From NCBI RefSeq assembly GCF_007858475.1, contig NZ_VIGX01000007.1, positions 186,001 to 250,000 on the forward strand: DNA of 64,000 nt, in the 5' to 3' direction. This stretch comes from Tsukamurella conjunctivitidis. Its GTDB lineage: Bacteria; Actinomycetota; Actinomycetes; Mycobacteriales; Mycobacteriaceae. The position numbers and the translations under genes are program-made. Within the stretch, counting starts at the first letter, position 1; every line of letters begins with the position of its first letter. Of the stretch, positions 1-64,000 are shown one piece after another. The notes below the pieces were generated by a model. It searched no databases and was not told where the DNA came from. It saw nothing but the letters and a program-made list of their open reading frames with translations.

Positions 1-552
1 GACGGCCAGCTCGGCCTCGTGCTCCCAGTCGACGTAGAGCGACCGCACCTCGGGATCGAGGAAGATCTGGCGCACCTTGTTCGGCGGTGGATCGGCGTGG
101 ACGTCGGCGTGGGGTACGTGTGGGGCGATCACGGCGTTGCCCAGGCGGTTCCAGGCGAGCACGTCCTGGTTCCGGGAGAGCACCACGGCGGGGGTGTCCA
201 TCGCGTCGACGAGCTGCCGCACGCCGGTGAACCCGTGTCCGTCGCGGTCGATGGGCGCCGCTCGTTCACCGGACGGATGTGCCAGTTCGAGGAGGTGCAG
301 GCGCTCGACCTCGGTCAGGCGCAACGCGCGGGCGAGGGCGCTGAGCACCTCGTCGGAGGGGTTGCCGGCGGCGCCCTGTTCGAGGCGGGTCAGGTAGTTG
401 ACCGACACTCCGGCGAGCTCGGCCAGCTCTTCGCGGCGCAGGCCCGGGACGCGGCGGCGGCCGTAGGTGGCGAGGCCGAGGTCGTCGGCGTCCACCGCTG
501 CCCGGCGGGACCGGAGGAAGGAGCCCAGTGTCGGGGCGGTCTCATCGATCAT
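1..552 (-). CDS. MmyB-like XRE-family transcriptional regulator, N-terminal part (runs off left edge)
   Basis: The reading frame starts at ATG 552 on the minus strand and stays open to base 1, giving 184 residues with no stop, so the C-terminus lies outside the window. The first ~85 residues form a Cro/C1-type helix-turn-helix containing RREELAELAGVSVNYLTRLE. This is followed by the start of an MmyB-like ligand-binding domain (VLAWNRLGNAV). Family members are cytoplasmic DNA-binding repressors, usually of a neighbouring oxidoreductase gene. That target would lie upstream of this start or outside the window; the divergent side here is occupied by the end of a DUF1330 gene, so no target can be named. 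Confidence 0.85.
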   Translation of the reverse strand, partial: MIDETAPTLGSFLRSRRAAVDADDLGLATYGRRRVPGLRREELAELAGVSVNYLTRLEQGAAGNPSDEVLSALARALRLTEVERLHLLELAHPSGERAAPIDRDGHGFTGVRQLVDAMDTPAVVLSRNQDVLAWNRLGNAVIAPHVPHADVHADPPPNKVRQIFLDPEVRSLYVDWEHEAELAV

Positions 553-631
553 GCCCCGAGTCTGGTCGAGTTCCCGCGCGGTTGCCTGCCCCTGCGAGGG
601 GGCAGGCTCCGCGACGAGACGTCAGGGCAGG

Positions 632-922
632 TCAGGAGCCTTCGCAGATCCGGATCTCGCGGACGGCGCCGTCGCCGAGGGCGGCGAGCGCCTCCTGATA
701 GGCGGCGGAGTCGTGCGCGGCGACGGCCTGCTCGACGCTGTCGAACTCGATCACCGTGGTGCGCTCGACCTTCCCGGCCTCGTAGGCCACCGCGGGGAGC
801 CCGCGGACCACGAACCGGCCGCCGGCGTTGGTGATCGCCGGGCCGCCGAGGCGCGCGTACTCGGCCATCTTCTCGGGGTCCTTGATCTCCTGGTAGAACG
901 CGATCCAGTAGGCCTTCGCCAT
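632..922 (-). CDS. DUF1330 family small protein
   Basis: This 96-residue protein begins MAKAYWIAFYQEIKDPEKM and belongs to the DUF1330 dimeric alpha-beta barrel group (ferredoxin-like fold). A strong GAGGAGG sits just upstream of the ATG. The motif AYWIAFYQEIKDP and the later GGRFVVRG and ERTTVIEFDS segments are typical of the family. It is the last gene downstream of cobIJ on the same strand, 35 nt after that stop, and may be co-transcribed with it. The biochemical function of the family is not established. It is full length and shows no damage. Confidence 0.85.
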   Translation of the reverse strand: MAKAYWIAFYQEIKDPEKMAEYARLGGPAITNAGGRFVVRGLPAVAYEAGKVERTTVIEFDSVEQAVAAHDSAAYQEALAALGDGAVREIRICEGS

Positions 923-957
923 GGTTCCTCCTCGGTGGTGCGGATGGGTTTCGGTGG

Positions 958-2436
958 TCAGTATCGGCGGGGCGTGTGCACGATCCGCCCGCCGGAACGC
1001 TGGGTGACCTCGGTGCGGGACGACCCGACGATGAGCAGGCAGCGCATGTCCACCTGCTCCGGGTCCAGGCCGCCGAGGGTGGTCACCGTGAGCGACTCCT
1101 CGGGGGAGCCGACGGCGCGGCCTACGATCACGACGGTCTCGGGCGCACGGACCTCCAACAGCACGTCCCGCATCCGGACGAGCTGCTCGCGACGCGTCTT
1201 CGAGGCCGGGTTGTACACGGCGAGCGCGAGATCCGCCGCGGCGATCGCGCGCAGCCGGTCCTCGATGACCTCCCAGGGCTTGAGGTAGTCCGAGAGCGAG
1301 AGCACCGCGTAGTCGTGGCCGAGCGGGGCGCCGACCCGGCTGGCGACGGCGTTCGCGGCCGTCATGCCCGGCAGCACCCGGACGCGGATCGCGTGGAAGG
1401 CCGGATCGGCGGCGACCTCGGCGACGGCGGAGGCCATCGCGAAGACACCGGGATCGCCGGAGCTGACCACGGCGACCCGGGCGCCGCCGGCAGCGAGCTC
1501 GAGTGCGTGGCGCGCCCGCTCGGCCTCGACCCGGTTGTCCGAGGCGTGCACGCGCTGGCCGGGCCGCGGTCGGACGCGGTCGGTGTAGGTCTGATAGCCC
1601 ACGACGTCGGTGGCCTCGGACAGCTCGTGCCGCACCTCGGGCGTGGTCCACGCCTCGTCGCCGGGGCCGAGGCCGACCACGACCACCTCACCGCCCGCGA
1701 CCTCGGGACCGGCCGGGGCGTTGATCCGTCCCGGGACGAGCACGGTGGCGAAGTAGGGGACGTCCTCCGCGCTCACGTCGCCCACCGCGAGGACCCGCTC
1801 GTCCGCGCGGCTCGCCCGCTCGACGTACCAGGCCGCGCCCTCACGCTCCGCCTCCCGCAGCGCCCCGCGCACCGCCGGGAAGGTCCGGCCCAGCTTCATG
1901 ATCGCGGCGGCGTCCGTATCGGCGAGGCGACGGCGGAGTTCCGGCTCGGGGAGCGTGCCCGGCAGCACGGTGAGCACCTCGTCGGCCTCGACGAGAGGGA
2001 CGCCCGTGGCGGCGGCCGCGGCGCTGACGGAGGTGACCCCGGGCACGACGACGCACTCGAACCTGTCCCGGAGCCGCTTGTGCATGTGCATGTAGGAGCT
2101 GTAGAACATCGGATCGCCCTCGGCGAGCAGCGCGACGTTCCGCCCCGCCGCCAGGTGCTCGGCGAGTTCCTCGGCCGCCTCGGTGTAGAAGTCGTCGAGC
2201 GCGCCGCGGTAGCCGCCGGGATGGTCCGTGGTCTCGGTGGTCACCGGGTACATCAGCCGGATCTCGGTCTGCCCCTCGCGCAGGTACGGCGCGGCGCACG
2301 CCCGCGCGTTCGACCTGCCGTGGCGCGCACTGTGATAGGCCACGACATCGGCCTCTCCGATCAGCCGTGCGGCCTTGACCGTGACCAGCTCGGGATCGCC
2401 CGGGCCGACGCCGACGCCGTACAGGATCCCCGTCAC
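958..2436 (-). CDS. cobIJ: Bifunctional precorrin-2 C20-methyltransferase / precorrin-3B C17-methyltransferase CobIJ
   Basis: This 492-residue cytoplasmic protein is a fusion of two SAM-dependent tetrapyrrole methylases. The N-terminal CobI half starts at GTG 2436 with YGVGVGPGDPELVTVKA, and has LLAEGDPMFYSSYMHMH. The CobJ half begins near residue 245 with VVVGLGPGDEAWTTPEV and has VVSSGDPGVFAMA and LAVYNPASKTRREQL. The two halves add the C20 and C17 methyl groups on either side of ring contraction in aerobic cobalamin synthesis. The same fusion occurs in mycobacteria. The start overlaps the cobH stop by 4 nt (GTGA), so translation is probably coupled. Confidence 0.95.
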   Translation of the reverse strand: MTGILYGVGVGPGDPELVTVKAARLIGEADVVAYHSARHGRSNARACAAPYLREGQTEIRLMYPVTTETTDHPGGYRGALDDFYTEAAEELAEHLAAGRNVALLAEGDPMFYSSYMHMHKRLRDRFECVVVPGVTSVSAAAAATGVPLVEADEVLTVLPGTLPEPELRRRLADTDAAAIMKLGRTFPAVRGALREAEREGAAWYVERASRADERVLAVGDVSAEDVPYFATVLVPGRINAPAGPEVAGGEVVVVGLGPGDEAWTTPEVRHELSEATDVVGYQTYTDRVRPRPGQRVHASDNRVEAERARHALELAAGGARVAVVSSGDPGVFAMASAVAEVAADPAFHAIRVRVLPGMTAANAVASRVGAPLGHDYAVLSLSDYLKPWEVIEDRLRAIAAADLALAVYNPASKTRREQLVRMRDVLLEVRAPETVVIVGRAVGSPEESLTVTTLGGLDPEQVDMRCLLIVGSSRTEVTQRSGGRIVHTPRRY

Positions 2437-3068
2437 AGCTCCTCCTCCCGCGCCAGCGCGTTGAGCGCCGCCGCCGTGATCGCGCTGCCGCCGCGGCGGC
2501 CCAGCACGGTGATGTACTCGACGCCCAGCCCCTCGGCCTCCGCGACGAGCGCGTCCTTGGACTCCGCCGCGCCGATGAAGCCGACCGGGACACCCACGAT
2601 GACAGCGGGTTTCGGAGCACCTGCGGCGATCAGATCGAGGAGATGGAACAGGGCGGTGGGCGCGTTGCCGATCGCGACGACCGCGCCCTCCATCCGCTCG
2701 CCCCACAGCTGCAGCGCCGCGGCGCTGCGCGTGTTCCCGATCTCGGCGGCCAGCCCCGGCACCCGCGGATCCCGCAGCAGGCAGAGCACCTCGTTGTCCG
2801 CGGGCAGGCGCGTGCGGGTCACGCCGTGCACCACCATGTTCGCGTCGGCCAGGATCGGCGCTCCCGCGCGTAGCGCGGCGCGCCCGGCGGCGACGGCGCT
2901 CGCGGAGATGCGGATGTCGCGATCGAGGTCGGTCTGGCCCGCGGCGTGGATCATGCGGACGGCCACCGTCTCCCCGTCGCCGGCGAAGGAGGCCAGGTCC
3001 GCCTCGGCCCGGATCGTGGCGAACGACCGCCGGTAGATCTCGGCGCCGTCGGTGAGGTAGTCGTGCAC
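2433..3068 (-). CDS. cobH: Precorrin-8X methylmutase CobH
   Basis: This 211-residue protein moves the methyl group from C11 to C12 of precorrin-8X to give hydrogenobyrinate. It starts at GTG 3068 (reading HDYLTDGAEIYRRSF). The conserved segment ADANMVVHGVTRTRLP carries the family histidine, and NAPTALFHLLDLI and VPVGFIGAAESKDAL are further signatures. The length matches the family. It sits between cobG (9 nt away) and cobIJ (4-nt overlap), so the four genes are one transcription unit. Confidence 0.96.
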   Translation of the reverse strand: MHDYLTDGAEIYRRSFATIRAEADLASFAGDGETVAVRMIHAAGQTDLDRDIRISASAVAAGRAALRAGAPILADANMVVHGVTRTRLPADNEVLCLLRDPRVPGLAAEIGNTRSAAALQLWGERMEGAVVAIGNAPTALFHLLDLIAAGAPKPAVIVGVPVGFIGAAESKDALVAEAEGLGVEYITVLGRRGGSAITAAALNALAREEEL

Positions 3069-3077
3069 CCGGGAAGT

Positions 3078-4142
3078 CTATGCGGCGGGGCCGGCGGGGT
3101 CGTCCAGGGGAAGGACCACCCGGCGGTGCTCGCCGGGCGGTGCGCCGCAGCCGCGCTCGCAGGCGACCACGTGGACGCGCTCACCCGCACCGATCCGCTC
3201 CGCCGCCCGGGCGGCATGAGCGAGCGAGTCCCCCTGCGCGCGGGCGCATCCGTGGTCGCCCACGCAGGCGCTGACCCGGAGCAGCGGCGCGTTCGCGTCG
3301 AAGATGAGGCCCATCGGCGCGAGCACCCGGACCACGGTCTCCGCTGCGCCCTCATCGAGCCCGTGCAGGTGCAGCGTGCGCCAGGGGGTGATCGTGATCG
3401 GGTGGTCGACGGCGGCCACGAACTGCGCGGTGCGGGGCTCCAGCCGGCCGAGGGGAACGCCCATGCCGAGGGTCACCGCACCGTCGGGCAGGTCGAACCA
3501 CCCGACGGGCGGCGGCGTCGGCGGCGCCGGCACCTCTCGCTGGCCGGTGACGGCCCCGCCGAGGGCAGCGGCGATGCGTTCGGCCCCCTCGGGCAGGTCC
3601 CGGATCCGCCACTCGTCGGTCCGCAGGTCGAGAAAGGCCTGCGCGGCGTCGAGCAGTGCGTCGACCGTGCCGGGCAGGTCGGTGGGCCGGCCGGCGAGAT
3701 GCAGAACACCCGCCCGGCTCTCGGCGTCGGCGGCGAGCGAGGCGACGTCGCCGTCCTCGTCGAGCGCGAACAGGAAGCGTCCGGGGAGCTCCGCGAGGCC
3801 GGGGCGGGACCGGATCGCCTCGTCGAGTCGCGCGGCCGTGGCGCGGAGCCCGGCGGCGAGTGGGGAAGCGACGATGTTGCGCACCCGCTCGTGCGTCGAC
3901 GAGGGGAGCAGGCCCGCGGCGACGAGGCGTGCGCGCACGGTCTCGAGGTCGGTGACCCCGCGCAGTTGGAGGTTGCCGCGGGAGGTGAACTCGAGCGGCT
4001 CACCGCCCGCGAGCTCGGCGAGAACGTCGAGCTGCGCGGGTTCGAGAGCGCCGCCGGGCAGCCGGACCCGGACCAGGGCGCCGTCGGCCGCGGCGTGCGG
4101 CCGCAGGACGCCCGGGCAGGAGTCGGGCTGCTTCGGCTGCAG
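3078..4142 (-). CDS. cobG: Precorrin-3B synthase CobG, probable CTG start
   Basis: A nitrite/sulphite-reductase-like protein of about 354 residues. It contains the [4Fe-4S]/sirohaem-type cysteine pattern ACVGDHGCARAQGDS followed by CERGCGAPPGEH near the C-terminus, and FTSRGNLQLRGV in the ferredoxin-like half. CobG is the oxygen-dependent monooxygenase that makes precorrin-3B. No ATG, GTG or TTG lies in frame near the expected N-terminus. The CTG at 4142 has GAGGA 9 nt upstream, inside the last codons of fabH, so I chose it; another CTG at 4151 overlaps the fabH stop. The only nearby GTG, around 3938, would cut conserved sequence. Confidence 0.85.
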   Translation of the reverse strand: MQPKQPDSCPGVLRPHAAADGALVRVRLPGGALEPAQLDVLAELAGGEPLEFTSRGNLQLRGVTDLETVRARLVAAGLLPSSTHERVRNIVASPLAAGLRATAARLDEAIRSRPGLAELPGRFLFALDEDGDVASLAADAESRAGVLHLAGRPTDLPGTVDALLDAAQAFLDLRTDEWRIRDLPEGAERIAAALGGAVTGQREVPAPPTPPPVGWFDLPDGAVTLGMGVPLGRLEPRTAQFVAAVDHPITITPWRTLHLHGLDEGAAETVVRVLAPMGLIFDANAPLLRVSACVGDHGCARAQGDSLAHAARAAERIGAGERVHVVACERGCGAPPGEHRRVVLPLDDPAGPAA

Positions 4143-4147
4143 GGCGA

Positions 4148-5212
4148 TCAGTCCTCGAAGTGGACCGGCGGGAGGGTGATGACGTGGCCGGCGTAGGCGA
4201 GGCCGGAACCGAAGGCCATCACGAGCGCGGTCTGGCCGGGCGCGGCCTTGCCGGTACGCAGCAGTTCCTCGACGGCGAGCGGGATGGACGCCGCGGAGGT
4301 GTTGCCGGTGGTGACGATGTCCTCGGCGACCACGCAGTCGTCGCGCAGCTCGAGGGCCTTGATGAGCACCTGGGTGATGCGGAGATTGGCCTGGTGGGGC
4401 ACGAAGACGTCGATGTCCTTCGACGTCAGGCCCGCGAGCTTGAGGGCCTCCTGGCAGGCGGGCAGGAGCGCGGTTGCGGCCCAGCGGAAGACCTTGCGGC
4501 CCTCCATGCGCAGGAACGGGCGGACCGGTGCCTCGGTCGTGGTGTCGTCCCGGAAGGCGTGGACCTCGTCGAAGTACGTGCCGAAGTCCTTGTCCTGGAA
4601 GATCGCGGTGGTGAAGTCGCCGTCGGCGCCCCACGACACCTGGGAGATGCCCACCTCCTCGGAGGGGCCCAGCACCGCGGCGCCGGCACCGTCGGCGAAG
4701 ATGAAGGCGCAGGTGCGGTCCTCGGGGGAGATGAGGTCGGAGAGGCGCTCGACGCCCACGACCACGACGTACTTGGCGGTGCCGGCCCGGATCAGGTCGG
4801 TGCCGACGGCGGCCGCCGTGGTGAAGCCCGAGCAGCCGGCGGTGATGTCGAACGCGGGGATACCGACGCGGCCCAGTTCCTTGGCGATCTGCGGTGCCAG
4901 CGACGGGCCGAGCTCCAGGCGGGTGTTGGTGGCGGAGATGACGCAATCGACCAGCTGCGGGTCGATGCCCGACGCCTTCACCGCGCGCTCGGCGGCCTTG
5001 ACCGACATCGAGAGGATGGTCTCGTCGTCCTCGGCGAAATGCCGCGACTCGATGCCCGAGCGGGTCTTGATCCACTCGTCGCTCGAGTCGATCTTGTCGA
5101 CGATCTCGGAGTTGGGCACTACGCGCCGCGGACGGTAGGCGCCGATCCCGAGGTAGCTGACATTGGGCTGCTCAGCGGGGGCGGGAGCGGCGATCCGGGC
5201 GGGCGCGGTCAT
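4148..5212 (-). CDS. fabH: Beta-ketoacyl-ACP synthase III family protein
   Basis: A 354-residue thiolase-fold condensing enzyme, full length. The catalytic triad is visible: Cys127 in ITAGCSGF, His273 in VPHQANLRI and Asn304 in TTGNTSAAS. FabH enzymes join an acyl-CoA primer to malonyl-ACP to start fatty-acid (in mycolate makers, FAS-II) chains. It is the first gene of the minus-strand unit that continues into cobG, cobH and cobIJ with almost no gaps, which is an odd partnership. A divergent TetR gene and two identical-arm palindromes lie just upstream and probably control it. A secondary-metabolite KAS III role remains possible. Confidence 0.9.
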   Translation of the reverse strand: MTAPARIAAPAPAEQPNVSYLGIGAYRPRRVVPNSEIVDKIDSSDEWIKTRSGIESRHFAEDDETILSMSVKAAERAVKASGIDPQLVDCVISATNTRLELGPSLAPQIAKELGRVGIPAFDITAGCSGFTTAAAVGTDLIRAGTAKYVVVVGVERLSDLISPEDRTCAFIFADGAGAAVLGPSEEVGISQVSWGADGDFTTAIFQDKDFGTYFDEVHAFRDDTTTEAPVRPFLRMEGRKVFRWAATALLPACQEALKLAGLTSKDIDVFVPHQANLRITQVLIKALELRDDCVVAEDIVTTGNTSAASIPLAVEELLRTGKAAPGQTALVMAFGSGLAYAGHVITLPPVHFED

Positions 5213-5246
5213 GCGTGGGTTACTCCGTTCGAAGGATGGGCGAGGA

Positions 5247-5262
5247 TGAACCATTCGGTTCA
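5247..5262. promoter_or_regulatory. TetR-type operator 1 (16-bp palindrome)
   Basis: TGAACC-attc-GGTTCA is a perfect inverted repeat 35 bp upstream of fabH. The same arms recur at 5283-5298, so a dimeric regulator, most likely the TetR protein encoded at 5382, is expected to bind both. Confidence 0.75.
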
Positions 5263-5282
5263 TCGATCCGTCATTGGTAACA

Positions 5283-5298
5283 TGAACCGAGCGGTTCA
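5283..5298. promoter_or_regulatory. TetR-type operator 2 (16-bp palindrome)
   Basis: TGAACC-gagc-GGTTCA has the same arms as the site at 5247 with a different 4-bp centre. The two sites are 36 bp apart start to start, on the divergent promoter between fabH and the tetR gene. Confidence 0.75.
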
Positions 5299-5381
5299 AA
5301 CAAGCGCCGCGCCACCGCGTGGCGAGTTCCACCCCACGACGGTCCGCTGTTCGTCGAAGAGTTGAGGAGGGTTCGGCCCCG

Positions 5382-5999
5382 ATGCCCGCCGCCCCCAAGC
5401 CGCGTCCCCGTCCCCGGGTCCGACTGGTCAACACCGCGCTCAATCTGGTCGGCCGTCACGGTTTCGCCGACGCCGGCCTCGCCGAACTCACCGCGCAGTC
5501 GCAGGCCTCGAAGAACTCGCTCTACCAGTACTTCCCCGGCGGGAAGGCAGAACTCGTCGAAGCGTCCACGTCGCTCGCGGGGCGACGCCTGCTGCGGTAC
5601 ATCGACGCCGCCACCAGCAAGGGCGAGCCCCGCGAGTGGATCGGCCGGTTCATCGAGCTGTGGAAGCGCGTGCTGGTCCGCTCCGAGTTCCAGGTGGGGT
5701 GCCCCCTGCTCGCGGCCGCACTCGCCGACGGGGCGCCGCGCGTGCAGGACGCCGCGACCGCCGCGTACACCGAGTGCGAGCGCCGGTTCGCCTCGGCTCT
5801 CGTCGACTACGGCGTCGATGAGCGTGGTGCGCTGGTCTTCGCCTCCGTCTTCATGAGCTCGATCGAGGGCGCAGTCGCGCGGGCCCGCGCCGCGCGCGAC
5901 ATCTACCCGCTCACCGACGTCTACCACTCGATGATGGCGCTGCTCGACCTGACGATGGCGGCTCCCGACGTGGTGCGGGGCGCTACAGTCGCCGAATGA
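5382..5999 (+). CDS. TetR/AcrR family transcriptional regulator (divergent from fabH)
   Basis: This 205-residue repressor-type protein has an N-terminal helix-turn-helix at about residues 14-55 (GRHGFADAGLAELTAQSQAS, then KNSLYQYFPGGKAELVE). Its C-terminal ligand domain carries the FQVGCPLLAAALADG segment seen in YxaF/LmrA-like TetR proteins. ATG 5382 follows GGAGGG by 10 nt. The two palindromes upstream, in the fabH intergenic region, are the obvious targets, giving autoregulation plus control of fabH-cob. The stop overlaps the next gene by 4 nt. The inducer is unknown; an acyl-CoA or quinone-like ligand is only a guess. Confidence 0.88.
   Translation: MPAAPKPRPRPRVRLVNTALNLVGRHGFADAGLAELTAQSQASKNSLYQYFPGGKAELVEASTSLAGRRLLRYIDAATSKGEPREWIGRFIELWKRVLVRSEFQVGCPLLAAALADGAPRVQDAATAAYTECERRFASALVDYGVDERGALVFASVFMSSIEGAVARARAARDIYPLTDVYHSMMALLDLTMAAPDVVRGATVAE
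5984..5989 (+). promoter_or_regulatory. -10-like box TACAGT, leaderless arrangement
   Basis: TACAGT lies inside the 3' end of the tetR gene and is followed after 6 nt by the ATG at 5996. It could give the hotdog gene its own leaderless transcript in addition to read-through. Confidence 0.4.
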
Positions 6000-6478
6000 C
6001 CGACGGCGCCTACACGTACTGGCTGGACGATTGCTACTCCGTCGACGGGGAGGGGCTGCGGGCGTACGCCCGGGCCACCCGCTCGCCGCACGTCCCCTAC
6101 GCGATGAGCCGGATCATCCCGCGCGACACACCCGTGCCGCCGCTCATCGTGGCCGACCCCGTCTTCAAGGTCGCCGCCCGGCTGCTGGCCGAACAGATCG
6201 AGGACTTCAACGTCGGACGGCTGCTGCACGTCTCGCAGACGGTGCGCCAGCTGGAGCCGATCCACATCGGCGACGTCGCGTCGCTCGGCGCCCGGATCGC
6301 CGACCGCGTCACCCGCGCCGGGATCGACCTGTTCACCGTGGAATGCGCGATCCGAGTGGGCGGCGAGACCCGGATCGAGACCTCCAGCGTCGTCGCCTAC
6401 TCCGGCGGCGAGGACGTGAACACCGAGCTCGTCGACGCGGCCTCGCGCGGGATAGTCATGCACGGCGCCGTGCTCTGA
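5996..6478 (+). CDS. Hotdog-fold (MaoC dehydratase N-terminal-like) protein
   Basis: A 160-residue protein of the hotdog superfamily. The pattern LLHVSQTVRQLEPIHIGDVA, then IDLFTVECAIRVGGETRIETSSVVAY, matches the N-terminal domain of FAS1-type or MaoC-like dehydratases and thioesterases. The ATG overlaps the tetR stop (ATGA). No catalytic Asp/His pair of a true MaoC hydratase is clear, so it may be a thioesterase-like or non-catalytic subunit. Its pairing with a regulator that probably controls a KAS III gene suggests a lipid or acyl-CoA role. Confidence 0.7.
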   Translation: MTDGAYTYWLDDCYSVDGEGLRAYARATRSPHVPYAMSRIIPRDTPVPPLIVADPVFKVAARLLAEQIEDFNVGRLLHVSQTVRQLEPIHIGDVASLGARIADRVTRAGIDLFTVECAIRVGGETRIETSSVVAYSGGEDVNTELVDAASRGIVMHGAVL

Positions 6479-6483
6479 TTCGT

Positions 6484-7122
6484 TCACTCGACCACGATCA
6501 CCCGCAGGCTCCGGGGGCCGTGCACGCCCTCCACGCGGTCCAGCTCGATGTCGCTGGTCGCGCTGGGGCCGCTGATCCAGGTCAGCGGGCGCACGTGCGC
6601 ACCGATCGTCCGCAGCCGCGCGACGGCCGCGGGCACGTCGTCGACGATGCGCGCCGCGTGCACCACGCAGACGTGCACGTCCGGCACCAGGGTGGCCGCG
6701 CGCCGCCCCTGTCCGGGGCCGTGGTCGAGGACGATCGTCCCGGTGTTCGCGATCCCGACGGTCGCGGTCGTCACCACCGCCGCCGCGGCGTCGAGCCGGT
6801 ACGGCGAGAGGCGCTCGTCGTCGAGCCAGGGGAGCGGGCCGGACACCAGGTCGCGCACCACCCGGTCGCCGAGCACACCCGCCGCCGGGTCGATCGGTCC
6901 GAGCGCGGCGCGCACCGTCGCACCGAGGTCGGCGGCGGCGCACCGGCGGACGTCGGCCCGGTAATCGGCTACCCGTTCCGCGAACCGGTCGACCACCGCG
7001 AGCTCACCGGTCCCGACGGCCCGGCCGTACGTCCAGGGGACGGGCGTCTCGGCGATGTCGCGGTCGCCGATGTCGGCCAGTGCCGCTCGTACCCGGCCCA
7101 GGATCTCCTCGCGCGCGGTCAT
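6484..7122 (-). CDS. lutC: LutC/YkgG family lactate utilisation protein
   Basis: This 212-residue LUD-domain protein begins MTAREEILGRVRAALADIG. It contains VGIANTGTIVLDHG and PDVHVCVVHAARIVDDVP, the characteristic LUD strands. LutC is the third subunit of the LutABC complex that oxidises L-lactate to pyruvate. Its start overlaps the lutB stop by 4 nt (ATGA), so the order is lutA-lutB-lutC as in other bacteria. It is full length and intact. Confidence 0.92.
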   Translation of the reverse strand: MTAREEILGRVRAALADIGDRDIAETPVPWTYGRAVGTGELAVVDRFAERVADYRADVRRCAAADLGATVRAALGPIDPAAGVLGDRVVRDLVSGPLPWLDDERLSPYRLDAAAAVVTTATVGIANTGTIVLDHGPGQGRRAATLVPDVHVCVVHAARIVDDVPAAVARLRTIGAHVRPLTWISGPSATSDIELDRVEGVHGPRSLRVIVVE

Positions 7123-8603
7123 CGTCCGTCGCCTCCGTCGTGCTCGCGGGCCCACCACTGGCGGAAGGTCTCCGTCGGCGGGACGGGGGTGTCGCGCTCG
7201 GCGCTCCACCCCCGCATCGGGCCCGGGAGCCGGCCCAGGTTCTCCCGGTTCCGGAGGACCCGGCCGCCGAGGGTGGCCGCGCGCTGCGCCGCGCCGAGCC
7301 TGCCGGAGCTCCCGAACATCCACGCGGCGCCCTTCATCGCCACGGCCTCGGGCTTCGGGACGTCACCGCGCGCCTCGTCGACGACGCGGGTCCGCAGGTG
7401 CACCAGCAGGTCCGGGATCGGGATCTTCACCGGGCACGCGTCGAAGCACGCGCCGCACAGGGTGGAGGCGTAGGGCAGCGAGGCGTCGACCGCCGAGGAG
7501 GTGCCCCGCAGCTGCGGGGTCAGCACGGCGCCGATGGGGCCGGGATAGACCGAGCCGTAGCTGTGACCGCCCACCCGCTCGTACACGGGACACACGTTCA
7601 GGCACGCGGAACAGCGGATGCAGCGCAGGGCGGAGCGGCCCACCTCGTCGGCGAGGACGTCGGTGCGGTGGTTGTCGAGGAGCACGATGTGCACGGCCTC
7701 GGGTCCGTCGCCGTCGCCCGCGGGGCCGGTCCAGAGGGACGTGTAGGGGTTCTCCCGCTCGCCGGTGCTGGACCGGGGGAGCACCTGCAGGAAGACCTCG
7801 AGGTCGTCGAACGTCGGCAGGATCTTCTCGATGCCGACCACCGAGATCAGGGTCTTCGGCAGGGTCAGGCACATGCGGCCGTTGCCCTCGGACTCGACCA
7901 CGACGAGGCCGCCGGTCTCGGCGATGGCGAAGTTGGCGCCGCTGATGCCCACCTCGGCGCGGAGGAACTTCTCGCGCAGGTGCAGGCGCGCCGCCTCGGC
8001 GAGGCGGGCGGGCTCGTCGGTGAGGTCGCCGGGGGCGGGGCGACCGACCTCCTTCATGCGGCGCAGGAAGATGTCGCGCACCTCGGTGCGGTTGCGGTGG
8101 ATCGCGGGCACCAGGATGTGGCTCGGCCAGTCCTCGCCGAGCTGCACGATGAGCTCCGCGAGATCGGTCTCCCAGGCGTCGATGCCGGCGGCGGCGAGGG
8201 CCTCGTTGAGCTCGATCTCCTGCGTGGCCATGGATTTCACCTTCACCACCTCCTCGGCGCCCGCCGCGCGGACCAGGTCGACCACGGTCCGGTTCGCCTC
8301 CTCGGCGTCGCGGGCCCAGTGCACGACGGCGCCCGCCGCAGTGGCGTTGGCCTCGAACTGCTCGAGGTAGTGGTCCAGGTGCCGCAGGGTGCGGTTCTTG
8401 ATCGCCTCCGCGGCGTCGCGCAGCTGTTCCCAGTCGTCGAGCTCACCCACGACGGAGGCGCGCTTGCCCCGGATAACGGAGGTGGCGTGCTTGAGGTTGC
8501 GGCGCAGGGTGGTGTCGCCGAGCGCCTCGCGGGCCGCGGCGGGGAAGGCCGGCATGCCGACGAACGTGCCGGTCACGCCGACGTGGGGATGCCCGGTGAT
8601 CAC
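7119..8603 (-). CDS. lutB: LutB iron-sulfur lactate utilisation protein
   Basis: A 494-residue protein with an N-terminal LUD domain (GISGANFAIAETGGLVVVES) and two C-terminal ferredoxin-like motifs, CIRCSACLNVCPVY and CGACFDACPV. These hold 4Fe-4S clusters that pass electrons during lactate oxidation. It starts at GTG 8603, overlapping the lutA stop by 4 nt. Its C-terminal tail ends WWAREHDGG, usual for the family. It acts in the cytoplasm or at the inner membrane face with LutA and LutC. Confidence 0.94.
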   Translation of the reverse strand: MITGHPHVGVTGTFVGMPAFPAAAREALGDTTLRRNLKHATSVIRGKRASVVGELDDWEQLRDAAEAIKNRTLRHLDHYLEQFEANATAAGAVVHWARDAEEANRTVVDLVRAAGAEEVVKVKSMATQEIELNEALAAAGIDAWETDLAELIVQLGEDWPSHILVPAIHRNRTEVRDIFLRRMKEVGRPAPGDLTDEPARLAEAARLHLREKFLRAEVGISGANFAIAETGGLVVVESEGNGRMCLTLPKTLISVVGIEKILPTFDDLEVFLQVLPRSSTGERENPYTSLWTGPAGDGDGPEAVHIVLLDNHRTDVLADEVGRSALRCIRCSACLNVCPVYERVGGHSYGSVYPGPIGAVLTPQLRGTSSAVDASLPYASTLCGACFDACPVKIPIPDLLVHLRTRVVDEARGDVPKPEAVAMKGAAWMFGSSGRLGAAQRAATLGGRVLRNRENLGRLPGPMRGWSAERDTPVPPTETFRQWWAREHDGGDGR

Positions 8604-9340
8604 GGCCGGCCTCCTTCGGCCGAGGCCAGTATCTCGGCGAGGTGGACGGTGCGGACGCCGTCGCGACGACGCGAGAGCAGGCCGCCGATGTGCGCGAGGC
8701 AGGAGTTGTCGCCGGCCACGAGGTACTCGGCACCGGTGCCTCGCACATTCGCGGTCTTGTCCAGGCCCATCGCCACCGAGACGTCGGCGTTCTTCATGGC
8801 GAAGGTGCCGCCGAAGCCGCAGCACTGGTCAGCGTCCGGAAGCTCGACGAGGTCGATGCCGCGCACGGCGCGCAGCAGTCGCAGCGGGCGGTCGCCGACG
8901 CGGAGCATGCGGAGCGAGTGGCAGGTCGGGTGGTAGGTGACGCGGTGCGGGAAGTAGGCGCCCACGTCGGTGAGCCCGAGCACGTCGACGAGGAACTCGC
9001 TGAGCTCGTGGACCCGGGGCGTCAGCTCGTCGACGGCGGCACGGAGGCCGGGGTCGCGCGCGCGGTCCGCGAGGCCCGCGTGCTGATGCCGCACGGAGCC
9101 GACGCAGGAGCCCGACGGCGCGACGACGGCGTCGTACCCGGCGAAGACGTCGACGAACCGCCGGACGCCGGGGATCGCCTCGTCGGCGTAGCCGGTGTTG
9201 GTGAACATCTGCCCGCAGCAGGTCTGAGCCCGCGGGAACTCGACGTCGACGCCCAGGCGCTCGAGCAGCCGGACGACGGCCTTCGGGGTCTCGGGCCACA
9301 TCGTGTCGTTGAAGCAGGTGGCGAACAGGGCGACCTTCAC
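8600..9340 (-). CDS. lutA: LutA, (Fe-S)-binding CCG-domain protein
   Basis: A 246-residue protein with paired CCG motifs, TCCGQMFTNTGY near residue 41 and DQCCGFGGTFAMKN near residue 174, which bind an unusual iron-sulfur cluster or hold the active site in heterodisulfide-reductase and glycolate-oxidase-like subunits. Translation starts at GTG 9340. It is the first gene of lutABC and faces a GntR regulator gene across 157 bp holding a 17-bp palindrome, so repression relieved by L-lactate is likely. Confidence 0.94.
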   Translation of the reverse strand: MKVALFATCFNDTMWPETPKAVVRLLERLGVDVEFPRAQTCCGQMFTNTGYADEAIPGVRRFVDVFAGYDAVVAPSGSCVGSVRHQHAGLADRARDPGLRAAVDELTPRVHELSEFLVDVLGLTDVGAYFPHRVTYHPTCHSLRMLRVGDRPLRLLRAVRGIDLVELPDADQCCGFGGTFAMKNADVSVAMGLDKTANVRGTGAEYLVAGDNSCLAHIGGLLSRRRDGVRTVHLAEILASAEGGRP

Positions 9341-9413
9341 GACGGCGCCGTCCGGGCGCGCGGGGGCGTGGCTTCATGCATGGGAGTCTCCGGAGGCTGA
9401 GGTGAGACATTCA

Positions 9414-9430
9414 CTGTGGTCGGACCACAG
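9414..9430. promoter_or_regulatory. FadR/LldR-type GntR operator
   Basis: CTGTGGTC-g-GACCACAG is a perfect 17-bp palindrome between lutA and the divergent gntR gene. Its core TGGTCGGACCA fits the TGGTNNNACCA pattern bound by FadR-subfamily regulators such as LldR. A further GGACCACA half-site follows around 9451. Confidence 0.8.
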
Positions 9431-9497
9431 GATCGAAGGTAGGGTGACGGGGACCACATGTCAACCGGCACACGCCCTTCGTGGAAGGCTCACGGAC

Positions 9498-10244
9498 ATG
9501 ACGCTCGACGCACCGGACTGGCGGCCCGTCGCCCGCACGCGCACGTACGAGCTGGTGATCGGGGCGATCGAGGAGCAGATCCTGGGCGGCACCCTGCGGG
9601 TGGGCGACGCGCTGCCGCCCGAGCGCGACCTCGCGGCGCGACTGCGGGTCAGCCGCCCCGCGGTGCGCGAGGCGCTGCGCGTGCTCGAGGCGCAGGGCGT
9701 CGTGACCTCCGGCACGGGCAGCGGCCCGCGCGCGGGCACCTTCGTCAGCGCCATGCCGGCGGATTCGCTCGCGCACTTCCTCCGCCTGCACATGGCGCTC
9801 ACCAACTTCGAGTTCCCGGAAGTCGTCGAGGCGCGCGTCCTGTTGGAACGGTCCTCGGTGTCGCTCGCCGCCCGCGACGCCGATGACGCGGCCCTGGCCC
9901 CCGTGCGGGCCGCTCTCGCCGCGATGGACGACGCGGGCGACGACCGGTCGGCCTTCAACGACGCCGACACCGACTTCCACACGGCGATCGCCGAGGCATG
10001 CGGGAATCGCCTCGTCACGACGGTCACCGTCGCCATCCGCGGCGCCCTCCGCGCGGGGATCCTGGCCGCCTTCGGTGACGTCGAGGACTGGCCCGCGCTC
10101 ACCGCCGTGCTGCAGCAGGAGCACCGGGCGATCCTCGCGGCGATCGAAGCCGGTGACGCCGCGCGTGCCGCCGACCTGACCGAGGCGCACATCCGTGGCG
10201 CCTACCGCCGCCTACCCGGACTGCACTCGGGGACGATCGTCTGA
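9498..10244 (+). CDS. FadR-subfamily GntR regulator, likely lactate-responsive
   Basis: A 248-residue regulator. Residues ~15-80 form a winged helix (LPPERDLAARLRVSRPAVRE, then LRVLEAQGVVTSG). An all-helical FCD domain follows, with ligand/metal-site residues in FNDADTDFHTAIAEACGN and QQEHRAILAAIEAGD. It diverges from lutABC over a matching palindrome, which points to an LldR-like role controlling lactate oxidation. I do not assign a symbol because the ligand is inferred from context only. cobN follows after 25 nt and may be partly read through. Confidence 0.88.
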   Translation: MTLDAPDWRPVARTRTYELVIGAIEEQILGGTLRVGDALPPERDLAARLRVSRPAVREALRVLEAQGVVTSGTGSGPRAGTFVSAMPADSLAHFLRLHMALTNFEFPEVVEARVLLERSSVSLAARDADDAALAPVRAALAAMDDAGDDRSAFNDADTDFHTAIAEACGNRLVTTVTVAIRGALRAGILAAFGDVEDWPALTAVLQQEHRAILAAIEAGDAARAADLTEAHIRGAYRRLPGLHSGTIV

Positions 10245-10256
10245 ATCGTCTCCCAC

Positions 10257-10262
10257 TAGGGT
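10257..10262 (+). promoter_or_regulatory. -10-like box TAGGGT before cobN
   Basis: TAGGGT ends 7 nt before the GTG start of cobN, the spacing expected for a leaderless transcript. No Shine-Dalgarno is visible before that GTG. Confidence 0.45.
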
Positions 10263-10269
10263 TGGCCCG

Positions 10270-13200
10270 GTGATCCTTCTCCTCTCCACCTCGGACACCG
10301 ACCTCCTCAGCGCGAAGGCCAGCGGCGCCGACTACCGCTGGGCCAATCCCGCGCGGATCAGCGTGGATCTCGACCTTCCCGGCCTGCTCGACGGCGCCGA
10401 CATCGTCGTGGTCCGCATCCTCGGCGGGCGGCGGTACTGGGAGAGCGGGCTCGACGCGCTGGCCGCCAGCGGTAAGCCGGTCGTCGTGGTCTCGGGGGAG
10501 CAGGCGCCCGACGCCGACCTCATGGAGGCCTCGACGGTGGCCGCCGGCGTCGCCACGCAGGCGCACGCCTACCTCGCCGAGGGCGGACCGGAGAATCTGG
10601 CGCAGCTGTACCACTTCCTGTCGGACACGATCCTGCTCACCGGCGACGGCTTCGCCCCGCCCGTCGCGGCGCCGCAGTGGGGCCTCGTTCCCCGCGAGCA
10701 CGCCGGCGACGGGCCGCGGATCGGCGTCCTCTACTACCGCGCCCAGCACCTCGCCGGGAACACCGCGTACATCGACGCGCTCGCCGCGGCGATCGAGGAC
10801 CGCGGCGGTGTCGCGGTGCCCGTCTTCTGCGCCTCGCTGCGTACCGCCGACGACGCGCTCTTCGCCGAGCTCGGCACGCTCGACTCCCTGGTCGTGACGG
10901 TGCTGGCGGCGGGCGGCGTCAACGCCGCCGGCGCAGCCGCGGGCGGCGACGACGAGTCCTGGGACGTCGGCCGGCTCGCCGCGCTCGACATCCCGATACT
11001 CCAGGCGCTGGCGCTCACCACCTCCCGCGAGCAGTGGGAGAGCAGCGACGACGGCCTGAGCCCGCTCGACGTCGCCACCCAGGTCGCGATCCCGGAGTTC
11101 GACGGCCGCATCATCACGGTGCCCTTCTCGTTCAAGGAGATCGGCGACGACGGCCTGCCCGCCTACGTGCCCGACGCCGAGCGCGCGGGCCGCGTCGCCG
11201 GCCTGGCGCTGCGGCACGCCCGGCTGCGGTCGATCCCGAACGGCGACAAGCGCATCGCGCTCATGCTCTCGGCGTACCCCACGAAGCACGCGCGCATCGG
11301 CAACGCCGTCGGCCTGGACACCCCGCAGTCCGCGCTCGAACTCATCCGGAGGATGCGGGACGCGGGCTACGACGTCGGCGCACCGTCGGACATCCCGGGG
11401 CTCGAGGCGGACGACTCCGACGCCTTCATCCACGCCGTGATCGCGCGCGGCGGCCAGGATCCCGACTGGCTCTCCGACGAAAGGCTCGACGGGAGCGAGG
11501 TCACCGTCGCCCCCGAGACCTACCGCGCCTGGTTCGCGACCCTCCCGGAGGGCCTGCGGAACGCGGTGACCGAGCACTGGGGCGAGGCGCCCGGCGGCCT
11601 GTTCACCACCGCGTCCGGCGACATCGCGATCGCCGCCCTGCGGTTCGGCAACCTCACCGTCATGGTGCAGCCGCCGCGCGGCTTCGGCGAGAACCCCGTC
11701 GCGATCTACCACGATCCGGACCTGCCGCCGAGCCACCACTACCTGGCGAGCTACCGCTGGGTCGCCGACCGCGAGAACGGCTTCGGCGCTGACGCGGTGA
11801 TCCACCTCGGCAAGCACGGCAACCTCGAGTGGCTGCCCGGCAAGACGCTCGGCATGTCCGCGGAGTGCGGCACCGACGCCGCCCTCGGCGATCTGCCGCT
11901 GATCTATCCGTTCCTGGTCAACGACCCCGGCGAGGGCACGCAGGCCAAGCGTCGTGCGCACGCCGTGCTCGTGGACCACCTGATCCCGCCGATGGCCCGC
12001 GCCGAGAGCTACGGCGACATCGCGCGCCTCGAGCAGCACCTCGACGAATACGCCAACGTGCAGAGCCTCGATCCCGCGAAGCTGCCCATGATCCGGCAGC
12101 AGATCTGGACGCTGCTGCAGGCCGCGAAGCTCGATCACGACCTCGGCCTGGAGAACCAGCCCGACGAGGACGCCTTCGACGACATGCTGTTGCACGTCGA
12201 CGGCTGGCTCTGCGAGATCAAGGACGTCCAGATCCGCGACGGCCTGCACATCCTGGGGGCCGCACCGTCGGGCGACGCGGAGACCGATCTCGTGCTCGCC
12301 ATGCTGCGTGCGAAGCAGATGTGGGCGGGCTCGGTGCACACGGCGGGCCTGCGCGAGGCGCTCGGCCTCGAGGAGGACGGCACCGCGTCGAAGGCGAAGA
12401 CCGACGAGTTCGAGGCGCGCGCCCGCGAACTGGTGGTCGCCGCGGCCGCCGCGGACTGGGCCCCGTCGGCCATGGCGGGCCTGAGCGACGACCCGGCGGT
12501 GGTGAAGATCCTCGACTTCGCCGCGACCGAGGTGGTGCCGCGGCTGCGCCGCACGGGCGACGAGATCGACCACGTGCTGCGGGCACTGGCCGGCGGCTTC
12601 GTGCCCGCCGGACCGTCGGGCTCGCCGCTGCGCGGGCTGGTCAACGTGCTGCCCACGGGCCGCAACTTCTACTCGGTCGACCCGAAGGCGGTGCCCTCGC
12701 GGCTGGCGTGGGCGACGGGGCAGGAGCTCGCCGCCTCGCTCGTGGACCGCTACCGCGCCGAGCACGGCGAGTACCCGCGGTCCGTCGGCCTCTCGGTGTG
12801 GGGCACCTCCGCGATGCGGACCGCCGGCGACGACATCGCCGAGGTCCTGGCCCTGCTCGGCGTCACGCCGGTGTGGGACGAGCAGTCCCGCCGGGTCAGC
12901 TCGCTCGAAGTCATCGGGCTGGAGGAGCTGGGCCGGCCCCGCATCGACGTCACCGTCCGGATCTCCGGATTCTTCCGCGACGCCTTCCCGCACGTCGTCG
13001 CGATGCTCGACGACGCGGTCCAGCTGGTCGCGCAGCTCGACGAGCCCGAGGAGCAGAACTTCGTCGCGGCGCACACCCGCGCCGCGCTCGCCGACCACGG
13101 CGACGAGCGGCGGGCGACGACCCGCGTCTTCGGTTCCAAGCCCGGCACCTACGGCGCCGGCCTGCTGCAGCTCATCGACTCGAAGAACTGGCGCAGCGAC

Positions 13201-13839
13201 GCCGACCTCGCCGAGGTCTACACGGCGTGGGGCGGGTACGCCTACGGCCGGGGCCTCGACGGTGCGCCCGCCGCCGACGACATGCGCGCGGCGTACCGTC
13301 GGATCAACGTCGCCGCGAAGAACATCGACACCCGCGAGCACGACATCGCCGACTCGGACGACTACTTCCAGTACCACGGCGGCATGGTCGCGACGGTGCG
13401 TCACCTCACCGGATCCGATCCCGAGGCCTACGTCGGCGATTCGACGCGCCCGGACTCGGTGCGCACCCGCACGCTGAGCGAGGAGACCAACCGCGTCTTC
13501 CGCGCCCGCGTCGTGAACCCGCGCTGGATGGCCGCGATGCGGCGGCACGGCTACAAGGGCGCCTTCGAGATGGCGGCCACGGTGGACTACTTGTTCGGCT
13601 TCGACGCCACCGCGGGCGTGATGGCCGACTGGATGTACGAGAAGCTCACCGAGAACTACGTCCTCGACCCCGAGAACCGCAAGTTCATGGAGGAGTCCAA
13701 CCCGTGGGCGCTGCACGGCATCGCCGAACGGCTCCTCGAGGCCTCGCAGCGCGAACTGTGGAAGGAGCCGGACCCGCAGCTCCTCGCCGACCTCCAGCAG
13801 GTCTACCTCGACACCGAGGGCGACCTCGAGGACCGCTGA
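10270..13839 (+). CDS. cobN: Cobaltochelatase subunit CobN
   Basis: This 1189-residue protein is the large subunit that inserts cobalt into hydrogenobyrinate a,c-diamide with CobS and CobT (or ChlI/ChlD-like partners), using ATP. The family signature HLGKHGNLEWLPGKTLG lies near residue 517, and KPGTYGAG and VDYLFGFDATAG occur in the C-terminal half. Length matches mycobacterial CobN. I chose GTG 10270 since the protein then opens with ILLLSTSDTDLLSAKASG, as homologues do. It is on the strand opposite to cobG-cobH-cobIJ, 5 kb away, with the lut genes in between. Partner chelatase subunits are not in this window. Confidence 0.96.
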   Translation: MILLLSTSDTDLLSAKASGADYRWANPARISVDLDLPGLLDGADIVVVRILGGRRYWESGLDALAASGKPVVVVSGEQAPDADLMEASTVAAGVATQAHAYLAEGGPENLAQLYHFLSDTILLTGDGFAPPVAAPQWGLVPREHAGDGPRIGVLYYRAQHLAGNTAYIDALAAAIEDRGGVAVPVFCASLRTADDALFAELGTLDSLVVTVLAAGGVNAAGAAAGGDDESWDVGRLAALDIPILQALALTTSREQWESSDDGLSPLDVATQVAIPEFDGRIITVPFSFKEIGDDGLPAYVPDAERAGRVAGLALRHARLRSIPNGDKRIALMLSAYPTKHARIGNAVGLDTPQSALELIRRMRDAGYDVGAPSDIPGLEADDSDAFIHAVIARGGQDPDWLSDERLDGSEVTVAPETYRAWFATLPEGLRNAVTEHWGEAPGGLFTTASGDIAIAALRFGNLTVMVQPPRGFGENPVAIYHDPDLPPSHHYLASYRWVADRENGFGADAVIHLGKHGNLEWLPGKTLGMSAECGTDAALGDLPLIYPFLVNDPGEGTQAKRRAHAVLVDHLIPPMARAESYGDIARLEQHLDEYANVQSLDPAKLPMIRQQIWTLLQAAKLDHDLGLENQPDEDAFDDMLLHVDGWLCEIKDVQIRDGLHILGAAPSGDAETDLVLAMLRAKQMWAGSVHTAGLREALGLEEDGTASKAKTDEFEARARELVVAAAAADWAPSAMAGLSDDPAVVKILDFAATEVVPRLRRTGDEIDHVLRALAGGFVPAGPSGSPLRGLVNVLPTGRNFYSVDPKAVPSRLAWATGQELAASLVDRYRAEHGEYPRSVGLSVWGTSAMRTAGDDIAEVLALLGVTPVWDEQSRRVSSLEVIGLEELGRPRIDVTVRISGFFRDAFPHVVAMLDDAVQLVAQLDEPEEQNFVAAHTRAALADHGDERRATTRVFGSKPGTYGAGLLQLIDSKNWRSDADLAEVYTAWGGYAYGRGLDGAPAADDMRAAYRRINVAAKNIDTREHDIADSDDYFQYHGGMVATVRHLTGSDPEAYVGDSTRPDSVRTRTLSEETNRVFRARVVNPRWMAAMRRHGYKGAFEMAATVDYLFGFDATAGVMADWMYEKLTENYVLDPENRKFMEESNPWALHGIAERLLEASQRELWKEPDPQLLADLQQVYLDTEGDLEDR

Positions 13840-13842
13840 CCC

Positions 13843-13908
13843 CCGAGTGAACACTGTTTCGGACCACCGCGACCTGGTCCTTCCCTGGCAGGGACAGTGT
13901 TCACTCGG
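13843..13908. repeat. Cloverleaf-like inverted repeat after cobN
   Basis: Outer arms of 15 bp, CCGAGTGAACACTGT (13843-13857) and its exact reverse complement (13894-13908), enclose 36 bp. Inside are two smaller inverted repeats: GGACCA/TGGTCC (13861-13880) and CCCTG/CAGGG (13883-13893). The element begins 4 nt after the cobN stop. There is no T-tract, so a simple intrinsic terminator is not obvious; a dispersed palindromic element or RNA 3' structure is equally possible. Confidence 0.65.
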
Positions 13909-13951
13909 CGAAGGCAGGGAACCTTTCGCCCGGTTCGCCCGTTGTAGGGAT

Positions 13952-14485
13952 ATGAAGCTCTTCGCGTTCCTGACCTACATCGTCGTGGAGATCGCCGCGT
14001 TCGCCGGGCTGGTGTCCTGGCTCGGCTTCGGGTGGGCGCTCCTCGCCGTGATCGGTGCGACCGCCCTCGGCGTGCTCATGCTGCGCCGCACCGCCGCCGG
14101 CGTGCTCCGCGACCTCGGGGAGGCCCTGGACGGCCAAAGGTCCGCGGGCCCCGCCCTGATGGACACCGCGATCCTCGCCGCGGCCGTCTTCCTGCTCGCC
14201 GTGCCCGGCGTGGTGAGCACGGCGCTCGGCCTGCTGCTGCTGATCAAGCCCGTCCGCGCGGTCGTGCGGCCGGCGGTCGCCTACGTGGGCGCCAAGCGTG
14301 TCGCCTCCTTCGTGGAGGAGTCCGGCCTGGTCACCGTTCTCGCCGGACAGCGGCGCGGCTACGGCACCGTCGTCGACGGTGACGTGGTTTCGGGACCCTC
14401 GCGGGCCGACAGCCCCGTCGTCGACGTCACCGGCCCCGGGCAGTACGGCCCCCGGCCCGGGTTCCGCGAGTTGCCGCCCGCGTAG
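13952..14485 (+). CDS. fxsA: FxsA family membrane protein
   Basis: A 177-residue inner-membrane protein beginning MKLFAFLTYIVVEIAAFAG. There are three to four hydrophobic segments: residues ~5-22, 25-42 and 70-100 are clear. This matches the FxsA family (suppressor of F exclusion of phage T7 in E. coli), whose cellular role is poorly understood. The tail after residue 130 is hydrophilic and Gly/Pro-rich. The next gene starts 14 nt downstream on the same strand, so the two may be co-transcribed. Confidence 0.85.
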   Translation: MKLFAFLTYIVVEIAAFAGLVSWLGFGWALLAVIGATALGVLMLRRTAAGVLRDLGEALDGQRSAGPALMDTAILAAAVFLLAVPGVVSTALGLLLLIKPVRAVVRPAVAYVGAKRVASFVEESGLVTVLAGQRRGYGTVVDGDVVSGPSRADSPVVDVTGPGQYGPRPGFRELPPA

Positions 14486-14499
14486 CAGACTGGTCCACC

Positions 14500-16062
14500 G
14501 TGACCACCGAACTGCTCGTCGGCGGGCGGATCTACACGCCCACGTCCACCACCGCCACGGCCCTCGCGGTCGAGAACGGGCGCATCAGCTGGATCGGTGA
14601 GGACCGCGCCGCCCGGGCCCTGCACCCGGACGCGCAGGTCACCGACCTCGACGGCGCCTTCGTCGCCCCCGCTTTCGTCGACACCCACGTGCACCTCACC
14701 GCGACCGGTCTCACCCTCACCGGACCGGAGCTCTCGGGCGCGCGCGACGCGGTGCGCGCCGCACTGGCCGGCGCGCCCGGAGAGGCGGTGATCGCGCGCG
14801 GCTGGGACGACACCACCTGGGACCGCCCCCTGCAGCGCACCGACCTGGACGAGGGGCGCGTCGTCTACGCCGCCCGGATCGACGAGCACTCGGCGCAGGC
14901 CAGTACCGCGCTGCGTGCTCTCGTTCCGGGACTCGCGGGCCTCCCGGGTTACTCGCCCGACGGTCCGTTGACCGCCGCGGCCCACCACGCCGTCCGCGCC
15001 GCCGCCCACGCGGCACTGAGCGACGCGCAGATCACGGCGGCACAGACCGCGGCGCTCGATGCCGCCGCGGCCGCGGGCATCGCCGCCGTTCACGAGTGCG
15101 GCGGCCCGGACATCGCGGGGGAGCGCGACTTCGCCCTCCTCGGCGCCCTCACCCACCGGGTCCGGGTGCGTCGGTACTGGGGCGAGGCGGCTCGCGACGC
15201 CGACGACGCCCGCGCGATCGTCTACCGCACCGGGGCCGACGGCCTGGCCGGCGACCTCTTCGTGGACGGATCGCTGGGCAGCCGCACGGCACTGTTGCAC
15301 GCGCCGTACGCGGACGCACCGTCGAACGGAGTGGCGTACCTCGACCAGGAGGCGGTCACCGCGCACGTCCTGGCCTGCACCCGGGCCCGGATCCAAGCCG
15401 GCTTCCACGCCATCGGCGACGCCGCGATCGCCCGCGTGGTCGCGGCCTTCGCGGCGGCCGTCGACGACTTCGGCGGGCCCCGGGTCGCCTCCTGCGGGCA
15501 CCGCGTGGAGCACGCCGAGATGGTGTCGCCGGAGGAAGCGGCGAAGCTCGGCGACTGGGGCGTGAACGCCTCGATGCAGCCGCAGTTCGACGCACTCTGG
15601 GGCGGGCCCGACGGGATGTACGCGCGCCGGCTCGGCGCGGAGCGCGCCGCGACGCTCAACGATTTCGCTCTGCTCGCCAAGAACGCGGTGCCGCTCGCCT
15701 TCTCCTCGGACTCGCCCGTCACCCCGCTCGACCCGTGGGCCACCCTGCGGGCCGCGACACAGCACCACACTCCGGGCAGCGCCGTCTCCCCGCGCGCGGC
15801 CTTCGCGGCCGCGACCCGCGGTGCGTGGCGGGCCGGAGGAGTCCGCGACGGCGTCGCCGGCACCCTGGTCCCGGGCGCGCCCGCGACCTTCGCGGTCTGG
15901 GACGCCGACGAGCTGGTGGTGCGGGCACCGTCGGACGCGGTGCAGCGCTGGTCGACCGACCCGCGCGCCGGCGTCGCGCCGCTGCCCGATCTCGCTCCGG
16001 GCGCGCGTCTGCCGCGGTGCCTGCGCACCGTGGTCGACGGCCGGACGGTGTTCGCCGCGTGA
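14500..16062 (+). CDS. YtcJ-like metal-dependent amidohydrolase
   Basis: A 520-residue TIM-barrel hydrolase. The N-terminal metal motif is DTHVHL (the HxH pair), with later histidines in FHAIGDAAIARV and CGHRVEHAEMVSPEEA, and the terminal aspartate in FSSDSPVTPLDPW. This pattern belongs to the YtcJ/NfdA group, which hydrolyses N-substituted formamides and similar amides; the substrate here is unknown. It starts at GTG 14500. The stop overlaps the lnt start by 4 nt (GTGA), so it is translationally coupled to the lipoprotein-modification genes, perhaps only through operon layout. Confidence 0.88.
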   Translation: MTTELLVGGRIYTPTSTTATALAVENGRISWIGEDRAARALHPDAQVTDLDGAFVAPAFVDTHVHLTATGLTLTGPELSGARDAVRAALAGAPGEAVIARGWDDTTWDRPLQRTDLDEGRVVYAARIDEHSAQASTALRALVPGLAGLPGYSPDGPLTAAAHHAVRAAAHAALSDAQITAAQTAALDAAAAAGIAAVHECGGPDIAGERDFALLGALTHRVRVRRYWGEAARDADDARAIVYRTGADGLAGDLFVDGSLGSRTALLHAPYADAPSNGVAYLDQEAVTAHVLACTRARIQAGFHAIGDAAIARVVAAFAAAVDDFGGPRVASCGHRVEHAEMVSPEEAAKLGDWGVNASMQPQFDALWGGPDGMYARRLGAERAATLNDFALLAKNAVPLAFSSDSPVTPLDPWATLRAATQHHTPGSAVSPRAAFAAATRGAWRAGGVRDGVAGTLVPGAPATFAVWDADELVVRAPSDAVQRWSTDPRAGVAPLPDLAPGARLPRCLRTVVDGRTVFAA

Positions 16063-17597
16063 ACGTCCTGCTCCGCGGGGGAGTGAGCCTGCTCGCCGGG
16101 GTCGCCGTGTTCTTCGCCTTCCCGCCCGCGGGGTGGTGGTGGCTCGCGCCCATCGGCATCGCGGCCCTCGTCGCGGTGCTCACCGTGCCGGAGCGGATCA
16201 CGCTGCGCGGCGGATTCCTCTACGGCTTCCTCGCCGGCCTCGGCCTGTTCGTCCCGCTGCTCAAATGGATCGATTCGATGGTGGGGGCGCTGCCGTGGAT
16301 CGGCCTCGGCATCACCTGCGCGCTGTACTACGGCGCCTTCGGCCTGATCGCGACGCGCGTCGCCCGCGCTCCGGGCGGGCCGGTGTGGGTCGCCGCGGCG
16401 TTCTCGGTGACGGAGTGGGCGCGCGCGTCCTTCCCGTTCGGGGGCTTTCCATGGGGGAGGCTCGCCTTCAGCCAGGCCGACGGTCCGCTGCTCTCCCTCG
16501 CCCGATTCGTCGGGGCGCCGGGGCTCTCCTTCGCCGTCGCGCTGGTGGGCGCGTGCCTCGCCGCCGCCGGGGTGGCGGCCTTCCGCCGCGCGGACCGTCG
16601 GACCTACCTGCTGCCCGCGGCGGCCGCGGCGCTGACCGGCATCGCGACTGCGGCGGCCTGGCCGTTCGTGGGCGCACCGTCGGACGGGCGCGAGGTGACC
16701 ATCGCCGCGATCCAGGGGAACGTGCCCGAACAGCGATGGGACGTCGCGACACAGCGCGAGGCCGTGCTCACCAACCACCTGACCGAGACGCACCGGCTCG
16801 CGACGGACGTGCGGGAGGGCCGGGAGAAGCAACCCGACGTGGTGATCTGGCCGGAGAACTCCTCGGACGTCTCGCCCGAGCGCGACCCCGAGGTGGCCGC
16901 GCGGATCCGCGCCGCCGCCGCCGACGTGGGCGCTCCGATCCTCGTCGGCACAGTGCACTACGACGGCACGGGCCGCTACTACAACAGCATGATCCTCATC
17001 GACGCGACCGGCCCGCTCGAGCGGCACGACAAGGCGATCCTCCAGCCCTTCGGCGAGACCATGCCGATGCGGGACTTCTTCCGCCTGTTCAGCGACTACG
17101 TCGACCTGGCGAACGACTTCACGCCCGGCACCGGTACCGGTGTGGTCAGCCCGAACGGCGTCCCGCTCGGTGTGGCGACCTGCTACGAGGTGGCCTTCGA
17201 CCGGGCGCTGCGCGGCTCCGTCGAGAACGGCGCGCAGGTGCTCACCGTGCCCACCAACAACGCCACCTTCGGACGCACCGGCATGACCTATCAGCAGCTC
17301 GGCATGTCCCGGGTGCGAGCCGTCGAACTCGACCGGGACGTCGTGGTCGCGGCCACCACCGGGGTCAGCGCCCTGGTACGCCCCGATGGCGACGTGACCC
17401 GGCAAACGAGCATCTGGACGAACGACCACCTCGTCGAGACGATCCGGCTGCGCGGGGGCCTCACACCGGCCGCCCGCCTGGGGGACTGGGGCGAGGTCGC
17501 ACTGCTCATGGCCACCCTCTGCGGAATCGCGATCGCGATAAGGCACGATGGAGGTCTGTTTCAGCCCGCCCACGGACCGAGGAACCTGCATGAGTGA
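16059..17597 (+). CDS. lnt: Apolipoprotein N-acyltransferase Lnt
   Basis: A 512-residue integral membrane enzyme that adds the third acyl chain to the N-terminal cysteine of lipoproteins. About six to seven N-terminal membrane segments precede a nitrilase-fold domain from residue ~212. The catalytic triad is visible: Glu266 (WPENSS), Lys325 ([11 protein letters not shown]) and Cys375 (ATCYEVAF). One last hydrophobic helix lies near residue 490. The gene overlaps ppm1 by 8 nt, so the two products are separate polypeptides, unlike the fused Ppm1 of M. tuberculosis but like that of other mycolate-containing genera. Confidence 0.95.
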
Positions 17598-18348
17598 GAC
17601 GTCAGCGCCGTCGTCGAAGACGCTGGTGATCATCCCCACGTATAACGAGCTGGAGAACCTGCCGCTCATCGTGGGCCGGCTGCACCGCGCGCAGCCCGGT
17701 GTCGACGTGCTCGTGGTCGACGACAACAGCCCCGACGGCACCGGCGGACTCGCCGACACCATGGCCTCGGAGGACCCGCGGATCCACGTCCTGCACCGGG
17801 CCGAGAAGAACGGACTGGGCGGGGCCTACATCGCGGGCTTCAAGTGGGCCCTCGAGCGCGACTACCGGGTCATCGTCGAGATGGACGCCGACGGCTCGCA
17901 CGCCCCGGAACAGCTGGAACGCCACCTCGCCGCGATCGACGCCGGCGCCGACCTCGTGATCGGTTCCCGCTACGTCTTCGGCGGCAAGACGGTCAACTGG
18001 CCGCTGTCGCGGCAGCTCATCTCGCGCGGCGGCAACGTCTACAGCCAGGTGATCCTGGGCACCCGGATCCGCGACATCACCGGCGGGTACAAGGCCTTCC
18101 GCCGCGAGACCCTGGAGGGGCTCGGTCTCGACGAGATCGAGTCGCTCGGCTACAGCTTCCAGATCGACCTCACCTGGCGAGCGGTGCAGGCGGGCTTCAC
18201 CGTGGTCGAGGTGCCCATCACGTTCACCGAGCGCGTCATCGGGGAGTCGAAGATGAGCGGCTCCATCGTCAAGGAGGCCGCGACCCTGGTCCCGAAGTGG
18301 GGCTACCGTGCGCGCCGCCGCAAGCTGCAGCGTCTGCTCGGCAAGTAG
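17590..18348 (+). CDS. ppm1: Polyprenol monophosphomannose synthase
   Basis: A 252-residue GT2-family glycosyltransferase. [15 protein letters not shown] and the DAD of [13 protein letters not shown] are the nucleotide- and metal-binding motifs. The C-terminal tail is basic and there is no membrane domain. It transfers mannose from GDP-mannose to polyprenyl phosphate, feeding lipomannan, lipoarabinomannan and protein mannosylation. ATG 17590 lies inside the end of lnt. Physical contact with Lnt is known in relatives and fits the coupling here. A strong stem-loop follows the stop. Confidence 0.95.
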
Positions 18349-18360
18349 TCCACGGACGAC

Positions 18361-18390
18361 GAAGGGCCCCGGATCGCTCCGGGGCCCTTC
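18361..18390. terminator. Bidirectional stem-loop between ppm1 and rbpA
   Basis: A perfect 13-bp stem, GAAGGGCCCCGGA paired with TCCGGGGCCCTTC around a TCGC loop, lies between two convergent genes. It can serve both strands; flanking T-runs are weak. Confidence 0.8.
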
Positions 18391-18414
18391 GCGTTCGTGA
18401 GACGAACCTCGCGA

Positions 18415-18750
18415 CTACTTACCGCGCCGCGCCTTCAGCAGGTCCAGGCGCTCCTTGAGGAGCTCCTCGAGCTCGCCCTCGGACCGCCGCTCCAGCAGCA
18501 TGTCCCAGTGCGTGCGCGGCGGCTTCGCCTTCTTCTCCTCGGGTGCGACCCCGTCGATCAGGGTGCCCTCGAGCCCGTTCTTGCACAGCCAGGTGCCGGG
18601 GAGCTCGGCGTCGTCCGCGAACGGGACGTCGAACTCCTCACCGTTGTCCGTGCGGTACCGCGCCACCCGGCGCGGAGCGAGGTCGTGGTCCCGATCCGTC
18701 TCATAGCTCACCGCGCCCAGGCGGCTGCCCCGTAGAACTCGATCTGCCAT
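18415..18750 (-). CDS. rbpA: RNA polymerase-binding protein RbpA
   Basis: This 111-residue actinobacterial transcription activator starts MADRVLRGSRLGAVSYETD. It has the central domain VARYRTDNGEEFDVPFADDA with LPGTWLCKNG, and the basic linker plus sigma-interaction domain PPRTHWDMLLERRSEGELEE. It stabilises the open complex with the primary sigma factor. Length and order match mycobacterial RbpA. Expression probably comes from a -10-like TAGACT at 18792-18787, giving a leader of about 30 nt. It is a near-certain marker of Actinobacteria. Confidence 0.96.
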   Translation of the reverse strand: MADRVLRGSRLGAVSYETDRDHDLAPRRVARYRTDNGEEFDVPFADDAELPGTWLCKNGLEGTLIDGVAPEEKKAKPPRTHWDMLLERRSEGELEELLKERLDLLKARRGK

Positions 18751-18786
18751 GCTTCTCCCAACCTCTCGCCTACGCCGAACATTCCC

Positions 18787-18792
18787 AGTCTA
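18787..18792 (-). promoter_or_regulatory. -10-like TAGACT for rbpA
   Basis: Read on the minus strand this is TAGACT, the mirror of the box at 18803. The pair CAGTCTA-N10-TAGACTG marks a compact back-to-back divergent promoter. Confidence 0.55.
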
Positions 18793-18802
18793 CCCGGTTC
18801 AC

Positions 18803-18808
18803 TAGACT
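18803..18808 (+). promoter_or_regulatory. -10-like TAGACT, leaderless arrangement
   Basis: TAGACT is followed after 7 nt by ATG 18816, with no Shine-Dalgarno between them, so the zinc-ribbon gene is probably made as a leaderless mRNA. Confidence 0.55.
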
Positions 18809-18815
18809 GCGGCCC

Positions 18816-19151
18816 ATGACCACCGCTCGCCGTCGCAGGTCCGCCGCGTGTGCGTGGTGCGGGCGCGAGGTCGTCTCCGAGGGCCCCGGCCGCACCCGCA
18901 AGTACTGCCGCCGGTCCTGCCGGCAGCGTGCCTACGAGGCCCGCACCGCTCTCGCCGGGACCTCCCTGCCGCCGGATTCGGTGGTCCTCACCGCGGACGA
19001 GGCCGAATCGGTCGGGGAGCGTATGTTCGAGGTGCGATGCGCGGCCGAGGACGTCCGCACCGCGATCGCCGAGGGCGCCGGCCAGGACGAACTCGCCGAG
19101 CTCGCGGACCGGCTCGTCGAGACCGCGCGCGCCGCGGAACGTCTGCGCTGA
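18816..19151 (+). CDS. Small zinc-ribbon-like protein, conserved in Actinobacteria
   Basis: A 111-residue protein. Its N-terminus is very basic (TTARRRRSAACAWCGREV). Two cysteine pairs, CAWC at residues ~11-14 and CRRSC near 31-35, would bind one zinc ion. The following RQRAYEAR is typical of this small family. The C-terminal half is acidic and helical, and may be a partner-binding helix. It diverges from rbpA. A role in nucleic-acid binding is plausible from the basic zinc knuckle, but no function is established. Confidence 0.75.
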   Translation: MTTARRRRSAACAWCGREVVSEGPGRTRKYCRRSCRQRAYEARTALAGTSLPPDSVVLTADEAESVGERMFEVRCAAEDVRTAIAEGAGQDELAELADRLVETARAAERLR

Positions 19152-19180
19152 CCACGCGCCGCACCAGAGAGGGAATGTCG

Positions 19181-19993
19181 ATGACCCACGCCCGGACCCG
19201 GTTCGCCGCGGTGCTCCTCGCGAGCCTGCTCGCCCTCGCGTCCTGCGCGTCGGACAAGCCCACCCCGGTGATCTCGCAGGAACCCGCGCCGCCCGCCCCG
19301 GCGGCGCTGCCCGCGGACTGGAACGAATCGTCCGTGCAGGTACCGGCCGATGCCGGCGCCGCCGTCTACGTCTCGCCGCGCGACCCGAAGCGCCTGCGCG
19401 CCGCGCTCATCCTCTCCGGACCGGACCGCGCGGGCCGCATCGCCGCACGCGAGCTGTCGGTGATGCTGGCGCAGCACGGCGTGGCCTCGCTACGGTTCGA
19501 CGCGGCACCGTCGGGCACGCCGGACTTCGCGGCGCAGGTGGATCGCGCCGGGAAGGGTCTCACGGCGCTCGCCGAGCGTGCGGGCCTGGGCGACGATCGC
19601 CTGCTCGCCGTCGGCCACGGCACCGCGGCACCCCTCGCCCTCGCGCTGGGCACCGGTGGCACCGGCCGCGCTGCCCTTCCGATGGCCCTCATCGAGCCGG
19701 TGCTGACGGGCCTGCCCCCGGGGACCCCGGACGTGCTGCGCACCGCGATGACCCTCCCGCCGCAGAAGCACAACCTCATCACCTGCTCGGACGCCGACAT
19801 CGCCGTCGACTGCTCGGCGACGCAGGACCTCGCCGACGTGATGACCGGCACCCACGCCAACTACGTGCGGCTGCGCGGCGTGAGCCACGCCCTGCAGGAG
19901 GACGCCTCACGCGATCCCGCCCGTTACGGCAGCGATCTGCCCTTCTCCGCCTCCCTGTACCGCTCTCTGGGCTCCTGGACGGCGATGCAGTGA
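19181..19993 (+). CDS. Alpha/beta-hydrolase-like lipoprotein lacking the nucleophile serine
   Basis: A 270-residue exported protein. A lipoprotein signal peptide ends at the lipobox LASC, with the cysteine near residue 21. A Pro/Ala-rich spacer follows. The remaining sequence looks like an alpha/beta-hydrolase core: RAALILSGPDRAGRIAARELS, LASLRFDAAPSG and a nucleophile-elbow-like VGHGTAAPLAL in which the usual serine is glycine. The C-terminal VRLRGVSHALQED supplies a histidine. It may therefore be a binding protein rather than an enzyme. ATG 19181 was preferred over 19175 because GAGAGGGA then has usable spacing. It overlaps the next gene. Confidence 0.7.
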   Translation: MTHARTRFAAVLLASLLALASCASDKPTPVISQEPAPPAPAALPADWNESSVQVPADAGAAVYVSPRDPKRLRAALILSGPDRAGRIAARELSVMLAQHGVASLRFDAAPSGTPDFAAQVDRAGKGLTALAERAGLGDDRLLAVGHGTAAPLALALGTGGTGRAALPMALIEPVLTGLPPGTPDVLRTAMTLPPQKHNLITCSDADIAVDCSATQDLADVMTGTHANYVRLRGVSHALQEDASRDPARYGSDLPFSASLYRSLGSWTAMQ

Positions 19994-20601
19994 TCGGTCC
20001 CGCACGGGGCGCCGCCGCACTGGCGGCGGGCGCGGCGATCGCGTGGTCGAACGCCGCGCTGCCCCGGCTCGCGGACCGGTTCGACTGGAACCGCGACGGC
20101 CGGACGGCGGCGACGCTCGCCTTCTGCGCCGCCGACGCGGCGCTCGCCCGATCCCGCGTTCCGACGGCGGCGGGCCTGGCCGCCGGGGGAGCACTCGCGG
20201 CCGCGGGCCTGGCGCTCGTGCGGCCCGTGCGGCGCGAGCCGCCGTCGGCCCCGGCGAAGTGGATCCTGGTGGACATCCCACTCGGCACGGCACTGCCGGA
20301 GGAGCTGCTCTTCCGTGCGGCCCTGACGCCCGCACTGCAGTCCGCGTACGGCCGTCGCGCGGGCGCGATCGCGGGTCCGGTGACCTTCGGCCTGTGGCAC
20401 GTCGGCGCTGCACGCAGCGCTCACGACCCCGTATTTCCGACAATCGGCGTCACCACGGTGTTCGGTGCCCTGATGGACGCCCTCGCCCGGCGAACGGGCA
20501 GGTGGTGGCCGTGTTTCGTGGTCCACTGGATGCTGAACGGCAGCGGTGTGATCCTCAGCTCCGGTTCAGTGATTTCTTCACCTGGGCCCCTCGACCCGTA
20601 G
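19990..20601 (+). CDS. CPBP-family intramembrane metalloprotease (Abi/CAAX-like)
   Basis: A 203-residue membrane protein starting at GTG 19990, overlapping the lipoprotein stop by 4 nt. The three CPBP motifs are present: the glutamate pair in LPEELLFRAAL, the histidine in TFGLWHVG and the final VVHWMLNGSG. Members are glutamate/histidine-dependent intramembrane proteases, similar to prenyl-protein Rce1. Hydrophobic segments cover most of the length. The substrate is unknown; neighbours suggest cell-envelope protein processing. Confidence 0.82.
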   Translation: MIGPARGAAALAAGAAIAWSNAALPRLADRFDWNRDGRTAATLAFCAADAALARSRVPTAAGLAAGGALAAAGLALVRPVRREPPSAPAKWILVDIPLGTALPEELLFRAALTPALQSAYGRRAGAIAGPVTFGLWHVGAARSAHDPVFPTIGVTTVFGALMDALARRTGRWWPCFVVHWMLNGSGVILSSGSVISSPGPLDP

Positions 20602-20639
20602 AATCGTGCGCAAAGCTTGATACCGCAGGAGGAACAACG

Positions 20640-21296
20640 ATGACTGACCGGAACCTCGGTCCCACCGGCGTCAGCCGCCGCGGCTTCGCGCGCCTCGGCG
20701 CGGGCGCGGCAGCGGCGATCGTCGCGGCCACGGCCTCCGCGGCCGTCGCGGGCGCAGCGCCCACGACCCCGTCCCGCCCGACGTCGCCCCGCCCGTCCGG
20801 GCCGTCGACGCCGGCCGGCGCCACCGAGACGAGCACGACCGTCGCGGCCTCGCCCGAGCCCCCCGTCGCCACCAAGACCGGCTGGGTCGCTCTCGCGGAC
20901 GACAACACGAAGCAGATCACCGTGTGGCACAACGGCGAGGTCGTCAAGACGATGCCGACGTCGTTCGGCACGAACAAGCACCCCACGCCCAACGGCACGT
21001 ACTACACCATGGAGAAGAAGCGCGACATGTACATGGACTCGTCCACGTACGGCGTGCCGGTCGACTCCCCGGAGGGCTACCGCACGTACGTCGAGTACGC
21101 CACGCGCATGTCGTGGAGCGGGATCTTCGTGCACGCCGCCCCGTGGTCGGTGAACCAGCAGGGCGTGTCCAACGTGAGCCACGGCTGCCTCAACGTGAGC
21201 ACCGCCAACGGCAAGTACTTCTACGACAACTTCCCGATCGGCTCTCCGATCGTGGTGCGCAACACCGTCGGCGGCACCTACGTGCAGGGCTCGTAG
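20640..21296 (+). CDS. Tat-exported L,D-transpeptidase (YkuD domain)
   Basis: A 218-residue protein with AGGAGG 7 nt before ATG 20640. Residues 12-40 form a twin-arginine signal (SRRGFARLGAG, then an Ala-rich core ending AGAA). A Pro/Ser/Thr-rich linker runs to about residue 78, and a YkuD domain fills the rest. The catalytic motif is SHGCLNVS with Cys183, and HAAPWSVNQQ carries the conserved histidine. Such enzymes make 3-3 crosslinks in peptidoglycan or attach proteins. The Tat signal on an L,D-transpeptidase is less usual than a Sec lipoprotein signal. A strong terminator follows. Confidence 0.9.
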   Translation: MTDRNLGPTGVSRRGFARLGAGAAAAIVAATASAAVAGAAPTTPSRPTSPRPSGPSTPAGATETSTTVAASPEPPVATKTGWVALADDNTKQITVWHNGEVVKTMPTSFGTNKHPTPNGTYYTMEKKRDMYMDSSTYGVPVDSPEGYRTYVEYATRMSWSGIFVHAAPWSVNQQGVSNVSHGCLNVSTANGKYFYDNFPIGSPIVVRNTVGGTYVQGS

Positions 21297-21311
21297 GCCG
21301 GTAGCCGCCTC

Positions 21312-21354
21312 AACGGAAGAACCCGCCCCCGGAGAGGGGGCGGGTTCTTCCGTT
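21312..21354. terminator. Long bidirectional intrinsic terminator
   Basis: A 19-bp perfect stem (arms 21312-21330 and 21336-21354) encloses a GGAGA loop between convergent genes. AAC at one end and GTTT at the other provide short A and T runs for both strands. Confidence 0.88.
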
Positions 21355-21368
21355 TCGCGATCAGGCGA

Positions 21369-22853
21369 TCAGACGCCGGCCTTCGACGGCGCCGCGACCG
21401 TGCCGAACTTCAGCTCGGGCGCGTCCACGCGCGAGCGGCGGTAGTCCAGCGAGTCCAGCACGAAGTTGTGCCGGATCATCCACGGCTGCTCGGTCGCGGC
21501 CTTGGGCATCGCGTCGGGCGAGCGCTGGACGTAGCCCGAGCTCAGGTCCAGGGCGGGGTGCTCGGTGAGCACCTTGCCGCCGACCTCCGGCTCGACGTGG
21601 GTGTACCCCTTGACCACCATGTGGTTGAGCAGACGCGCGATGCCACGGGCCGAGATGTCGGCACGCAGCGTCCACGAGTTGTTGGTGTAGCCGATGATGA
21701 AGGCGAAGTTGGGCACGCCCTCGAGCATGTAGCCGTTGTAGGCGAACTTGTCGTTGGGCTTGATCGGCGCCCCGTCGACGTTGACCTCCACGCCGCCGAA
21801 GGCGAGCAGCTGCAGGCCCGTCGCGGTGATCACGATGTCGGCCTCGAGCTCACGGCCCGACGCCAGGCGGATGCCCGTCGCGGTGAAGGTGTCGATGGTG
21901 TCGGTGACGACCTCGGCCTTGCCGTCGCGGATCGTCTTGAACAGGTCGCCGTTCGGCACGACGCACAGGCGCTGATCCCAGGGCTCGTACTTGGGCTTGA
22001 AGTGGACGTCGACCTCGTAACCCTCGGGCAGCATGGCCTGGTTGAGCTTGCGCAGGAACTTGCGGGAGGTCTTCGGGAACGAGCGCGCCAGCACGTACTG
22101 GCCGACATTGATGGCGGCGTTGACGTTGCGGGTGATGTTGTGCGCGAGGGCCGCGGGGAGCACCTTGGCACCGAACTTGGTGAGCGGATCCGCGTTCGGG
22201 ACCGGCAGCACGTAGGTGGGGGAGCGCTGCAGCATGGTGATGTGCTCGACGTCGTCGGCCATCGACGGGATGAGGGTGATGGCGGTGGCACCGGATCCGA
22301 TGACCACGACCTTCTTGCCCTGGTAGTCGAGATCCTCGGGCCAGTGCTGCGGGTGCACGACCTGCCCCTGGAACTGGTCGACGCCGGGGAACGGCGGCTC
22401 GTAACCGGCGTCGTAGTTGTAGTAGCCGGTGCAGGCCACGAGGAACCGCGACTGGTAGACGACCTGCTCGCCGTCGCGCTCGGCGGTGACCGTCCACAGG
22501 TCCGTCCGCGAGTCGAAGTCGACGGTGCCGACCTTGGTGTTGAAGCTGATGTTCTTGTCGATGCCGAACTTCGCGGCGGCCTGCTCGATGTAGGCCTTGA
22601 TCTCGGGGCCGCCCGCGAGGCGGTTCGTGCCCTTCCAGGGCAGGAACGGGTAGCTCAGGCTGAAGATGTCCGAATCGGACCGGATCCCGGGGTACTTGAA
22701 CAGGTCCCAGGTGCCGCCCATCTCGGCGCGCTGCTCGAGCACGGCGTAGCTGAAGTGCGGGACCTCGTTCGAGACGCGGTAGGCGGTGTCGATGCCGGCG
22801 AGTCCGGCGCCCACGATGAGCACGTCCTTGTAGATCGCCTCGGGATTGGCCAC
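21369..22853 (-). CDS. Baeyer-Villiger-type flavin monooxygenase (EthA/MymA-like)
   Basis: A 494-residue FAD/NADPH enzyme. GAGLAGIDTAYRV is the FAD Rossmann motif, VVIGSGATAITLIP the NADPH one, and FQGQVVHPQHWPED matches the FxGxxxHxxxWP fingerprint of Baeyer-Villiger monooxygenases. Length and termini resemble mycobacterial MymA and EthA, which oxygenate ketones and activate thioamide drugs. Translation begins at GTG 22853 with GAGGAGG before it. No EthR-type regulator lies alongside. The native substrate is not evident. Confidence 0.88.
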   Translation of the reverse strand: MANPEAIYKDVLIVGAGLAGIDTAYRVSNEVPHFSYAVLEQRAEMGGTWDLFKYPGIRSDSDIFSLSYPFLPWKGTNRLAGGPEIKAYIEQAAAKFGIDKNISFNTKVGTVDFDSRTDLWTVTAERDGEQVVYQSRFLVACTGYYNYDAGYEPPFPGVDQFQGQVVHPQHWPEDLDYQGKKVVVIGSGATAITLIPSMADDVEHITMLQRSPTYVLPVPNADPLTKFGAKVLPAALAHNITRNVNAAINVGQYVLARSFPKTSRKFLRKLNQAMLPEGYEVDVHFKPKYEPWDQRLCVVPNGDLFKTIRDGKAEVVTDTIDTFTATGIRLASGRELEADIVITATGLQLLAFGGVEVNVDGAPIKPNDKFAYNGYMLEGVPNFAFIIGYTNNSWTLRADISARGIARLLNHMVVKGYTHVEPEVGGKVLTEHPALDLSSGYVQRSPDAMPKAATEQPWMIRHNFVLDSLDYRRSRVDAPELKFGTVAAPSKAGV

Positions 22854-22974
22854 GGGAGCCTCCTCGTTGAAGTGGTGAAGGTCCCGGCGGTGGCTGCCTA
22901 CTGAGACCTGTTCAATAACGTTCCCGTCATGCTACAACGCGGTAGCTTTCGGGTCCATGCCTATCACCCCGCCG

Positions 22975-23430
22975 TCATCCGACGACGAGTTCCTCCCCGT
23001 CGCGCCGCACCGGGACCGAGGCCAGCGCCGACTTCGCGGGCCCCTTCTCCACCGCGCCGGTGCCCCCGTTGAACCTCGATCCGTGGGCCGGGCATTCGAG
23101 TTCGAGCCCGTCCTGCGCGGCCACGGTCGCACCCTGATGGGTGCACGCCGCGTCGAAGGCGACGAATGCGCCGTCCGTGGGCTGGGCGACCACGTAGGGC
23201 TTCGCGCCCGCGATCACGACGGCGCTCCCCACGGGCACCTGGGCCACGGGGATCCGGGCGCCACCTGCGCCGCCGCTGGAGGTTCCGTTCGTAGGGGTGG
23301 AGCCCGACGGGGCGTCATCGGTCTTCGAGGTCGTTCCACAGGCCACTGCGACGGGCAGGATCGCGATACCGGGAAGCGCCGCGAGGACCGCACGCCGTGT
23401 GGGGCAGAAGGTTGGCTGAGTTGTCCGCAT
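22975..23430 (-). CDS. Rieske [2Fe-2S] domain lipoprotein
   Basis: A ~151-residue protein with an arginine-pair signal (TRRAVLAALPGIAILPVAVACG) ending in a lipobox cysteine, then a Gly/Ser/Thr linker. The Rieske ligands are CTHQGATV and CPAHGSRFN, so one 2Fe-2S cluster is expected outside the membrane. ATG 23430 is used; GTG 23442 would add four residues. It stands alone, divergent from a DUF2231-like membrane gene. Family members act as periplasmic electron carriers; no redox partner is visible nearby. Confidence 0.85.
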   Translation of the reverse strand: MRTTQPTFCPTRRAVLAALPGIAILPVAVACGTTSKTDDAPSGSTPTNGTSSGGAGGARIPVAQVPVGSAVVIAGAKPYVVAQPTDGAFVAFDAACTHQGATVAAQDGLELECPAHGSRFNGGTGAVEKGPAKSALASVPVRRDGEELVVG

Positions 23431-23459
23431 CACGGGGATCACTCTGCCAGCATTGATGC

Positions 23460-23945
23460 GTGCTCACCGAGATCGCGGGAATTCCGAGTCATCCGTTGTT
23501 GGTGCACGCGGCCGTCGTGCTGCTGCCGCTGGCCGCGCTGGCTCTCGTCGTCGCCGCCTGGTGGCGGGCCGCGCGCAGCCGGCTGGGGGTCGGTCTACCC
23601 GTGTTCGCGCTGGTCGCGGCCCTCGCGTGCTTTCTCGCCAAGGAGTCCGGCGAGAGATTGGAGGAGCGCCCGTCGATGGAGGGCATGCGCGAGCAGATCG
23701 CGGCGCACTCGAACCAGGGCACGGCGACCTTCCTCTGGTCGCTGGCACTGCTCGTCGTCGCGGCCCTGGTGTGGGCCGGTTCGAGCCCGGTGGTCACCTC
23801 CCGCGTCGCCGCGACATCGCTCCTGTCCGGCCGCGTGGGCGGCGCCGTCCTGGGCCTGATGGCGACGGTGACCGCCGCCGCATGCCTGTGGGGCGTGATC
23901 GCCGCGGGGCACTCCGGCGCGACGATGGTGTGGTCCGGGCTCTGA
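23460..23945 (+). CDS. DUF2231-like membrane protein
   Basis: A 161-residue protein starting at GTG 23460. It has four predicted membrane helices: LVHAAVVLLPLAALALVV, then VGLPVFALVAALACFLA, TFLWSLALLVVAALVW and AVLGLMATVTAAACLWGV. The opening HPLLVHAAVVLLP resembles DUF2231 proteins, which in some bacteria bind haem-like cofactors or pair with redox proteins. It diverges from the Rieske lipoprotein gene with about 30 bp between starts, so the two may share a promoter region and an electron-transfer role. That link is inference. Confidence 0.7.
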   Translation: MLTEIAGIPSHPLLVHAAVVLLPLAALALVVAAWWRAARSRLGVGLPVFALVAALACFLAKESGERLEERPSMEGMREQIAAHSNQGTATFLWSLALLVVAALVWAGSSPVVTSRVAATSLLSGRVGGAVLGLMATVTAAACLWGVIAAGHSGATMVWSGL

Positions 23946-23949
23946 GTGG

Positions 23950-24468
23950 CTACGCCGGCCCGGTCTGTGTGGAATGGGCCTGCGTGAGGAACTGGTAGCC
24001 GGCGGCGTTCGCCGTGATGCCGGCGCGCTCGTCCTCGCTGAGCTCGCGCCGCACCTTCGCAGGCACACCCGCGACCATCGATCCGGGCGGCACCTCCATC
24101 CCCTGGGGCACCAGCGCGTTCGCCGCGATCAGGCTGCCGGCACCGATCACCGCGCCGTTGAGGACGACGGCGCCCATGCCGATGAGGACGTCGTCGCCCA
24201 CGGTGCATCCGTGCACGACGGCATTGTGGCCGATGGAGACGCGCTCACCGACGGTCAGCGGGAAGCCCGGATCGGCGTGCATCGCCACTCCGTCCTGCAC
24301 GTTGCTGTTCTCCCCGATGACGATCGGCGTCGTGTCGCCGCGGACCACCGCGCTGTAGAACACGCCCACACCCGGGCCGAGTTCCACGTCGCCGACGACG
24401 GTGGCGGTCTCCGCCACCCAGGCCGTCTCGGCCACACGGGGCGTCTTGTCTGCGAATCGTGCGATCAC
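23950..24468 (-). CDS. Gamma-class carbonic anhydrase family protein
   Basis: A 172-residue left-handed beta-helix protein with hexapeptide repeats. The three zinc-ligand histidines are recognisable in DGVAMHAD, SIGHNAVVHG. Proteins of this group (YrdA, CaiE, PaaY-like) include true carbonic anhydrases and thioesterases, and many lack measurable anhydrase activity. GTG 24468 follows GAGG. The adjacent VIT1-like gene ends 11 nt upstream on the same strand, so they may share a transcript. Confidence 0.85.
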   Translation of the reverse strand: MIARFADKTPRVAETAWVAETATVVGDVELGPGVGVFYSAVVRGDTTPIVIGENSNVQDGVAMHADPGFPLTVGERVSIGHNAVVHGCTVGDDVLIGMGAVVLNGAVIGAGSLIAANALVPQGMEVPPGSMVAGVPAKVRRELSEDERAGITANAAGYQFLTQAHSTQTGPA

Positions 24469-24479
24469 TCGCGGCCTCC

Positions 24480-25202
24480 TCAGGCGATTCCGGTGGTGCC
24501 GAGAACCTTACCGACCACGTAGGTCACGGCCATCGCGATCAGGCCGCCGAGCACGACCCTGGCCGTCGCGCGCCGCACGTCGGCGTCGCCGAGGCGCGCC
24601 GAGACGTAGCCGGTGAGGGCGAGCCCGACGAGCACGGCGACGACGATCGCCAGGATGCGCTGCGCTTCGATGAGCGACGCGAGGATCGGGATCGCGGCGC
24701 CCACGCTGAAGGACACGGCCGACGACAGGGCCGCCGCGATCGGGCTGGTGAGGTTCTCCTCGTCGATGCCGAGCTCCGCATCCAGGTGCGCCTGCAGCGG
24801 GTCGTGCGCCGTGAGTTCCTCGGCGACGAGCCTCGCGGTAGCGGGGGAGAGGCCCTTCTGCCGGTAGATCTGCTCCAGCTCCGCGAATTCGTCGTCGGGC
24901 ATCTCCCGCAGCTCGGCCTTCTCCTTGGCGATGAGTGCGACCTCGGTGTCGCGTTGCGTGCTGACGGACACGTACTCGCCGAGGGCCATCGACACGGCGC
25001 CCGCGGTGAGACCGGCGATCCCCGCGGTGAGCACCGCAGGCGACGAGCCGGTGGCAGCGGCGACACCGATGACGATGCCCGCGGTGGAGATGAGGCCGTC
25101 GTTCGCGCCGAGCACCCCCGCCCGCAGCCAGTTCAAACGGTCCCCGATCGCGGCGTGGTGGGGCTCGAATTCGTGTGTGCCTTCACCGATCTGCTCAGCC
25201 AT
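24480..25202 (-). CDS. VIT1/CCC1 family iron or manganese transporter
   Basis: A 240-residue membrane protein. The family motif RAGVLGANDGLISTAGIVIG opens the first helix. Further segments are LTAGIAGLTAGAVSMALGEY, and near the C-terminus AIPILASL, ILAIVVAVLVGLAL and VLGGLIAMAVTYVVG. A charged cytoplasmic stretch at residues ~85-145 (KEKAELREMPDDEF) corresponds to the metal-binding domain. It is predicted to move Fe2+ or Mn2+ against protons. A TAGACT box 7 nt before ATG 25202 suggests leaderless expression. Confidence 0.9.
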   Translation of the reverse strand: MAEQIGEGTHEFEPHHAAIGDRLNWLRAGVLGANDGLISTAGIVIGVAAATGSSPAVLTAGIAGLTAGAVSMALGEYVSVSTQRDTEVALIAKEKAELREMPDDEFAELEQIYRQKGLSPATARLVAEELTAHDPLQAHLDAELGIDEENLTSPIAAALSSAVSFSVGAAIPILASLIEAQRILAIVVAVLVGLALTGYVSARLGDADVRRATARVVLGGLIAMAVTYVVGKVLGTTGIA

Positions 25203-25209
25203 GCGAAGA

Positions 25210-25215
25210 AGTCTA
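25210..25215 (-). promoter_or_regulatory. -10-like TAGACT for VIT1-type gene
   Basis: On the minus strand TAGACT ends 7 nt before ATG 25202. It lies 2 bp from the divergent box at 25218, so the two promoters must compete for polymerase. Confidence 0.5.
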
Positions 25216-25217
25216 GG

Positions 25218-25223
25218 TACGTT
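25218..25223 (+). promoter_or_regulatory. -10-like TACGTT for alcohol dehydrogenase gene
   Basis: TACGTT ends 6 nt before ATG 25230, and no ribosome-binding site is visible, the arrangement of a leaderless transcript. Confidence 0.4.
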
Positions 25224-25229
25224 CGTGGC

Positions 25230-26387
25230 ATGACTGCACCACAGATAGGACTTCCCCGTCGGCTCGCGGTCGGAGGCGGCGCACTCGCCGACTCCGGCCG
25301 CCTGGTCCGGGAGCTCGGGTTCTCTCGACCCGTGGTGGTGACGGACGCCTTCCTCTCCGCGCAGGGCACCGTCGCGCGGCTGGTCGCGGCGCTGACGGAC
25401 GCGGGCTGCGAGGTCTCGGTCTTCGACGGGACGGTGCCCGACCCGACGACGGACTCGCTCGGCCCCGGGCTCGGCGTGGTCCGCGAGCACCGCGCGGACT
25501 GCGTCATCGGCCTCGGCGGCGGTAGCCCTCTGGACACGGCGAAGGCTCTCGCCGTGCTCGCCGAGGGCGGCGGCACCATGCGGGACTACAAGGCGCCCAC
25601 CGTCACCGTCGGGCCGGCCCTGCCGGTGATCGCGGTTCCGACGACGGCCGGCAGCGGCAGCGAGGCCACACAGTTCAGCATCATCACCGACAGCGCGAGC
25701 GACGAGAAGATGCTCTGCCCGGGTCCCGCGTTCCTGCCGGTGGCGGCGATCGTCGACTACGAGCTCACCCTCTCCATGCCCGCGCGCCTCACCGCCGACA
25801 CCGGTGTGGACGCCCTCACCCACGCGATCGAGGCGTACGTCAGCCGGAAGGCGAACCCGTTCGCCGACGGCTTCGCGCTGACCGCGATCTCCACGATCGC
25901 GGCGAACATCCGTGCCGTGTACGCCGACGGTGCCGACCGTCCGGCCCGGGAGGCCATGATGCTCGCGGCCACCCAGGCAGGCGTCGCCTTCTCCAACAGC
26001 TCGGTCGCGCTCGTGCACGGCATGAGCCGACCGATCGGCGCGCACTTCCACGTGGCACACGGCCTGTCGAACGCCATGCTCCTGCCGGCGGTCATGCGGT
26101 TCTCCGTGGGCGCGGCGCCGTCGCGCTACGCGGATTGCGCCCGCGCGTACGGGCTGTCCGGGGACTCGGACGAGGCCCTCGCGCGGAGCCTCGTCGTCGC
26201 GATCGAGCAGCTCTGCGCCGACCTCGCCGTGCCCACGCCCCGCGCGTACGGCATCGACCGGACACGGTGGGACGAGCTCGCGCCACTGATGGCGGAGCAG
26301 GCCCTCGCGTCCGGTTCACCCGGCAACAACCCGCGGGTGCCGGACGCGTCCGAGATCGTCGCCCTGTACGACGAGGTCTACGGCTAG
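25230..26387 (+). CDS. Iron-containing (group III) alcohol dehydrogenase
   Basis: A 385-residue NAD(P)-dependent enzyme. GLGGGSPLDTAKA binds the dinucleotide and TTAGSGSEATQFSII is a family signature. The metal ligands lie in DTGVDALTHAIEAYVS, VHGMSRPIGAHFHVAHG and the histidines around it. It reduces aldehydes or oxidises alcohols in the cytoplasm; maleylacetate reductase or lactaldehyde reductase activity is also possible in the family. The stop codon overlaps that of the convergent PE-PPE gene by 4 bp. Confidence 0.92.
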   Translation: MTAPQIGLPRRLAVGGGALADSGRLVRELGFSRPVVVTDAFLSAQGTVARLVAALTDAGCEVSVFDGTVPDPTTDSLGPGLGVVREHRADCVIGLGGGSPLDTAKALAVLAEGGGTMRDYKAPTVTVGPALPVIAVPTTAGSGSEATQFSIITDSASDEKMLCPGPAFLPVAAIVDYELTLSMPARLTADTGVDALTHAIEAYVSRKANPFADGFALTAISTIAANIRAVYADGADRPAREAMMLAATQAGVAFSNSSVALVHGMSRPIGAHFHVAHGLSNAMLLPAVMRFSVGAAPSRYADCARAYGLSGDSDEALARSLVVAIEQLCADLAVPTPRAYGIDRTRWDELAPLMAEQALASGSPGNNPRVPDASEIVALYDEVYG

Positions 26388-27784
26388 GCGGCTGTCGGCG
26401 TGTCCTGCGTCGGCGAGCCGCCGGCCGGGGCGCCGTCCTCGTCCGCGGCCGACCCCTCGGTCGACTCGTCGGCGTGACCCTCCGGTGCCGGGTCCACCGT
26501 CGCGGGGACTTCCGCCACCGGAGTCGTGGTCCCCGTCGACTCGGAGTCGGCCTGCGGCGAGGTGGGCGCCGTCGGCGGGGTCTCCGCGGGAGGCGCAGGC
26601 GTGGATCCCCGGTCCGCTGTGGGCGACGGGATCGGCGCCGCCTCGACGCTCGTCGGAGAGTCGGTGGAGGAGAGCAACTCGGCGACGGGCACCGCGCCCG
26701 GCCGGTCGTCACGATGCCGGGCACCACCGGAGGACTCCTCCGCGGTCGGGGTGGCCACGGGCGCCGAAACGGGCGGGCGGGGCACGAGCCCGCTCTCGCC
26801 GGGTTCGGGCACCGGGATCAGCCCGTTCAGGAACTGATCGAACTGGATCGGGACGTCGAATCCGTTGCGCCGGAGCATCCAGCCCCAGGGATTCTCCCTG
26901 TCGATCGAGACCCACGTCGTCTGGTCCTCGACCCACGTGCGCTTGATCGTTCCGTCCGCATAGGTCTCGACGGTGACGGTGTTGCCGTTACGGATCTCGG
27001 TGCGGGTGGCGACCGGGGTCTCCGGTGATGATCCGGGTGTGAAGGGCTCTCCGGTGAGCGGGGAGTACCGGCCGATGTCCTCCGCCGTGTAGACCGTGCC
27101 GTGCATCAGGAATCCGGGTACGAGGTACACCATGGCCGACACCGGATTGAGTCCCATCGCACAGCCGATATCGCCCTTGACGCAGATGCTGATCACCTTC
27201 GCGCCGGACGCACCGTCGTTACGGATCGGGCCGTTGTGCAGACCGGGAATGCCTGCCGGTATCACGTTCCAGGCGCCGGAGCGGACGAAGCTCGGGCTGC
27301 CCTGCTCGATGAAGGTCAGCTTGGCGGAGCCGTCGGAGGGGCGCGGATGGTCTCTGCCGTACCGCAACACGGCCAGTCCGACGACATCGGCCCCCTGCGA
27401 GATCGTGTAGACCACGACCTCCTCGTCCGGATTCTGCTTCGCCGCGGTGATCGCCTCCACCGTGGCCGTCGCACCGATGTCGTTGGACTGGGCGTAGGTG
27501 TGCTCGCCATCGCTGCTCAGCGCGAATCCCGGGAAGCCGATCCCGAACACCGCCGGGTACTGGACGAAGACGGGTGCCGGCCCGGTGTAGTCGCCGCTGA
27601 TCCGCTTCCACTGGTCCTTCGCCGTGGGATCACTCGCGCCGCCGACGACGATGAGCGTCTTCGCGGCGACCTGTGCGAGGAAGTCCGCACCGCCTCCGGT
27701 GAGCGCCAGCGCCCCGGCGAGGCCGGTGCCCGCCAGTGCGAGAGCGATCGGTCTCGGCCTACTGCGAACAGAGGAGGGCGTCAT
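26384..27784 (-). CDS. Secreted PE-PPE-domain (serine hydrolase-like) protein with acidic Pro/Thr tail
   Basis: A 466-residue exported protein. An N-terminal signal segment (PRPIALALAGTGLAGALALT) leads to a PE-PPE domain at about residues 45-290, an alpha/beta-hydrolase fold related to cutinases. VVVYTISQGADVVGLAVLR is the nucleophile elbow with its serine. The last ~120 residues are low-complexity Pro, Thr, Ser, Glu and Ala. PE-PPE esterases are a mycolate-lineage hallmark and act on the envelope or on diglycosyl acyl lipids. I chose ATG 27784 over GTG 27796. No PE or PPE secretion motif is present. Confidence 0.82.
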   Translation of the reverse strand: MTPSSVRSRPRPIALALAGTGLAGALALTGGGADFLAQVAAKTLIVVGGASDPTAKDQWKRISGDYTGPAPVFVQYPAVFGIGFPGFALSSDGEHTYAQSNDIGATATVEAITAAKQNPDEEVVVYTISQGADVVGLAVLRYGRDHPRPSDGSAKLTFIEQGSPSFVRSGAWNVIPAGIPGLHNGPIRNDGASGAKVISICVKGDIGCAMGLNPVSAMVYLVPGFLMHGTVYTAEDIGRYSPLTGEPFTPGSSPETPVATRTEIRNGNTVTVETYADGTIKRTWVEDQTTWVSIDRENPWGWMLRRNGFDVPIQFDQFLNGLIPVPEPGESGLVPRPPVSAPVATPTAEESSGGARHRDDRPGAVPVAELLSSTDSPTSVEAAPIPSPTADRGSTPAPPAETPPTAPTSPQADSESTGTTTPVAEVPATVDPAPEGHADESTEGSAADEDGAPAGGSPTQDTPTAA

Positions 27785-27956
27785 CGAAATGCTCACTTTC
27801 TCGAAGCAAAGAAGCTGGAGAGCTCAATCCAGCTGATTCTGCACGAGAATGATTCCGGCGGAACCGTTTCGCCGAAGCTGTGAGCGACCGGCCCGGAGGT
27901 GCACCGCGGCCGCCGATCCCGTGGCGGGGTCGGCGGCCGCGCGGGTCGTCAGTCGA

Positions 27957-28589
27957 TCACAGGAGCTTCTCCATGCGGGCGATCTCGGCCTGCTGGCCGC
28001 TCTTGATCTGCTCGGCGATCTTCCGGTTCTCCGGGTTGACGCCCTTCGCCAGTTCGGTATCGGCCATTGTGATCGCGCCCTTGTGGTGGGCGATCATCAT
28101 CGTTAGCCACTCACGGTCGAAGTCGGCGCCGCGGAGCGAGCCGAGCTTGGCCATCTGCGCGGGCGTCATCATGCCGTCCATGGCGTGGTCCATGGTCGCG
28201 CTGGGGGCGGGCTTGCCCCACTGCGCGAGCAGGCGGGTGAAGGCGTCCATCTCGGGCTGCTGCGCACCCCGGATCTCGGCGGCGAGCTCGACGACCTCGG
28301 GCCGGGCACCCTTGCCGTCGACGAGTTTCGCCATCTCGACGGCCTGGGCGTGGTGCGGGTACATCATCGTGGCGAACTCGACGTCGGCGTCGTTGAACTG
28401 CGCGGTGACGGCCGTGCTGGACGGTGCCGCGGCGGCATCGCCGTGGCCGGCGTGGCCGGCGGTCGTCGTGGCGGCCGCGCTCGACGCGGCGGTGTCCGCC
28501 GATCCGCCCGAGGAGCAGGCGCCGAGGAGTACGGCGCCGGCGGCGACGGCGGACAGGATGGTGGCGATGCGGATTCGTGCGATGTTCAT
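27957..28589 (-). CDS. DUF305 lipoprotein (metal-associated ferritin-like fold)
   Basis: A 210-residue lipoprotein with lipobox LLGACSSGG, a His/Gly linker (AGHAGHGD) and a DUF305 domain. Paired histidine motifs, MMYPHHAQAVEMAKLV and MMIAHHKGAITMADTE, make a duplicated four-helix bundle rich in Met and His, typical of copper- or silver-binding CopM-like proteins. It acts outside the membrane. The DUF6153-like gene 84 bp upstream on the same strand is a frequent companion, so the pair is probably a metal-handling module. Confidence 0.88.
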   Translation of the reverse strand: MNIARIRIATILSAVAAGAVLLGACSSGGSADTAASSAAATTTAGHAGHGDAAAAPSSTAVTAQFNDADVEFATMMYPHHAQAVEMAKLVDGKGARPEVVELAAEIRGAQQPEMDAFTRLLAQWGKPAPSATMDHAMDGMMTPAQMAKLGSLRGADFDREWLTMMIAHHKGAITMADTELAKGVNPENRKIAEQIKSGQQAEIARMEKLL

Positions 28590-28673
28590 GGTTGATCGGT
28601 CCTCTGCGAGGTTCGTAACGGTCTGAAGGGTCGGCTCGGCGCGCCGCGGCCGGGGGCCGCGCGCGGGCGTCGA

Positions 28674-29111
28674 TCAGACTCGGAGGACGCAGAGTTGCGA
28701 GAGGTCGAAGACCGTCCAGGGCGGGGAACCGCGCGCGAGGGCGGCGTGCGTCGCCGCGCTGGTGTCGGGAGCGCCGTCGGCGAAGGGTAGGACGGCGACG
28801 AGCGAGGGGGCGCCGACCGACTTGTGCACGACGACGGTGCCGGCGCAGTCGTGCGCCTCGTGGTCGTGGACGGCGTCGACGGTCTGCTTCTGCACCGTTT
28901 GGCCGTGCTCGGCCCGATCCGCCGCGGTGCCGCCTTCGTCGGCGGCGGCCGCATCGCGGGGCGCGCCGTGATGGCCGGTCGGCGAGGCCGTCGCGGGGGC
29001 CATCGCCATGAGAGGCATGCCCAGGTGCATGAGGAGGACGGCGAGCGCCAGAAGGATGGCCGTCGTGGCCGCCGCCCTTCCGCTCCGCATCGCCTGCACG
29101 CGCCGAATCAT
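28674..29111 (-). CDS. DUF6153-like small membrane or secreted protein
   Basis: A 145-residue protein with one N-terminal hydrophobic segment (ATTAILLALAVLLMHLGMPL). A His/Asp/Glu-rich middle (HDHEAHDC) and the conserved end PPWTVFDLSQLCVLRV match proteins annotated DUF6153 beside DUF305 genes. The histidine-rich stretch fits metal binding. ATG 29111 is used; ATG 29090 is an alternative. The function is not known and the family assignment is from the C-terminal motif only. Confidence 0.7.
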   Translation of the reverse strand: MIRRVQAMRSGRAAATTAILLALAVLLMHLGMPLMAMAPATASPTGHHGAPRDAAAADEGGTAADRAEHGQTVQKQTVDAVHDHEAHDCAGTVVVHKSVGAPSLVAVLPFADGAPDTSAATHAALARGSPPWTVFDLSQLCVLRV

Positions 29112-29129
29112 ACCCCAGCGGGGTACCGA

Positions 29130-29807
29130 TCAGCGTTCGCGGAGCCGTACCTCGGCGAGGAGCTCGCGCGCGGCAGCCCTGGCCGCGGGAGCGTCCCCGG
29201 CTGCGACTGCGTCGATCACAGCGATGTGGGCGCATTCGTAGGACGTGGCGAAACCCACCGGGAACTCCTGGAGATGCTCCTGCAGGACGGGCACCAGCGA
29301 GTCGTAGAACTCGAGGTAGATGGTGTTGTGGCTGGCGGCGACCACGCCCCGGTGCATGGCGAGATCGGCGGCGATGGCCTCCCGCTCGGCACCGGACTCC
29401 ACCTGCTCCGGCGACCACAGCTGATTGCGGGCGTCGAGCAGCCTCCGCAGCTCGGCGACATCGTCGTCGTCGCGGCGTTCCGCGGCGAGGCCCGCCGCGG
29501 TCACCTCCAGCGCCTCGCGCAGTTCGAGCAGGTCGGTATCGCGCGCGGCCGAGAAGTAGTCGCCCAGCGTCGACGTGGCACAGGCGGAGAGGACGTAGGT
29601 CCCCGAACCCTGGCGACGCTCGAGCATGCCGGCGTGCACCAGCGCCTGCACCGCCTCGCGGACTGTGTTGCGCGCGGTGCCGGTGAGCTCGCGGAGTTCG
29701 GTCTCGGTCGGGATGCGACCGCCCACGGGCCAGCGCCCGCTGGCGATCTCACCACGGAGCTGTTCTGTGACCTGGGCTATCAAGGTCTGCCTACGTACCG
29801 GTTGCAT
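29130..29807 (-). CDS. GntR (FCD) family regulator, divergent from CynX-type transporter
   Basis: A 225-residue protein with an N-terminal winged helix (RIPTETELRELTGTARNTVR, then QALVHAGMLERRQGSGTYV) and an FCD domain carrying AIAADLAMHRGVVAASHN and DAVAAGDAPAARAA. ATG 29807 has AGGA 8 nt upstream; ATG 29816 is an alternative. It diverges from the MFS gene at 29892. In their shared region the 9-mer TCATCCTAT occurs twice (29813 and 29856), possibly operator half-sites. Control of the transporter is the likely role. Confidence 0.85.
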   Translation of the reverse strand: MQPVRRQTLIAQVTEQLRGEIASGRWPVGGRIPTETELRELTGTARNTVREAVQALVHAGMLERRQGSGTYVLSACATSTLGDYFSAARDTDLLELREALEVTAAGLAAERRDDDDVAELRRLLDARNQLWSPEQVESGAEREAIAADLAMHRGVVAASHNTIYLEFYDSLVPVLQEHLQEFPVGFATSYECAHIAVIDAVAAGDAPAARAAARELLAEVRLRER

Positions 29808-29891
29808 CACAGTCATCCTATCCGGCCGGTAATCGTCTTGCCGCCATAGATCCATTCATCCTATGATTTGTGTCGACTGTAAGGAGGGCGA

Positions 29892-31127
29892 ATGACCAGC
29901 ATCGCGACCGAGCCGCAGGAGGCCGACCCCATGGTGCGATCCGTGAAACAGGGGCGACTGCTCGTACTGCTGGCGATCGTGCTGTTCGCCCTCACTCTGC
30001 GCACGGCGGTGACCTCGCTGACACCGCTGCTCACGCAGATCAGCCACGACCTGCATTTCGGAGCCACGATCATCGGCGTCTTCGGCATGCTCCCGACCGC
30101 CATGTTCGCCGCGGCGGGCATCGTCACGCCCTTCCTGACGAGCCGGATCGGTCTCGAGCGCACCACGCTGGTGGCCGTCGCCGCAACGGCGATCGGTATC
30201 GGCGTGCGCTCCCTGATGGGCGGCACCGCGGGCCTGCTGGCCTTCTCGTGCCTCGCGCTGATCGGCATGGGCGTCGGCAACGTCGTGCTTCCTCCGCTGG
30301 TCAAGCGCTATTTCTCGGACAACGTCGCCGTGCTCAGCACGGCGTACCTCACCTGTGTGCAGCTGGGCACCATGGTTCCCGCACTCACGGCGGTGCCGGT
30401 TGCAGAGGCCTACGGTTGGCGCGTCTCGCTCGCGATCTGGGCGATCATCCCGATCGCGGCGTTCCTGCCGTGGCTCGGCATCGTCCTGGCTCGGCGCGGC
30501 CACGACGTGGAGGACGTGACGGGAGAGGCGCCGTCGGAGCCGACCGGCCGAATCTGGCGCTCGCCCCTGGCGTGGGGCGCGGCCGCGATGTTCGGCATGA
30601 CCTCGCTCAACACCTACGCGATGTTCACCTGGATCCCCACGATCCTCTCGGACGCGGGCGGCAGCGCCGCCCTCGGCGGGAACATGGTGGCGCTGTTCTC
30701 CGGCGTCGGCTTCGTGGCGACGCTGGTGGTCCCCAGCCTGTGCACGCGGATGGCGAACCCGTTCCCGCTGGTGATCGTCTTCCTCGGCTGCTTCGTCGTG
30801 GGCTTCCTGGGCCTGCTGTTCGCGCCGATGACGCTGACCTGGGTGTGGGTGATCGCGCTGGGCCTGGGACCGACGACCTTCCCGATGGCCCTCACGCTGG
30901 TCAACCTCCGCACGCGCACGGGCGCCGGATCGGCCTCACTGTCGGGCTTCATGCAGGGCGTGGGCTACCTCGCGGCGTGCGCCGGCCCGCTCGGCTTCGG
31001 CCTGCTGCACGAGGCCACGCACGGCTGGACCGCGCCGTTCATGATGCTCTTCGCCTGCCTCGTGGTGCTGGGTCTCGGCGCCTACCAGGCGTGCAAGCCG
31101 CGCATGCTCGAGGACACCTGGAACTGA
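29892..31127 (+). CDS. CynX/NimT family MFS transporter
   Basis: A 411-residue protein with about twelve membrane helices, beginning VRSVKQGRLLVLLAIVLFAL, and the motif LRTAVTSLTPLLTQI that marks the CynX/NimT group (cyanate or 2-nitroimidazole transporters). AAGGAGGG lies 5 nt before ATG 29892. The paired FCD regulator suggests a small organic acid as the substrate, but this cannot be settled from sequence. It ends 1 bp from the convergent VKOR gene. Confidence 0.88.
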   Translation: MTSIATEPQEADPMVRSVKQGRLLVLLAIVLFALTLRTAVTSLTPLLTQISHDLHFGATIIGVFGMLPTAMFAAAGIVTPFLTSRIGLERTTLVAVAATAIGIGVRSLMGGTAGLLAFSCLALIGMGVGNVVLPPLVKRYFSDNVAVLSTAYLTCVQLGTMVPALTAVPVAEAYGWRVSLAIWAIIPIAAFLPWLGIVLARRGHDVEDVTGEAPSEPTGRIWRSPLAWGAAAMFGMTSLNTYAMFTWIPTILSDAGGSAALGGNMVALFSGVGFVATLVVPSLCTRMANPFPLVIVFLGCFVVGFLGLLFAPMTLTWVWVIALGLGPTTFPMALTLVNLRTRTGAGSASLSGFMQGVGYLAACAGPLGFGLLHEATHGWTAPFMMLFACLVVLGLGAYQACKPRMLEDTWN

Positions 31128-31128
31128 T

Positions 31129-31716
31129 CTAGAACTTGCTGCTCCAGTAGTCCCAGAACTGCACGCCGATCAGGGCGAGCACCACGATGTACCAGAGCAG
31201 CACGAGGGCGGCCAGTCCCTGCTTGACGGGCTGCGTCGCCTTCGGGCCGAGCGCGGCGGCGACGGCGGTCGCGAGCACGATCGGCATGATCGTCCAGACG
31301 AGCATGCACCACAGGCAGAGCGCGTGGATGACGAACAGGCTCGAGTAGATCAGGAAGATCACGAGCGCGAGACCGGCCGCGGCCCCGATCGCGAGGCCCG
31401 TCCAGAACCAACGGGGGAGGGCGACCCCGCCGAGGGCGAGCACCCCGGCGACGATCACCACGGAGAACGACGCGATCCCGATCAGCGGGTTGGGGAAGCC
31501 GAACAGCGAGCCCTGCCAGGACTGCATCACGGAGCCGCAGGAGATCGTCGGGTCCAGGCTGCAGCCGGGGACGAAGTTCGGATCCTCGAGCAGCTTGATC
31601 TTGTCGATGGTCAGCATCGCCGAGGCCAGCAGCCCCAGCACACCGGTCACGAGCAGCAGGATCCCGGTGATGCGACGATTCTCTGTGGCGGGCACGGTGG
31701 CCTCGGTGGTGGACAC
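31129..31716 (-). CDS. Vitamin K epoxide reductase (VKOR) family protein
   Basis: A 195-residue protein with about five membrane helices. The redox-active pair is CLWC in HALCLWCMLVW, and the loop cysteines are SCGSVMQSW and GCSLDP. Bacterial VKOR replaces DsbB: it reoxidises a DsbA-like protein with quinone during disulfide formation in exported proteins. No DsbA neighbour is present here. GTG 31716 is supported by a TACCAT box 7 nt upstream. Confidence 0.92.
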   Translation of the reverse strand: MSTTEATVPATENRRITGILLLVTGVLGLLASAMLTIDKIKLLEDPNFVPGCSLDPTISCGSVMQSWQGSLFGFPNPLIGIASFSVVIVAGVLALGGVALPRWFWTGLAIGAAAGLALVIFLIYSSLFVIHALCLWCMLVWTIMPIVLATAVAAALGPKATQPVKQGLAALVLLWYIVVLALIGVQFWDYWSSKF

Positions 31717-31723
31717 GTCAGCG

Positions 31724-31729
31724 ATGGTA
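31724..31729 (-). promoter_or_regulatory. -10-like TACCAT for VKOR gene
   Basis: On the minus strand TACCAT ends 7 nt before GTG 31716, with no Shine-Dalgarno in between, consistent with a leaderless mRNA. Confidence 0.45.
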
Positions 31730-31757
31730 GGCGACGAACCTGAGCGCGCCGTCACCG

Positions 31758-34124
<2,367 letters not shown>

Positions 34125-34190
34125 GGACGCTCCTGATGACCTCGTACGGCAACCGCACCAGAGTACTGGCGCGGCCCGTCCGGAAACAGA

Positions 34191-34224
34191 GAAGTCGAGC
34201 ACGCCCGCGGGCGTACTCGACTTC
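34191..34224 (-). terminator. Terminator after the 34241 gene
   Basis: Seventeen-bp arms, GAAGTCGAG..CTCGACTTC around ACGCCCG/CGGGCGT, have a single mismatch that becomes a G-U pair on the minus strand. Reading minus, TCTGTTT follows, so it most likely ends the transcript of the gene at 34241. Confidence 0.8.
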
Positions 34225-34240
34225 GTGGACGGGGGAGCGA

Positions 34241-34729
34241 TCAGTCGTTGTACTGGGAGAGCGAGACCTCGCCCCACTTGTACCGGTTGCCCGGAGTGAG
34301 GGTCGCGCGACCGAAGCCCTCGAGGTCCTCGAAGCCGCTCCAGTTGTCCTCGCCGTCGGTGAGTCCGAAGGCGTAGACATCGGTGCCGAGCAGGTGCTGG
34401 ACACCCACCGTGTAGCCCTCGACGTTGGTGACCAGCATCGGCATGCGGTGCATGTCGACCATGAGGTCGTTGTCCTCGGGGTTGAAGGAGATCAGCTTCT
34501 CGCCGGAAGCGGACAGCTGCCACTTGATCTTGTCGACGGGGCCGTCCTTATCGGAGAAGTCCAGCACCTCGGCGAGCCGCAGCGCGCAATCCGCACTGTA
34601 GGTGGCGATCAACGAGCCGGTCTGGCGCACCCGGCCCTCGCGCTCGACGCGCTGAGCACGGGCTTCCTCATCGTGCTTGCGAACGAGTTCTTGTGCGCGC
34701 TTGAGGACGGAGAGGTCTTCATTGGTCAT
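34241..34729 (-). CDS. Uncharacterised protein with charged N-terminal helix
   Basis: I do not recognise this 162-residue protein. The first ~40 residues are a charged helix (LKRAQELVRKHDEEARAQRV), and the rest looks like mixed alpha/beta with no catalytic motif, ending GEVSLSQYND. ATG 34729 is preferred because TATTGT stands 7 nt before it (leaderless pattern) and codon bias drops sharply just upstream. The reading frame nevertheless stays open to an ATG at 35143 with a strong ribosome-binding site, which would make a 300-residue product. Confidence 0.65.
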   Translation of the reverse strand: MTNEDLSVLKRAQELVRKHDEEARAQRVEREGRVRQTGSLIATYSADCALRLAEVLDFSDKDGPVDKIKWQLSASGEKLISFNPEDNDLMVDMHRMPMLVTNVEGYTVGVQHLLGTDVYAFGLTDGEDNWSGFEDLEGFGRATLTPGNRYKWGEVSLSQYND

Positions 34730-35143
34730 GGTGTTAACAATAGCGTTATCTGACCACCGATGGTTGACGTTGGCCCCAGGAAGTCGCGTGTCGGCACCGG
34801 ATTCTGCTGTGAACCGATGCCGACCGCCGATGGGGTGCAGCACGCGCGTCGCGGCGGCGTGCGCGAAACGATTACCGGCCGTGGCGATCTGACGGAAGTT
34901 GACGAGTGAGCCGCGGTGCGCCGCACGGCGGGCCGCCCGCGGGTTCGGCGCACTATCGATCATGTCAATCAAATCGATCATTCTTGAAATCGAATCTATG
35001 GCCATTTGGCGCGTATCGGAGCTCGCCAATACAGACGTCGGTCGAGCAAGGTCGAGCCCGGGGAGGCTGAATTGCACGGTGTCCTCGAGCGAGACGTCCA
35101 CTGCGCGCGCGGCCGCTGCTTCCTCACGACTGTGCCTGCCCAT
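34730..35143 (-). other. In-frame open extension with its own strong start (possible longer N-terminus)
   Basis: From ATG 35143, AAGGAGGAG lies directly upstream, and the frame runs without a stop into the 34241 gene. The first ~75 residues (MGRHSREEAAAARAVDVSLE, later SISRMIDLIDMIDSAP) look protein-like, but the ~35 codons before 34729 use many A/T-ending codons. This is either the real N-terminus of a 300-residue protein or a separate short ORF in the same frame. Confidence 0.4.
34737..34742 (-). promoter_or_regulatory. -10-like TATTGT before ATG 34729
   Basis: On the minus strand TATTGT ends 7 nt before ATG 34729. The region is unusually AT-rich for this genome and includes GTTAAC. Confidence 0.5.
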
Positions 35144-35181
35144 TTCTCCTCCTTGTCCACACGAACGAAAGATCCGTTCTG

Positions 35182-35199
35182 TCGCGAGTCGACTCGCGA
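35182..35199. repeat. 18-bp perfect palindrome
   Basis: TCGCGAGTC-GACTCGCGA has no spacer and lies 38 bp upstream of ATG 35143. It could be an operator. It stands 10 bp from the longer palindrome at 35210. Confidence 0.7.
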
Positions 35200-35209
35200 G
35201 ATAAAGAGT

Positions 35210-35253
35210 AGGAGACCATCGGTTGCTATTGCAATAGCAACCGATGGTCTCCT
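35210..35253. repeat. 44-bp perfect palindrome
   Basis: The 22-bp arm ending TCGGTTGCTATTG is followed with no spacer by its exact reverse complement, centred between 35231 and 35232. It lies 53 bp beyond the end of the SRPBCC gene on the minus strand. As RNA it folds into a long hairpin followed by TACTCTTTATC, so a terminator is possible. As DNA it is exceptional, because such spacerless palindromes are usually unstable. Confidence 0.85.
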
Positions 35254-35306
35254 CCGCGCCCGCTTCGCCGCTCACCGGGAATGGAGGGCGCTCCGCGGTG
35301 GCCGGG

Positions 35307-35816
35307 TCAGGTTGGTGTGTTGAGCTGGTCGAAGTGCGCACGAGTGTCGCGCACGAGACGACCCACGATGAAGGGCATCGCCGCACGGGTCATGATCGCG
35401 GGAGCGGCAACGGCGACCACGAACTCCCACCGGACACGACAACCCCCGGGGGCGGCGCTCACCGTGATCCGTTCGCCGAGGCGCCGGATTCCCGGGACCG
35501 TCGCGGAGGTGACGCTGAACGCGGCCTGTCCTCTTCCCATTCGAGCGTCGGGCTTCTCCCACACGAAGAACTCCTCGTGCACGCCGGCGCCGGGCGCCAT
35601 CGTGACCTCGCGCGTCGCCCCCGTGCAGTCACGGCGCTGAGAAACCCACCGGGTGCTTCGCGCCAGCGAGAACCACCTCTGCGGGCGCTCCTGGTGCAGT
35701 TCAGCCCAGAAGACGTCCGGCGCGACGGGGAGCTCGAATTCGGTCTCGTAGAATCCGCTCGAGCGTGATCGTGCGTCGAACATGTCGCTCGTGACTCGCT
35801 GCGGCGTGAATCTCAT
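35307..35816 (-). CDS. SRPBCC family protein
   Basis: A 169-residue single-domain protein of the START/Bet v1-like (polyketide cyclase) fold. FYETEFELPVAPDVFWAELH opens it, the middle has AFSVTSATVPGIRRLGERIT and CRVRWEFVVAVA, and the C-terminal helix is MPFIVGRLVRDTRAHFDQL. Such proteins bind hydrophobic ligands or act as cyclases or dehydratases. AAGGAG precedes ATG 35816. It is the last gene of the flavoprotein cluster, 112 bp after the MBL-fold gene, and could bind or convert a pathway intermediate. Confidence 0.78.
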   Translation of the reverse strand: MRFTPQRVTSDMFDARSRSSGFYETEFELPVAPDVFWAELHQERPQRWFSLARSTRWVSQRRDCTGATREVTMAPGAGVHEEFFVWEKPDARMGRGQAAFSVTSATVPGIRRLGERITVSAAPGGCRVRWEFVVAVAAPAIMTRAAMPFIVGRLVRDTRAHFDQLNTPT

Positions 35817-35928
35817 GGTGTGGCTTCTCTCCTTGTGATGATCGGTCGGGACGACCGGTACTCGTTCGAGGTCACTCGAGTAGGTGCTGTGGTCGCGAGG
35901 CACGTCCGGCGGATGGGCGCGGCTCGAC

Positions 35929-37059
35929 TCAAGCGACCCGATGGCTGATCCGACGGTGCGCGAACGTCGGCGCCGTGCCGGGACTCGCCGGATTCGCGGT
36001 GAGCTCGCTCGACGGGAAGAACTGAAGGAATCGCCCGTCCCTCTGTGCGTGGTCCACGAGCGTCTTCTCGACGACCACCGAGTTGTACTGCTCGAACGTG
36101 GTCTCGATCGTGTTCCCGTTGATGACGACCTCGTGTCCCCAGGACCGCGCCGACCGTGCCAATCCAGGAATCTTCGAGGCCGCGGGGGTGAGACATTCCG
36201 CGGCGATGGCGTTCTCGCTGACCGCCCAGATTCCCGTGTCGGTGTTGAGCACGAGAGATTGGTTGCCGACCGCGTGCCCCGGCGTCGCGATGAGAGCGAC
36301 ACCCGGCCCCAGGACGACGCTGCCGTCGAGAGCGAGAATCTTCTCAGGGGGCAGATCGACAAAGGTGCGCGGCTGATACCAGGGACGTTGGAACGGATGC
36401 AGGTCGGCCATCGCATCGAGCTCGACGCGTTGTGCGAGCAGCTTCGCATTCGGGAAGGCCGCTGACACGGGGGCGGTGGGACTGATGTCCGCCTGCGGGC
36501 GGGTGGTACCGAGCCACCGGCGCACATCCTGGGTGTGGAGGTGGTCGAACGCCAGATAGTCGACGTCCTCCGGCTCGACACCGGCCTCCCGGCACGCCGA
36601 GAGGACGTCGTTGTGCTCAGTCACGAAGACTTTTCGAGCGATCCGTGGAGTGAATCGCTCGAGTTCGGCGAAGTAGGGCGTGTACGAGTCCAGCTCGTGG
36701 TCGCTCGGTTCGAAGAGCATCGTCTTCGTGCTGCCGTCGGAATCGGTCCACCGGATGATCAACATCCGGTTGGTAATGGTGAGGAACGGCGTCGGAACGA
36801 AGGAGCCGCGAAACAGGCCGTACCGAGTGGGGTACGGCAACGAGATCAAGTCCTTCGTGGCGACGAGGTCCGGCGTACCCGATGTCAGGAAATCCGAGCG
36901 GAATGCCACAGCGGCATCGCGTGCCAACCGCAACCGTGCACCGAATCCACCGGATGCGGAGTGCGTCCGGTCGAAATGGCCGATCGAGGTGAATCCGGCT
37001 GCGATGTCCGAGCGGGGAATGGAGAGGGTGTCGTTTTCGATGAAGTCGGCGATGGCCAC
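35929..37059 (-). CDS. MBL-fold metallo-hydrolase-like protein with atypical metal motif
   Basis: A 376-residue protein with a metallo-beta-lactamase fold core from about residue 95. The first metal motif reads DHLHTQD, where HxHxDH is expected, so the aspartate is shifted and the following histidine missing. The second is TPGHAVGNQSLVL, with its histidine. The segment where Asp usually bridges the metals reads AVSENAIAAE. Activity may be altered. It is 40 bp downstream of the OYE gene and likely in the same operon. Lactone or thioester hydrolysis would suit the flavin monooxygenase upstream, as inference. Confidence 0.78.
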   Translation of the reverse strand: MAIADFIENDTLSIPRSDIAAGFTSIGHFDRTHSASGGFGARLRLARDAAVAFRSDFLTSGTPDLVATKDLISLPYPTRYGLFRGSFVPTPFLTITNRMLIIRWTDSDGSTKTMLFEPSDHELDSYTPYFAELERFTPRIARKVFVTEHNDVLSACREAGVEPEDVDYLAFDHLHTQDVRRWLGTTRPQADISPTAPVSAAFPNAKLLAQRVELDAMADLHPFQRPWYQPRTFVDLPPEKILALDGSVVLGPGVALIATPGHAVGNQSLVLNTDTGIWAVSENAIAAECLTPAASKIPGLARSARSWGHEVVINGNTIETTFEQYNSVVVEKTLVDHAQRDGRFLQFFPSSELTANPASPGTAPTFAHRRISHRVA

Positions 37060-37099
37060 GTCAAATCTCCTGGAGAGGGAAGGGAACGGACGGAGCGAG

Positions 37100-38335
37100 C
37101 TATCGCGGGATGGATACCTGCTTGCCTGCGGCCACGGTGATGCGCGTCAGCGAGCGGGCGAGCGTACGCAGACCGGGCCGGCGCTGAGGGGTCTTCCCCG
37201 CCGCGATCCTGTGCAACTGATTGTTGTGCCACGCGAGCTCCAGGTACCCGTCCGCGGGACGGTAGCCGACGCGCGGCGCGCTTCGCGGGAGCTCCGGCAC
37301 GACACCGCTGAGCAGATGTCGCGGATAGTCGGGGACGAAGGTCAGCGGACGTCCCACGCCGATCACGTCGACGATGCCTTCCATCAGTATCCGCTCCATC
37401 GCCCGCGGGTCGCGCAGGCCACCGGTCAACATGATCGGCACCGCCGACGAGGCCCGGATGCGCTGAGCGAACTCGACGAAGTAGCCCCGGCCGTCCGCAC
37501 CGGTGCTCTGCCCTGCGGCGACGCCCGTCATGGCGGGCTGCTCGTATCCACCACCGCTGATCTCGAGAAGGTCGATTCCGGCCTCGCCGAGGGCCAGGGC
37601 CACCGTCAGCGCCTGGTCGGTGTCGAACCCACCGCGCAGGAAGTCCGTCGAGTTCAGCTTGACCGAGACGGGAACGCCGGCGCCGACTGCGGCGCGCACC
37701 GCTGCAACGGTCTCGAGCAGCAGCCGCATGCGTCCGGCCTCGTCGCCGCCCCATTCGTCGGTGCGGAGGTTCGCGATCGGGGAGAGGAACTGAGAGAGCA
37801 GGTATCCGTGGGCGGCGTGCACCTGGACACCGTCGAAGCCGCCCGCCACGGCGAGCTCCGCGGTTCGTGCGAACTTCGCGATCATGCCCTTGATGTCAGC
37901 GGCCGAGAGTTCGCGCGGTTTCCGGAGGTTGTAGCCGGGCACCGCACTACGTCGCGCCGACGGCGCGACGGGACGACGGTTGAACGGTGACACCGCGACT
38001 TTGCCGGGGTGGTTGATCTGGGCCCAGATCTTGGCATGGGTTCCCGACGTCGCCCCCGTCCATCGGCGGATCGCATCCAGGTCCCGCGCATCGTCCAGGA
38101 TCACGTTGCCGGGTTCGGTGAGGGCCCCGCGATCGATCATCACGTTCCCCGAAAGGAGGAGGCCGGCGCCGCCCGCGGCCCAGACCGCGTACAGGCGGCG
38201 CAGTTCGTCGCTCGCGGTGCCGTCGCGCTTCGCCAATTGCTCGCTCATGGCGGCCTTGGCGATTCGATTCTGCAGGGTCTGACCACACGGCAGAACCAGG
38301 GTCTCGGACAGGCGGGGTTGGGTCATCATGCTCAC
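37100..38335 (-). CDS. Old Yellow Enzyme-type NADH:flavin oxidoreductase
   Basis: A 411-residue FMN TIM-barrel enzyme. It opens with LVLPCGQTLQNRIAKAAMSE; WAQINHPGK and VQVHAAHGYLLSQFLSP (catalytic-site His and FMN contacts) and MLTGGLRDPRAME (phosphate site) are typical. No 4Fe-4S cysteine cluster is present, and the length fits the single-domain class rather than 2,4-dienoyl-CoA reductase. Such enzymes reduce activated C=C bonds, for example enones. GTG 38335 overlaps the upstream stop by 4 nt. Confidence 0.9.
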   Translation of the reverse strand: MSMMTQPRLSETLVLPCGQTLQNRIAKAAMSEQLAKRDGTASDELRRLYAVWAAGGAGLLLSGNVMIDRGALTEPGNVILDDARDLDAIRRWTGATSGTHAKIWAQINHPGKVAVSPFNRRPVAPSARRSAVPGYNLRKPRELSAADIKGMIAKFARTAELAVAGGFDGVQVHAAHGYLLSQFLSPIANLRTDEWGGDEAGRMRLLLETVAAVRAAVGAGVPVSVKLNSTDFLRGGFDTDQALTVALALGEAGIDLLEISGGGYEQPAMTGVAAGQSTGADGRGYFVEFAQRIRASSAVPIMLTGGLRDPRAMERILMEGIVDVIGVGRPLTFVPDYPRHLLSGVVPELPRSAPRVGYRPADGYLELAWHNNQLHRIAAGKTPQRRPGLRTLARSLTRITVAAGKQVSIPR

Positions 38336-39096
38336 AGCACTCTCGGTCGCAGGCGGGTCAGGGAGAACAGGGGAGTGAGGGGGCGCAGTGGCACCGGCGG
38401 GATCCCGGCGGACAGGTTCACGCGATGCAAGCGCGCTTCGACGACGGATCCCAGTCCCATACGGTCGAGGGGATCGCGATCAGTCCCACCGATCCGGAAG
38501 TCGTCGAGGTGGACGGCACGAGTCTCGATGGGGTGCTCACCAGGAGTGAAACCGATGATCCTGGGCAGCGCGAGGCCGAGGGTGCCCGAGACGTTCCGAT
38601 GGGGACGACCGAGGATCGGCGGAGCATCCTCCAGCACCGCGCCGATCCGGCCGCTCATACTGATCAGGTCCGTACCGCGCCGTGACGCCGTGGCCGAGAT
38701 GAAGGGGGCCTCGAGCTTCCATTCGATCTCGCCGAGCTTCTTCGGGTATCCGAGTAGCTCGCGGCCCAGTATCAGGGCCACGTCGTCGTCGAGGATCATC
38801 CACGGGCAATGGATGCCGGTGCGGCCACCCACCGTCTTGATGTGCACGAACAGCCCCGCTTCGTGGTAGACCGAGCCGTAGGTGCAGTGCGGGAACCACG
38901 CGGTGAAGAGGTCGGCACGCCCAGGGGTGACGGCGTGCACACCGGCGGGAAGCCAGGACTGCATCGTCGGCACATCGACCTCGACCGTCGCGGAGAAGTA
39001 GTGCGCGTCGCGGTACAGCAGACCGCGCGGAGGTGCGAGCGCGAGCGCTTGCCGCACGCTGCCACGCACGCCGTAGTCCGCGCCCCGCCCCCTCAT
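38332..39096 (-). CDS. Acetoacetate decarboxylase-like protein
   Basis: A 254-residue protein of the ADC superfamily. The Schiff-base lysine motif is clear in RELLGYPKKLGEIEW, and the conserved glutamates and HCPWMILDDDVALILG segment precede it. Superfamily members decarboxylate beta-keto acids or carry out aldol/dehydration chemistry through a lysine imine. ATG 39096 overlaps the SDR stop by 4 nt. Its place between a ketoreductase-type SDR and an ene-reductase fits processing of a beta-keto acid or enone intermediate. Confidence 0.85.
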   Translation of the reverse strand: MRGRGADYGVRGSVRQALALAPPRGLLYRDAHYFSATVEVDVPTMQSWLPAGVHAVTPGRADLFTAWFPHCTYGSVYHEAGLFVHIKTVGGRTGIHCPWMILDDDVALILGRELLGYPKKLGEIEWKLEAPFISATASRRGTDLISMSGRIGAVLEDAPPILGRPHRNVSGTLGLALPRIIGFTPGEHPIETRAVHLDDFRIGGTDRDPLDRMGLGSVVEARLHRVNLSAGIPPVPLRPLTPLFSLTRLRPRVL

Positions 39097-39893
39097 CGGA
39101 GATCTCCGTAGGCCTTGCGGAGGATCGGGTTGAGAATGCTCCGCGGCGCGTACTTGCCGCCGAGATCCTGCAGCTTGGCGGTTGCGCCGGGCACCACCCG
39201 GCGCCGGCCGGCGGCAGCGCCCCGCACCGCCGCTTCTGCGGCGGTTTCCGCAGTGACCCAAGCAAATCCGGGGAGGTGCTGCTCGATCGCACCGAGATTC
39301 GAGACCTCGGCGAACTCGGTGCGCACCGGACCGGGCGCGAGCAGCGTGCAGGTGACACCCGTACCCACCAACTCACCGTGAAGCGATTCGGACAGGGTGT
39401 TGGCGAACGCCTTGGTCGCCGCGTACGTCGCGTTGTTCGGACTCGGCTGGTTCCCGGCAGTCGAACCCGTCACGAGAATCACCCCGGAGCCGCGGGCCAC
39501 GAGAGCGGGCAGAAGTCCGACGACCAGGTCGTGGACCGCGACCACGTTGAGGTCGACCTGCTCTCGCTCACGCTGCGGATCGAGCTCGAGGATGCTGCCG
39601 TAACTGGCGAAGCCCGCATTCAAGCAGATTCCACTGACGTCGATCGTGTCGAGCTGTCGTATCAGCTCCGCCCTCGCAGCGGCGTCGGCGAGGTCGCAGG
39701 GCACGACGTCGACGGTCACCACGTAGCGAGCGGACAACCTGTCCGCCAGTGCGCGCAGACGGTCTTCGCGACGCGCGACGAGGATCAGGGAATGTCCGCG
39801 GCGCGCGAACGCCTCGGCCAGGGCCTCGCCGATGCCGCTGGAGGCGCCGGTGACCACGATCCGGGCGTGGGGGGTGGGAGTGGGCAGGCTCAT
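39093..39893 (-). CDS. Short-chain dehydrogenase/reductase
   Basis: A 266-residue classical SDR. The cofactor motif is VTGASSGIGEALAEA, the NAG strand is LNAGFASYG, and the active site is GSTAGNQPSPNNATYAATKA with Ser, Tyr and Lys. The arginine-rich VARREDRL after strand 2 favours NADP. It is encoded between the monooxygenase (4-nt ATGA overlap) and the ADC-like gene (4-nt overlap). It would reduce a ketone or oxidise an alcohol in the pathway. Confidence 0.92.
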   Translation of the reverse strand: MSLPTPTPHARIVVTGASSGIGEALAEAFARRGHSLILVARREDRLRALADRLSARYVVTVDVVPCDLADAAARAELIRQLDTIDVSGICLNAGFASYGSILELDPQREREQVDLNVVAVHDLVVGLLPALVARGSGVILVTGSTAGNQPSPNNATYAATKAFANTLSESLHGELVGTGVTCTLLAPGPVRTEFAEVSNLGAIEQHLPGFAWVTAETAAEAAVRGAAAGRRRVVPGATAKLQDLGGKYAPRSILNPILRKAYGDLR

Positions 39894-41248
39894 GACGGGA
39901 TGGTCTCCTCGGGCTGGGCGATTCGGGTGGCAGGGGGCTCCGGGAACGGAGGCGCGGCGGATTGGAACGCAGGGGAGTGGGGGCGGAGCACCGATTTCGC
40001 GACCAGGACTCGGAGAACCTGCCGCAGGATCCGGATGCGGCCGAGGATCTCCGCCGAGCCGGCGAGCATCGTCGCGCGCGCCGGGATCCAGCGGGCCATC
40101 ACATCCGAGAGCGGTTCGGTGAAGTGTGTCTGAGCCGGGATGGCTTCAGCGAGGAACGCCGAGCCGTGCGAGATGATCCTGCCGGCACCGGACCGCGGGG
40201 CTACGAGGCCCATCAGGTAGAGGTTGGCGAACCGCGGGGCGAGGACGTGCTCGACGAGCAGGGGGTCGCCGTTCTCCCAGACGAACATCGACTCATCGAG
40301 CATCGGGAACCGAGTCCGAAATCCGGTAGCCCAGACGACCGTGTCGTACTCGGTCGCGGTGCCGTCCACGAAGTGGACGACGGCACCGTCGAACCGCTCG
40401 ATCTCGGGCCTCGGACGCACTCTGCCGTGCCTGAGCGCGTACATGAGCGACGAGTTGACTGTTACGTCGCGGGTGAACAGCTTGTGATCGGGGCGCTGAA
40501 GCCCGTAACGCTTGTAGTTCCCGTAACTCAACCGCAGCATCACCTTGAATCCCGCTCGCTGCAGGGGCATCGGTAGCCACAGGCGGTCGAATTCCGAGGC
40601 GGGTACTCCGAAAATCGTCTTGGGGATGAACCAGTACCCGCGCCGCATCGAGATGTCTGCCGCGCCGAAGGTCGCCGATGCCTCGACGGCGATATCGCTG
40701 GCCGAATTCCCCGCGCCGACCACCAGTACGCGACCTCCGTCGCCGAGATCCGCCGGTCGCTTGTAATCCTTGGAGTGGAGCTGCCACCCCGTGAACACGC
40801 CGGGGTACTGAGGGAGGTGCCGCTCCCAGTAGTGGCCGTTCGCGACGACGACCGCCTTGTAGCGTCGCTCCTCGCCCGAGGCGAGCCGAACGATCCACCC
40901 CGCCATCCCCGAGGTGTCGACGGGGCGGACCTCGACGACTTCCGTGTTGAACTCCAGGTGCGTCGCGAGCCCGAAATGGTCGACATAGGACTGCAGGTAG
41001 GCCAACATCTGGACCCGGCTGGGAAACGTCGGATAGTCCTGCGGCATGGGGAATTCGACGTACTGGGTCGATGCCTTCGAACTGATCAGATGGGTAGAGT
41101 CGTAGACGCCATGAGACCAGTTGCCCCCGATCCTGTCGGTGGCCTCGACCTGGTCGTACGGAACGCCCGCCCGTTTCAGCGCACCCGCGACGCCATTGCC
41201 GACGTAGCCCGCTCCGATGACGCACACGCGATCGCTTCGATTCTCCAC
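39890..41248 (-). CDS. FMO-type flavin-dependent monooxygenase
   Basis: A 452-residue class B flavoprotein. The FAD motif is VIGAGYVGNGVAGALKRAG, the NADPH motif is VVGAGNSASDIAVEAS, and the fingerprint FTGWQLHSKDYK fits FxGxxxHxxxY of flavin-containing monooxygenases, not the WP/WD of Baeyer-Villiger enzymes. VVWATGFRTRFP is the C-terminal ATG motif. Start GTG 41248 has GAGGAG 9 nt upstream. It leads the operon and is divergent from a TetR gene, across a 34-bp palindrome. Confidence 0.9.
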   Translation of the reverse strand: MENRSDRVCVIGAGYVGNGVAGALKRAGVPYDQVEATDRIGGNWSHGVYDSTHLISSKASTQYVEFPMPQDYPTFPSRVQMLAYLQSYVDHFGLATHLEFNTEVVEVRPVDTSGMAGWIVRLASGEERRYKAVVVANGHYWERHLPQYPGVFTGWQLHSKDYKRPADLGDGGRVLVVGAGNSASDIAVEASATFGAADISMRRGYWFIPKTIFGVPASEFDRLWLPMPLQRAGFKVMLRLSYGNYKRYGLQRPDHKLFTRDVTVNSSLMYALRHGRVRPRPEIERFDGAVVHFVDGTATEYDTVVWATGFRTRFPMLDESMFVWENGDPLLVEHVLAPRFANLYLMGLVAPRSGAGRIISHGSAFLAEAIPAQTHFTEPLSDVMARWIPARATMLAGSAEILGRIRILRQVLRVLVAKSVLRPHSPAFQSAAPPFPEPPATRIAQPEETIPS

Positions 41249-41338
41249 TGTCTCCAGCTCCTCATCCGATGGACCGGAACATCGATTCCGGTCGGATCCT
41301 GCGGAACCCGCGAGGGTTGAGACGGAAACCGCCTCCAA

Positions 41339-41372
41339 AGTTACACAGAGTGTAGCTACACTGACTGTAACT
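41339..41372. promoter_or_regulatory. 34-bp TetR operator-like palindrome
   Basis: AGTTACA-n3-AGTGTAG is followed by CTACACT-n3-TGTAACT; only the two 3-bp blocks fail to match. It lies between the monooxygenase start (41248) and the tetR start (41427), and is the obvious site for a TetR protein pair. Confidence 0.85.
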
Positions 41373-41426
41373 CTGCAAGTCGTAGGATTCGACCGACGAC
41401 TCGAGCAGTCGAGAGGAGCGTGTGGG

Positions 41427-42044
41427 ATGAACGATGCGACGACAGGACGTCGGCGCGCGTACGCACCGCGAATGGCGCCGGAGGACCGACGGGAGCATCT
41501 CCTCGACGCCGTCCTGACGGTCATTGTCGATCACGGAGTGCACAAGGTGTCGATCGAGACGGTCGCCGAAGCGGCTCACGTCTCCCGGCCCGTGGTGTAC
41601 AAGCACTTCGAGGATTCGGCGGCCCTGCTGCGAGCATCGCTGGCCCGAGAGGAAGCGCGCGCAATCGCCCAGTGCTACGACGCCGCACGGCGGGCGCGAA
41701 CGCAGGGAGGGCAGGACGACGTTGCACTGGCCCTGTACGCGAACCTACTGGACATGTTCACCGACTCGCCCGACCTCTGGCGAGCCATCCTGCAACTGGT
41801 CGACAGCGCGACGCCCGCGTTCCGGCTGGCCGTCGACCGCGGCCGCGAGCAGGCAGCAGCAATCGCTGAAAACGTGTTGACGACGGACACACCGGACGAC
41901 GGTGCCGACCACCAGCTCTACGCAAGGATGATCGTGGCGATGGTGATCGAATCCGGCAGGCTACTCCTGACCCGGCCCGACACCTTCACCAAGGACCGCC
42001 TGATCTCCGGTGCGAGCCGTGCGATCCACGCCTACCAGCCGTGA
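41427..42044 (+). CDS. TetR/AcrR family regulator of the flavoprotein operon
   Basis: A 205-residue protein with the N-terminal HTH ETVAEAAHVSRPVVYKHFED at about residues 45-65 and a helical ligand-binding domain. AGAGGAGCG precedes ATG 41427. It is divergent from the six-gene cluster and sits beside the 34-bp palindrome, so it probably represses both itself and that operon until a substrate or intermediate binds. The ligand is unknown. A second palindrome begins just after the stop. Confidence 0.88.
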   Translation: MNDATTGRRRAYAPRMAPEDRREHLLDAVLTVIVDHGVHKVSIETVAEAAHVSRPVVYKHFEDSAALLRASLAREEARAIAQCYDAARRARTQGGQDDVALALYANLLDMFTDSPDLWRAILQLVDSATPAFRLAVDRGREQAAAIAENVLTTDTPDDGADHQLYARMIVAMVIESGRLLLTRPDTFTKDRLISGASRAIHAYQP

Positions 42045-42045
42045 T

Positions 42046-42062
42046 TACGTCACTGTGACGTA
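42046..42062. repeat. 17-bp perfect palindrome after tetR
   Basis: TACGTCAC-t-GTGACGTA starts 2 nt after the tetR stop codon. There is no T-tract and the stem has only a 1-nt centre, so it resembles an operator more than a terminator. Confidence 0.6.
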
Positions 42063-42461
42063 TTGGCGCTGCGGAGAAGGAAGGAGCTCCGGAGGAGACG
42101 CCATGGATCGGGGCCGCCGGATTCGCCACCGAAGATCACCCAACGAGGGCCCGACCACGAGCGGGCACAGCGCCGCCGACTCGCGCGCCGCAGACTGGGC
42201 CCGAGACGTCATGAGCGCGCCGCCGGGGCGCGACATCCGCACAACGCAGCCGACATCGAAGACGCGTCACTGACGCGATACGCAACTGGATCGAAACAGG
42301 TGGATCGACGAGGCTTGAGCCGAGCAGCCGAACCGACGTCGTGACCCTACTCGCCGATAATCTACATTATGACATTACGCACCGAGAAGCGTGGGCGGGC
42401 ACGTCTGAATCCGAGCCGCCTCGATCTGCCCCCCTCCCGCCGTCAGTCGTCGATCCAGCCG
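42063..42461. other. Intergenic stretch without a supported gene
   Basis: About 400 bp between the tetR gene and a convergent small membrane-protein gene. Short reading frames exist but none has the codon bias, start signal or protein-like composition of a gene. A lower-GC patch (ATAATCTACATTATGACATTA near 42356) could hold a promoter. The far end contains the 19-bp tandem repeat. Confidence 0.6.
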
Positions 42462-42477
42462 TCAGTTGTCGATCCAG
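42440..42477. repeat. 19-bp tandem duplication at a gene 3' end
   Basis: Two adjacent 19-bp units (42440-42458 and 42459-42477) differ at one base (CAGTCGT versus CAGTTGT). On the minus strand each reads GGCTGGATCGAC..., so the last codons and stop of the gene ending at 42462 are present twice in a row. Confidence 0.85.
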
Positions 42478-42770
42478 CCGTCGTACCGATGCGCGTCGCG
42501 CTCCGGGTCGTGGAGACGTCGACTCCGCATCAACAGCCCGACCCCGGCAGCCAGTACCGGAAGGGCGATCAGCAGGAGGACGATCGGCTGCATCCCCCGC
42601 TCCCGGAGAACGATCAGGTGTACAGCAGCGATCCCGGCGACCGAGGCGACGGTGATCACCCCGACGATCGGCGCGGCGCCCACGTGAAAGACGCGGCCGA
42701 TCCGGCCGCAGGCAGCCAGCAGGAGTCGCGCGACCACATACACAAGGACGGCGATGACGCGGTACACCAT
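42462..42770 (-). CDS. Small membrane protein of unknown function
   Basis: A 102-residue protein with three hydrophobic segments: VIAVLVYVVARLLLAACG, APIVGVITVASVAGIAAVHL and QPIVLLLIALPVLAAGVGLL. It ends in the charged tail RSRRLHDPERDAHRYDGWID. No family is recognised. ATG 42770 starts at the first hydrophobic helix; an in-frame ATG further upstream within AT-rich sequence is possible. The stop lies within the tandem duplication. Upstream, 42780-42825 is notably AT-rich and could hold its promoter. Confidence 0.6.
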   Translation of the reverse strand: MVYRVIAVLVYVVARLLLAACGRIGRVFHVGAAPIVGVITVASVAGIAAVHLIVLRERGMQPIVLLLIALPVLAAGVGLLMRSRRLHDPERDAHRYDGWIDN

Positions 42771-42921
42771 CACGTCGTCGATTATACATGCATATATTCG
42801 CATGTACATACATACTGCGGAGGGGCTCAGGCACCGACACCGATAGGTGACCCGCGGTTCTCCGAATCGAAGCGAGCACGCACGAACGATCCGGGAAGAT
42901 GACGGTGACCGGAGGTACTGC

Positions 42922-43497
42922 ATGGCGCGGCTGATCTACCCCACGAACATCTCCCTCGACGGATACATCGAAGACGAGAACGGCGATTTCGCCTGGCTCC
43001 CCGGCGATGACGACGTCTTCGCCGCGCACACCGACCTCATACGGTCAGCGGGCACGCTCCTCTACGGCCGCCGTCTCTACGAGACGATGTCGGCGTGGGA
43101 GACGGACCCTGCGCTCGCCGACCGCTCGCCCGCGGCGGCCGAATTCGCCGCGGGGTGGCGAGCATCGAGAAAGGTCGTCTACTCGACGACGCTGACGGCA
43201 CCGTCGACCACCCAGACCCGGATCGAGCGCGCCTTCGATCCTGACGAGGTACGCGAGTTGAAGTCCGCCGGCGACCACGACCTCCTCGTCGGCGGCGCCG
43301 ATCTCGCCGCGCAAGCACTCGCAGCGGGACTCGTCGACGAAGTACGGCTTTTCGTCCTACCGCTCGCGGTCGGCGGCGGCAAGTCCGGCCTTCCGATCGG
43401 GGCGCGAGTCGACCTCGACCTGATCGACCACCACCCCTTCAGCAGCGGCGTCATCGCCCTCCGTTACCGGCCCCGCAGCGCGCCCGCAGGGCGGTGA
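42922..43497 (+). CDS. Dihydrofolate-reductase-like RibD C-terminal domain protein
   Basis: A 191-residue protein of the RibD_C/YwjB-like group. The opening LIYPTNISLDGYIEDENGDF, the GTLLYGRRLYETMSAW segment and the closing LFVLPLAVGGGKSGLP are diagnostic of the DHFR-like fold binding NADPH. GGAGG lies 6 nt before ATG 42922. Stand-alone members are abundant in actinobacteria and rarely have a known substrate; a general pterin or small-molecule reductase role is the safe description. The convergent EamA gene ends 13 bp away. Confidence 0.88.
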   Translation: MARLIYPTNISLDGYIEDENGDFAWLPGDDDVFAAHTDLIRSAGTLLYGRRLYETMSAWETDPALADRSPAAAEFAAGWRASRKVVYSTTLTAPSTTQTRIERAFDPDEVRELKSAGDHDLLVGGADLAAQALAAGLVDEVRLFVLPLAVGGGKSGLPIGARVDLDLIDHHPFSSGVIALRYRPRSAPAGR

Positions 43498-43510
43498 CCA
43501 CGGGCGGCGA

Positions 43511-44446
43511 CTACGGGCGACCGCCCTCCGGGGGGATACCGCCGCCGGTCGGCGCGCCGACGGCGATCGACTCCTCGGCGACGGGGTCGGTGCGATCGCC
43601 CGCCGACGGCGCAGCCGTCCGACCGGCCATCATCCAGCTGACCGCCATACCGGCGCCGACCACCATCACCATGCCGAGGAGCGCGGCCGGATCCAGGCTC
43701 TGATGCAGGAAGGTGGCACCCACCACGGCGCCGATGACGGGATCGAGACCGAACAGCAGCGCGATCACCGCGGCCGAGGCCCGCGCCGCCGCGACCGCAT
43801 CGCACGTGTACGACACCACGACGCCGAAGAACGCCGCCGCCAGCAACAGCGCGGCGGTCCGCAGGTTCAACTCGCCGATCGCGCGGAGCGAGAAGGGCGC
43901 CGTGGCTGCCGCCGCGATGGTCACCGCCAGCGCCAACCGGGAGAGCGGCTGATGCTGGCGCCCCACGCGTTCGGCGAGCACTGCGTAGCCGGCGAAGCAG
44001 AGACCCGCGGCCAGGCCGAACCCGACACCGACCAGATTGACGCCGCTCCCCTGGCCCGCCATCAGCACGACCCCGGCGAGCGCGATCGGAGCGCAGCACC
44101 GCTCCCGCCAGCGTTTGGCCATGACGAACGCCAGACTGCAGGGCCCGAGGAAGTCCAGGGTCACTGCGACCCCGAGCGGAAGTCGGTCGATGGCTTGATA
44201 CAGACACAGGTTCATGGCCGCCATCACGACCCCGAAGCCGGTGATCGCCCACCACTCGCGGGCAGTCACCCGCCGCAGGTCAGGACGCGTGAGAGCGCAC
44301 ATCATCACCGCCGCACCCGCCATGCGCAGGCCGGACGCGGGCGCGGGCCCCGCCCTGCCGAAGGTCTGGAGCGACAGCGCCGATGACGTCTGCGTGCTCA
44401 CCGCGCTGACGAGCATGGTGGACGACGACTCCCAATGGCGACGCAT
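43511..44446 (-). CDS. EamA/RhtA-type transporter
   Basis: A 311-residue drug/metabolite transporter with about ten membrane helices in two EamA repeats (LGVAVTLDFLGPCSLAFVMA; LFGLDPVIGAVVGATFLHQS). It is close to RhtA, which exports threonine and homoserine. The last ~30 residues are a hydrophilic Gly/Pro tail. ATG 44446 gives the MRRHWESSST start seen in relatives; in-frame GTG codons upstream are alternatives. A 12-bp palindrome lies 67 bp upstream. Confidence 0.85.
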   Translation of the reverse strand: MRRHWESSSTMLVSAVSTQTSSALSLQTFGRAGPAPASGLRMAGAAVMMCALTRPDLRRVTAREWWAITGFGVVMAAMNLCLYQAIDRLPLGVAVTLDFLGPCSLAFVMAKRWRERCCAPIALAGVVLMAGQGSGVNLVGVGFGLAAGLCFAGYAVLAERVGRQHQPLSRLALAVTIAAAATAPFSLRAIGELNLRTAALLLAAAFFGVVVSYTCDAVAAARASAAVIALLFGLDPVIGAVVGATFLHQSLDPAALLGMVMVVGAGMAVSWMMAGRTAAPSAGDRTDPVAEESIAVGAPTGGGIPPEGGRP

Positions 44447-44512
44447 GCGCACGCGGAACACCTCACTCGATCGGATTCCACCGACCCCGGCGGACGGTGG
44501 CGACCTCACCAG

Positions 44513-44524
44513 AGTAACGTTACT
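44513..44524. promoter_or_regulatory. 12-bp palindrome AGTAACGTTACT
   Basis: A perfect AT-containing palindrome in the 220-bp gap between the EamA gene and the divergent DUF998 gene. Flanking sequence is AT-rich for this genome, so a promoter-operator is plausible. The binding protein is unknown. Confidence 0.45.
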
Positions 44525-44666
44525 TAGCCGAAACAGTTTAGTGACATCCTGCACACAGGAGAGTCACAGCGCCCGCCACGGACAATCAGCCGCCGCGATT
44601 CCACGGACCGGCCGTCGGGAGACGCGCGCCACAGCGCTCGGAACTCCGGTGCGCTAGACATACTGA

Positions 44667-45434
44667 ATGCCGCTAACGATCGATGCGCTTCCTCGAGCCC
44701 GCCCCGCCACCGAAATGAGCCGGCGCCGCACCGTGCTCGCCGGAGTCCTGCTCGTGTCGACCGCGCTCTACTTCCTCGCCGAGCTCGTGGTCTCCCTGCG
44801 CTGGCCCCGGCCCTACGACTGGTCGCGCAACATGATCAGCGACCTCGGCGTCCCCGAATGCCTCGGGGAGCTCAGCCGTGACGGCGGGCTCGCCGTCGCC
44901 GACCGCTTCGTCTGCTCGCCCTGGCACCCCGTGATGAACACCGCGTTCGTCGTGGTCGGAGCGCTCGGCTTCGCCGCGGCCGTGGCACTGCGGCCCGTCC
45001 TGCCCCGCCCGTGGGCCGCCCTGACGCTCGCGCTCGCGGCGGTGAACGGGATCGCTCTGGCGTGCGTGGGCCTGTTCCCCGGCAGCGCCGGTGAGTTCCC
45101 CGACGGGCCGCGAGCGCGCATCGTCGTGCACCCGATCGCGGCGTACGTCGAGCACGTCACGGGGCTCGCGCTGATGGCCGTCGCGGTCCTCCTCCTGGTG
45201 CGAACACGGACGAGGCTCGCGGCTCTCACCGCGCTGTTCATCGCCGTCTCCGGCCTCGCCGCACTGGTCATCCCCTGGGCGAACCCGCTGGGCGCCGGCG
45301 GGACCGAGCGCGCCGCGATCGATCCGTTCCTGTGGTGGCGATGCGCCCTGGGCATCGCTCTCCTCGCCGTCGCCCGACGGTCGCGAACGTCCGATCCGAA
45401 AGCACCCGACCCGATCACCCTTGACCTGAAGTAA
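44667..45434 (+). CDS. DUF998 family membrane protein
   Basis: A 255-residue protein with about six membrane helices. The family pattern is YDWSRNMISDLGVPECL after helix 1 and PWHPVMNTAFVVVGALGF later; FPGSAGEFPDGPRARIVVHPIAA carries the conserved loop. Function is unknown. ATG 44667 and ATG 44715 (before SRRRTVLAGVLLV) are both possible; neither has a ribosome-binding site. It is followed after 44 bp by an MBL hydrolase gene on the same strand. Confidence 0.8.
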   Translation: MPLTIDALPRARPATEMSRRRTVLAGVLLVSTALYFLAELVVSLRWPRPYDWSRNMISDLGVPECLGELSRDGGLAVADRFVCSPWHPVMNTAFVVVGALGFAAAVALRPVLPRPWAALTLALAAVNGIALACVGLFPGSAGEFPDGPRARIVVHPIAAYVEHVTGLALMAVAVLLLVRTRTRLAALTALFIAVSGLAALVIPWANPLGAGGTERAAIDPFLWWRCALGIALLAVARRSRTSDPKAPDPITLDLK

Positions 45435-45478
45435 TGTTGCGGTCGTAGCGTCGGAGGCACCCCACGAGAGGAACTCCG

Positions 45479-46135
45479 ATGCTCACCACGATCCGGCCCG
45501 ACCTCGTCGAGACTCCCATGTTCTCCCCGTTCCCGGGACTCACCACCCACGCGTACCTCTGGACGCCTGCGAACGGCGGCAACATCCTCTTCTACTCCCC
45601 CGGCGACGACGCGGAATTCGACGCCCTTGCCGACCGCGGGGGCGTCACCCACCAGTACCTGAGCCATCAGGACGAGGCGGGCCCGATGCTGCGGGCCGTC
45701 GCGGAGCGGTTCGGCGCGGTCCTTCACGCCCCGGCGCGTGACCTCGCGGGCATCACGGAGCACGCCACCCCGGGCGTCCTGCTCGCGGATCGCACCGTCG
45801 ACGCGAACGGCGTCGAGGTCATCCCGACGCCCGGCCACACCCCGGGGAGCACGTCCTTCCTCGTCATCGGCGTTGACGGTGCGCGGTACCTGTTCACCGG
45901 CGACACCCTGTTCCGCGCCGCGGACGGCCGGTGGAACGCCGGGTACATCCCCGGCATGAGCGACGGCGAGTCCCTGCTCGCGAGCCTGGAACTGCTCGGC
46001 GGCCTCGAGCCCGATCTCGTGGTCTCCAGTGCCTTCGCGGGCGACCGCGGTGCCCACGCCGTCGATCCCGCCGGCTGGCGGCACACCGTCGCCGAGACGG
46101 CCGCGCGCCTCGCATCCGGCGTCCTGCGCCGGTGA
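45479..46135 (+). CDS. MBL-fold metallo-hydrolase
   Basis: A 218-residue protein with a degenerate first motif YLSHQDEAGP, then TPGHTPGSTSFLV with a conserved histidine and FTGDTLFRA with the bridging aspartate. It resembles small glyoxalase II-like hydrolases. GAGAGGA stands 7 nt before ATG 45479. HxHxDH is reduced to HQDE, so the metal site may bind a single ion. The substrate is unknown. Confidence 0.78.
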   Translation: MLTTIRPDLVETPMFSPFPGLTTHAYLWTPANGGNILFYSPGDDAEFDALADRGGVTHQYLSHQDEAGPMLRAVAERFGAVLHAPARDLAGITEHATPGVLLADRTVDANGVEVIPTPGHTPGSTSFLVIGVDGARYLFTGDTLFRAADGRWNAGYIPGMSDGESLLASLELLGGLEPDLVVSSAFAGDRGAHAVDPAGWRHTVAETAARLASGVLRR

Positions 46136-46136
46136 C

Positions 46137-46424
46137 TCAGTTCAGCCGCTGGCTGAGGTGCACAACGACCTCGTCGCCGTCGGTCTTGCCGATCCGGCGG
46201 CGGATCGCGGCGGCGACGGGGAGCTTGTGCGTCCCGTCGCCGAGGGCCATGAACGACGAGGTGAAGGGCTCGCCGTCGACGGTGCCCGAAACCTTCACCA
46301 GGCCGCGGGTGCCGAAGATCTCGGCGGAGTCGGGCAACTGCACGCACGTCCAGGTGTCGCCTTCGCGCACCTTGCCGAGGACTGCGGTGAACGTGATGTC
46401 GATCGGTCCCGCGGTATCCGCCAT
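46137..46424 (-). CDS. DUF1905 family protein
   Basis: A 95-residue protein: [20 protein letters not shown], then [20 protein letters not shown] and [18 protein letters not shown] are the characteristic beta-barrel strands of DUF1905. In other bacteria this domain precedes a YdeI/OmpD-associated domain; here it stands alone. No catalytic residues are known. It lies 12 bp downstream of the LGFP lipoprotein gene, on the same strand. Confidence 0.85.
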
Positions 46425-46436
46425 CGTTCTGCCCTT

Positions 46437-47135
46437 CTAGATCCCCGCCGGGACGACCTTGCCGTTGACGGTCACCTCAACCTTGCCGGTCTGCGTGTTG
46501 AAGCTGATCCTCCCGTGTTCGAAGGTGGTCTGCTTGACCGCTCCGGAGGTGGTCTCGTCGCTCGTCACCGCACCGAGCGGTCCGGCGGAGCCGTTCTTCC
46601 CCTCCGGGTCGGGCTTACCGTCCGGGCCGCGCTCGATGTTCCAGGCGTCGCGGATGCGGCCCCACGTGATGTACGCGGGCGTACCGGCTGCGGCGCTCTT
46701 CGCGGTGATCACGCCGCCCTTGAACTGCTGGAAGATGACGCCGCTGTCGCGGGTGCCCGCGTTGTGATCGCCCGTGAGGACGACACCGAGCGAGGCGCGC
46801 TGAGCGGCCGTGGCCGCGGAGTACTTCGCGGCGATCGGGCCCGTGAGTGTCACCTCGCTGCCGTCTGCCCCCTTCACCTTCACCGATCCGGGCGCGGCCT
46901 TCCCCGACGATCCCGCCGCCCCCGAGGACGAGGCCGAGGTCGCCGAGCCCGAGGAGTGCGCCCCGGAGGACGGAGCGGACGAACCGGCCGTGGTCGTGGT
47001 TGTCGGCGCGGTCGCCGACGACGTGACCGCCACATCGTCGCTCGTACCGCTGCTGCCGCACCCCGCGGCGGCCAGCGACACCGCCGCCAGGGCTGCGACC
47101 ACGCCGACGATCCGCCGATCTGCGAACTTCCTCAT
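46437..47135 (-). CDS. LGFP-repeat lipoprotein
   Basis: A 232-residue lipoprotein: the lipobox SLAAAGCGSS puts the cysteine near residue 26, and a long Ser/Thr/Ala linker reaches residue ~80. The C-terminal half has LGFP-like repeats, seen as FQQFKGGVITAKSAAAGTPA, IRDAWN, GPLGAVTSDETT and TTFEHGRISFNTQTG. These repeats are common in cell-wall proteins of mycolate bacteria, where they are thought to bind the envelope. It probably stays anchored outside the membrane. Confidence 0.85.
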   Translation of the reverse strand: MRKFADRRIVGVVAALAAVSLAAAGCGSSGTSDDVAVTSSATAPTTTTTAGSSAPSSGAHSSGSATSASSSGAAGSSGKAAPGSVKVKGADGSEVTLTGPIAAKYSAATAAQRASLGVVLTGDHNAGTRDSGVIFQQFKGGVITAKSAAAGTPAYITWGRIRDAWNIERGPDGKPDPEGKNGSAGPLGAVTSDETTSGAVKQTTFEHGRISFNTQTGKVEVTVNGKVVPAGI

Positions 47136-47251
47136 GGGGTCCTTCCGGTCTTCCTGCGAGTCGTTCGAGCGACCGTGCGCGAACCGCCCGTGGACCCGAC
47201 CCTAACCGCACGGGCCCGTTCGAGAGCACGGTTGCGCCGAGTGCGACGGAG

Positions 47252-48793
47252 TCACCTTCCGTCGGCGAAGGACACCATCGAGCCCAGGGGCAGCTGTGCC
47301 AGACGATCGAGGTACTCCTCGGCGACGACGGCGAGCACCGGATAGCCACCGGTCGTCGGGTGGTCGACGACGAAGACGACGGGGTGGCCGGACGGCGGAA
47401 CCTGGATCGCGCCGGGCACGAGCGCTTGGCTCTGGACCTCGCCGCCGAATCGCTCGAGCGGCCGCCCGGTGAGGCGGACCCCGACCCGATCGCTCTGCGG
47501 CGTGACCTCCCACTCCTCGTCGAGCAGGTGCTCCCAGGCACCGTCGGGGAAGAGGCCGGCATCCGGCCCCGGGGTCACGCCGAGCACCGTGGGGCGGCTC
47601 CCGTCCGGAACGGCGGGCACCGTCTCGGGCACGCCGACGGCGGTTCGCGGCGCCCGTCCGACGGGCAGCACCGCGCCGGCGGTGATCGGGCCGGGACCGA
47701 GGTGGGCGAGCGTGTCGGTGCTGCGGCTGCCCAGTACCGGCGGGACATCGATGCCGCCGCGGACGGCGATCACGACGCGCAGCCCCGCGGTCACGGGCCC
47801 GATCTCGAGGAGGTCGCCGTCGTCGAGGGCGAAGGGACGCCCGCGCTCGACGGTGCGCCAGTGCCCGTCGGGGGCCTCCACGACGAGCTCGGCGTCGGCG
47901 CCGGACACCGCGACGACCTGCTCCCCCACGGCCACCAGTTCGACACCGCCGCCTACGTTCTCGATACCCGCGGCGTGCTCGGGATTGCCGACGAGGCGGT
48001 TGGCCTGCCGCAGCGCGGCTCGATCGGCCGCGCCCGACCGCGTGACTCCGATCGCCGCCAGACCCGGACGGCCCAGGTCCTCCACGAGGCTCTGCAGCCC
48101 GGTCGCGCGAACGAGCAGACCGCTCGTCGGGGCTGGGCCGGGATCGGGCGGCGCGGGCGCTTCGGGCACGACGATGCGCTCGCGGACCGCGGTGAACCGC
48201 ACGCGCGCACCGGGGACGAGGAGGGCCGGCGGGTCGCGGTCGAGCGACCACAGCTCGGCTTCGGTGCGGCCGATCAACTGCCAGCCGCCCGGCGAGGTGC
48301 GCGGGTAGACGGCGCTGTACTCCCCTGCCAGTCCGACGGAACCCGCGGGAACGCGGACGCGGGGCGAGGAGCGGCGCGCGATCTCGGGCCCGGGCTCGGC
48401 CGACCGCAGGTAGGCGAATCCGGGCGCGAAGCCGAGGAAGCCCACGTGCCAAGAGCGTTCAGTGTGCATCCGCACCACGCCCGCGGGATCCGTGCCGAGC
48501 AGCTCCGCCACGTCCCGCAGGTCCTCGCCGTCGTAGACGACGCCGATCTCGACGAGTGGACCGTCGGCGACCCGCGGTTCCGGCGGCTCCATCGCCGAGA
48601 GGATGCGCTCCGCTTCTCCGGCGGACCGGGCCCCGTCGAAGAGGACGGTGATCGTCTCGCCTCCCGGCACCAACTCGCGCTGTCCGGGCAGGGGTTCCGC
48701 GGCGAGGCGGGCGCGCAGCGCTTCGACGGCGCCGGGTACCACCCGGACTCGCACGGCCCGGGCGCCGAGGCGACGGACGTCAGTGCGGGACAT
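47252..48793 (-). CDS. Fused 5-oxoprolinase subunits PxpB-PxpC (KipI-KipA)
   Basis: A 513-residue fusion. The N-terminal KipI/PxpB half contains HVGFLGFAPGFAYL and RVRVPAGSVGLAGEYSAVYP. The C-terminal KipA/PxpC half starts near residue 225 (SGLLVRATGLQSLVEDLGRP) and has GVTRSGAADRAALRQANRLV and VPPSGHPVVFVVDHPTTGGY. With PxpA these hydrolyse 5-oxoproline to glutamate using ATP. No PxpA (LamB/YcsF) gene is in the window. ATG 48793 overlaps the end of the MFS gene by 14 nt, so the two are coupled. Confidence 0.9.
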   Translation of the reverse strand: MSRTDVRRLGARAVRVRVVPGAVEALRARLAAEPLPGQRELVPGGETITVLFDGARSAGEAERILSAMEPPEPRVADGPLVEIGVVYDGEDLRDVAELLGTDPAGVVRMHTERSWHVGFLGFAPGFAYLRSAEPGPEIARRSSPRVRVPAGSVGLAGEYSAVYPRTSPGGWQLIGRTEAELWSLDRDPPALLVPGARVRFTAVRERIVVPEAPAPPDPGPAPTSGLLVRATGLQSLVEDLGRPGLAAIGVTRSGAADRAALRQANRLVGNPEHAAGIENVGGGVELVAVGEQVVAVSGADAELVVEAPDGHWRTVERGRPFALDDGDLLEIGPVTAGLRVVIAVRGGIDVPPVLGSRSTDTLAHLGPGPITAGAVLPVGRAPRTAVGVPETVPAVPDGSRPTVLGVTPGPDAGLFPDGAWEHLLDEEWEVTPQSDRVGVRLTGRPLERFGGEVQSQALVPGAIQVPPSGHPVVFVVDHPTTGGYPVLAVVAEEYLDRLAQLPLGSMVSFADGR

Positions 48794-50120
48794 CGATACC
48801 GTCCGGGGCGTCGGCGAGCAGTTGCAGTTCTTCCTCGGGGGCGGGATCGCGGCCGATGCACATGCCGGCGACGGTCGCCACCGCCGTGATCGCGACGTAG
48901 ACGGCGATGATCACCCACGAGTCGGTCCAGCGGAAGAGCACGGTGAAGATGAGCGGCGCCATGCCGCCGCCGACGACGCCCGCGAAGGTGTAGGCGAGAG
49001 AGCTGCCCGCGTAGCGCAGGCGGGCGGGGAACTGCTCGGTGATGAACGCCGCCTGCGGCCCGTACATCAGCGCGTGCAGCGACATGCCCACCACCACACC
49101 GATCGTCAGCAGGACACGGCTGCCCGACTGGATCATCAGGAACAGCACCGGAACCCACGCCGCCGTGAGCACCGCTCCGATGCCGTACACGAGGCGACGG
49201 TTGAACCGGTCGGTCAGCGACCCCGCGAGCGGCATCACGAAGATCTGCACGGCCGACCCGGTCAACACTGCGGTGAGCACGGCGCTCGTCGGGAAGTGGA
49301 GCTGCTTGGTGGCGTAACTGGCGAGGAAGACGGTGAGCAGCGAATAGAGAACGTCGGGGCAGATACGGGAGAGCGCCGCCGCGAGGAGAGCCCGCGGGTG
49401 ACCGCGGAGCACCTCGGAGATCGGGGCCTTCGGCTGCTCGGCGCGCTCGGCGATCGCCTGGAAGACGGGGGTCTCCTCCAGCCTGAGCCGGATCACGAGC
49501 CCGAAGACCACGAGGACGGCGGAGAGCAGGAAGCCGATGCGCCAGCCCCAGTCGCGGAAGGCGTCCTCGCTGAGCACGGCGGCGACCAGCGCGAGCACGC
49601 CGTTCGCCATGAGATTGCCGACGGGGACGCCGATCTGCGCAGCGGACGCCCAGAAGCCCCGCTTGCGCGGGTCGCCGAACTCGCTGGAGAGCAGCACCGC
49701 GCCGCCCCACTCACCGCCGACACCGACGCCCTGCGCGAACCGCAGCAGCACGAGGATCGTCGGTGCGACCACGCCGATGGTCCCGTAGCTCGGCAGGACG
49801 CCGATGAGCACGGTGGCGATGCCGATCAGGAGCAACGTCGCGACCAGGACGTTCTTGCGTCCGATCCGGTCGCCGAGGCGGCCGAAGATCACGCCACCGA
49901 GCGGACGGGCGAAGTACCCGACGGCGAAGGTCGAGAAGGACAGGAGGAGTCCGATGAATGGGTCCTCCGCGGGAAAGAAGACGTGCGGGAAGACCAGGGC
50001 CGACGCGACGGAGTAGAGCGCGAAGTCGTAGTACTCGAGCGAGGTGCCGGTGAGGCTGGCGATGTACGCCTTGATCGCGCCCTTCTGCGGCGCGCCCGTG
50101 CCGGATTCTGTCGTGGGCAT
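48780..50120 (-). CDS. MHS-family MFS transporter
   Basis: A 446-residue protein with about twelve helices. IASLTGTSLEYYDFALYSVA and GRLGDRIGRKNVLVATLLL, plus RFAQGVGVGGEWGGAVLLSS, are hallmarks of the metabolite:H+ symporter group (ShiA, ProP, KgtP-like). It probably imports an organic acid or amino-acid derivative. Operon position ahead of the 5-oxoprolinase subunits makes pyroglutamate or a related lactam a reasonable candidate, as inference. AGAGG precedes ATG 50120. Confidence 0.88.
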   Translation of the reverse strand: MPTTESGTGAPQKGAIKAYIASLTGTSLEYYDFALYSVASALVFPHVFFPAEDPFIGLLLSFSTFAVGYFARPLGGVIFGRLGDRIGRKNVLVATLLLIGIATVLIGVLPSYGTIGVVAPTILVLLRFAQGVGVGGEWGGAVLLSSEFGDPRKRGFWASAAQIGVPVGNLMANGVLALVAAVLSEDAFRDWGWRIGFLLSAVLVVFGLVIRLRLEETPVFQAIAERAEQPKAPISEVLRGHPRALLAAALSRICPDVLYSLLTVFLASYATKQLHFPTSAVLTAVLTGSAVQIFVMPLAGSLTDRFNRRLVYGIGAVLTAAWVPVLFLMIQSGSRVLLTIGVVVGMSLHALMYGPQAAFITEQFPARLRYAGSSLAYTFAGVVGGGMAPLIFTVLFRWTDSWVIIAVYVAITAVATVAGMCIGRDPAPEEELQLLADAPDGIDVPH

Positions 50121-50207
50121 GGCGGGACCTCTTCTCGGTCGGGCGGTCGGGCGGCGTGAGTCTGTGGTCGACGGCCGTCCACGGGATGTGACCCACACCA
50201 TATGCGA

Positions 50208-50218
50208 TTGTTGAACAA
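50208..50218. promoter_or_regulatory. GntR operator 1, TTGTTGAACAA
   Basis: An 11-bp palindrome TTGTT-g-AACAA, extended by one A/T pair on each side, in the divergent region between the MHS transporter and the GntR gene. It is repeated in opposite orientation at 50242. Confidence 0.78.
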
Positions 50219-50241
50219 TTTGTCACGCTCTTCGCGCTGAT

Positions 50242-50252
50242 TTGTTCAACAA
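50242..50252. promoter_or_regulatory. GntR operator 2, TTGTTCAACAA
   Basis: The exact reverse complement of the first site, centred 34 bp away, and close to the gntR start. Two matching sites fit repression of both divergent promoters. Confidence 0.78.
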
Positions 50253-50281
50253 GAATGCACCCGCCTCGTACGATCGGACCG

Positions 50282-50947
50282 GTGAGCACCGGACGACAGC
50301 GCGGCCACGCGGCCACCGACGCGACGGACGACCTGCGGCGGGCGATCGTCGAGGGCGTCCTGCGCCCCGGCGATCCGCTCCGGGAGGAACGCCTCGCCGC
50401 GGAACTGGGCGTCTCCCGGAACACGCTGCGCGAGGCGATGCGGACACTGGCCCACGAGGGACTGATCGCGCACGAGGCGAACCGCGGCGCCCGGGTCACC
50501 ACGCCCACGCGCGCGTCCGTGCGGGACATCTACCTGGTGCGCCGCACCGTCGAACCGCCCTCGCTGCGTGCCGCGGGCCCGGACCACCCCGCCGCCGTCC
50601 GGATGCGCGACGCCGTCGACGCGGCGCGGGCCGCGGCGCGGCTCGGCGACTGGCAAGCCGTCGGTACCGCCGACCTCGAGTTCCACCGCGCGATCGTGGG
50701 GCTCAACGACAGCCCTCGGCTGGACGCGGTCCTCGACTCGATCCTGGCCGAACTGCGCCTCGCGTTCGGCGCCTTCGCGGACCCCGAGTTCCTGCACGCC
50801 CCGTTCCTCGACGACAACGTCGTCATCCTCGAGACTTTCGAGAGCGGCCGGGGTGACGAGGCGGCAGCCCTCCTCGTGGAGTACCTGCTGCGGTCCGAGC
50901 GGACGCTGTTCGATTCCCCCGCGTCCCGACCCGCTACCGCTCGGTGA
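50282..50947 (+). CDS. GntR (FCD) family regulator of the pxpBC-transporter pair
   Basis: A 221-residue protein with the winged-helix motif LREERLAAELGVSRNTLREA and a C-terminal FCD domain (ADLEFHRAIVGLNDSPRLDA). Start GTG 50282 is chosen; ATG 50255 directly after operator 2 would add nine residues. It is divergent from the MHS transporter and pxpBC and has two matching operators beside it, so it probably senses the imported substrate. The 3' end overlaps the convergent LysE gene by 14 bp. Confidence 0.86.
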   Translation: MSTGRQRGHAATDATDDLRRAIVEGVLRPGDPLREERLAAELGVSRNTLREAMRTLAHEGLIAHEANRGARVTTPTRASVRDIYLVRRTVEPPSLRAAGPDHPAAVRMRDAVDAARAAARLGDWQAVGTADLEFHRAIVGLNDSPRLDAVLDSILAELRLAFGAFADPEFLHAPFLDDNVVILETFESGRGDEAAALLVEYLLRSERTLFDSPASRPATAR

Positions 50948-51557
50948 CGAGCTTCGCCCCGAACCCGATGAGCGCCACGCCGGCCAGACCGTCGAGGAAC
51001 CGGCGCGTCCGCGGTGTCTGCATCCACCGGGTCACCGTGCCGGCGGCGGCGATGAGGACGCCGCAGTAGACAGCGGTCAGCGCGATGTACACGCCGCCGA
51101 GCGCCAGGGTCGTCCAGGTCACCGAGTAGCCGGTGGGCACGAAGCCCGGCAGCAGGCTCACGAAGAGCACGCCGATCTTCGGATTCAGGATGTCGGTGAG
51201 GAAACCCGCGCTGAATCCGGCCGTGCGCCACGACGGCGCCACCGGGAGCGGCGGCTCGCCCAGGGCGGACCCGCGCACGACGGCGCGCAACGACTGCACG
51301 CCCATGTAGATCAGGTACGCGGCGCCCACGAACTTGAGGGCCGTGTAGCCGTACTCGCTGGCCTTGAGCATCGCCGAGAGCCCCAGGACCGCCGCCACGA
51401 CCCAGATCACGAGGCCGCTGAGCACCCCGAGGCTCGTCCGGATCCCCGTGTTGCGACCTCCCTGCACGACGCCGCGGACCACCACGAGGGTGTCCGGGCC
51501 GGGCAGGATCACCAGGAGCGCCGCAGCGGCGGCGAAGGAGAACAGGGCGACGAGCAT
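50934..51557 (-). CDS. LysE/RhtB family amino-acid exporter
   Basis: A 207-residue membrane protein with about six helices. The family start FAAAAALLVILPGPDTLVVV, followed by GGRNTGIRTSLGVLSGL and FLTDILNPKIGVLFVSLLPG, is diagnostic. It exports amino acids or their analogues. No ribosome-binding site is obvious before ATG 51557, and its 3' end overlaps the gntR 3' end. It is separate from the DHA2 pump, which starts divergently. Confidence 0.9.
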   Translation of the reverse strand: MLVALFSFAAAAALLVILPGPDTLVVVRGVVQGGRNTGIRTSLGVLSGLVIWVVAAVLGLSAMLKASEYGYTALKFVGAAYLIYMGVQSLRAVVRGSALGEPPLPVAPSWRTAGFSAGFLTDILNPKIGVLFVSLLPGFVPTGYSVTWTTLALGGVYIALTAVYCGVLIAAAGTVTRWMQTPRTRRFLDGLAGVALIGFGAKLVTER

Positions 51558-51685
51558 TCGATGATCTAAGCAGGCGATACGAGCTACCCGGAAGTCACCT
51601 CGTCCTGCCTGCACACCGGAATTCGTCACCGTCGAGCCATTGTTAGGATTACTAGCAACCCAACGCCGATCACGAAGGCATCGCC

Positions 51686-53098
51686 CTGTCCCAGTCATAC
51701 TCCCGCGCCGCCGTCGCCGTCCTGTGCGCCGCGGGGATCGTGGTCGCACTGATGCAGACCATCATCGTGCCGCTGATCCCGCAGCTCCCCGCGCTGTTGA
51801 GGACCACGCCGTCGAACGCCTCGTGGACGCTCACCATCACCCTCCTCGTGGGGGCCGTCGGCACGCCGATCGCGGGCCGACTCGGCGACATGTTCGGCAA
51901 GCGGCGGGTGCTCCTCGGCAACATGGGCGCGGTCGCCCTGGGCTCCGCCGTGTGCGCCGTGTCGACGGCACTCGCGCCGTTCCTCGTGGGCCGCGGCCTC
52001 CAGGGGCTCGGCATCGGCGCGATCGCGGTCGGGATCAGCATCCTGCGCGACATCGTGCCCGCGCGGCAGCTGGGCTCCGCCGTCGGAGCGATGAGTGCGT
52101 CCCTGGGGGTGGGCGGCGCGCTGGGACTTCCGTTCGCGGCGTCGATCGCCCGGCACATCAGCTGGCACGCACTGTTCTGGATCTGCGCCCTCGCCGCCGT
52201 CGGCTGCGCAGCGGCCATCCTGCGGTTCGTCCCGGAGGGGCCGTCCGACGCCGGCGGCCGGTTCGACGTGGTCGGCACGCTCGGCCTCACCGCCGTCCTC
52301 ACCTTCGTGCTGCTCCCCCTGTCCAAGGCCTCCGAGTGGGGCTGGACGGACCCGCTGACCCTCGGCATGTTCGCGGCGTTCGCGATCTCGGCGGTCGCCT
52401 GGTGGCGCTACGAGCGCCGCACCCCGAATGCGTTGATCGACGTCGACACGCTGATCAGTCGCCCCATCCTGCTCACCAACATCGCCTCCGTCGCCACGGG
52501 TTTCGCCTTCTACGCCATGCAGATGATGCCGATCCAGATGCTCATGGCGCCCGAACAGGCGCCCGCGGGCCTCGGGCTGGACATGGTGCCGGCGAGCCTC
52601 GTCCTCATGCCGACGGGGCTCGTGATGTTCGGCTTCTCCTACGTCAGCTCGTGGATCACCGACCGGCACGGCGCACGCCTGTCCCTCGCCATCGGCGGCG
52701 TCGTGATCGGCGGCGGATACCTGGTCCTGCTCGCCGCCCTCGCCGGTCCGTGGGGCGTCGACTGGCTGTGGATCCTCGCCGCCAGCGCCCTCGTCGGCGC
52801 GGGCCTCGGGATCGCCTACTCCGCGATGCCGGCGCTCATCATGTCGGTGGTCCCGGTCTCGCAGACCGGCGAGGCGAACGGGGTCAACGCGCTCATGCGC
52901 TCCGTCGGCACGTCCATGGCGACGGCCGTCGTCGGCATGGTGCTGACCGGCGCGACCGTGCTGACGACGACGCCGTCGGGCACCGTCAGGACGCCCTCCG
53001 CCGGCGCCTACGAGGCCACGATCCTGATCAGCCTCGCCGTCTGCGCGCTGGCGGTCCTCTGCTCCCTCGCCATCCCCCGCCGCCGGGCCGCCGCGTGA
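51686..53098 (+). CDS. DHA2-family MFS efflux transporter, probable CTG start
   Basis: A ~470-residue protein with about 14 helices. Motif A is GRLGDMFGKRRVLLGNMG, and LVGRGLQGLGIGAIAVGISI marks helix 4. DHA2 pumps remove drugs or lipids using protons. The frame opens after a TAG at 51653 and has no ATG, GTG or TTG until GTG 51740, which would remove half of helix 1. CTG 51686 (LSQSYSRAAVAVLCAAG) keeps the helix whole and has GAAGG upstream. A TAGGAT box lies near 51644. Confidence 0.82.
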   Translation: MSQSYSRAAVAVLCAAGIVVALMQTIIVPLIPQLPALLRTTPSNASWTLTITLLVGAVGTPIAGRLGDMFGKRRVLLGNMGAVALGSAVCAVSTALAPFLVGRGLQGLGIGAIAVGISILRDIVPARQLGSAVGAMSASLGVGGALGLPFAASIARHISWHALFWICALAAVGCAAAILRFVPEGPSDAGGRFDVVGTLGLTAVLTFVLLPLSKASEWGWTDPLTLGMFAAFAISAVAWWRYERRTPNALIDVDTLISRPILLTNIASVATGFAFYAMQMMPIQMLMAPEQAPAGLGLDMVPASLVLMPTGLVMFGFSYVSSWITDRHGARLSLAIGGVVIGGGYLVLLAALAGPWGVDWLWILAASALVGAGLGIAYSAMPALIMSVVPVSQTGEANGVNALMRSVGTSMATAVVGMVLTGATVLTTTPSGTVRTPSAGAYEATILISLAVCALAVLCSLAIPRRRAAA

Positions 53099-53112
53099 GC
53101 CCTGCGGACTGT

Positions 53113-53118
53113 TAGGTT
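53113..53118 (+). promoter_or_regulatory. -10-like TAGGTT before lipase gene
   Basis: TAGGTT is followed after 6 nt by the second of two adjacent GTG codons (53125), so that codon may be the real, leaderless start. Confidence 0.4.
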
Positions 53119-53121
53119 GGC

Positions 53122-54315
53122 GTGGTGCCGATCACGCCGTCCGCCCTGTCCCGCGCCGTGACCAGCCACGTCGGCGGCCTCCTCCGCGGTCTCGCGACGC
53201 CCGATCCCATCACGCCGATCGGTCCTCCGAACTGGTCGGGGCTCGACGCTCGGGAGTACACGGGCCCCGCGCTGCCGCCCGGTACGCCGATCGAGCGGGT
53301 GCCGCTCGCTCGGGAGCTCGGCCTCCACGACGCCGCCCAGGCCCACCGCTTCCTGTACGCCACCACGAACCAGCACGGGGCCGCCGTGAGCACGGCCTCC
53401 CTCTTCCTCCCGGCGGGGACCGCGCCGGAGGGCGGGTGGCCCGTCATCGCGTGGGCGCACGGCACCGTCGGGCTGTGCGACGACGCGACCCCCTCCGCCC
53501 AGCCCCAGTCCGAGCGGCAGGTCTTCTACCTCGGGCACTGGCTGCGGCACGGCTACGCCGTGGTCGCCACCGACTACGCGGGCATGGGCACCCCCGGGCT
53601 GATGAGCTATCTCAACGGGAAGGTCGAGGCGCACAACCTCATCGACTCGGTTCAGGCGGCGCGGCAGCTCGGCCTGCCCCTCGCCCGACGGTGGGCCCTC
53701 GTCGGCCAGTCCCAGGGCGCGGGCGCGGCGATGAACGGCGCCCGCTACGCCACCGAGTTCGGCGCCGAGCACGACCTCGACCTGCGCGGCGTCGTCGCCA
53801 CCGGCACGCCCGCGAACATCGAGCGGGTCGCGCAGTTCCTCCGTCCGTCCTTCCCGCCGCTCGCGCTGCCGCCGCTCACCAACGTCTACGCCGCGTACAT
53901 CCTCGCCGGGATCCGTGATGCCCGGCCCGATCTCGGGATCGATTCGCTGCTCAGCGACGAGGGCCGGCGGATCGTCGACCTCGCGGAGGGCCTGAGCCTC
54001 TACGACACCCGGGACGCGGTCCGCGGCGCGAAGATCTCGACCTGGGTCACCGCTCCCCTGCGATCCATCCCGGGGATCTACGACGCGCTGCACGAGCACA
54101 TGGGCACCCCGGTGACCGGGTACGACCGACCGATCTTCCTCGGCCACGGCCTCACCGACATCGACGTGCCCGTCGCCTCCGGGCTCTCGCTCGCCGCGGC
54201 CCTGGCACTGCACCGGCAGCCGGTGACGCTCAAGCTGTACCCCACCGACCACTTCGGCACCGTGTACGCGGCCGCCGACGACGCCGCCGAGTTCCTCGCG
54301 CGGGTCATGGATTAA
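53122..54315 (+). CDS. LIP-family lipase / alpha-beta hydrolase
   Basis: A 397-residue hydrolase of the secretory lipase (LIP) family. The nucleophile elbow is LVGQSQGAGAAM, the acid is likely in FLGHGLTDIDVPV, and the histidine in YPTDHFGTVY. VIAWAHGTVGLCDDATPS is the oxyanion region. Unlike fungal relatives there is no clear signal peptide. The GTG at 53122 (or 53125) starts it. An SDR gene follows 12 nt later, so they form a pair, perhaps for an ester whose alcohol is then oxidised. Confidence 0.86.
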   Translation: MVPITPSALSRAVTSHVGGLLRGLATPDPITPIGPPNWSGLDAREYTGPALPPGTPIERVPLARELGLHDAAQAHRFLYATTNQHGAAVSTASLFLPAGTAPEGGWPVIAWAHGTVGLCDDATPSAQPQSERQVFYLGHWLRHGYAVVATDYAGMGTPGLMSYLNGKVEAHNLIDSVQAARQLGLPLARRWALVGQSQGAGAAMNGARYATEFGAEHDLDLRGVVATGTPANIERVAQFLRPSFPPLALPPLTNVYAAYILAGIRDARPDLGIDSLLSDEGRRIVDLAEGLSLYDTRDAVRGAKISTWVTAPLRSIPGIYDALHEHMGTPVTGYDRPIFLGHGLTDIDVPVASGLSLAAALALHRQPVTLKLYPTDHFGTVYAAADDAAEFLARVMD

Positions 54316-54327
54316 GGAGAACCGACC

Positions 54328-55155
54328 ATGAAGGACTTCCACGGCAAGGTCGCCGTCGTCACCGGCGTCGCCTCGGGCATGGGCCGCGAACTCGCCCTCG
54401 AACTCGCGCGCCAGGGCGCCAAGCTCTCGCTGTGCGACTACGACCCCGCAGGCCTCGAGAAGACCGCGGAGGACGCCCGCGCCCTCGGCGCCGAGGTGCA
54501 CACCAAGGTCGTCAACGTCGGCGAACGTGAGCAGATCCTCGCCTACGCCGACGAGGTCGCCGAGCACTACGGCGTGGTCAACCTGGTCTTCAACAACGCC
54601 GGCATCGCGCACCACGCGAGCGTCGAGAAGACCTCCTTCAAGGACTACGACCGCCTCATGGACGTGGACTTCTGGGGCGTGGTCAACAGCTCCAAGGCCT
54701 TCCTGCCTCACCTCATCGCCTCCGGCGACGGCCACATCGCCAATACCAGCTCGATCTTCGGCGTTCTCGGCGTCGGCGGCCAGAGCGCCTACAACGCCGC
54801 AAAGTTCGCGGTCCGCGGCTTCACGGAGGCGCTGCGGATCGAGATGCTCGCGAGCGGCCACAACGTGGGCGTGAGCTGCGTGCACCCCGGCGGCATCAAG
54901 ACCGACATCTGCAACAACGCCACCGTCGGCGAGGGGCAGGACCAGGCGTCGTTCGCCGCGTTCTTCAACAAGTACCTCGCCCGCACGAGCGCCGACTCGG
55001 CGGCCCGTACCATCCTGCACGGCGTCAAGAAGAACCACGGCCGCATCCTGATCGGCCCCGACGCGGTGGCGCTGGACCTGCTCGTTCGGGTCACCGGCTC
55101 CGGCTACCAGCGCATCATGTCCTTCGTCGACGGCCAGCAGTCCCGGTTCCTGTAG
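54328..55155 (+). CDS. Short-chain dehydrogenase/reductase
   Basis: A 275-residue SDR with the cofactor motif VTGVASGMGRELALELARQG, NAG in FNNAGIAHHA and the active site in SSIFGVLGVGGQSAYNAAKF (Ser, Tyr, Lys). CDYDPAGLE after strand 2 favours NAD(H). AAGGAG precedes ATG 54328. It is co-directional with the lipase gene (12 nt gap). The C-terminal half has a hydrophobic VALDLLVRVTGSGYQR. The substrate is unknown. Confidence 0.92.
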   Translation: MKDFHGKVAVVTGVASGMGRELALELARQGAKLSLCDYDPAGLEKTAEDARALGAEVHTKVVNVGEREQILAYADEVAEHYGVVNLVFNNAGIAHHASVEKTSFKDYDRLMDVDFWGVVNSSKAFLPHLIASGDGHIANTSSIFGVLGVGGQSAYNAAKFAVRGFTEALRIEMLASGHNVGVSCVHPGGIKTDICNNATVGEGQDQASFAAFFNKYLARTSADSAARTILHGVKKNHGRILIGPDAVALDLLVRVTGSGYQRIMSFVDGQQSRFL

Positions 55156-55176
55156 CCGGGCGCACCGCGGACAAGC

Positions 55177-55214
55177 GAACGGGCACCGTCGACACAGGTC
55201 GACGATGCCCGTTC
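55177..55214 (-). terminator. Terminator of the isocitrate dehydrogenase gene
   Basis: Seventeen-bp arms, GAACGGGCA..TGCCCGTTC with an ACAG loop, contain one position that pairs as G-U on the minus strand but as a C-A mismatch on the plus strand. It lies 12 bp beyond the end of the minus-strand icd gene. Confidence 0.82.
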
Positions 55215-55225
55215 CAGCGGGTCGA

Positions 55226-57463
<2,238 letters not shown>

Positions 57464-57608
57464 GTGTGTTTGCTTCTCCCGAATGTCTTGGTCGGTCGAC
57501 TCTGTACGAACTGCTCTGTCTGTCTCCATGTAACGGTTCCACCATTATCCTCCCCCACGCCGACGGCCCGCGACGGCAGTCCGGCAAACGGGGCGCGTCC
57601 CCGCCGAT

Positions 57609-57614
57609 TACGCT
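57609..57614 (+). promoter_or_regulatory. -10-like TACGCT before DUF808 gene
   Basis: TACGCT ends 6 nt before ATG 57621 and no Shine-Dalgarno is present, the leaderless pattern. Confidence 0.5.
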
Positions 57615-57620
57615 GTCGCC

Positions 57621-58571
57621 ATGGCCGGAGGACTCGCTGCTCTGCTCGACGACATCGCCGCTCTCGCGCGGCTCGCCGCCGCGTCGGTCGACGACGTGGC
57701 CGCGGCCGCCGGGCGCGCGAGCGTCAAGGCGGCGGGCGTCGTCGTCGACGACACGGCGGTCACGCCGCGCTACGTGCAGGGCATCAAGCCCGAGCGCGAG
57801 CTGAGCATCGTCGCCCGTATCGCGAAGGGCTCGCTGCGCAACAAGCTGGTCTTCATCCTGCCCGCCATCCTGCTGCTGAGCTGGCTCGCGCCGTGGGCGC
57901 TGACGCCGATCCTCATGCTCGGCGGCACGTACCTCTGTTACGAGGGCGCCGAGAAGATCTGGGAGAAGATCAGCGGCCATGGGGACGGCGGCGTCGAGGA
58001 GCCCTCCTCGTCCACCGGCGAGGTCGACGAGGACACGGTCGTGGCGGGCGCCATTCGCACCGACTTCATCCTTTCGGCGGAGATCATGGTCATCGCGATG
58101 AACGAGGTCGCGAGCGAGTCGATCTGGTCGCGGGCGCTGATCCTCGTGGTGGTGGCGATCGTCATCACGGCGCTGGTCTACGGGGTGGTCGCGGCGATCG
58201 TGAAGATGGACGACGTGGGCCTCGCGCTGGCGCAGCGGCCGTCGGAGTTCAGCCGCAAGGTCGGCACCGCGATGGTCAAGGCGATGCCGGTGGTCCTCAG
58301 CGTGCTCGCGAACGTCGGCATCGTCGCCATGTGCTGGGTCGGCGGCCACATCCTGCTGGTCGGCCTCGACGAGCTGGGCTGGCATGGGCCCTACTCCGTG
58401 GTGCACCACGTGGAGACCTGGGCGCACGACCTGGTCCCCGCCATCGGTTCGGTGGCCGGCTGGCTCGCGAACACCCTCGGCTCCGCCCTGTTCGGCCTCG
58501 CAGTGGGCGCCGTGGTGGTCGCGATCATGCACCTGATCGGCAAGCTCCGCGGCGCCCCCGCAGCGCACTGA
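57621..58571 (+). CDS. DUF808 (YedI-like) membrane protein
   Basis: A 316-residue inner-membrane protein. The N-terminus LAALLDDIAALARLAAASVD and DDTAVTPRYVQGI are typical of DUF808, and KLVFILPAILLLSWLAPWAL, ALILVVVAIVITALVYGVV, VVLSVLANVGIVAMCWVGG and LFGLAVGAVVVAIMHLIG are hydrophobic segments. The role of the family is unknown. It ends 1 bp from the convergent MerR gene. Confidence 0.9.
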   Translation: MAGGLAALLDDIAALARLAAASVDDVAAAAGRASVKAAGVVVDDTAVTPRYVQGIKPERELSIVARIAKGSLRNKLVFILPAILLLSWLAPWALTPILMLGGTYLCYEGAEKIWEKISGHGDGGVEEPSSSTGEVDEDTVVAGAIRTDFILSAEIMVIAMNEVASESIWSRALILVVVAIVITALVYGVVAAIVKMDDVGLALAQRPSEFSRKVGTAMVKAMPVVLSVLANVGIVAMCWVGGHILLVGLDELGWHGPYSVVHHVETWAHDLVPAIGSVAGWLANTLGSALFGLAVGAVVVAIMHLIGKLRGAPAAH

Positions 58572-58572
58572 G

Positions 58573-59400
58573 CTACCGCACGGGCACCACGACCCGGGTC
58601 CGCAGCTCCGCCTCCGGGACCGCGCACGGGTCGTCGAGGTAGACGTTGAAGTGGTGCGTCGCCGGGTCGTCCACGGTCCGTGCGAGCATCAGGCCGTGGT
58701 CGGCCACGTACTCGCCGATGAGTTCGTGCGCCCGCGGGATCGCCTCCGCGTAGGGCCCGGTGACCACGGCTTCGACGGCCCGAACGGCCGGGGCGTCGAT
58801 GACGGCGAGCGGGGCCACGACGCCGGTCCCGGCCGGCACCTCGATGAACACGGACTCGTCGACCTCGGACTCGCGGAACTCGTCGTCGTGCTCGATGCAG
58901 CCGCCCGGACCGGTCATCTCGACGCCCTGCTCCTGCAGGGCGGGCAGGAAGCGCTCCCAGAGCAGCCCCTCCCCGGCGTAGTCGGGCACCACGCCCCGCA
59001 GGTAGACGATCGTGCGGGCGGGCAGCTCGGTGAGGGAAACGGTGTCGGTCATGGCGGGCTCCTGGAAGAGGGTGTCGATGAGGCGGAGCCGGGTCGCGGC
59101 GTCCTCGGCGGCCGCGGCGAGCTCGAGACGCTGCGCGCGCAGGGCCTCGTCGTACGCCGTGGTGCCGCGGACGGCCAGGAGGGCCCCGATGGCGGACACG
59201 CCGAATCCCACGTCGCGCAGCCGGCGGATAGCCGCGGCGTCGGCGAGCTGTGCCGGCGCGTACCGCCGGTAGCCGCTCAGCGCGTCGACGGCTGCGGGCA
59301 CCAGGACGCCGTGGGCGTCGTAGTGGCGCAGCATGCGCACGCTGATCCGGCTGAGGGACGAGAACCTGCCGATGCTCATGAGGTCCGGGGTGTCGGTCAC
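58573..59400 (-). CDS. MerR-family regulator with GyrI-like effector domain
   Basis: A ~275-residue regulator. The MerR HTH begins SIGRFSSLSRISVRMLRHYD and continues GYRRYAPAQLADAAAIRRLR. After a coiled linker, residues ~120-275 form a GyrI-like/BltR-type ligand domain (SLTELPARTIVYLRGVV; HHFNVYLDDP). Such proteins respond to hydrophobic cations or drugs. Starts at GTG 59400, GTG 59424 or ATG 59379 are all possible. No efflux gene is adjacent. Confidence 0.85.
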   Translation of the reverse strand: MTDTPDLMSIGRFSSLSRISVRMLRHYDAHGVLVPAAVDALSGYRRYAPAQLADAAAIRRLRDVGFGVSAIGALLAVRGTTAYDEALRAQRLELAAAAEDAATRLRLIDTLFQEPAMTDTVSLTELPARTIVYLRGVVPDYAGEGLLWERFLPALQEQGVEMTGPGGCIEHDDEFRESEVDESVFIEVPAGTGVVAPLAVIDAPAVRAVEAVVTGPYAEAIPRAHELIGEYVADHGLMLARTVDDPATHHFNVYLDDPCAVPEAELRTRVVVPVR

Positions 59401-59434
59401 GGGATCCACTCTGTCGCCTGACACGGTGTGAGGG

Positions 59435-60148
59435 TCAAGCGCCGTCGACGGACGGGTCCGCGTCCGGTACCCCCGCGCGAGCGGCGCCCTCGGCCAGGAG
59501 GAACTGGGCGCCCGTGTACGTCGCCATCACCGCGCCCTCCATCCACGCGGGCGGATCGGCGAGCACGAACTTACGCAGGCCCAGGATCGAATCGCTGAGC
59601 AGGAACAGCCCCGCACCCGCCACTGTCGCGCGGCGCGCGTCGGCGGGGATCTGCGGCCCCAGTACCGTCGCCGCGGCCGCCGTGCCGCTGAGCACGGCGG
59701 AGTAGCCGGCGAGCACGGGGGCGAGCGCGGGCGCGGTGCGGTACGCGGCGAGCAGGGTTCGCGGCGCGCCCACGGCCCAGGCCGCGGCGACCGCCGCGGG
59801 CTTCGCCGGGGAGGCGTCCGGATCGCGCTGCGCCAGCAGCCCGCTGATGTACGCGGCGTGCCCGGTGGCGAAGGCGCTCGCGCCCAGGGCGAAGTGCCGC
59901 GGGTCGTCGCCGAGCAGCGCCACGTCGCCCACCCAGCCGGCGGCCTGCCCCGCGAGGGTGGTGCGGCGCAACGGCGAGCGGCGCGCGCGCGGATCGGTCG
60001 CGAAGGACGCGGCGAGGGTCGGCAGCAGCAGCGGCTTGGTGAAGCGCCGTGCGTGGTGGCGCGCGGGCTTCGACGAGGCCGACAACGCGGTGTCGACCGC
60101 GGCGAGGGCGGCGTAGGCGAGCTTGAGGGCGGTGCTGACGCGGGTCAC
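59435..60148 (-). CDS. YhhN/TMEM86 family protein (lysoplasmalogenase-like)
   Basis: A 237-residue protein with seven to eight membrane helices. KPLLLPTLAASF near residue 38 and GDVALLGDDPRHFALGASAFATGHAAY match the YhhN family, whose animal members hydrolyse lysoplasmalogens. FLLSDSILGLRKF carries the conserved SDS. GTG 60148 follows a TAGATT box by 6 nt. The activity in bacteria is inferred from the family. Confidence 0.85.
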   Translation of the reverse strand: MTRVSTALKLAYAALAAVDTALSASSKPARHHARRFTKPLLLPTLAASFATDPRARRSPLRRTTLAGQAAGWVGDVALLGDDPRHFALGASAFATGHAAYISGLLAQRDPDASPAKPAAVAAAWAVGAPRTLLAAYRTAPALAPVLAGYSAVLSGTAAAATVLGPQIPADARRATVAGAGLFLLSDSILGLRKFVLADPPAWMEGAVMATYTGAQFLLAEGAARAGVPDADPSVDGA

Positions 60149-60154
60149 CGCGCC

Positions 60155-60160
60155 AATCTA
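60155..60160 (-). promoter_or_regulatory. -10-like TAGATT for YhhN gene
   Basis: On the minus strand TAGATT ends 6 nt before GTG 60148. It lies 4 bp from the divergent TAGGCT box, giving two leaderless genes back to back. Confidence 0.55.
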
Positions 60161-60164
60161 TCCG

Positions 60165-60170
60165 TAGGCT
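60165..60170 (+). promoter_or_regulatory. -10-like TAGGCT for esterase gene
   Basis: TAGGCT ends 6 nt before GTG 60177, mirroring the arrangement on the other strand. Confidence 0.55.
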
Positions 60171-60176
60171 CGTCCC

Positions 60177-61460
60177 GTGAGCAGCGACACCGTGCCGTCG
60201 GCCCCCGCACCCGAGGAGGGGCGCATCCGCGTCCCTCGCGACCTGGACGCGATCACCGACGTCGGCGACGAGGACCACTCCGGCGTCGACCCGCGCGCAA
60301 TGGAGCGGATCTGGCTCGCGGCGAGGTCCTGGTACGCGGCGGGCATGCAGCCGGCGATCCAGGTCTGCGTCCGGCACCGCGGCGACGTCGTCCTCAACCG
60401 TGCCATCGGCCACGCCCGGGGCAACGGCCCCGACCTCCCGTCCAACCGCGACGAGAGCGCCGAACCCGTGCCGGTCACCGTCGACACCCCGTTCTGCACG
60501 TACTCGACGGCGAAGGGCGTGGCGGTCACGGTGCTGCACCGCCTGATCGAACGCGGAGATCTCGCGCTCGACGCCCGGGTCTGCGACTACCTGCCGGAGT
60601 TCGTCGCGGACGGCAAGGACCGGATCACGGTGCGGCACGTCCTGACCCACAGCGCGGGGATCCCGATCAACACGGGTCCCCGGCCCGACCTGAAGCGGTC
60701 CGAGGACAGCGAGTACACCCGGGCGATGCTCGCGGGGATCAAGCCCGTCTACTCCCCCGGCCGGCTGCACTTCTACCACGCGCTCACCTGGGGGCCGCTG
60801 GTCCGGGAGCTGGTGCTGGCCGCGACGGGCCGGACGATCCGCGAGATCGCCGCGATGGAGGTCCTCGACCCGCTGGGCTTCCGCTGGACCAACTTCGGGG
60901 TCGCGCCCGCGGACCTGCCCGCCGTGGGGCTGAGCTATGCGACGGGAAGGCCCGCGCCGCCGGTGATCGAGGCCGCCTTCCGGAAGGTGGTGGGCGGCAC
61001 CATGCAGCAGATCGTGCCGATGTCGAACTCGCCGCAGTTCCTCACCGGCATCGTGCCGTCGTCCAACCTGGTCTCGAACGCGCAGGAGCTGTCCCGGTTC
61101 GCGGAGATCCTCCGCCGTGGCGGCGAGCTCGACGGGGTCCGCGTGCTGCGGCCGGAGACGCTCGCGGCGGCGACCCGGCAGGCGCGACGCCTGCGGCCCG
61201 ATTTCGCCACCGGCGGGGCGCCGCTGCGCTGGGGCACGGGGTACATGCTGGGGTCCGAGCGGTTCGGCCCGTTCGGGCGGCACGCGCCGGCGGCCTTCGG
61301 GCACACCGGCCTCACCGAGATCGCGATGTGGGCCGATCCGGAGCGGGACCTGGCGGTCGCGGTGGTCTCGAGCGGCAAGCCCGGCTCACACCCCGAGGCC
61401 AAGCGCTACCCCGCTCTGCTCGATACGATCGCGGGCGCCTTCACGCGCGCCACGCGCTGA
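60177..61460 (+). CDS. Serine beta-lactamase-like esterase (class C/EstB type)
   Basis: A 427-residue protein of the beta-lactamase superfamily. The catalytic SxxK is YSTAKG near residue 110, and the tyrosine motif follows as HFYHALTWG. HTGLTEIAMWADPERDLAV matches the third motif, where HTG replaces KTG. These features favour an esterase or lipase (EstB, LipD-like) over a penicillin-binding enzyme. There is no signal peptide, so it is probably cytoplasmic. GTG 60177 appears leaderless. Confidence 0.87.
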   Translation: MSSDTVPSAPAPEEGRIRVPRDLDAITDVGDEDHSGVDPRAMERIWLAARSWYAAGMQPAIQVCVRHRGDVVLNRAIGHARGNGPDLPSNRDESAEPVPVTVDTPFCTYSTAKGVAVTVLHRLIERGDLALDARVCDYLPEFVADGKDRITVRHVLTHSAGIPINTGPRPDLKRSEDSEYTRAMLAGIKPVYSPGRLHFYHALTWGPLVRELVLAATGRTIREIAAMEVLDPLGFRWTNFGVAPADLPAVGLSYATGRPAPPVIEAAFRKVVGGTMQQIVPMSNSPQFLTGIVPSSNLVSNAQELSRFAEILRRGGELDGVRVLRPETLAAATRQARRLRPDFATGGAPLRWGTGYMLGSERFGPFGRHAPAAFGHTGLTEIAMWADPERDLAVAVVSSGKPGSHPEAKRYPALLDTIAGAFTRATR

Positions 61461-61548
61461 CGAGGTTTCCGCCGACGGGCCCGTCGATAGGGCAATCCTA
61501 CCGCATAAATAGGGCCTTTCACCTGGGCGTTCAGTTATTTCTAGAATA

Positions 61549-61567
61549 ATTCCAGAAAAGCTGGAAT
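61549..61567. promoter_or_regulatory. Inverted repeat upstream of katG
   Basis: ATTCCAG-aaaag-CTGGAAT lies about 100 bp before the katG start, next to AGTTATTTCTAGAATAAT (61533-61550), in a stretch much more AT-rich than its surroundings. It is a plausible operator for a Fur, OxyR or other redox or metal regulator. Confidence 0.5.
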
Positions 61568-61664
61568 CCGTGGCGTCGCGGACGTACAGTGGTGAACGCG
61601 CGGCCCGCCAGCACGGCCGCTCCGCTTCATCAGCCGTACACACATCCGTACCGAGAGGAACGCC

Positions 61665-63884
<2,220 letters not shown>

Positions 63885-63904
63885 TCCTCTTCCTCGGCCG
63901 GAAG

Positions 63905-63939
63905 CCGCGCCCCGCCCCCTGTCCGGGGGCGGGGCGCGG
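63905..63939 (+). terminator. Terminator after katG
   Basis: A perfect 15-bp GC stem (CCGCGCCCCGCCCCC and its complement) around a TGTCC loop begins 20 bp after the katG stop. The downstream T-run is weak (TCCTTCG). Confidence 0.82.
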
Positions 63940-64000
63940 TCCTTCGTACCCCAAGTTTTCAGTTATTCATTATTAACCCTTCGTGCGATACACGCCGGTC
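63940..64000. other. AT-rich intergenic tail
   Basis: Sixty bases without a gene. TTTTCAGTTATTCATTATTAACC is unusually AT-rich; its TCAGTTATT also occurs upstream of katG (around 61531). It may begin another regulated promoter beyond the window. Confidence 0.4.

Follow-up and report, generated by a model that had tools for sequence, protein, structure and literature searches.

The window, a stretch of 64,000 nucleotides from Tsukamurella conjunctivitidis, contains six genes on the minus strand and, divergent from them, a TetR gene; all are listed here with the operator and the insertion that encloses them.

39890-41248, minus strand: FMO, 452 aa, GTG start
39093-39893, minus strand: SDR, 266 aa
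38332-39096, minus strand: ADC-like protein, 254 aa
37100-38335, minus strand: OYE, 411 aa
35929-37059, minus strand: MBL-like protein, 376 aa
35307-35816, minus strand: SRPBCC protein, 169 aa
41427-42044, plus strand: divergent TetR gene, likely ATG at 41427, stop at 42044
41339-41372, no strand: operator dyad, core 41341-41370
35239-42045, no strand: rough limits of the insertion, by comparison with Tsukamurella genomes that lack the cassette

The FMO/SDR, SDR/ADC and ADC/OYE junctions each overlap by exactly 4 nt, and spacers of 40 bp (OYE-MBL) and 112 bp (MBL-SRPBCC) follow. These coordinates, together with a dyad in which 28 of 34 positions match its own complement, agree with the layout given in an earlier note on this DNA (six genes, divergent TetR, overlaps, gaps and a 34-bp palindrome). 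Pfam matches above the gathering score were obtained for the FMO (FMO-like), the SDR (adh_short), the ADC-like protein (ADC), the OYE (Oxidored_FMN), the SRPBCC protein (Polyketide_cyc2) and the regulator (TetR_N). The same note had suggested acquisition from a less GC-biased codon use. GC3 of the seven cassette genes was indeed lower (0.81-0.845; 53 other genes, called with a home-made script, had a median of 0.932), but the immediate neighbours outside the insert were equally low (0.818 for 34241-34981 and 0.802 for 42462-42809), so that codon bias alone gives no insert edges. Acquisition is backed in addition by an empty site: genome G310 (locus L063) aligns to the window as far as position 35238 and again from 42046 onwards, has 76 bp in the place of the cassette, and so shows it as a discrete insertion of ~6.8 kb.

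The earlier note had held that a gene order conserved in no relative would speak against its reading. A search by exact peptide patterns, which reaches close relatives only, found the regulator-FMO-SDR-ADC-OYE cassette in 21 genomes of 11 genera (18 of the 19 named loci together with the window, G238 and G305), and the reading thus withstood this check. The window order is not unique to its genome, and a second order, FMO-OYE-SDR-ADC, occurs in six of the 21. The cassettes lie in differing genomic surroundings; within Tsukamurella they are present in 6/16 genomes, at five different sites. Of four comparisons between cassette DNA and the core flank, three showed the cassette as the more diverged (79/89% identity for cassette and flank in G191, 79/88% in G299 and 74/84% in G301; 79/80% in G238). 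Pairwise identities of FMO, SDR, ADC and OYE correlate with each other (r 0.70-0.89; 0/2000 permutations as high for each pair) over those 16 of the 21 cassettes for which each of the four enzymes was in the alignments, the FMO row of L008 being read out of frame, though the permutation test takes related sequences as independent and shared ancestry alone would lift the correlations. Core genes look damaged in three of the 21 cassettes (FMO and OYE each split between frames in L008, an in-frame stop in the FMO of L018 and in the ADC of L026), which means that the cassette is dispensable or decaying there, or that the assemblies contain errors; such damage fits an accessory function. These sequence comparisons indicate that the block, four or five enzymes with their own regulator, has passed among soil and mycolate-bearing actinobacteria as one unit. 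Transporter, CoA ligase and beta-oxidation genes, which a full growth pathway would want, do not recur beside the cassette in the flanks compared.

A TetR counterpart (28-69% identical) was found in 19 of the 20 other cassettes. The window protein carries a TetR_N helix-turn-helix domain (Pfam 38 bits, gathering 24), and an AGGAG upstream of the ATG at 41427 makes this the likely start. None of 100 simple base shuffles of the dyad's region reached its score of 10.4 (their maximum was 8.4). Two abutting palindromes, TTACA-N5-TGTAG and then CTACA-N5-TGTAA, make up the window operator, and the consensus over the cassettes is of CTACA-N4/5-TGTAG palindromes. The TetR gene and the conserved operator occur together in 19/21 cassettes, and the two cassettes lacking the operator each have another regulator, a TetR only 28% identical in L014 and a PadR in L029. 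When the window genome was scanned with up to three mismatches, the operator was the sole site, with one match also to the reversed control in one of two scans. Among the 16 Tsukamurella genomes the operator was present in five, each time at the cassette (control pattern, 0), and the 10 cassette-free ones had 0 sites. The palindromes between the TetR gene and the FMO are a predicted operator that travels with its regulator, as judged from the conserved operator and its linkage. That TetR represses is assumed, and its best NCBIfam model is FasR (51 bits, cut-off 330), described there as an activator. With the 21 cassettes, the operator linkage and the empty site, the proposal of a TetR-linked oxidoreductive operon acquired horizontally held.

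The FMO (Pfam FMO-like 150.6 bits, domain beginning at residue 7) is a group B flavin monooxygenase with the motif FTGWQLHSKDYK and without an N-terminal extension. Its nearest solved chain is 8z17 (E 1e-62, 215 bits). It shares the FMO-like domain and FxGxxxHxxxYK with type II FMOs such as SMFMO (4a9w) and with the 8z12-8z17 monooxygenase, but even the nearest solved chain is a remote relative, and the operon context and the FMO-SDR fusion differ. FMO and SDR form a single fused ORF in L014, L016 and L029, so their partnership is very likely. The SDR keeps Ser144-Tyr157-Lys161 in 21/21 cassettes.

The ADC-like protein (Pfam ADC 91.1 bits) shares its fold, a Lys pair and Glu79 with the ADC superfamily (ADC 3bh2, MppR 4jmc and the aldolase-dehydratase 6eej). 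Its AlphaFold model matches 3bgt, 4jmc and 6eej at 14-19% identity in the Foldseek alignments. In alignments to 3bh2/3bgt, Lys119, Lys120 and Glu79 are kept in 21/21 sequences (20 cassettes and the L022 relative), corresponding to the Schiff-base residues Lys115/Lys116 and to Glu76 of ADC. All 21 have Ala31 where ADC has its substrate arginine, Arg29, a residue of true decarboxylases, and the cassette protein may be no decarboxylase. The position of ADC Glu61 falls on Thr65 or Leu63 by two methods, with an acidic D/E62 (21/21) 1-3 residues off. The OYE is a single-domain FMN reductase (Oxidored_FMN 156.6 bits; nearest solved chain 7fev, E 3e-53). Its assignment as mycofactocin-system OYE 2 was rejected, as TIGR03997 matched the N-terminal half only (183.6 bits, cut-off 793).

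The MBL-like protein had no Pfam match at E <= 0.01 and weak matches, far under cut-off, to lactonase NCBIfam models. AiiA was matched among PDB sequences (E 1.6e-6), and Foldseek matched a low-confidence model (mean pLDDT 53.6) to lactonases at E 5.9e-10 and probability 1.00; the 50 matches listed had query TM-scores of 0.25-0.41. These matches support a lactonase-like MBL fold for the 376-aa protein. It shares this fold and the TPGH motif with AiiA and 4-pyridoxolactonase, but in place of their canonical HxHxDH metal motif it has HLHTQD. HLHxQD occurs in 9/9 MBL sequences of alignment A1 and in 6/7 further actinobacterial regions (the motif search gave no result for the seventh, L061), and the protein has relatives in Leptospira and other actinobacteria. 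Of the 21 cassettes, 7 have an intact MBL gene and 3 a damaged one, 10 lack it, and in 1 the contig ends; the gene is thus an optional accessory member. The SRPBCC protein (33.3 bits, gathering 27.4) has no counterpart in the 20 other cassettes; relatives only 33-38% identical lie elsewhere in the genome in all 16 Tsukamurella, and the gene is private to the window and outside the conserved unit. Of the six genes first grouped together, FMO, SDR, ADC-like protein and OYE stand as the unit.

The chemistry first proposed for these enzymes (oxygenation, oxidation, decarboxylation, reduction and hydrolysis) has partial backing: the FMO motif is there, but the Baeyer-Villiger motif, the ADC arginine and the MBL HxHxDH are all missing. 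This bears on the possibility that the cassette breaks down terpenoid- or steroid-like cyclic ketones in the manner of carvone or cyclohexanone, with the SDR converting an alcohol into an enone, OYE saturating it, the FMO forming a lactone as a Baeyer-Villiger enzyme, MBL opening the ring and ADC removing CO2. The enzyme types suit every step, and carveol-carvone and cyclohexanone operons likewise unite a dehydrogenase, an enone reductase, a flavin monooxygenase and a hydrolase in one inducible unit. Compared with these operons, however, the cassette has an FMO without the Baeyer-Villiger tryptophan, an ADC-like enzyme in its core and an optional hydrolase. The fingerprint FxGxxxHxxxW was found in 0/19 aligned FMOs (all cassettes but L007 and L018), which speaks against a type I Baeyer-Villiger monooxygenase, while FxGxxxHxxx[YF][KR], as defined in PMC7570161 and PMC10028610, was found in 19/19. 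FMOs that oxidise heteroatoms bear this motif, which leaves the oxygenation step uncertain. According to PMC10028610, type II FMOs with this motif, e.g. JsFMO, can oxidise ketones, but the ketone-active ones have an N-terminal extension, which the cassette FMO lacks, and short ones are mainly sulfoxidising. With MBL missing or damaged in 13/21 cassettes, lactone opening by this protein cannot be essential, and we regard this route as rather doubtful.

The SDR and the regulator raise a second alternative, an unlikely one, in which a mycolate-reductase-like SDR and its partners tailor a host-made beta-keto acyl lipid of the cell envelope. The SDR is a full-length match to mycolate_SDR (NF040690; 326 bits), the best NCBIfam model of TetR is FasR, which is linked to fatty acid synthase, and most hosts belong to mycolate-bearing genera. 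However, all six cassette SDRs tested (window and five others, 306-360 bits) fall below the equivalog cut-off of 380, so that identity with the mycolate reductase CmrA was rejected, whereas a separate copy elsewhere in the window genome scores 428 bits. Nocardioides, Flexivirga and Streptomyces, genera without mycolates, also harbour cassettes, and presence in 6/16 Tsukamurella is unlike a basic envelope function. Tailoring of a small host-made specialised metabolite is less probable still: FMO, SDR, OYE and SRPBCC proteins are frequent tailoring enzymes, but a Pfam scan of 30 selected flanking genes (3 matchless) gave no assembly-line or terpene-synthase family, the context varies between genomes and the window genome has no second operator at up to three mismatches. 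A chance neighbourhood, which nothing beyond the private SRPBCC gene favours, is already refuted for the four-enzyme core by an order conserved in 21 cassettes at different sites.

Overall, these results favour a cassette for catabolism or detoxification that moves horizontally and is induced by its substrate (probability roughly 0.6), growth use and detoxification being indistinguishable. Most probably it would, once induced, degrade or detoxify a hydrophobic keto or enone compound; the kinship of the SDR with mycolate reductase suggests that this compound may carry a beta-keto or beta-hydroxy acyl moiety. In this mechanism the divergent TetR would bind the tandem 15-bp palindromes and repress both its own gene and the FMO direction until released by the pathway substrate or an intermediate. 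FMO and SDR would, as their natural fusion in three genomes suggests, act jointly on one compound; Lys119 of the ADC-like enzyme would form a Schiff base with the ketone or beta-keto acid so produced, and a C-C bond would then, judging by the kept residues, be cleaved or condensed, by decarboxylation or retro-aldol chemistry. OYE, from its family, would reduce an activated C=C bond, and the MBL-fold protein, where present, might hydrolyse an ester or lactone. More tentatively, the fused or partnered FMO-SDR could make a ketone that an ADC-fold, non-decarboxylating aldolase cleaves via a Lys Schiff base, under its own TetR and operator and, in some hosts, with a recruited new HLHxQD MBL subfamily, which would constitute an undescribed degradative pathway.

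What was an anonymous gene group becomes a defined, testable unit: it has a four-enzyme core and an operator, its empty site is located, and its FMO and SDR occur naturally fused in some genomes. The operator is defined by sequence and, within the genus, is present only where the cassette is; finding the inducer would reveal the substrate. Among the cassette proteins, those with the ADC fold and with the HLHxQD MBL motif would take two enzyme superfamilies into chemistry beyond that assayed.

The operon and its divergent regulator were placed in the window as follows:

39890-41248, minus strand, flavin monooxygenase (FMO), confirmed by Pfam
39093-39893, minus strand, short-chain dehydrogenase/reductase (SDR), confirmed by Pfam
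38332-39096, minus strand, acetoacetate-decarboxylase-like (ADC-like) protein, confirmed by Pfam
37100-38335, minus strand, Old Yellow Enzyme (OYE), confirmed by Pfam
35929-37059, minus strand, metallo-beta-lactamase-fold (MBL)-like protein, not confirmed by Pfam; fold supported by weak matches to profiles and to PDB sequences and by Foldseek with a model of low confidence
35307-35816, minus strand, SRPBCC protein, confirmed by Pfam
likely 41427-42044, divergent from the operon, TetR regulator, confirmed by Pfam

The FMO/SDR, SDR/ADC-like and ADC-like/OYE junctions each overlap by 4 nt, and the MBL gene follows OYE after 40 bp and precedes the SRPBCC gene by 112 bp; every element of the layout described in the earlier note (six genes, overlaps, gaps and a divergent TetR gene) was thus found in the window. 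No sigma-70-like promoter was detected in the TetR-FMO intergenic region. The host genome is 5.07 Mb, and judged by the ADC-like protein, the named genomes nearest to it belong to Tsukamurella.

The earlier note had proposed that conservation of the gene order be checked among relatives. Species genomes were scanned for the ADC-like protein with exact peptide patterns, which recover close relatives only, and 19 loci were obtained, all with the cassette except one from Rhodococcus (L022), which stands outside the cassette count yet inside the ADC alignment. Together with the window and two further Tsukamurella genomes (loci L026 and L029), the 18 scan loci gave 21 cassettes, after repeats of cassettes already counted (L001-L003, L023-L025, L027, L028 and L030) were dropped. 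The four enzymes recurred together in these 21 cassettes, which are spread over 11 genera (Tsukamurella, Gordonia, Nocardioides, Mycolicibacterium, Mycobacterium, Mycobacteroides, Streptomyces, Flexivirga, Nocardia, Hoyosella and Antrihabitans), as FMO-SDR-ADC-OYE in 15 and as FMO-OYE-SDR-ADC in six (four Nocardia, Antrihabitans and M. montefiorense); in L013 the contig stops within OYE. The six-gene unit originally claimed held for FMO, SDR, ADC and OYE, but the MBL gene, the last of the cassette, was intact in only seven, damaged in three, missing in 10 and lost to a contig end in one, and the SRPBCC gene was found in the window cassette only. The cassette is rare: among 298 genomes sampled from the order just 3 have the ADC-like protein (E <= 1e-20), and among 394 from the class just 2 (E <= 1e-50), all of them Tsukamurella and including the window's genome. 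Among plasmids, a PLSDB search gave no close relative of this protein (6 records, identity <= 33%). A phage or anti-phage origin was rejected, as PADLOC gave no matches for five proteins and PHROGs none for three, and viral contigs contained no relative of the ADC-like protein. Full-text literature searches, covering few subscription journals, gave among the titles listed none that suggests such an operon; a search on the ADC superfamily gave one paper and a search on entry 8z12 none.

The 34-bp dyad between the TetR and FMO genes (41339-41372) consists of two abutting 15-bp palindromes, YTACA-N5-TGTAG and CTACA-N5-TGTAR, and was searched for with sequence patterns allowing mismatches. This N5 operator was present in the regulator-FMO gap of 14 of the 21 cassettes with at most 2 mismatches, in up to four tandem units (L004 and L005), and a 14-bp N4 form was present in five further cassettes (L010, L011, L012, L013 and L016), with two units set apart in L012. 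The remaining two lack this operator; the TetR protein of one (L014) is just 28% identical, and the regulator of the other (L029) is of the PadR type. A reversed N5 control gave 10 matches over the 22 sequences scanned, all with 5 mismatches as against the 2 or fewer of the counted sites, and a reversed N4 control gave none in the seven loci tried. One additional operator-like site with 5 mismatches lies beyond the gap in L015. The window's genome has a single operator site at up to 3 mismatches, a tolerance at which the reversed control likewise gave one match; a variant operator pattern gave no control matches there. When 16 Tsukamurella genomes were searched with a tolerance of 2 mismatches, the operator occurred in five, each time at the cassette, and was absent from all 10 genomes without one, with no control match in any of the 16. 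Regulator and operator thus move along with the enzymes. TetR would presumably bind this operator and repress the operon.

The cassette was carried by 6 of the 16 Tsukamurella genomes, at five sites as judged from common flanking genes. Among the matches listed, the other 15 Tsukamurella genomes are collinear with the window's left flank (29000 to 35026-35238) over about 6 kb in at least 9 cases, over about 5 kb in three and over parts of it in the last three. The cassette is a discrete insertion: in the cassette-free genome G310, the alignment ends at 35238 and restarts at 42046, with 76 bp between these points compared to 6,807 bp in the window. By inspection, genomes G300 and G191 have a similarly short gap at this insertion site, the G191 cassette sitting elsewhere, and G308 has ~2.1-2.4 kb of different DNA there. 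Among the matches listed, identity to the window for cassette DNA versus core flank was 79% versus 89% in G191, 79% versus 88% in G299 and 74% versus 84% in G301, with no clear difference in G238 (79% versus 80%). The Gordonia hydrophobica proteins (79-81%) are nearer to those of the window than are those of T. pseudospumae (SDR 75%, ADC 74%). No transposase was noticed in the stretch that was read. The earlier note had read acquisition from codon use; the low GC3 of the cassette (0.81-0.845) is consistent with this, but the non-inserted neighbour at 34241-34981 is equally low.

Several features of the flanks were also observed. In the left flank, which is conserved in the genus, a UvrA-like ABC ATPase gene (31758-34124) adjoins a VKOR gene (31129-31755); the gene at 34241-~35143 has no Pfam match. 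A perfect 44-nt palindrome (35210-35253) stands closely 5' of the conserved left-flank gene; its TTGC-ATTGCAATA-like core is kept in relatives and its arms differ in G310 and are complementary again, which suggests a conserved hairpin or operator that belongs to the flank and not to the cassette. Immediately 3' of the TetR stop, the palindrome TACGTCACTGTGACGTA (42046-42062), also present in G310 and slightly altered in G191 and G300, forms the right boundary of the empty site. An ordinary Lactamase_B protein (45479-46135, Pfam 39 bits) near the cassette is apparently unrelated to it.

The surroundings of the cassettes differ. For this comparison, flanking genes were called by a home-made program and clustered at 38% identity. 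The sole extra family recurring beside cassettes of different genera was a second FMO-like protein, found ~5 kb upstream of TetR in two Tsukamurella cassettes (L004 and L005); in Antrihabitans (L017) it lies ~4 kb downstream of ADC, and its position is therefore not shared. Members lie at L017:13476-14957 and L030:3-1424. L015 shares an acyl-CoA dehydrogenase with L022, which has no cassette, and L020 shares a short-chain-dehydrogenase-type gene with a Shinella plasmid. Single neighbours included a P450 beside L004 and L020, a steroid-dehydrogenase-family gene beside L010, acyl-CoA dehydrogenases beside L012 and L015, and an AMP ligase beside L016. Redox and acyl genes were frequent near cassettes, with no neighbour theme constant. 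In L022 (Rhodococcus sp. G-MC3; 5511-9756), a 51% identical ADC relative follows two FAD-dependent FMO-like genes, with several SDR-like stretches around it, and this group is possibly a related pathway.

Core genes appear damaged in 3 of the 21 cassettes. In T. pseudospumae (L008:6902-10968), FMO and OYE are each divided over two frames, by decay or assembly error; in M. montefiorense (L018:5509-6888), FMO has one in-frame stop near residue 138, again decay or error; and in the G238 cassette (L026:8416-10745), ADC is interrupted by an in-frame stop and MBL has lost its middle (window-protein residues 48-316). The MBL genes counted as damaged are those of L011, where just residues 1-86 are present, of L015, whose frame changes close to the C-terminus, and of L026, with its internal deletion. 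Alignments comprised 19 FMO sequences (minus L007, which runs past the natural stop, and L018), 21 ADC sequences (minus L026, plus L022), 19 OYE sequences (minus L013, at its contig end, and L020, past the natural stop) and all 21 SDR sequences; a co-variation test of the four enzymes used the 16 cassettes present in every alignment. The L008 FMO was translated in a single frame only, which makes its identity value too low.

The MBL family carries HLHxQD where HxHxDH is expected, and the model of the window protein (mean pLDDT 53.6) is too low in confidence to place metal ligands. Of 395 other actinobacterial genomes sampled, 8 have the family, and the cassette was absent from all seven of those regions that were fetched. 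A Rhodococcus koreensis plasmid and a Leptospira interrogans replicon carry the family too, with no cassette in the stretches fetched. On the latter (L032:7809-9735), the MBL gene (44% identical) directly precedes an SDR gene just 27% identical to the cassette SDR. The L009 MBL, at just 37% identity, may by its sequence be a separate recruitment.

In Flexivirga (L014), Hoyosella (L016) and Tsukamurella G305 (L029), a single ORF of 696-705 aa contains both the FMO and the SDR domain, which points strongly to coupled steps. The reading frame of L008 likewise continues from FMO into SDR, but this locus was left out of the count owing to a frame change inside FMO. The motif FxGxxxHxxx[YF][KR] was found in 19 of 19 aligned FMOs, and the fingerprint tryptophan of type I Baeyer-Villiger monooxygenases in none, so that this identity was rejected. 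Excerpts of two reports (PMC7570161, PMC10028610) give the motif as an FMO signature and describe some type II FMOs with it that oxidise ketones. The SDR keeps Ser-Tyr-Lys in all 21 cassettes. It is related to mycolate reductase over its full length, with six of six tested scoring below the cut-off for that enzyme; as the window's genome has a second copy above the cut-off, a housekeeping mycolate reductase was rejected. A mycofactocin role for the OYE was rejected by NCBIfam profile scoring.

In all 21 aligned sequences of the ADC-like protein (20 cassettes and L022), Lys119, Lys120 and Glu79 are kept, Ala stands at the position of ADC Arg29, and there is no clear counterpart of ADC Glu61. 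The model of the protein (mean pLDDT 73) matched ADC, MppR and an aldolase-dehydratase to a similar degree. Since MppR of the same superfamily is an aldolase according to an excerpt of PMC7820114, the protein may carry out C-C bond chemistry other than decarboxylation. Classical cyclic-ketone degradation, lipid tailoring and tailoring of a specialised metabolite are rival readings of the cassette, each less likely than the following. Overall, the best reading is an inducible unit that would degrade or detoxify a hydrophobic keto or enone compound, with a putative substrate and order of steps, and that has passed among actinobacteria together with its switch.
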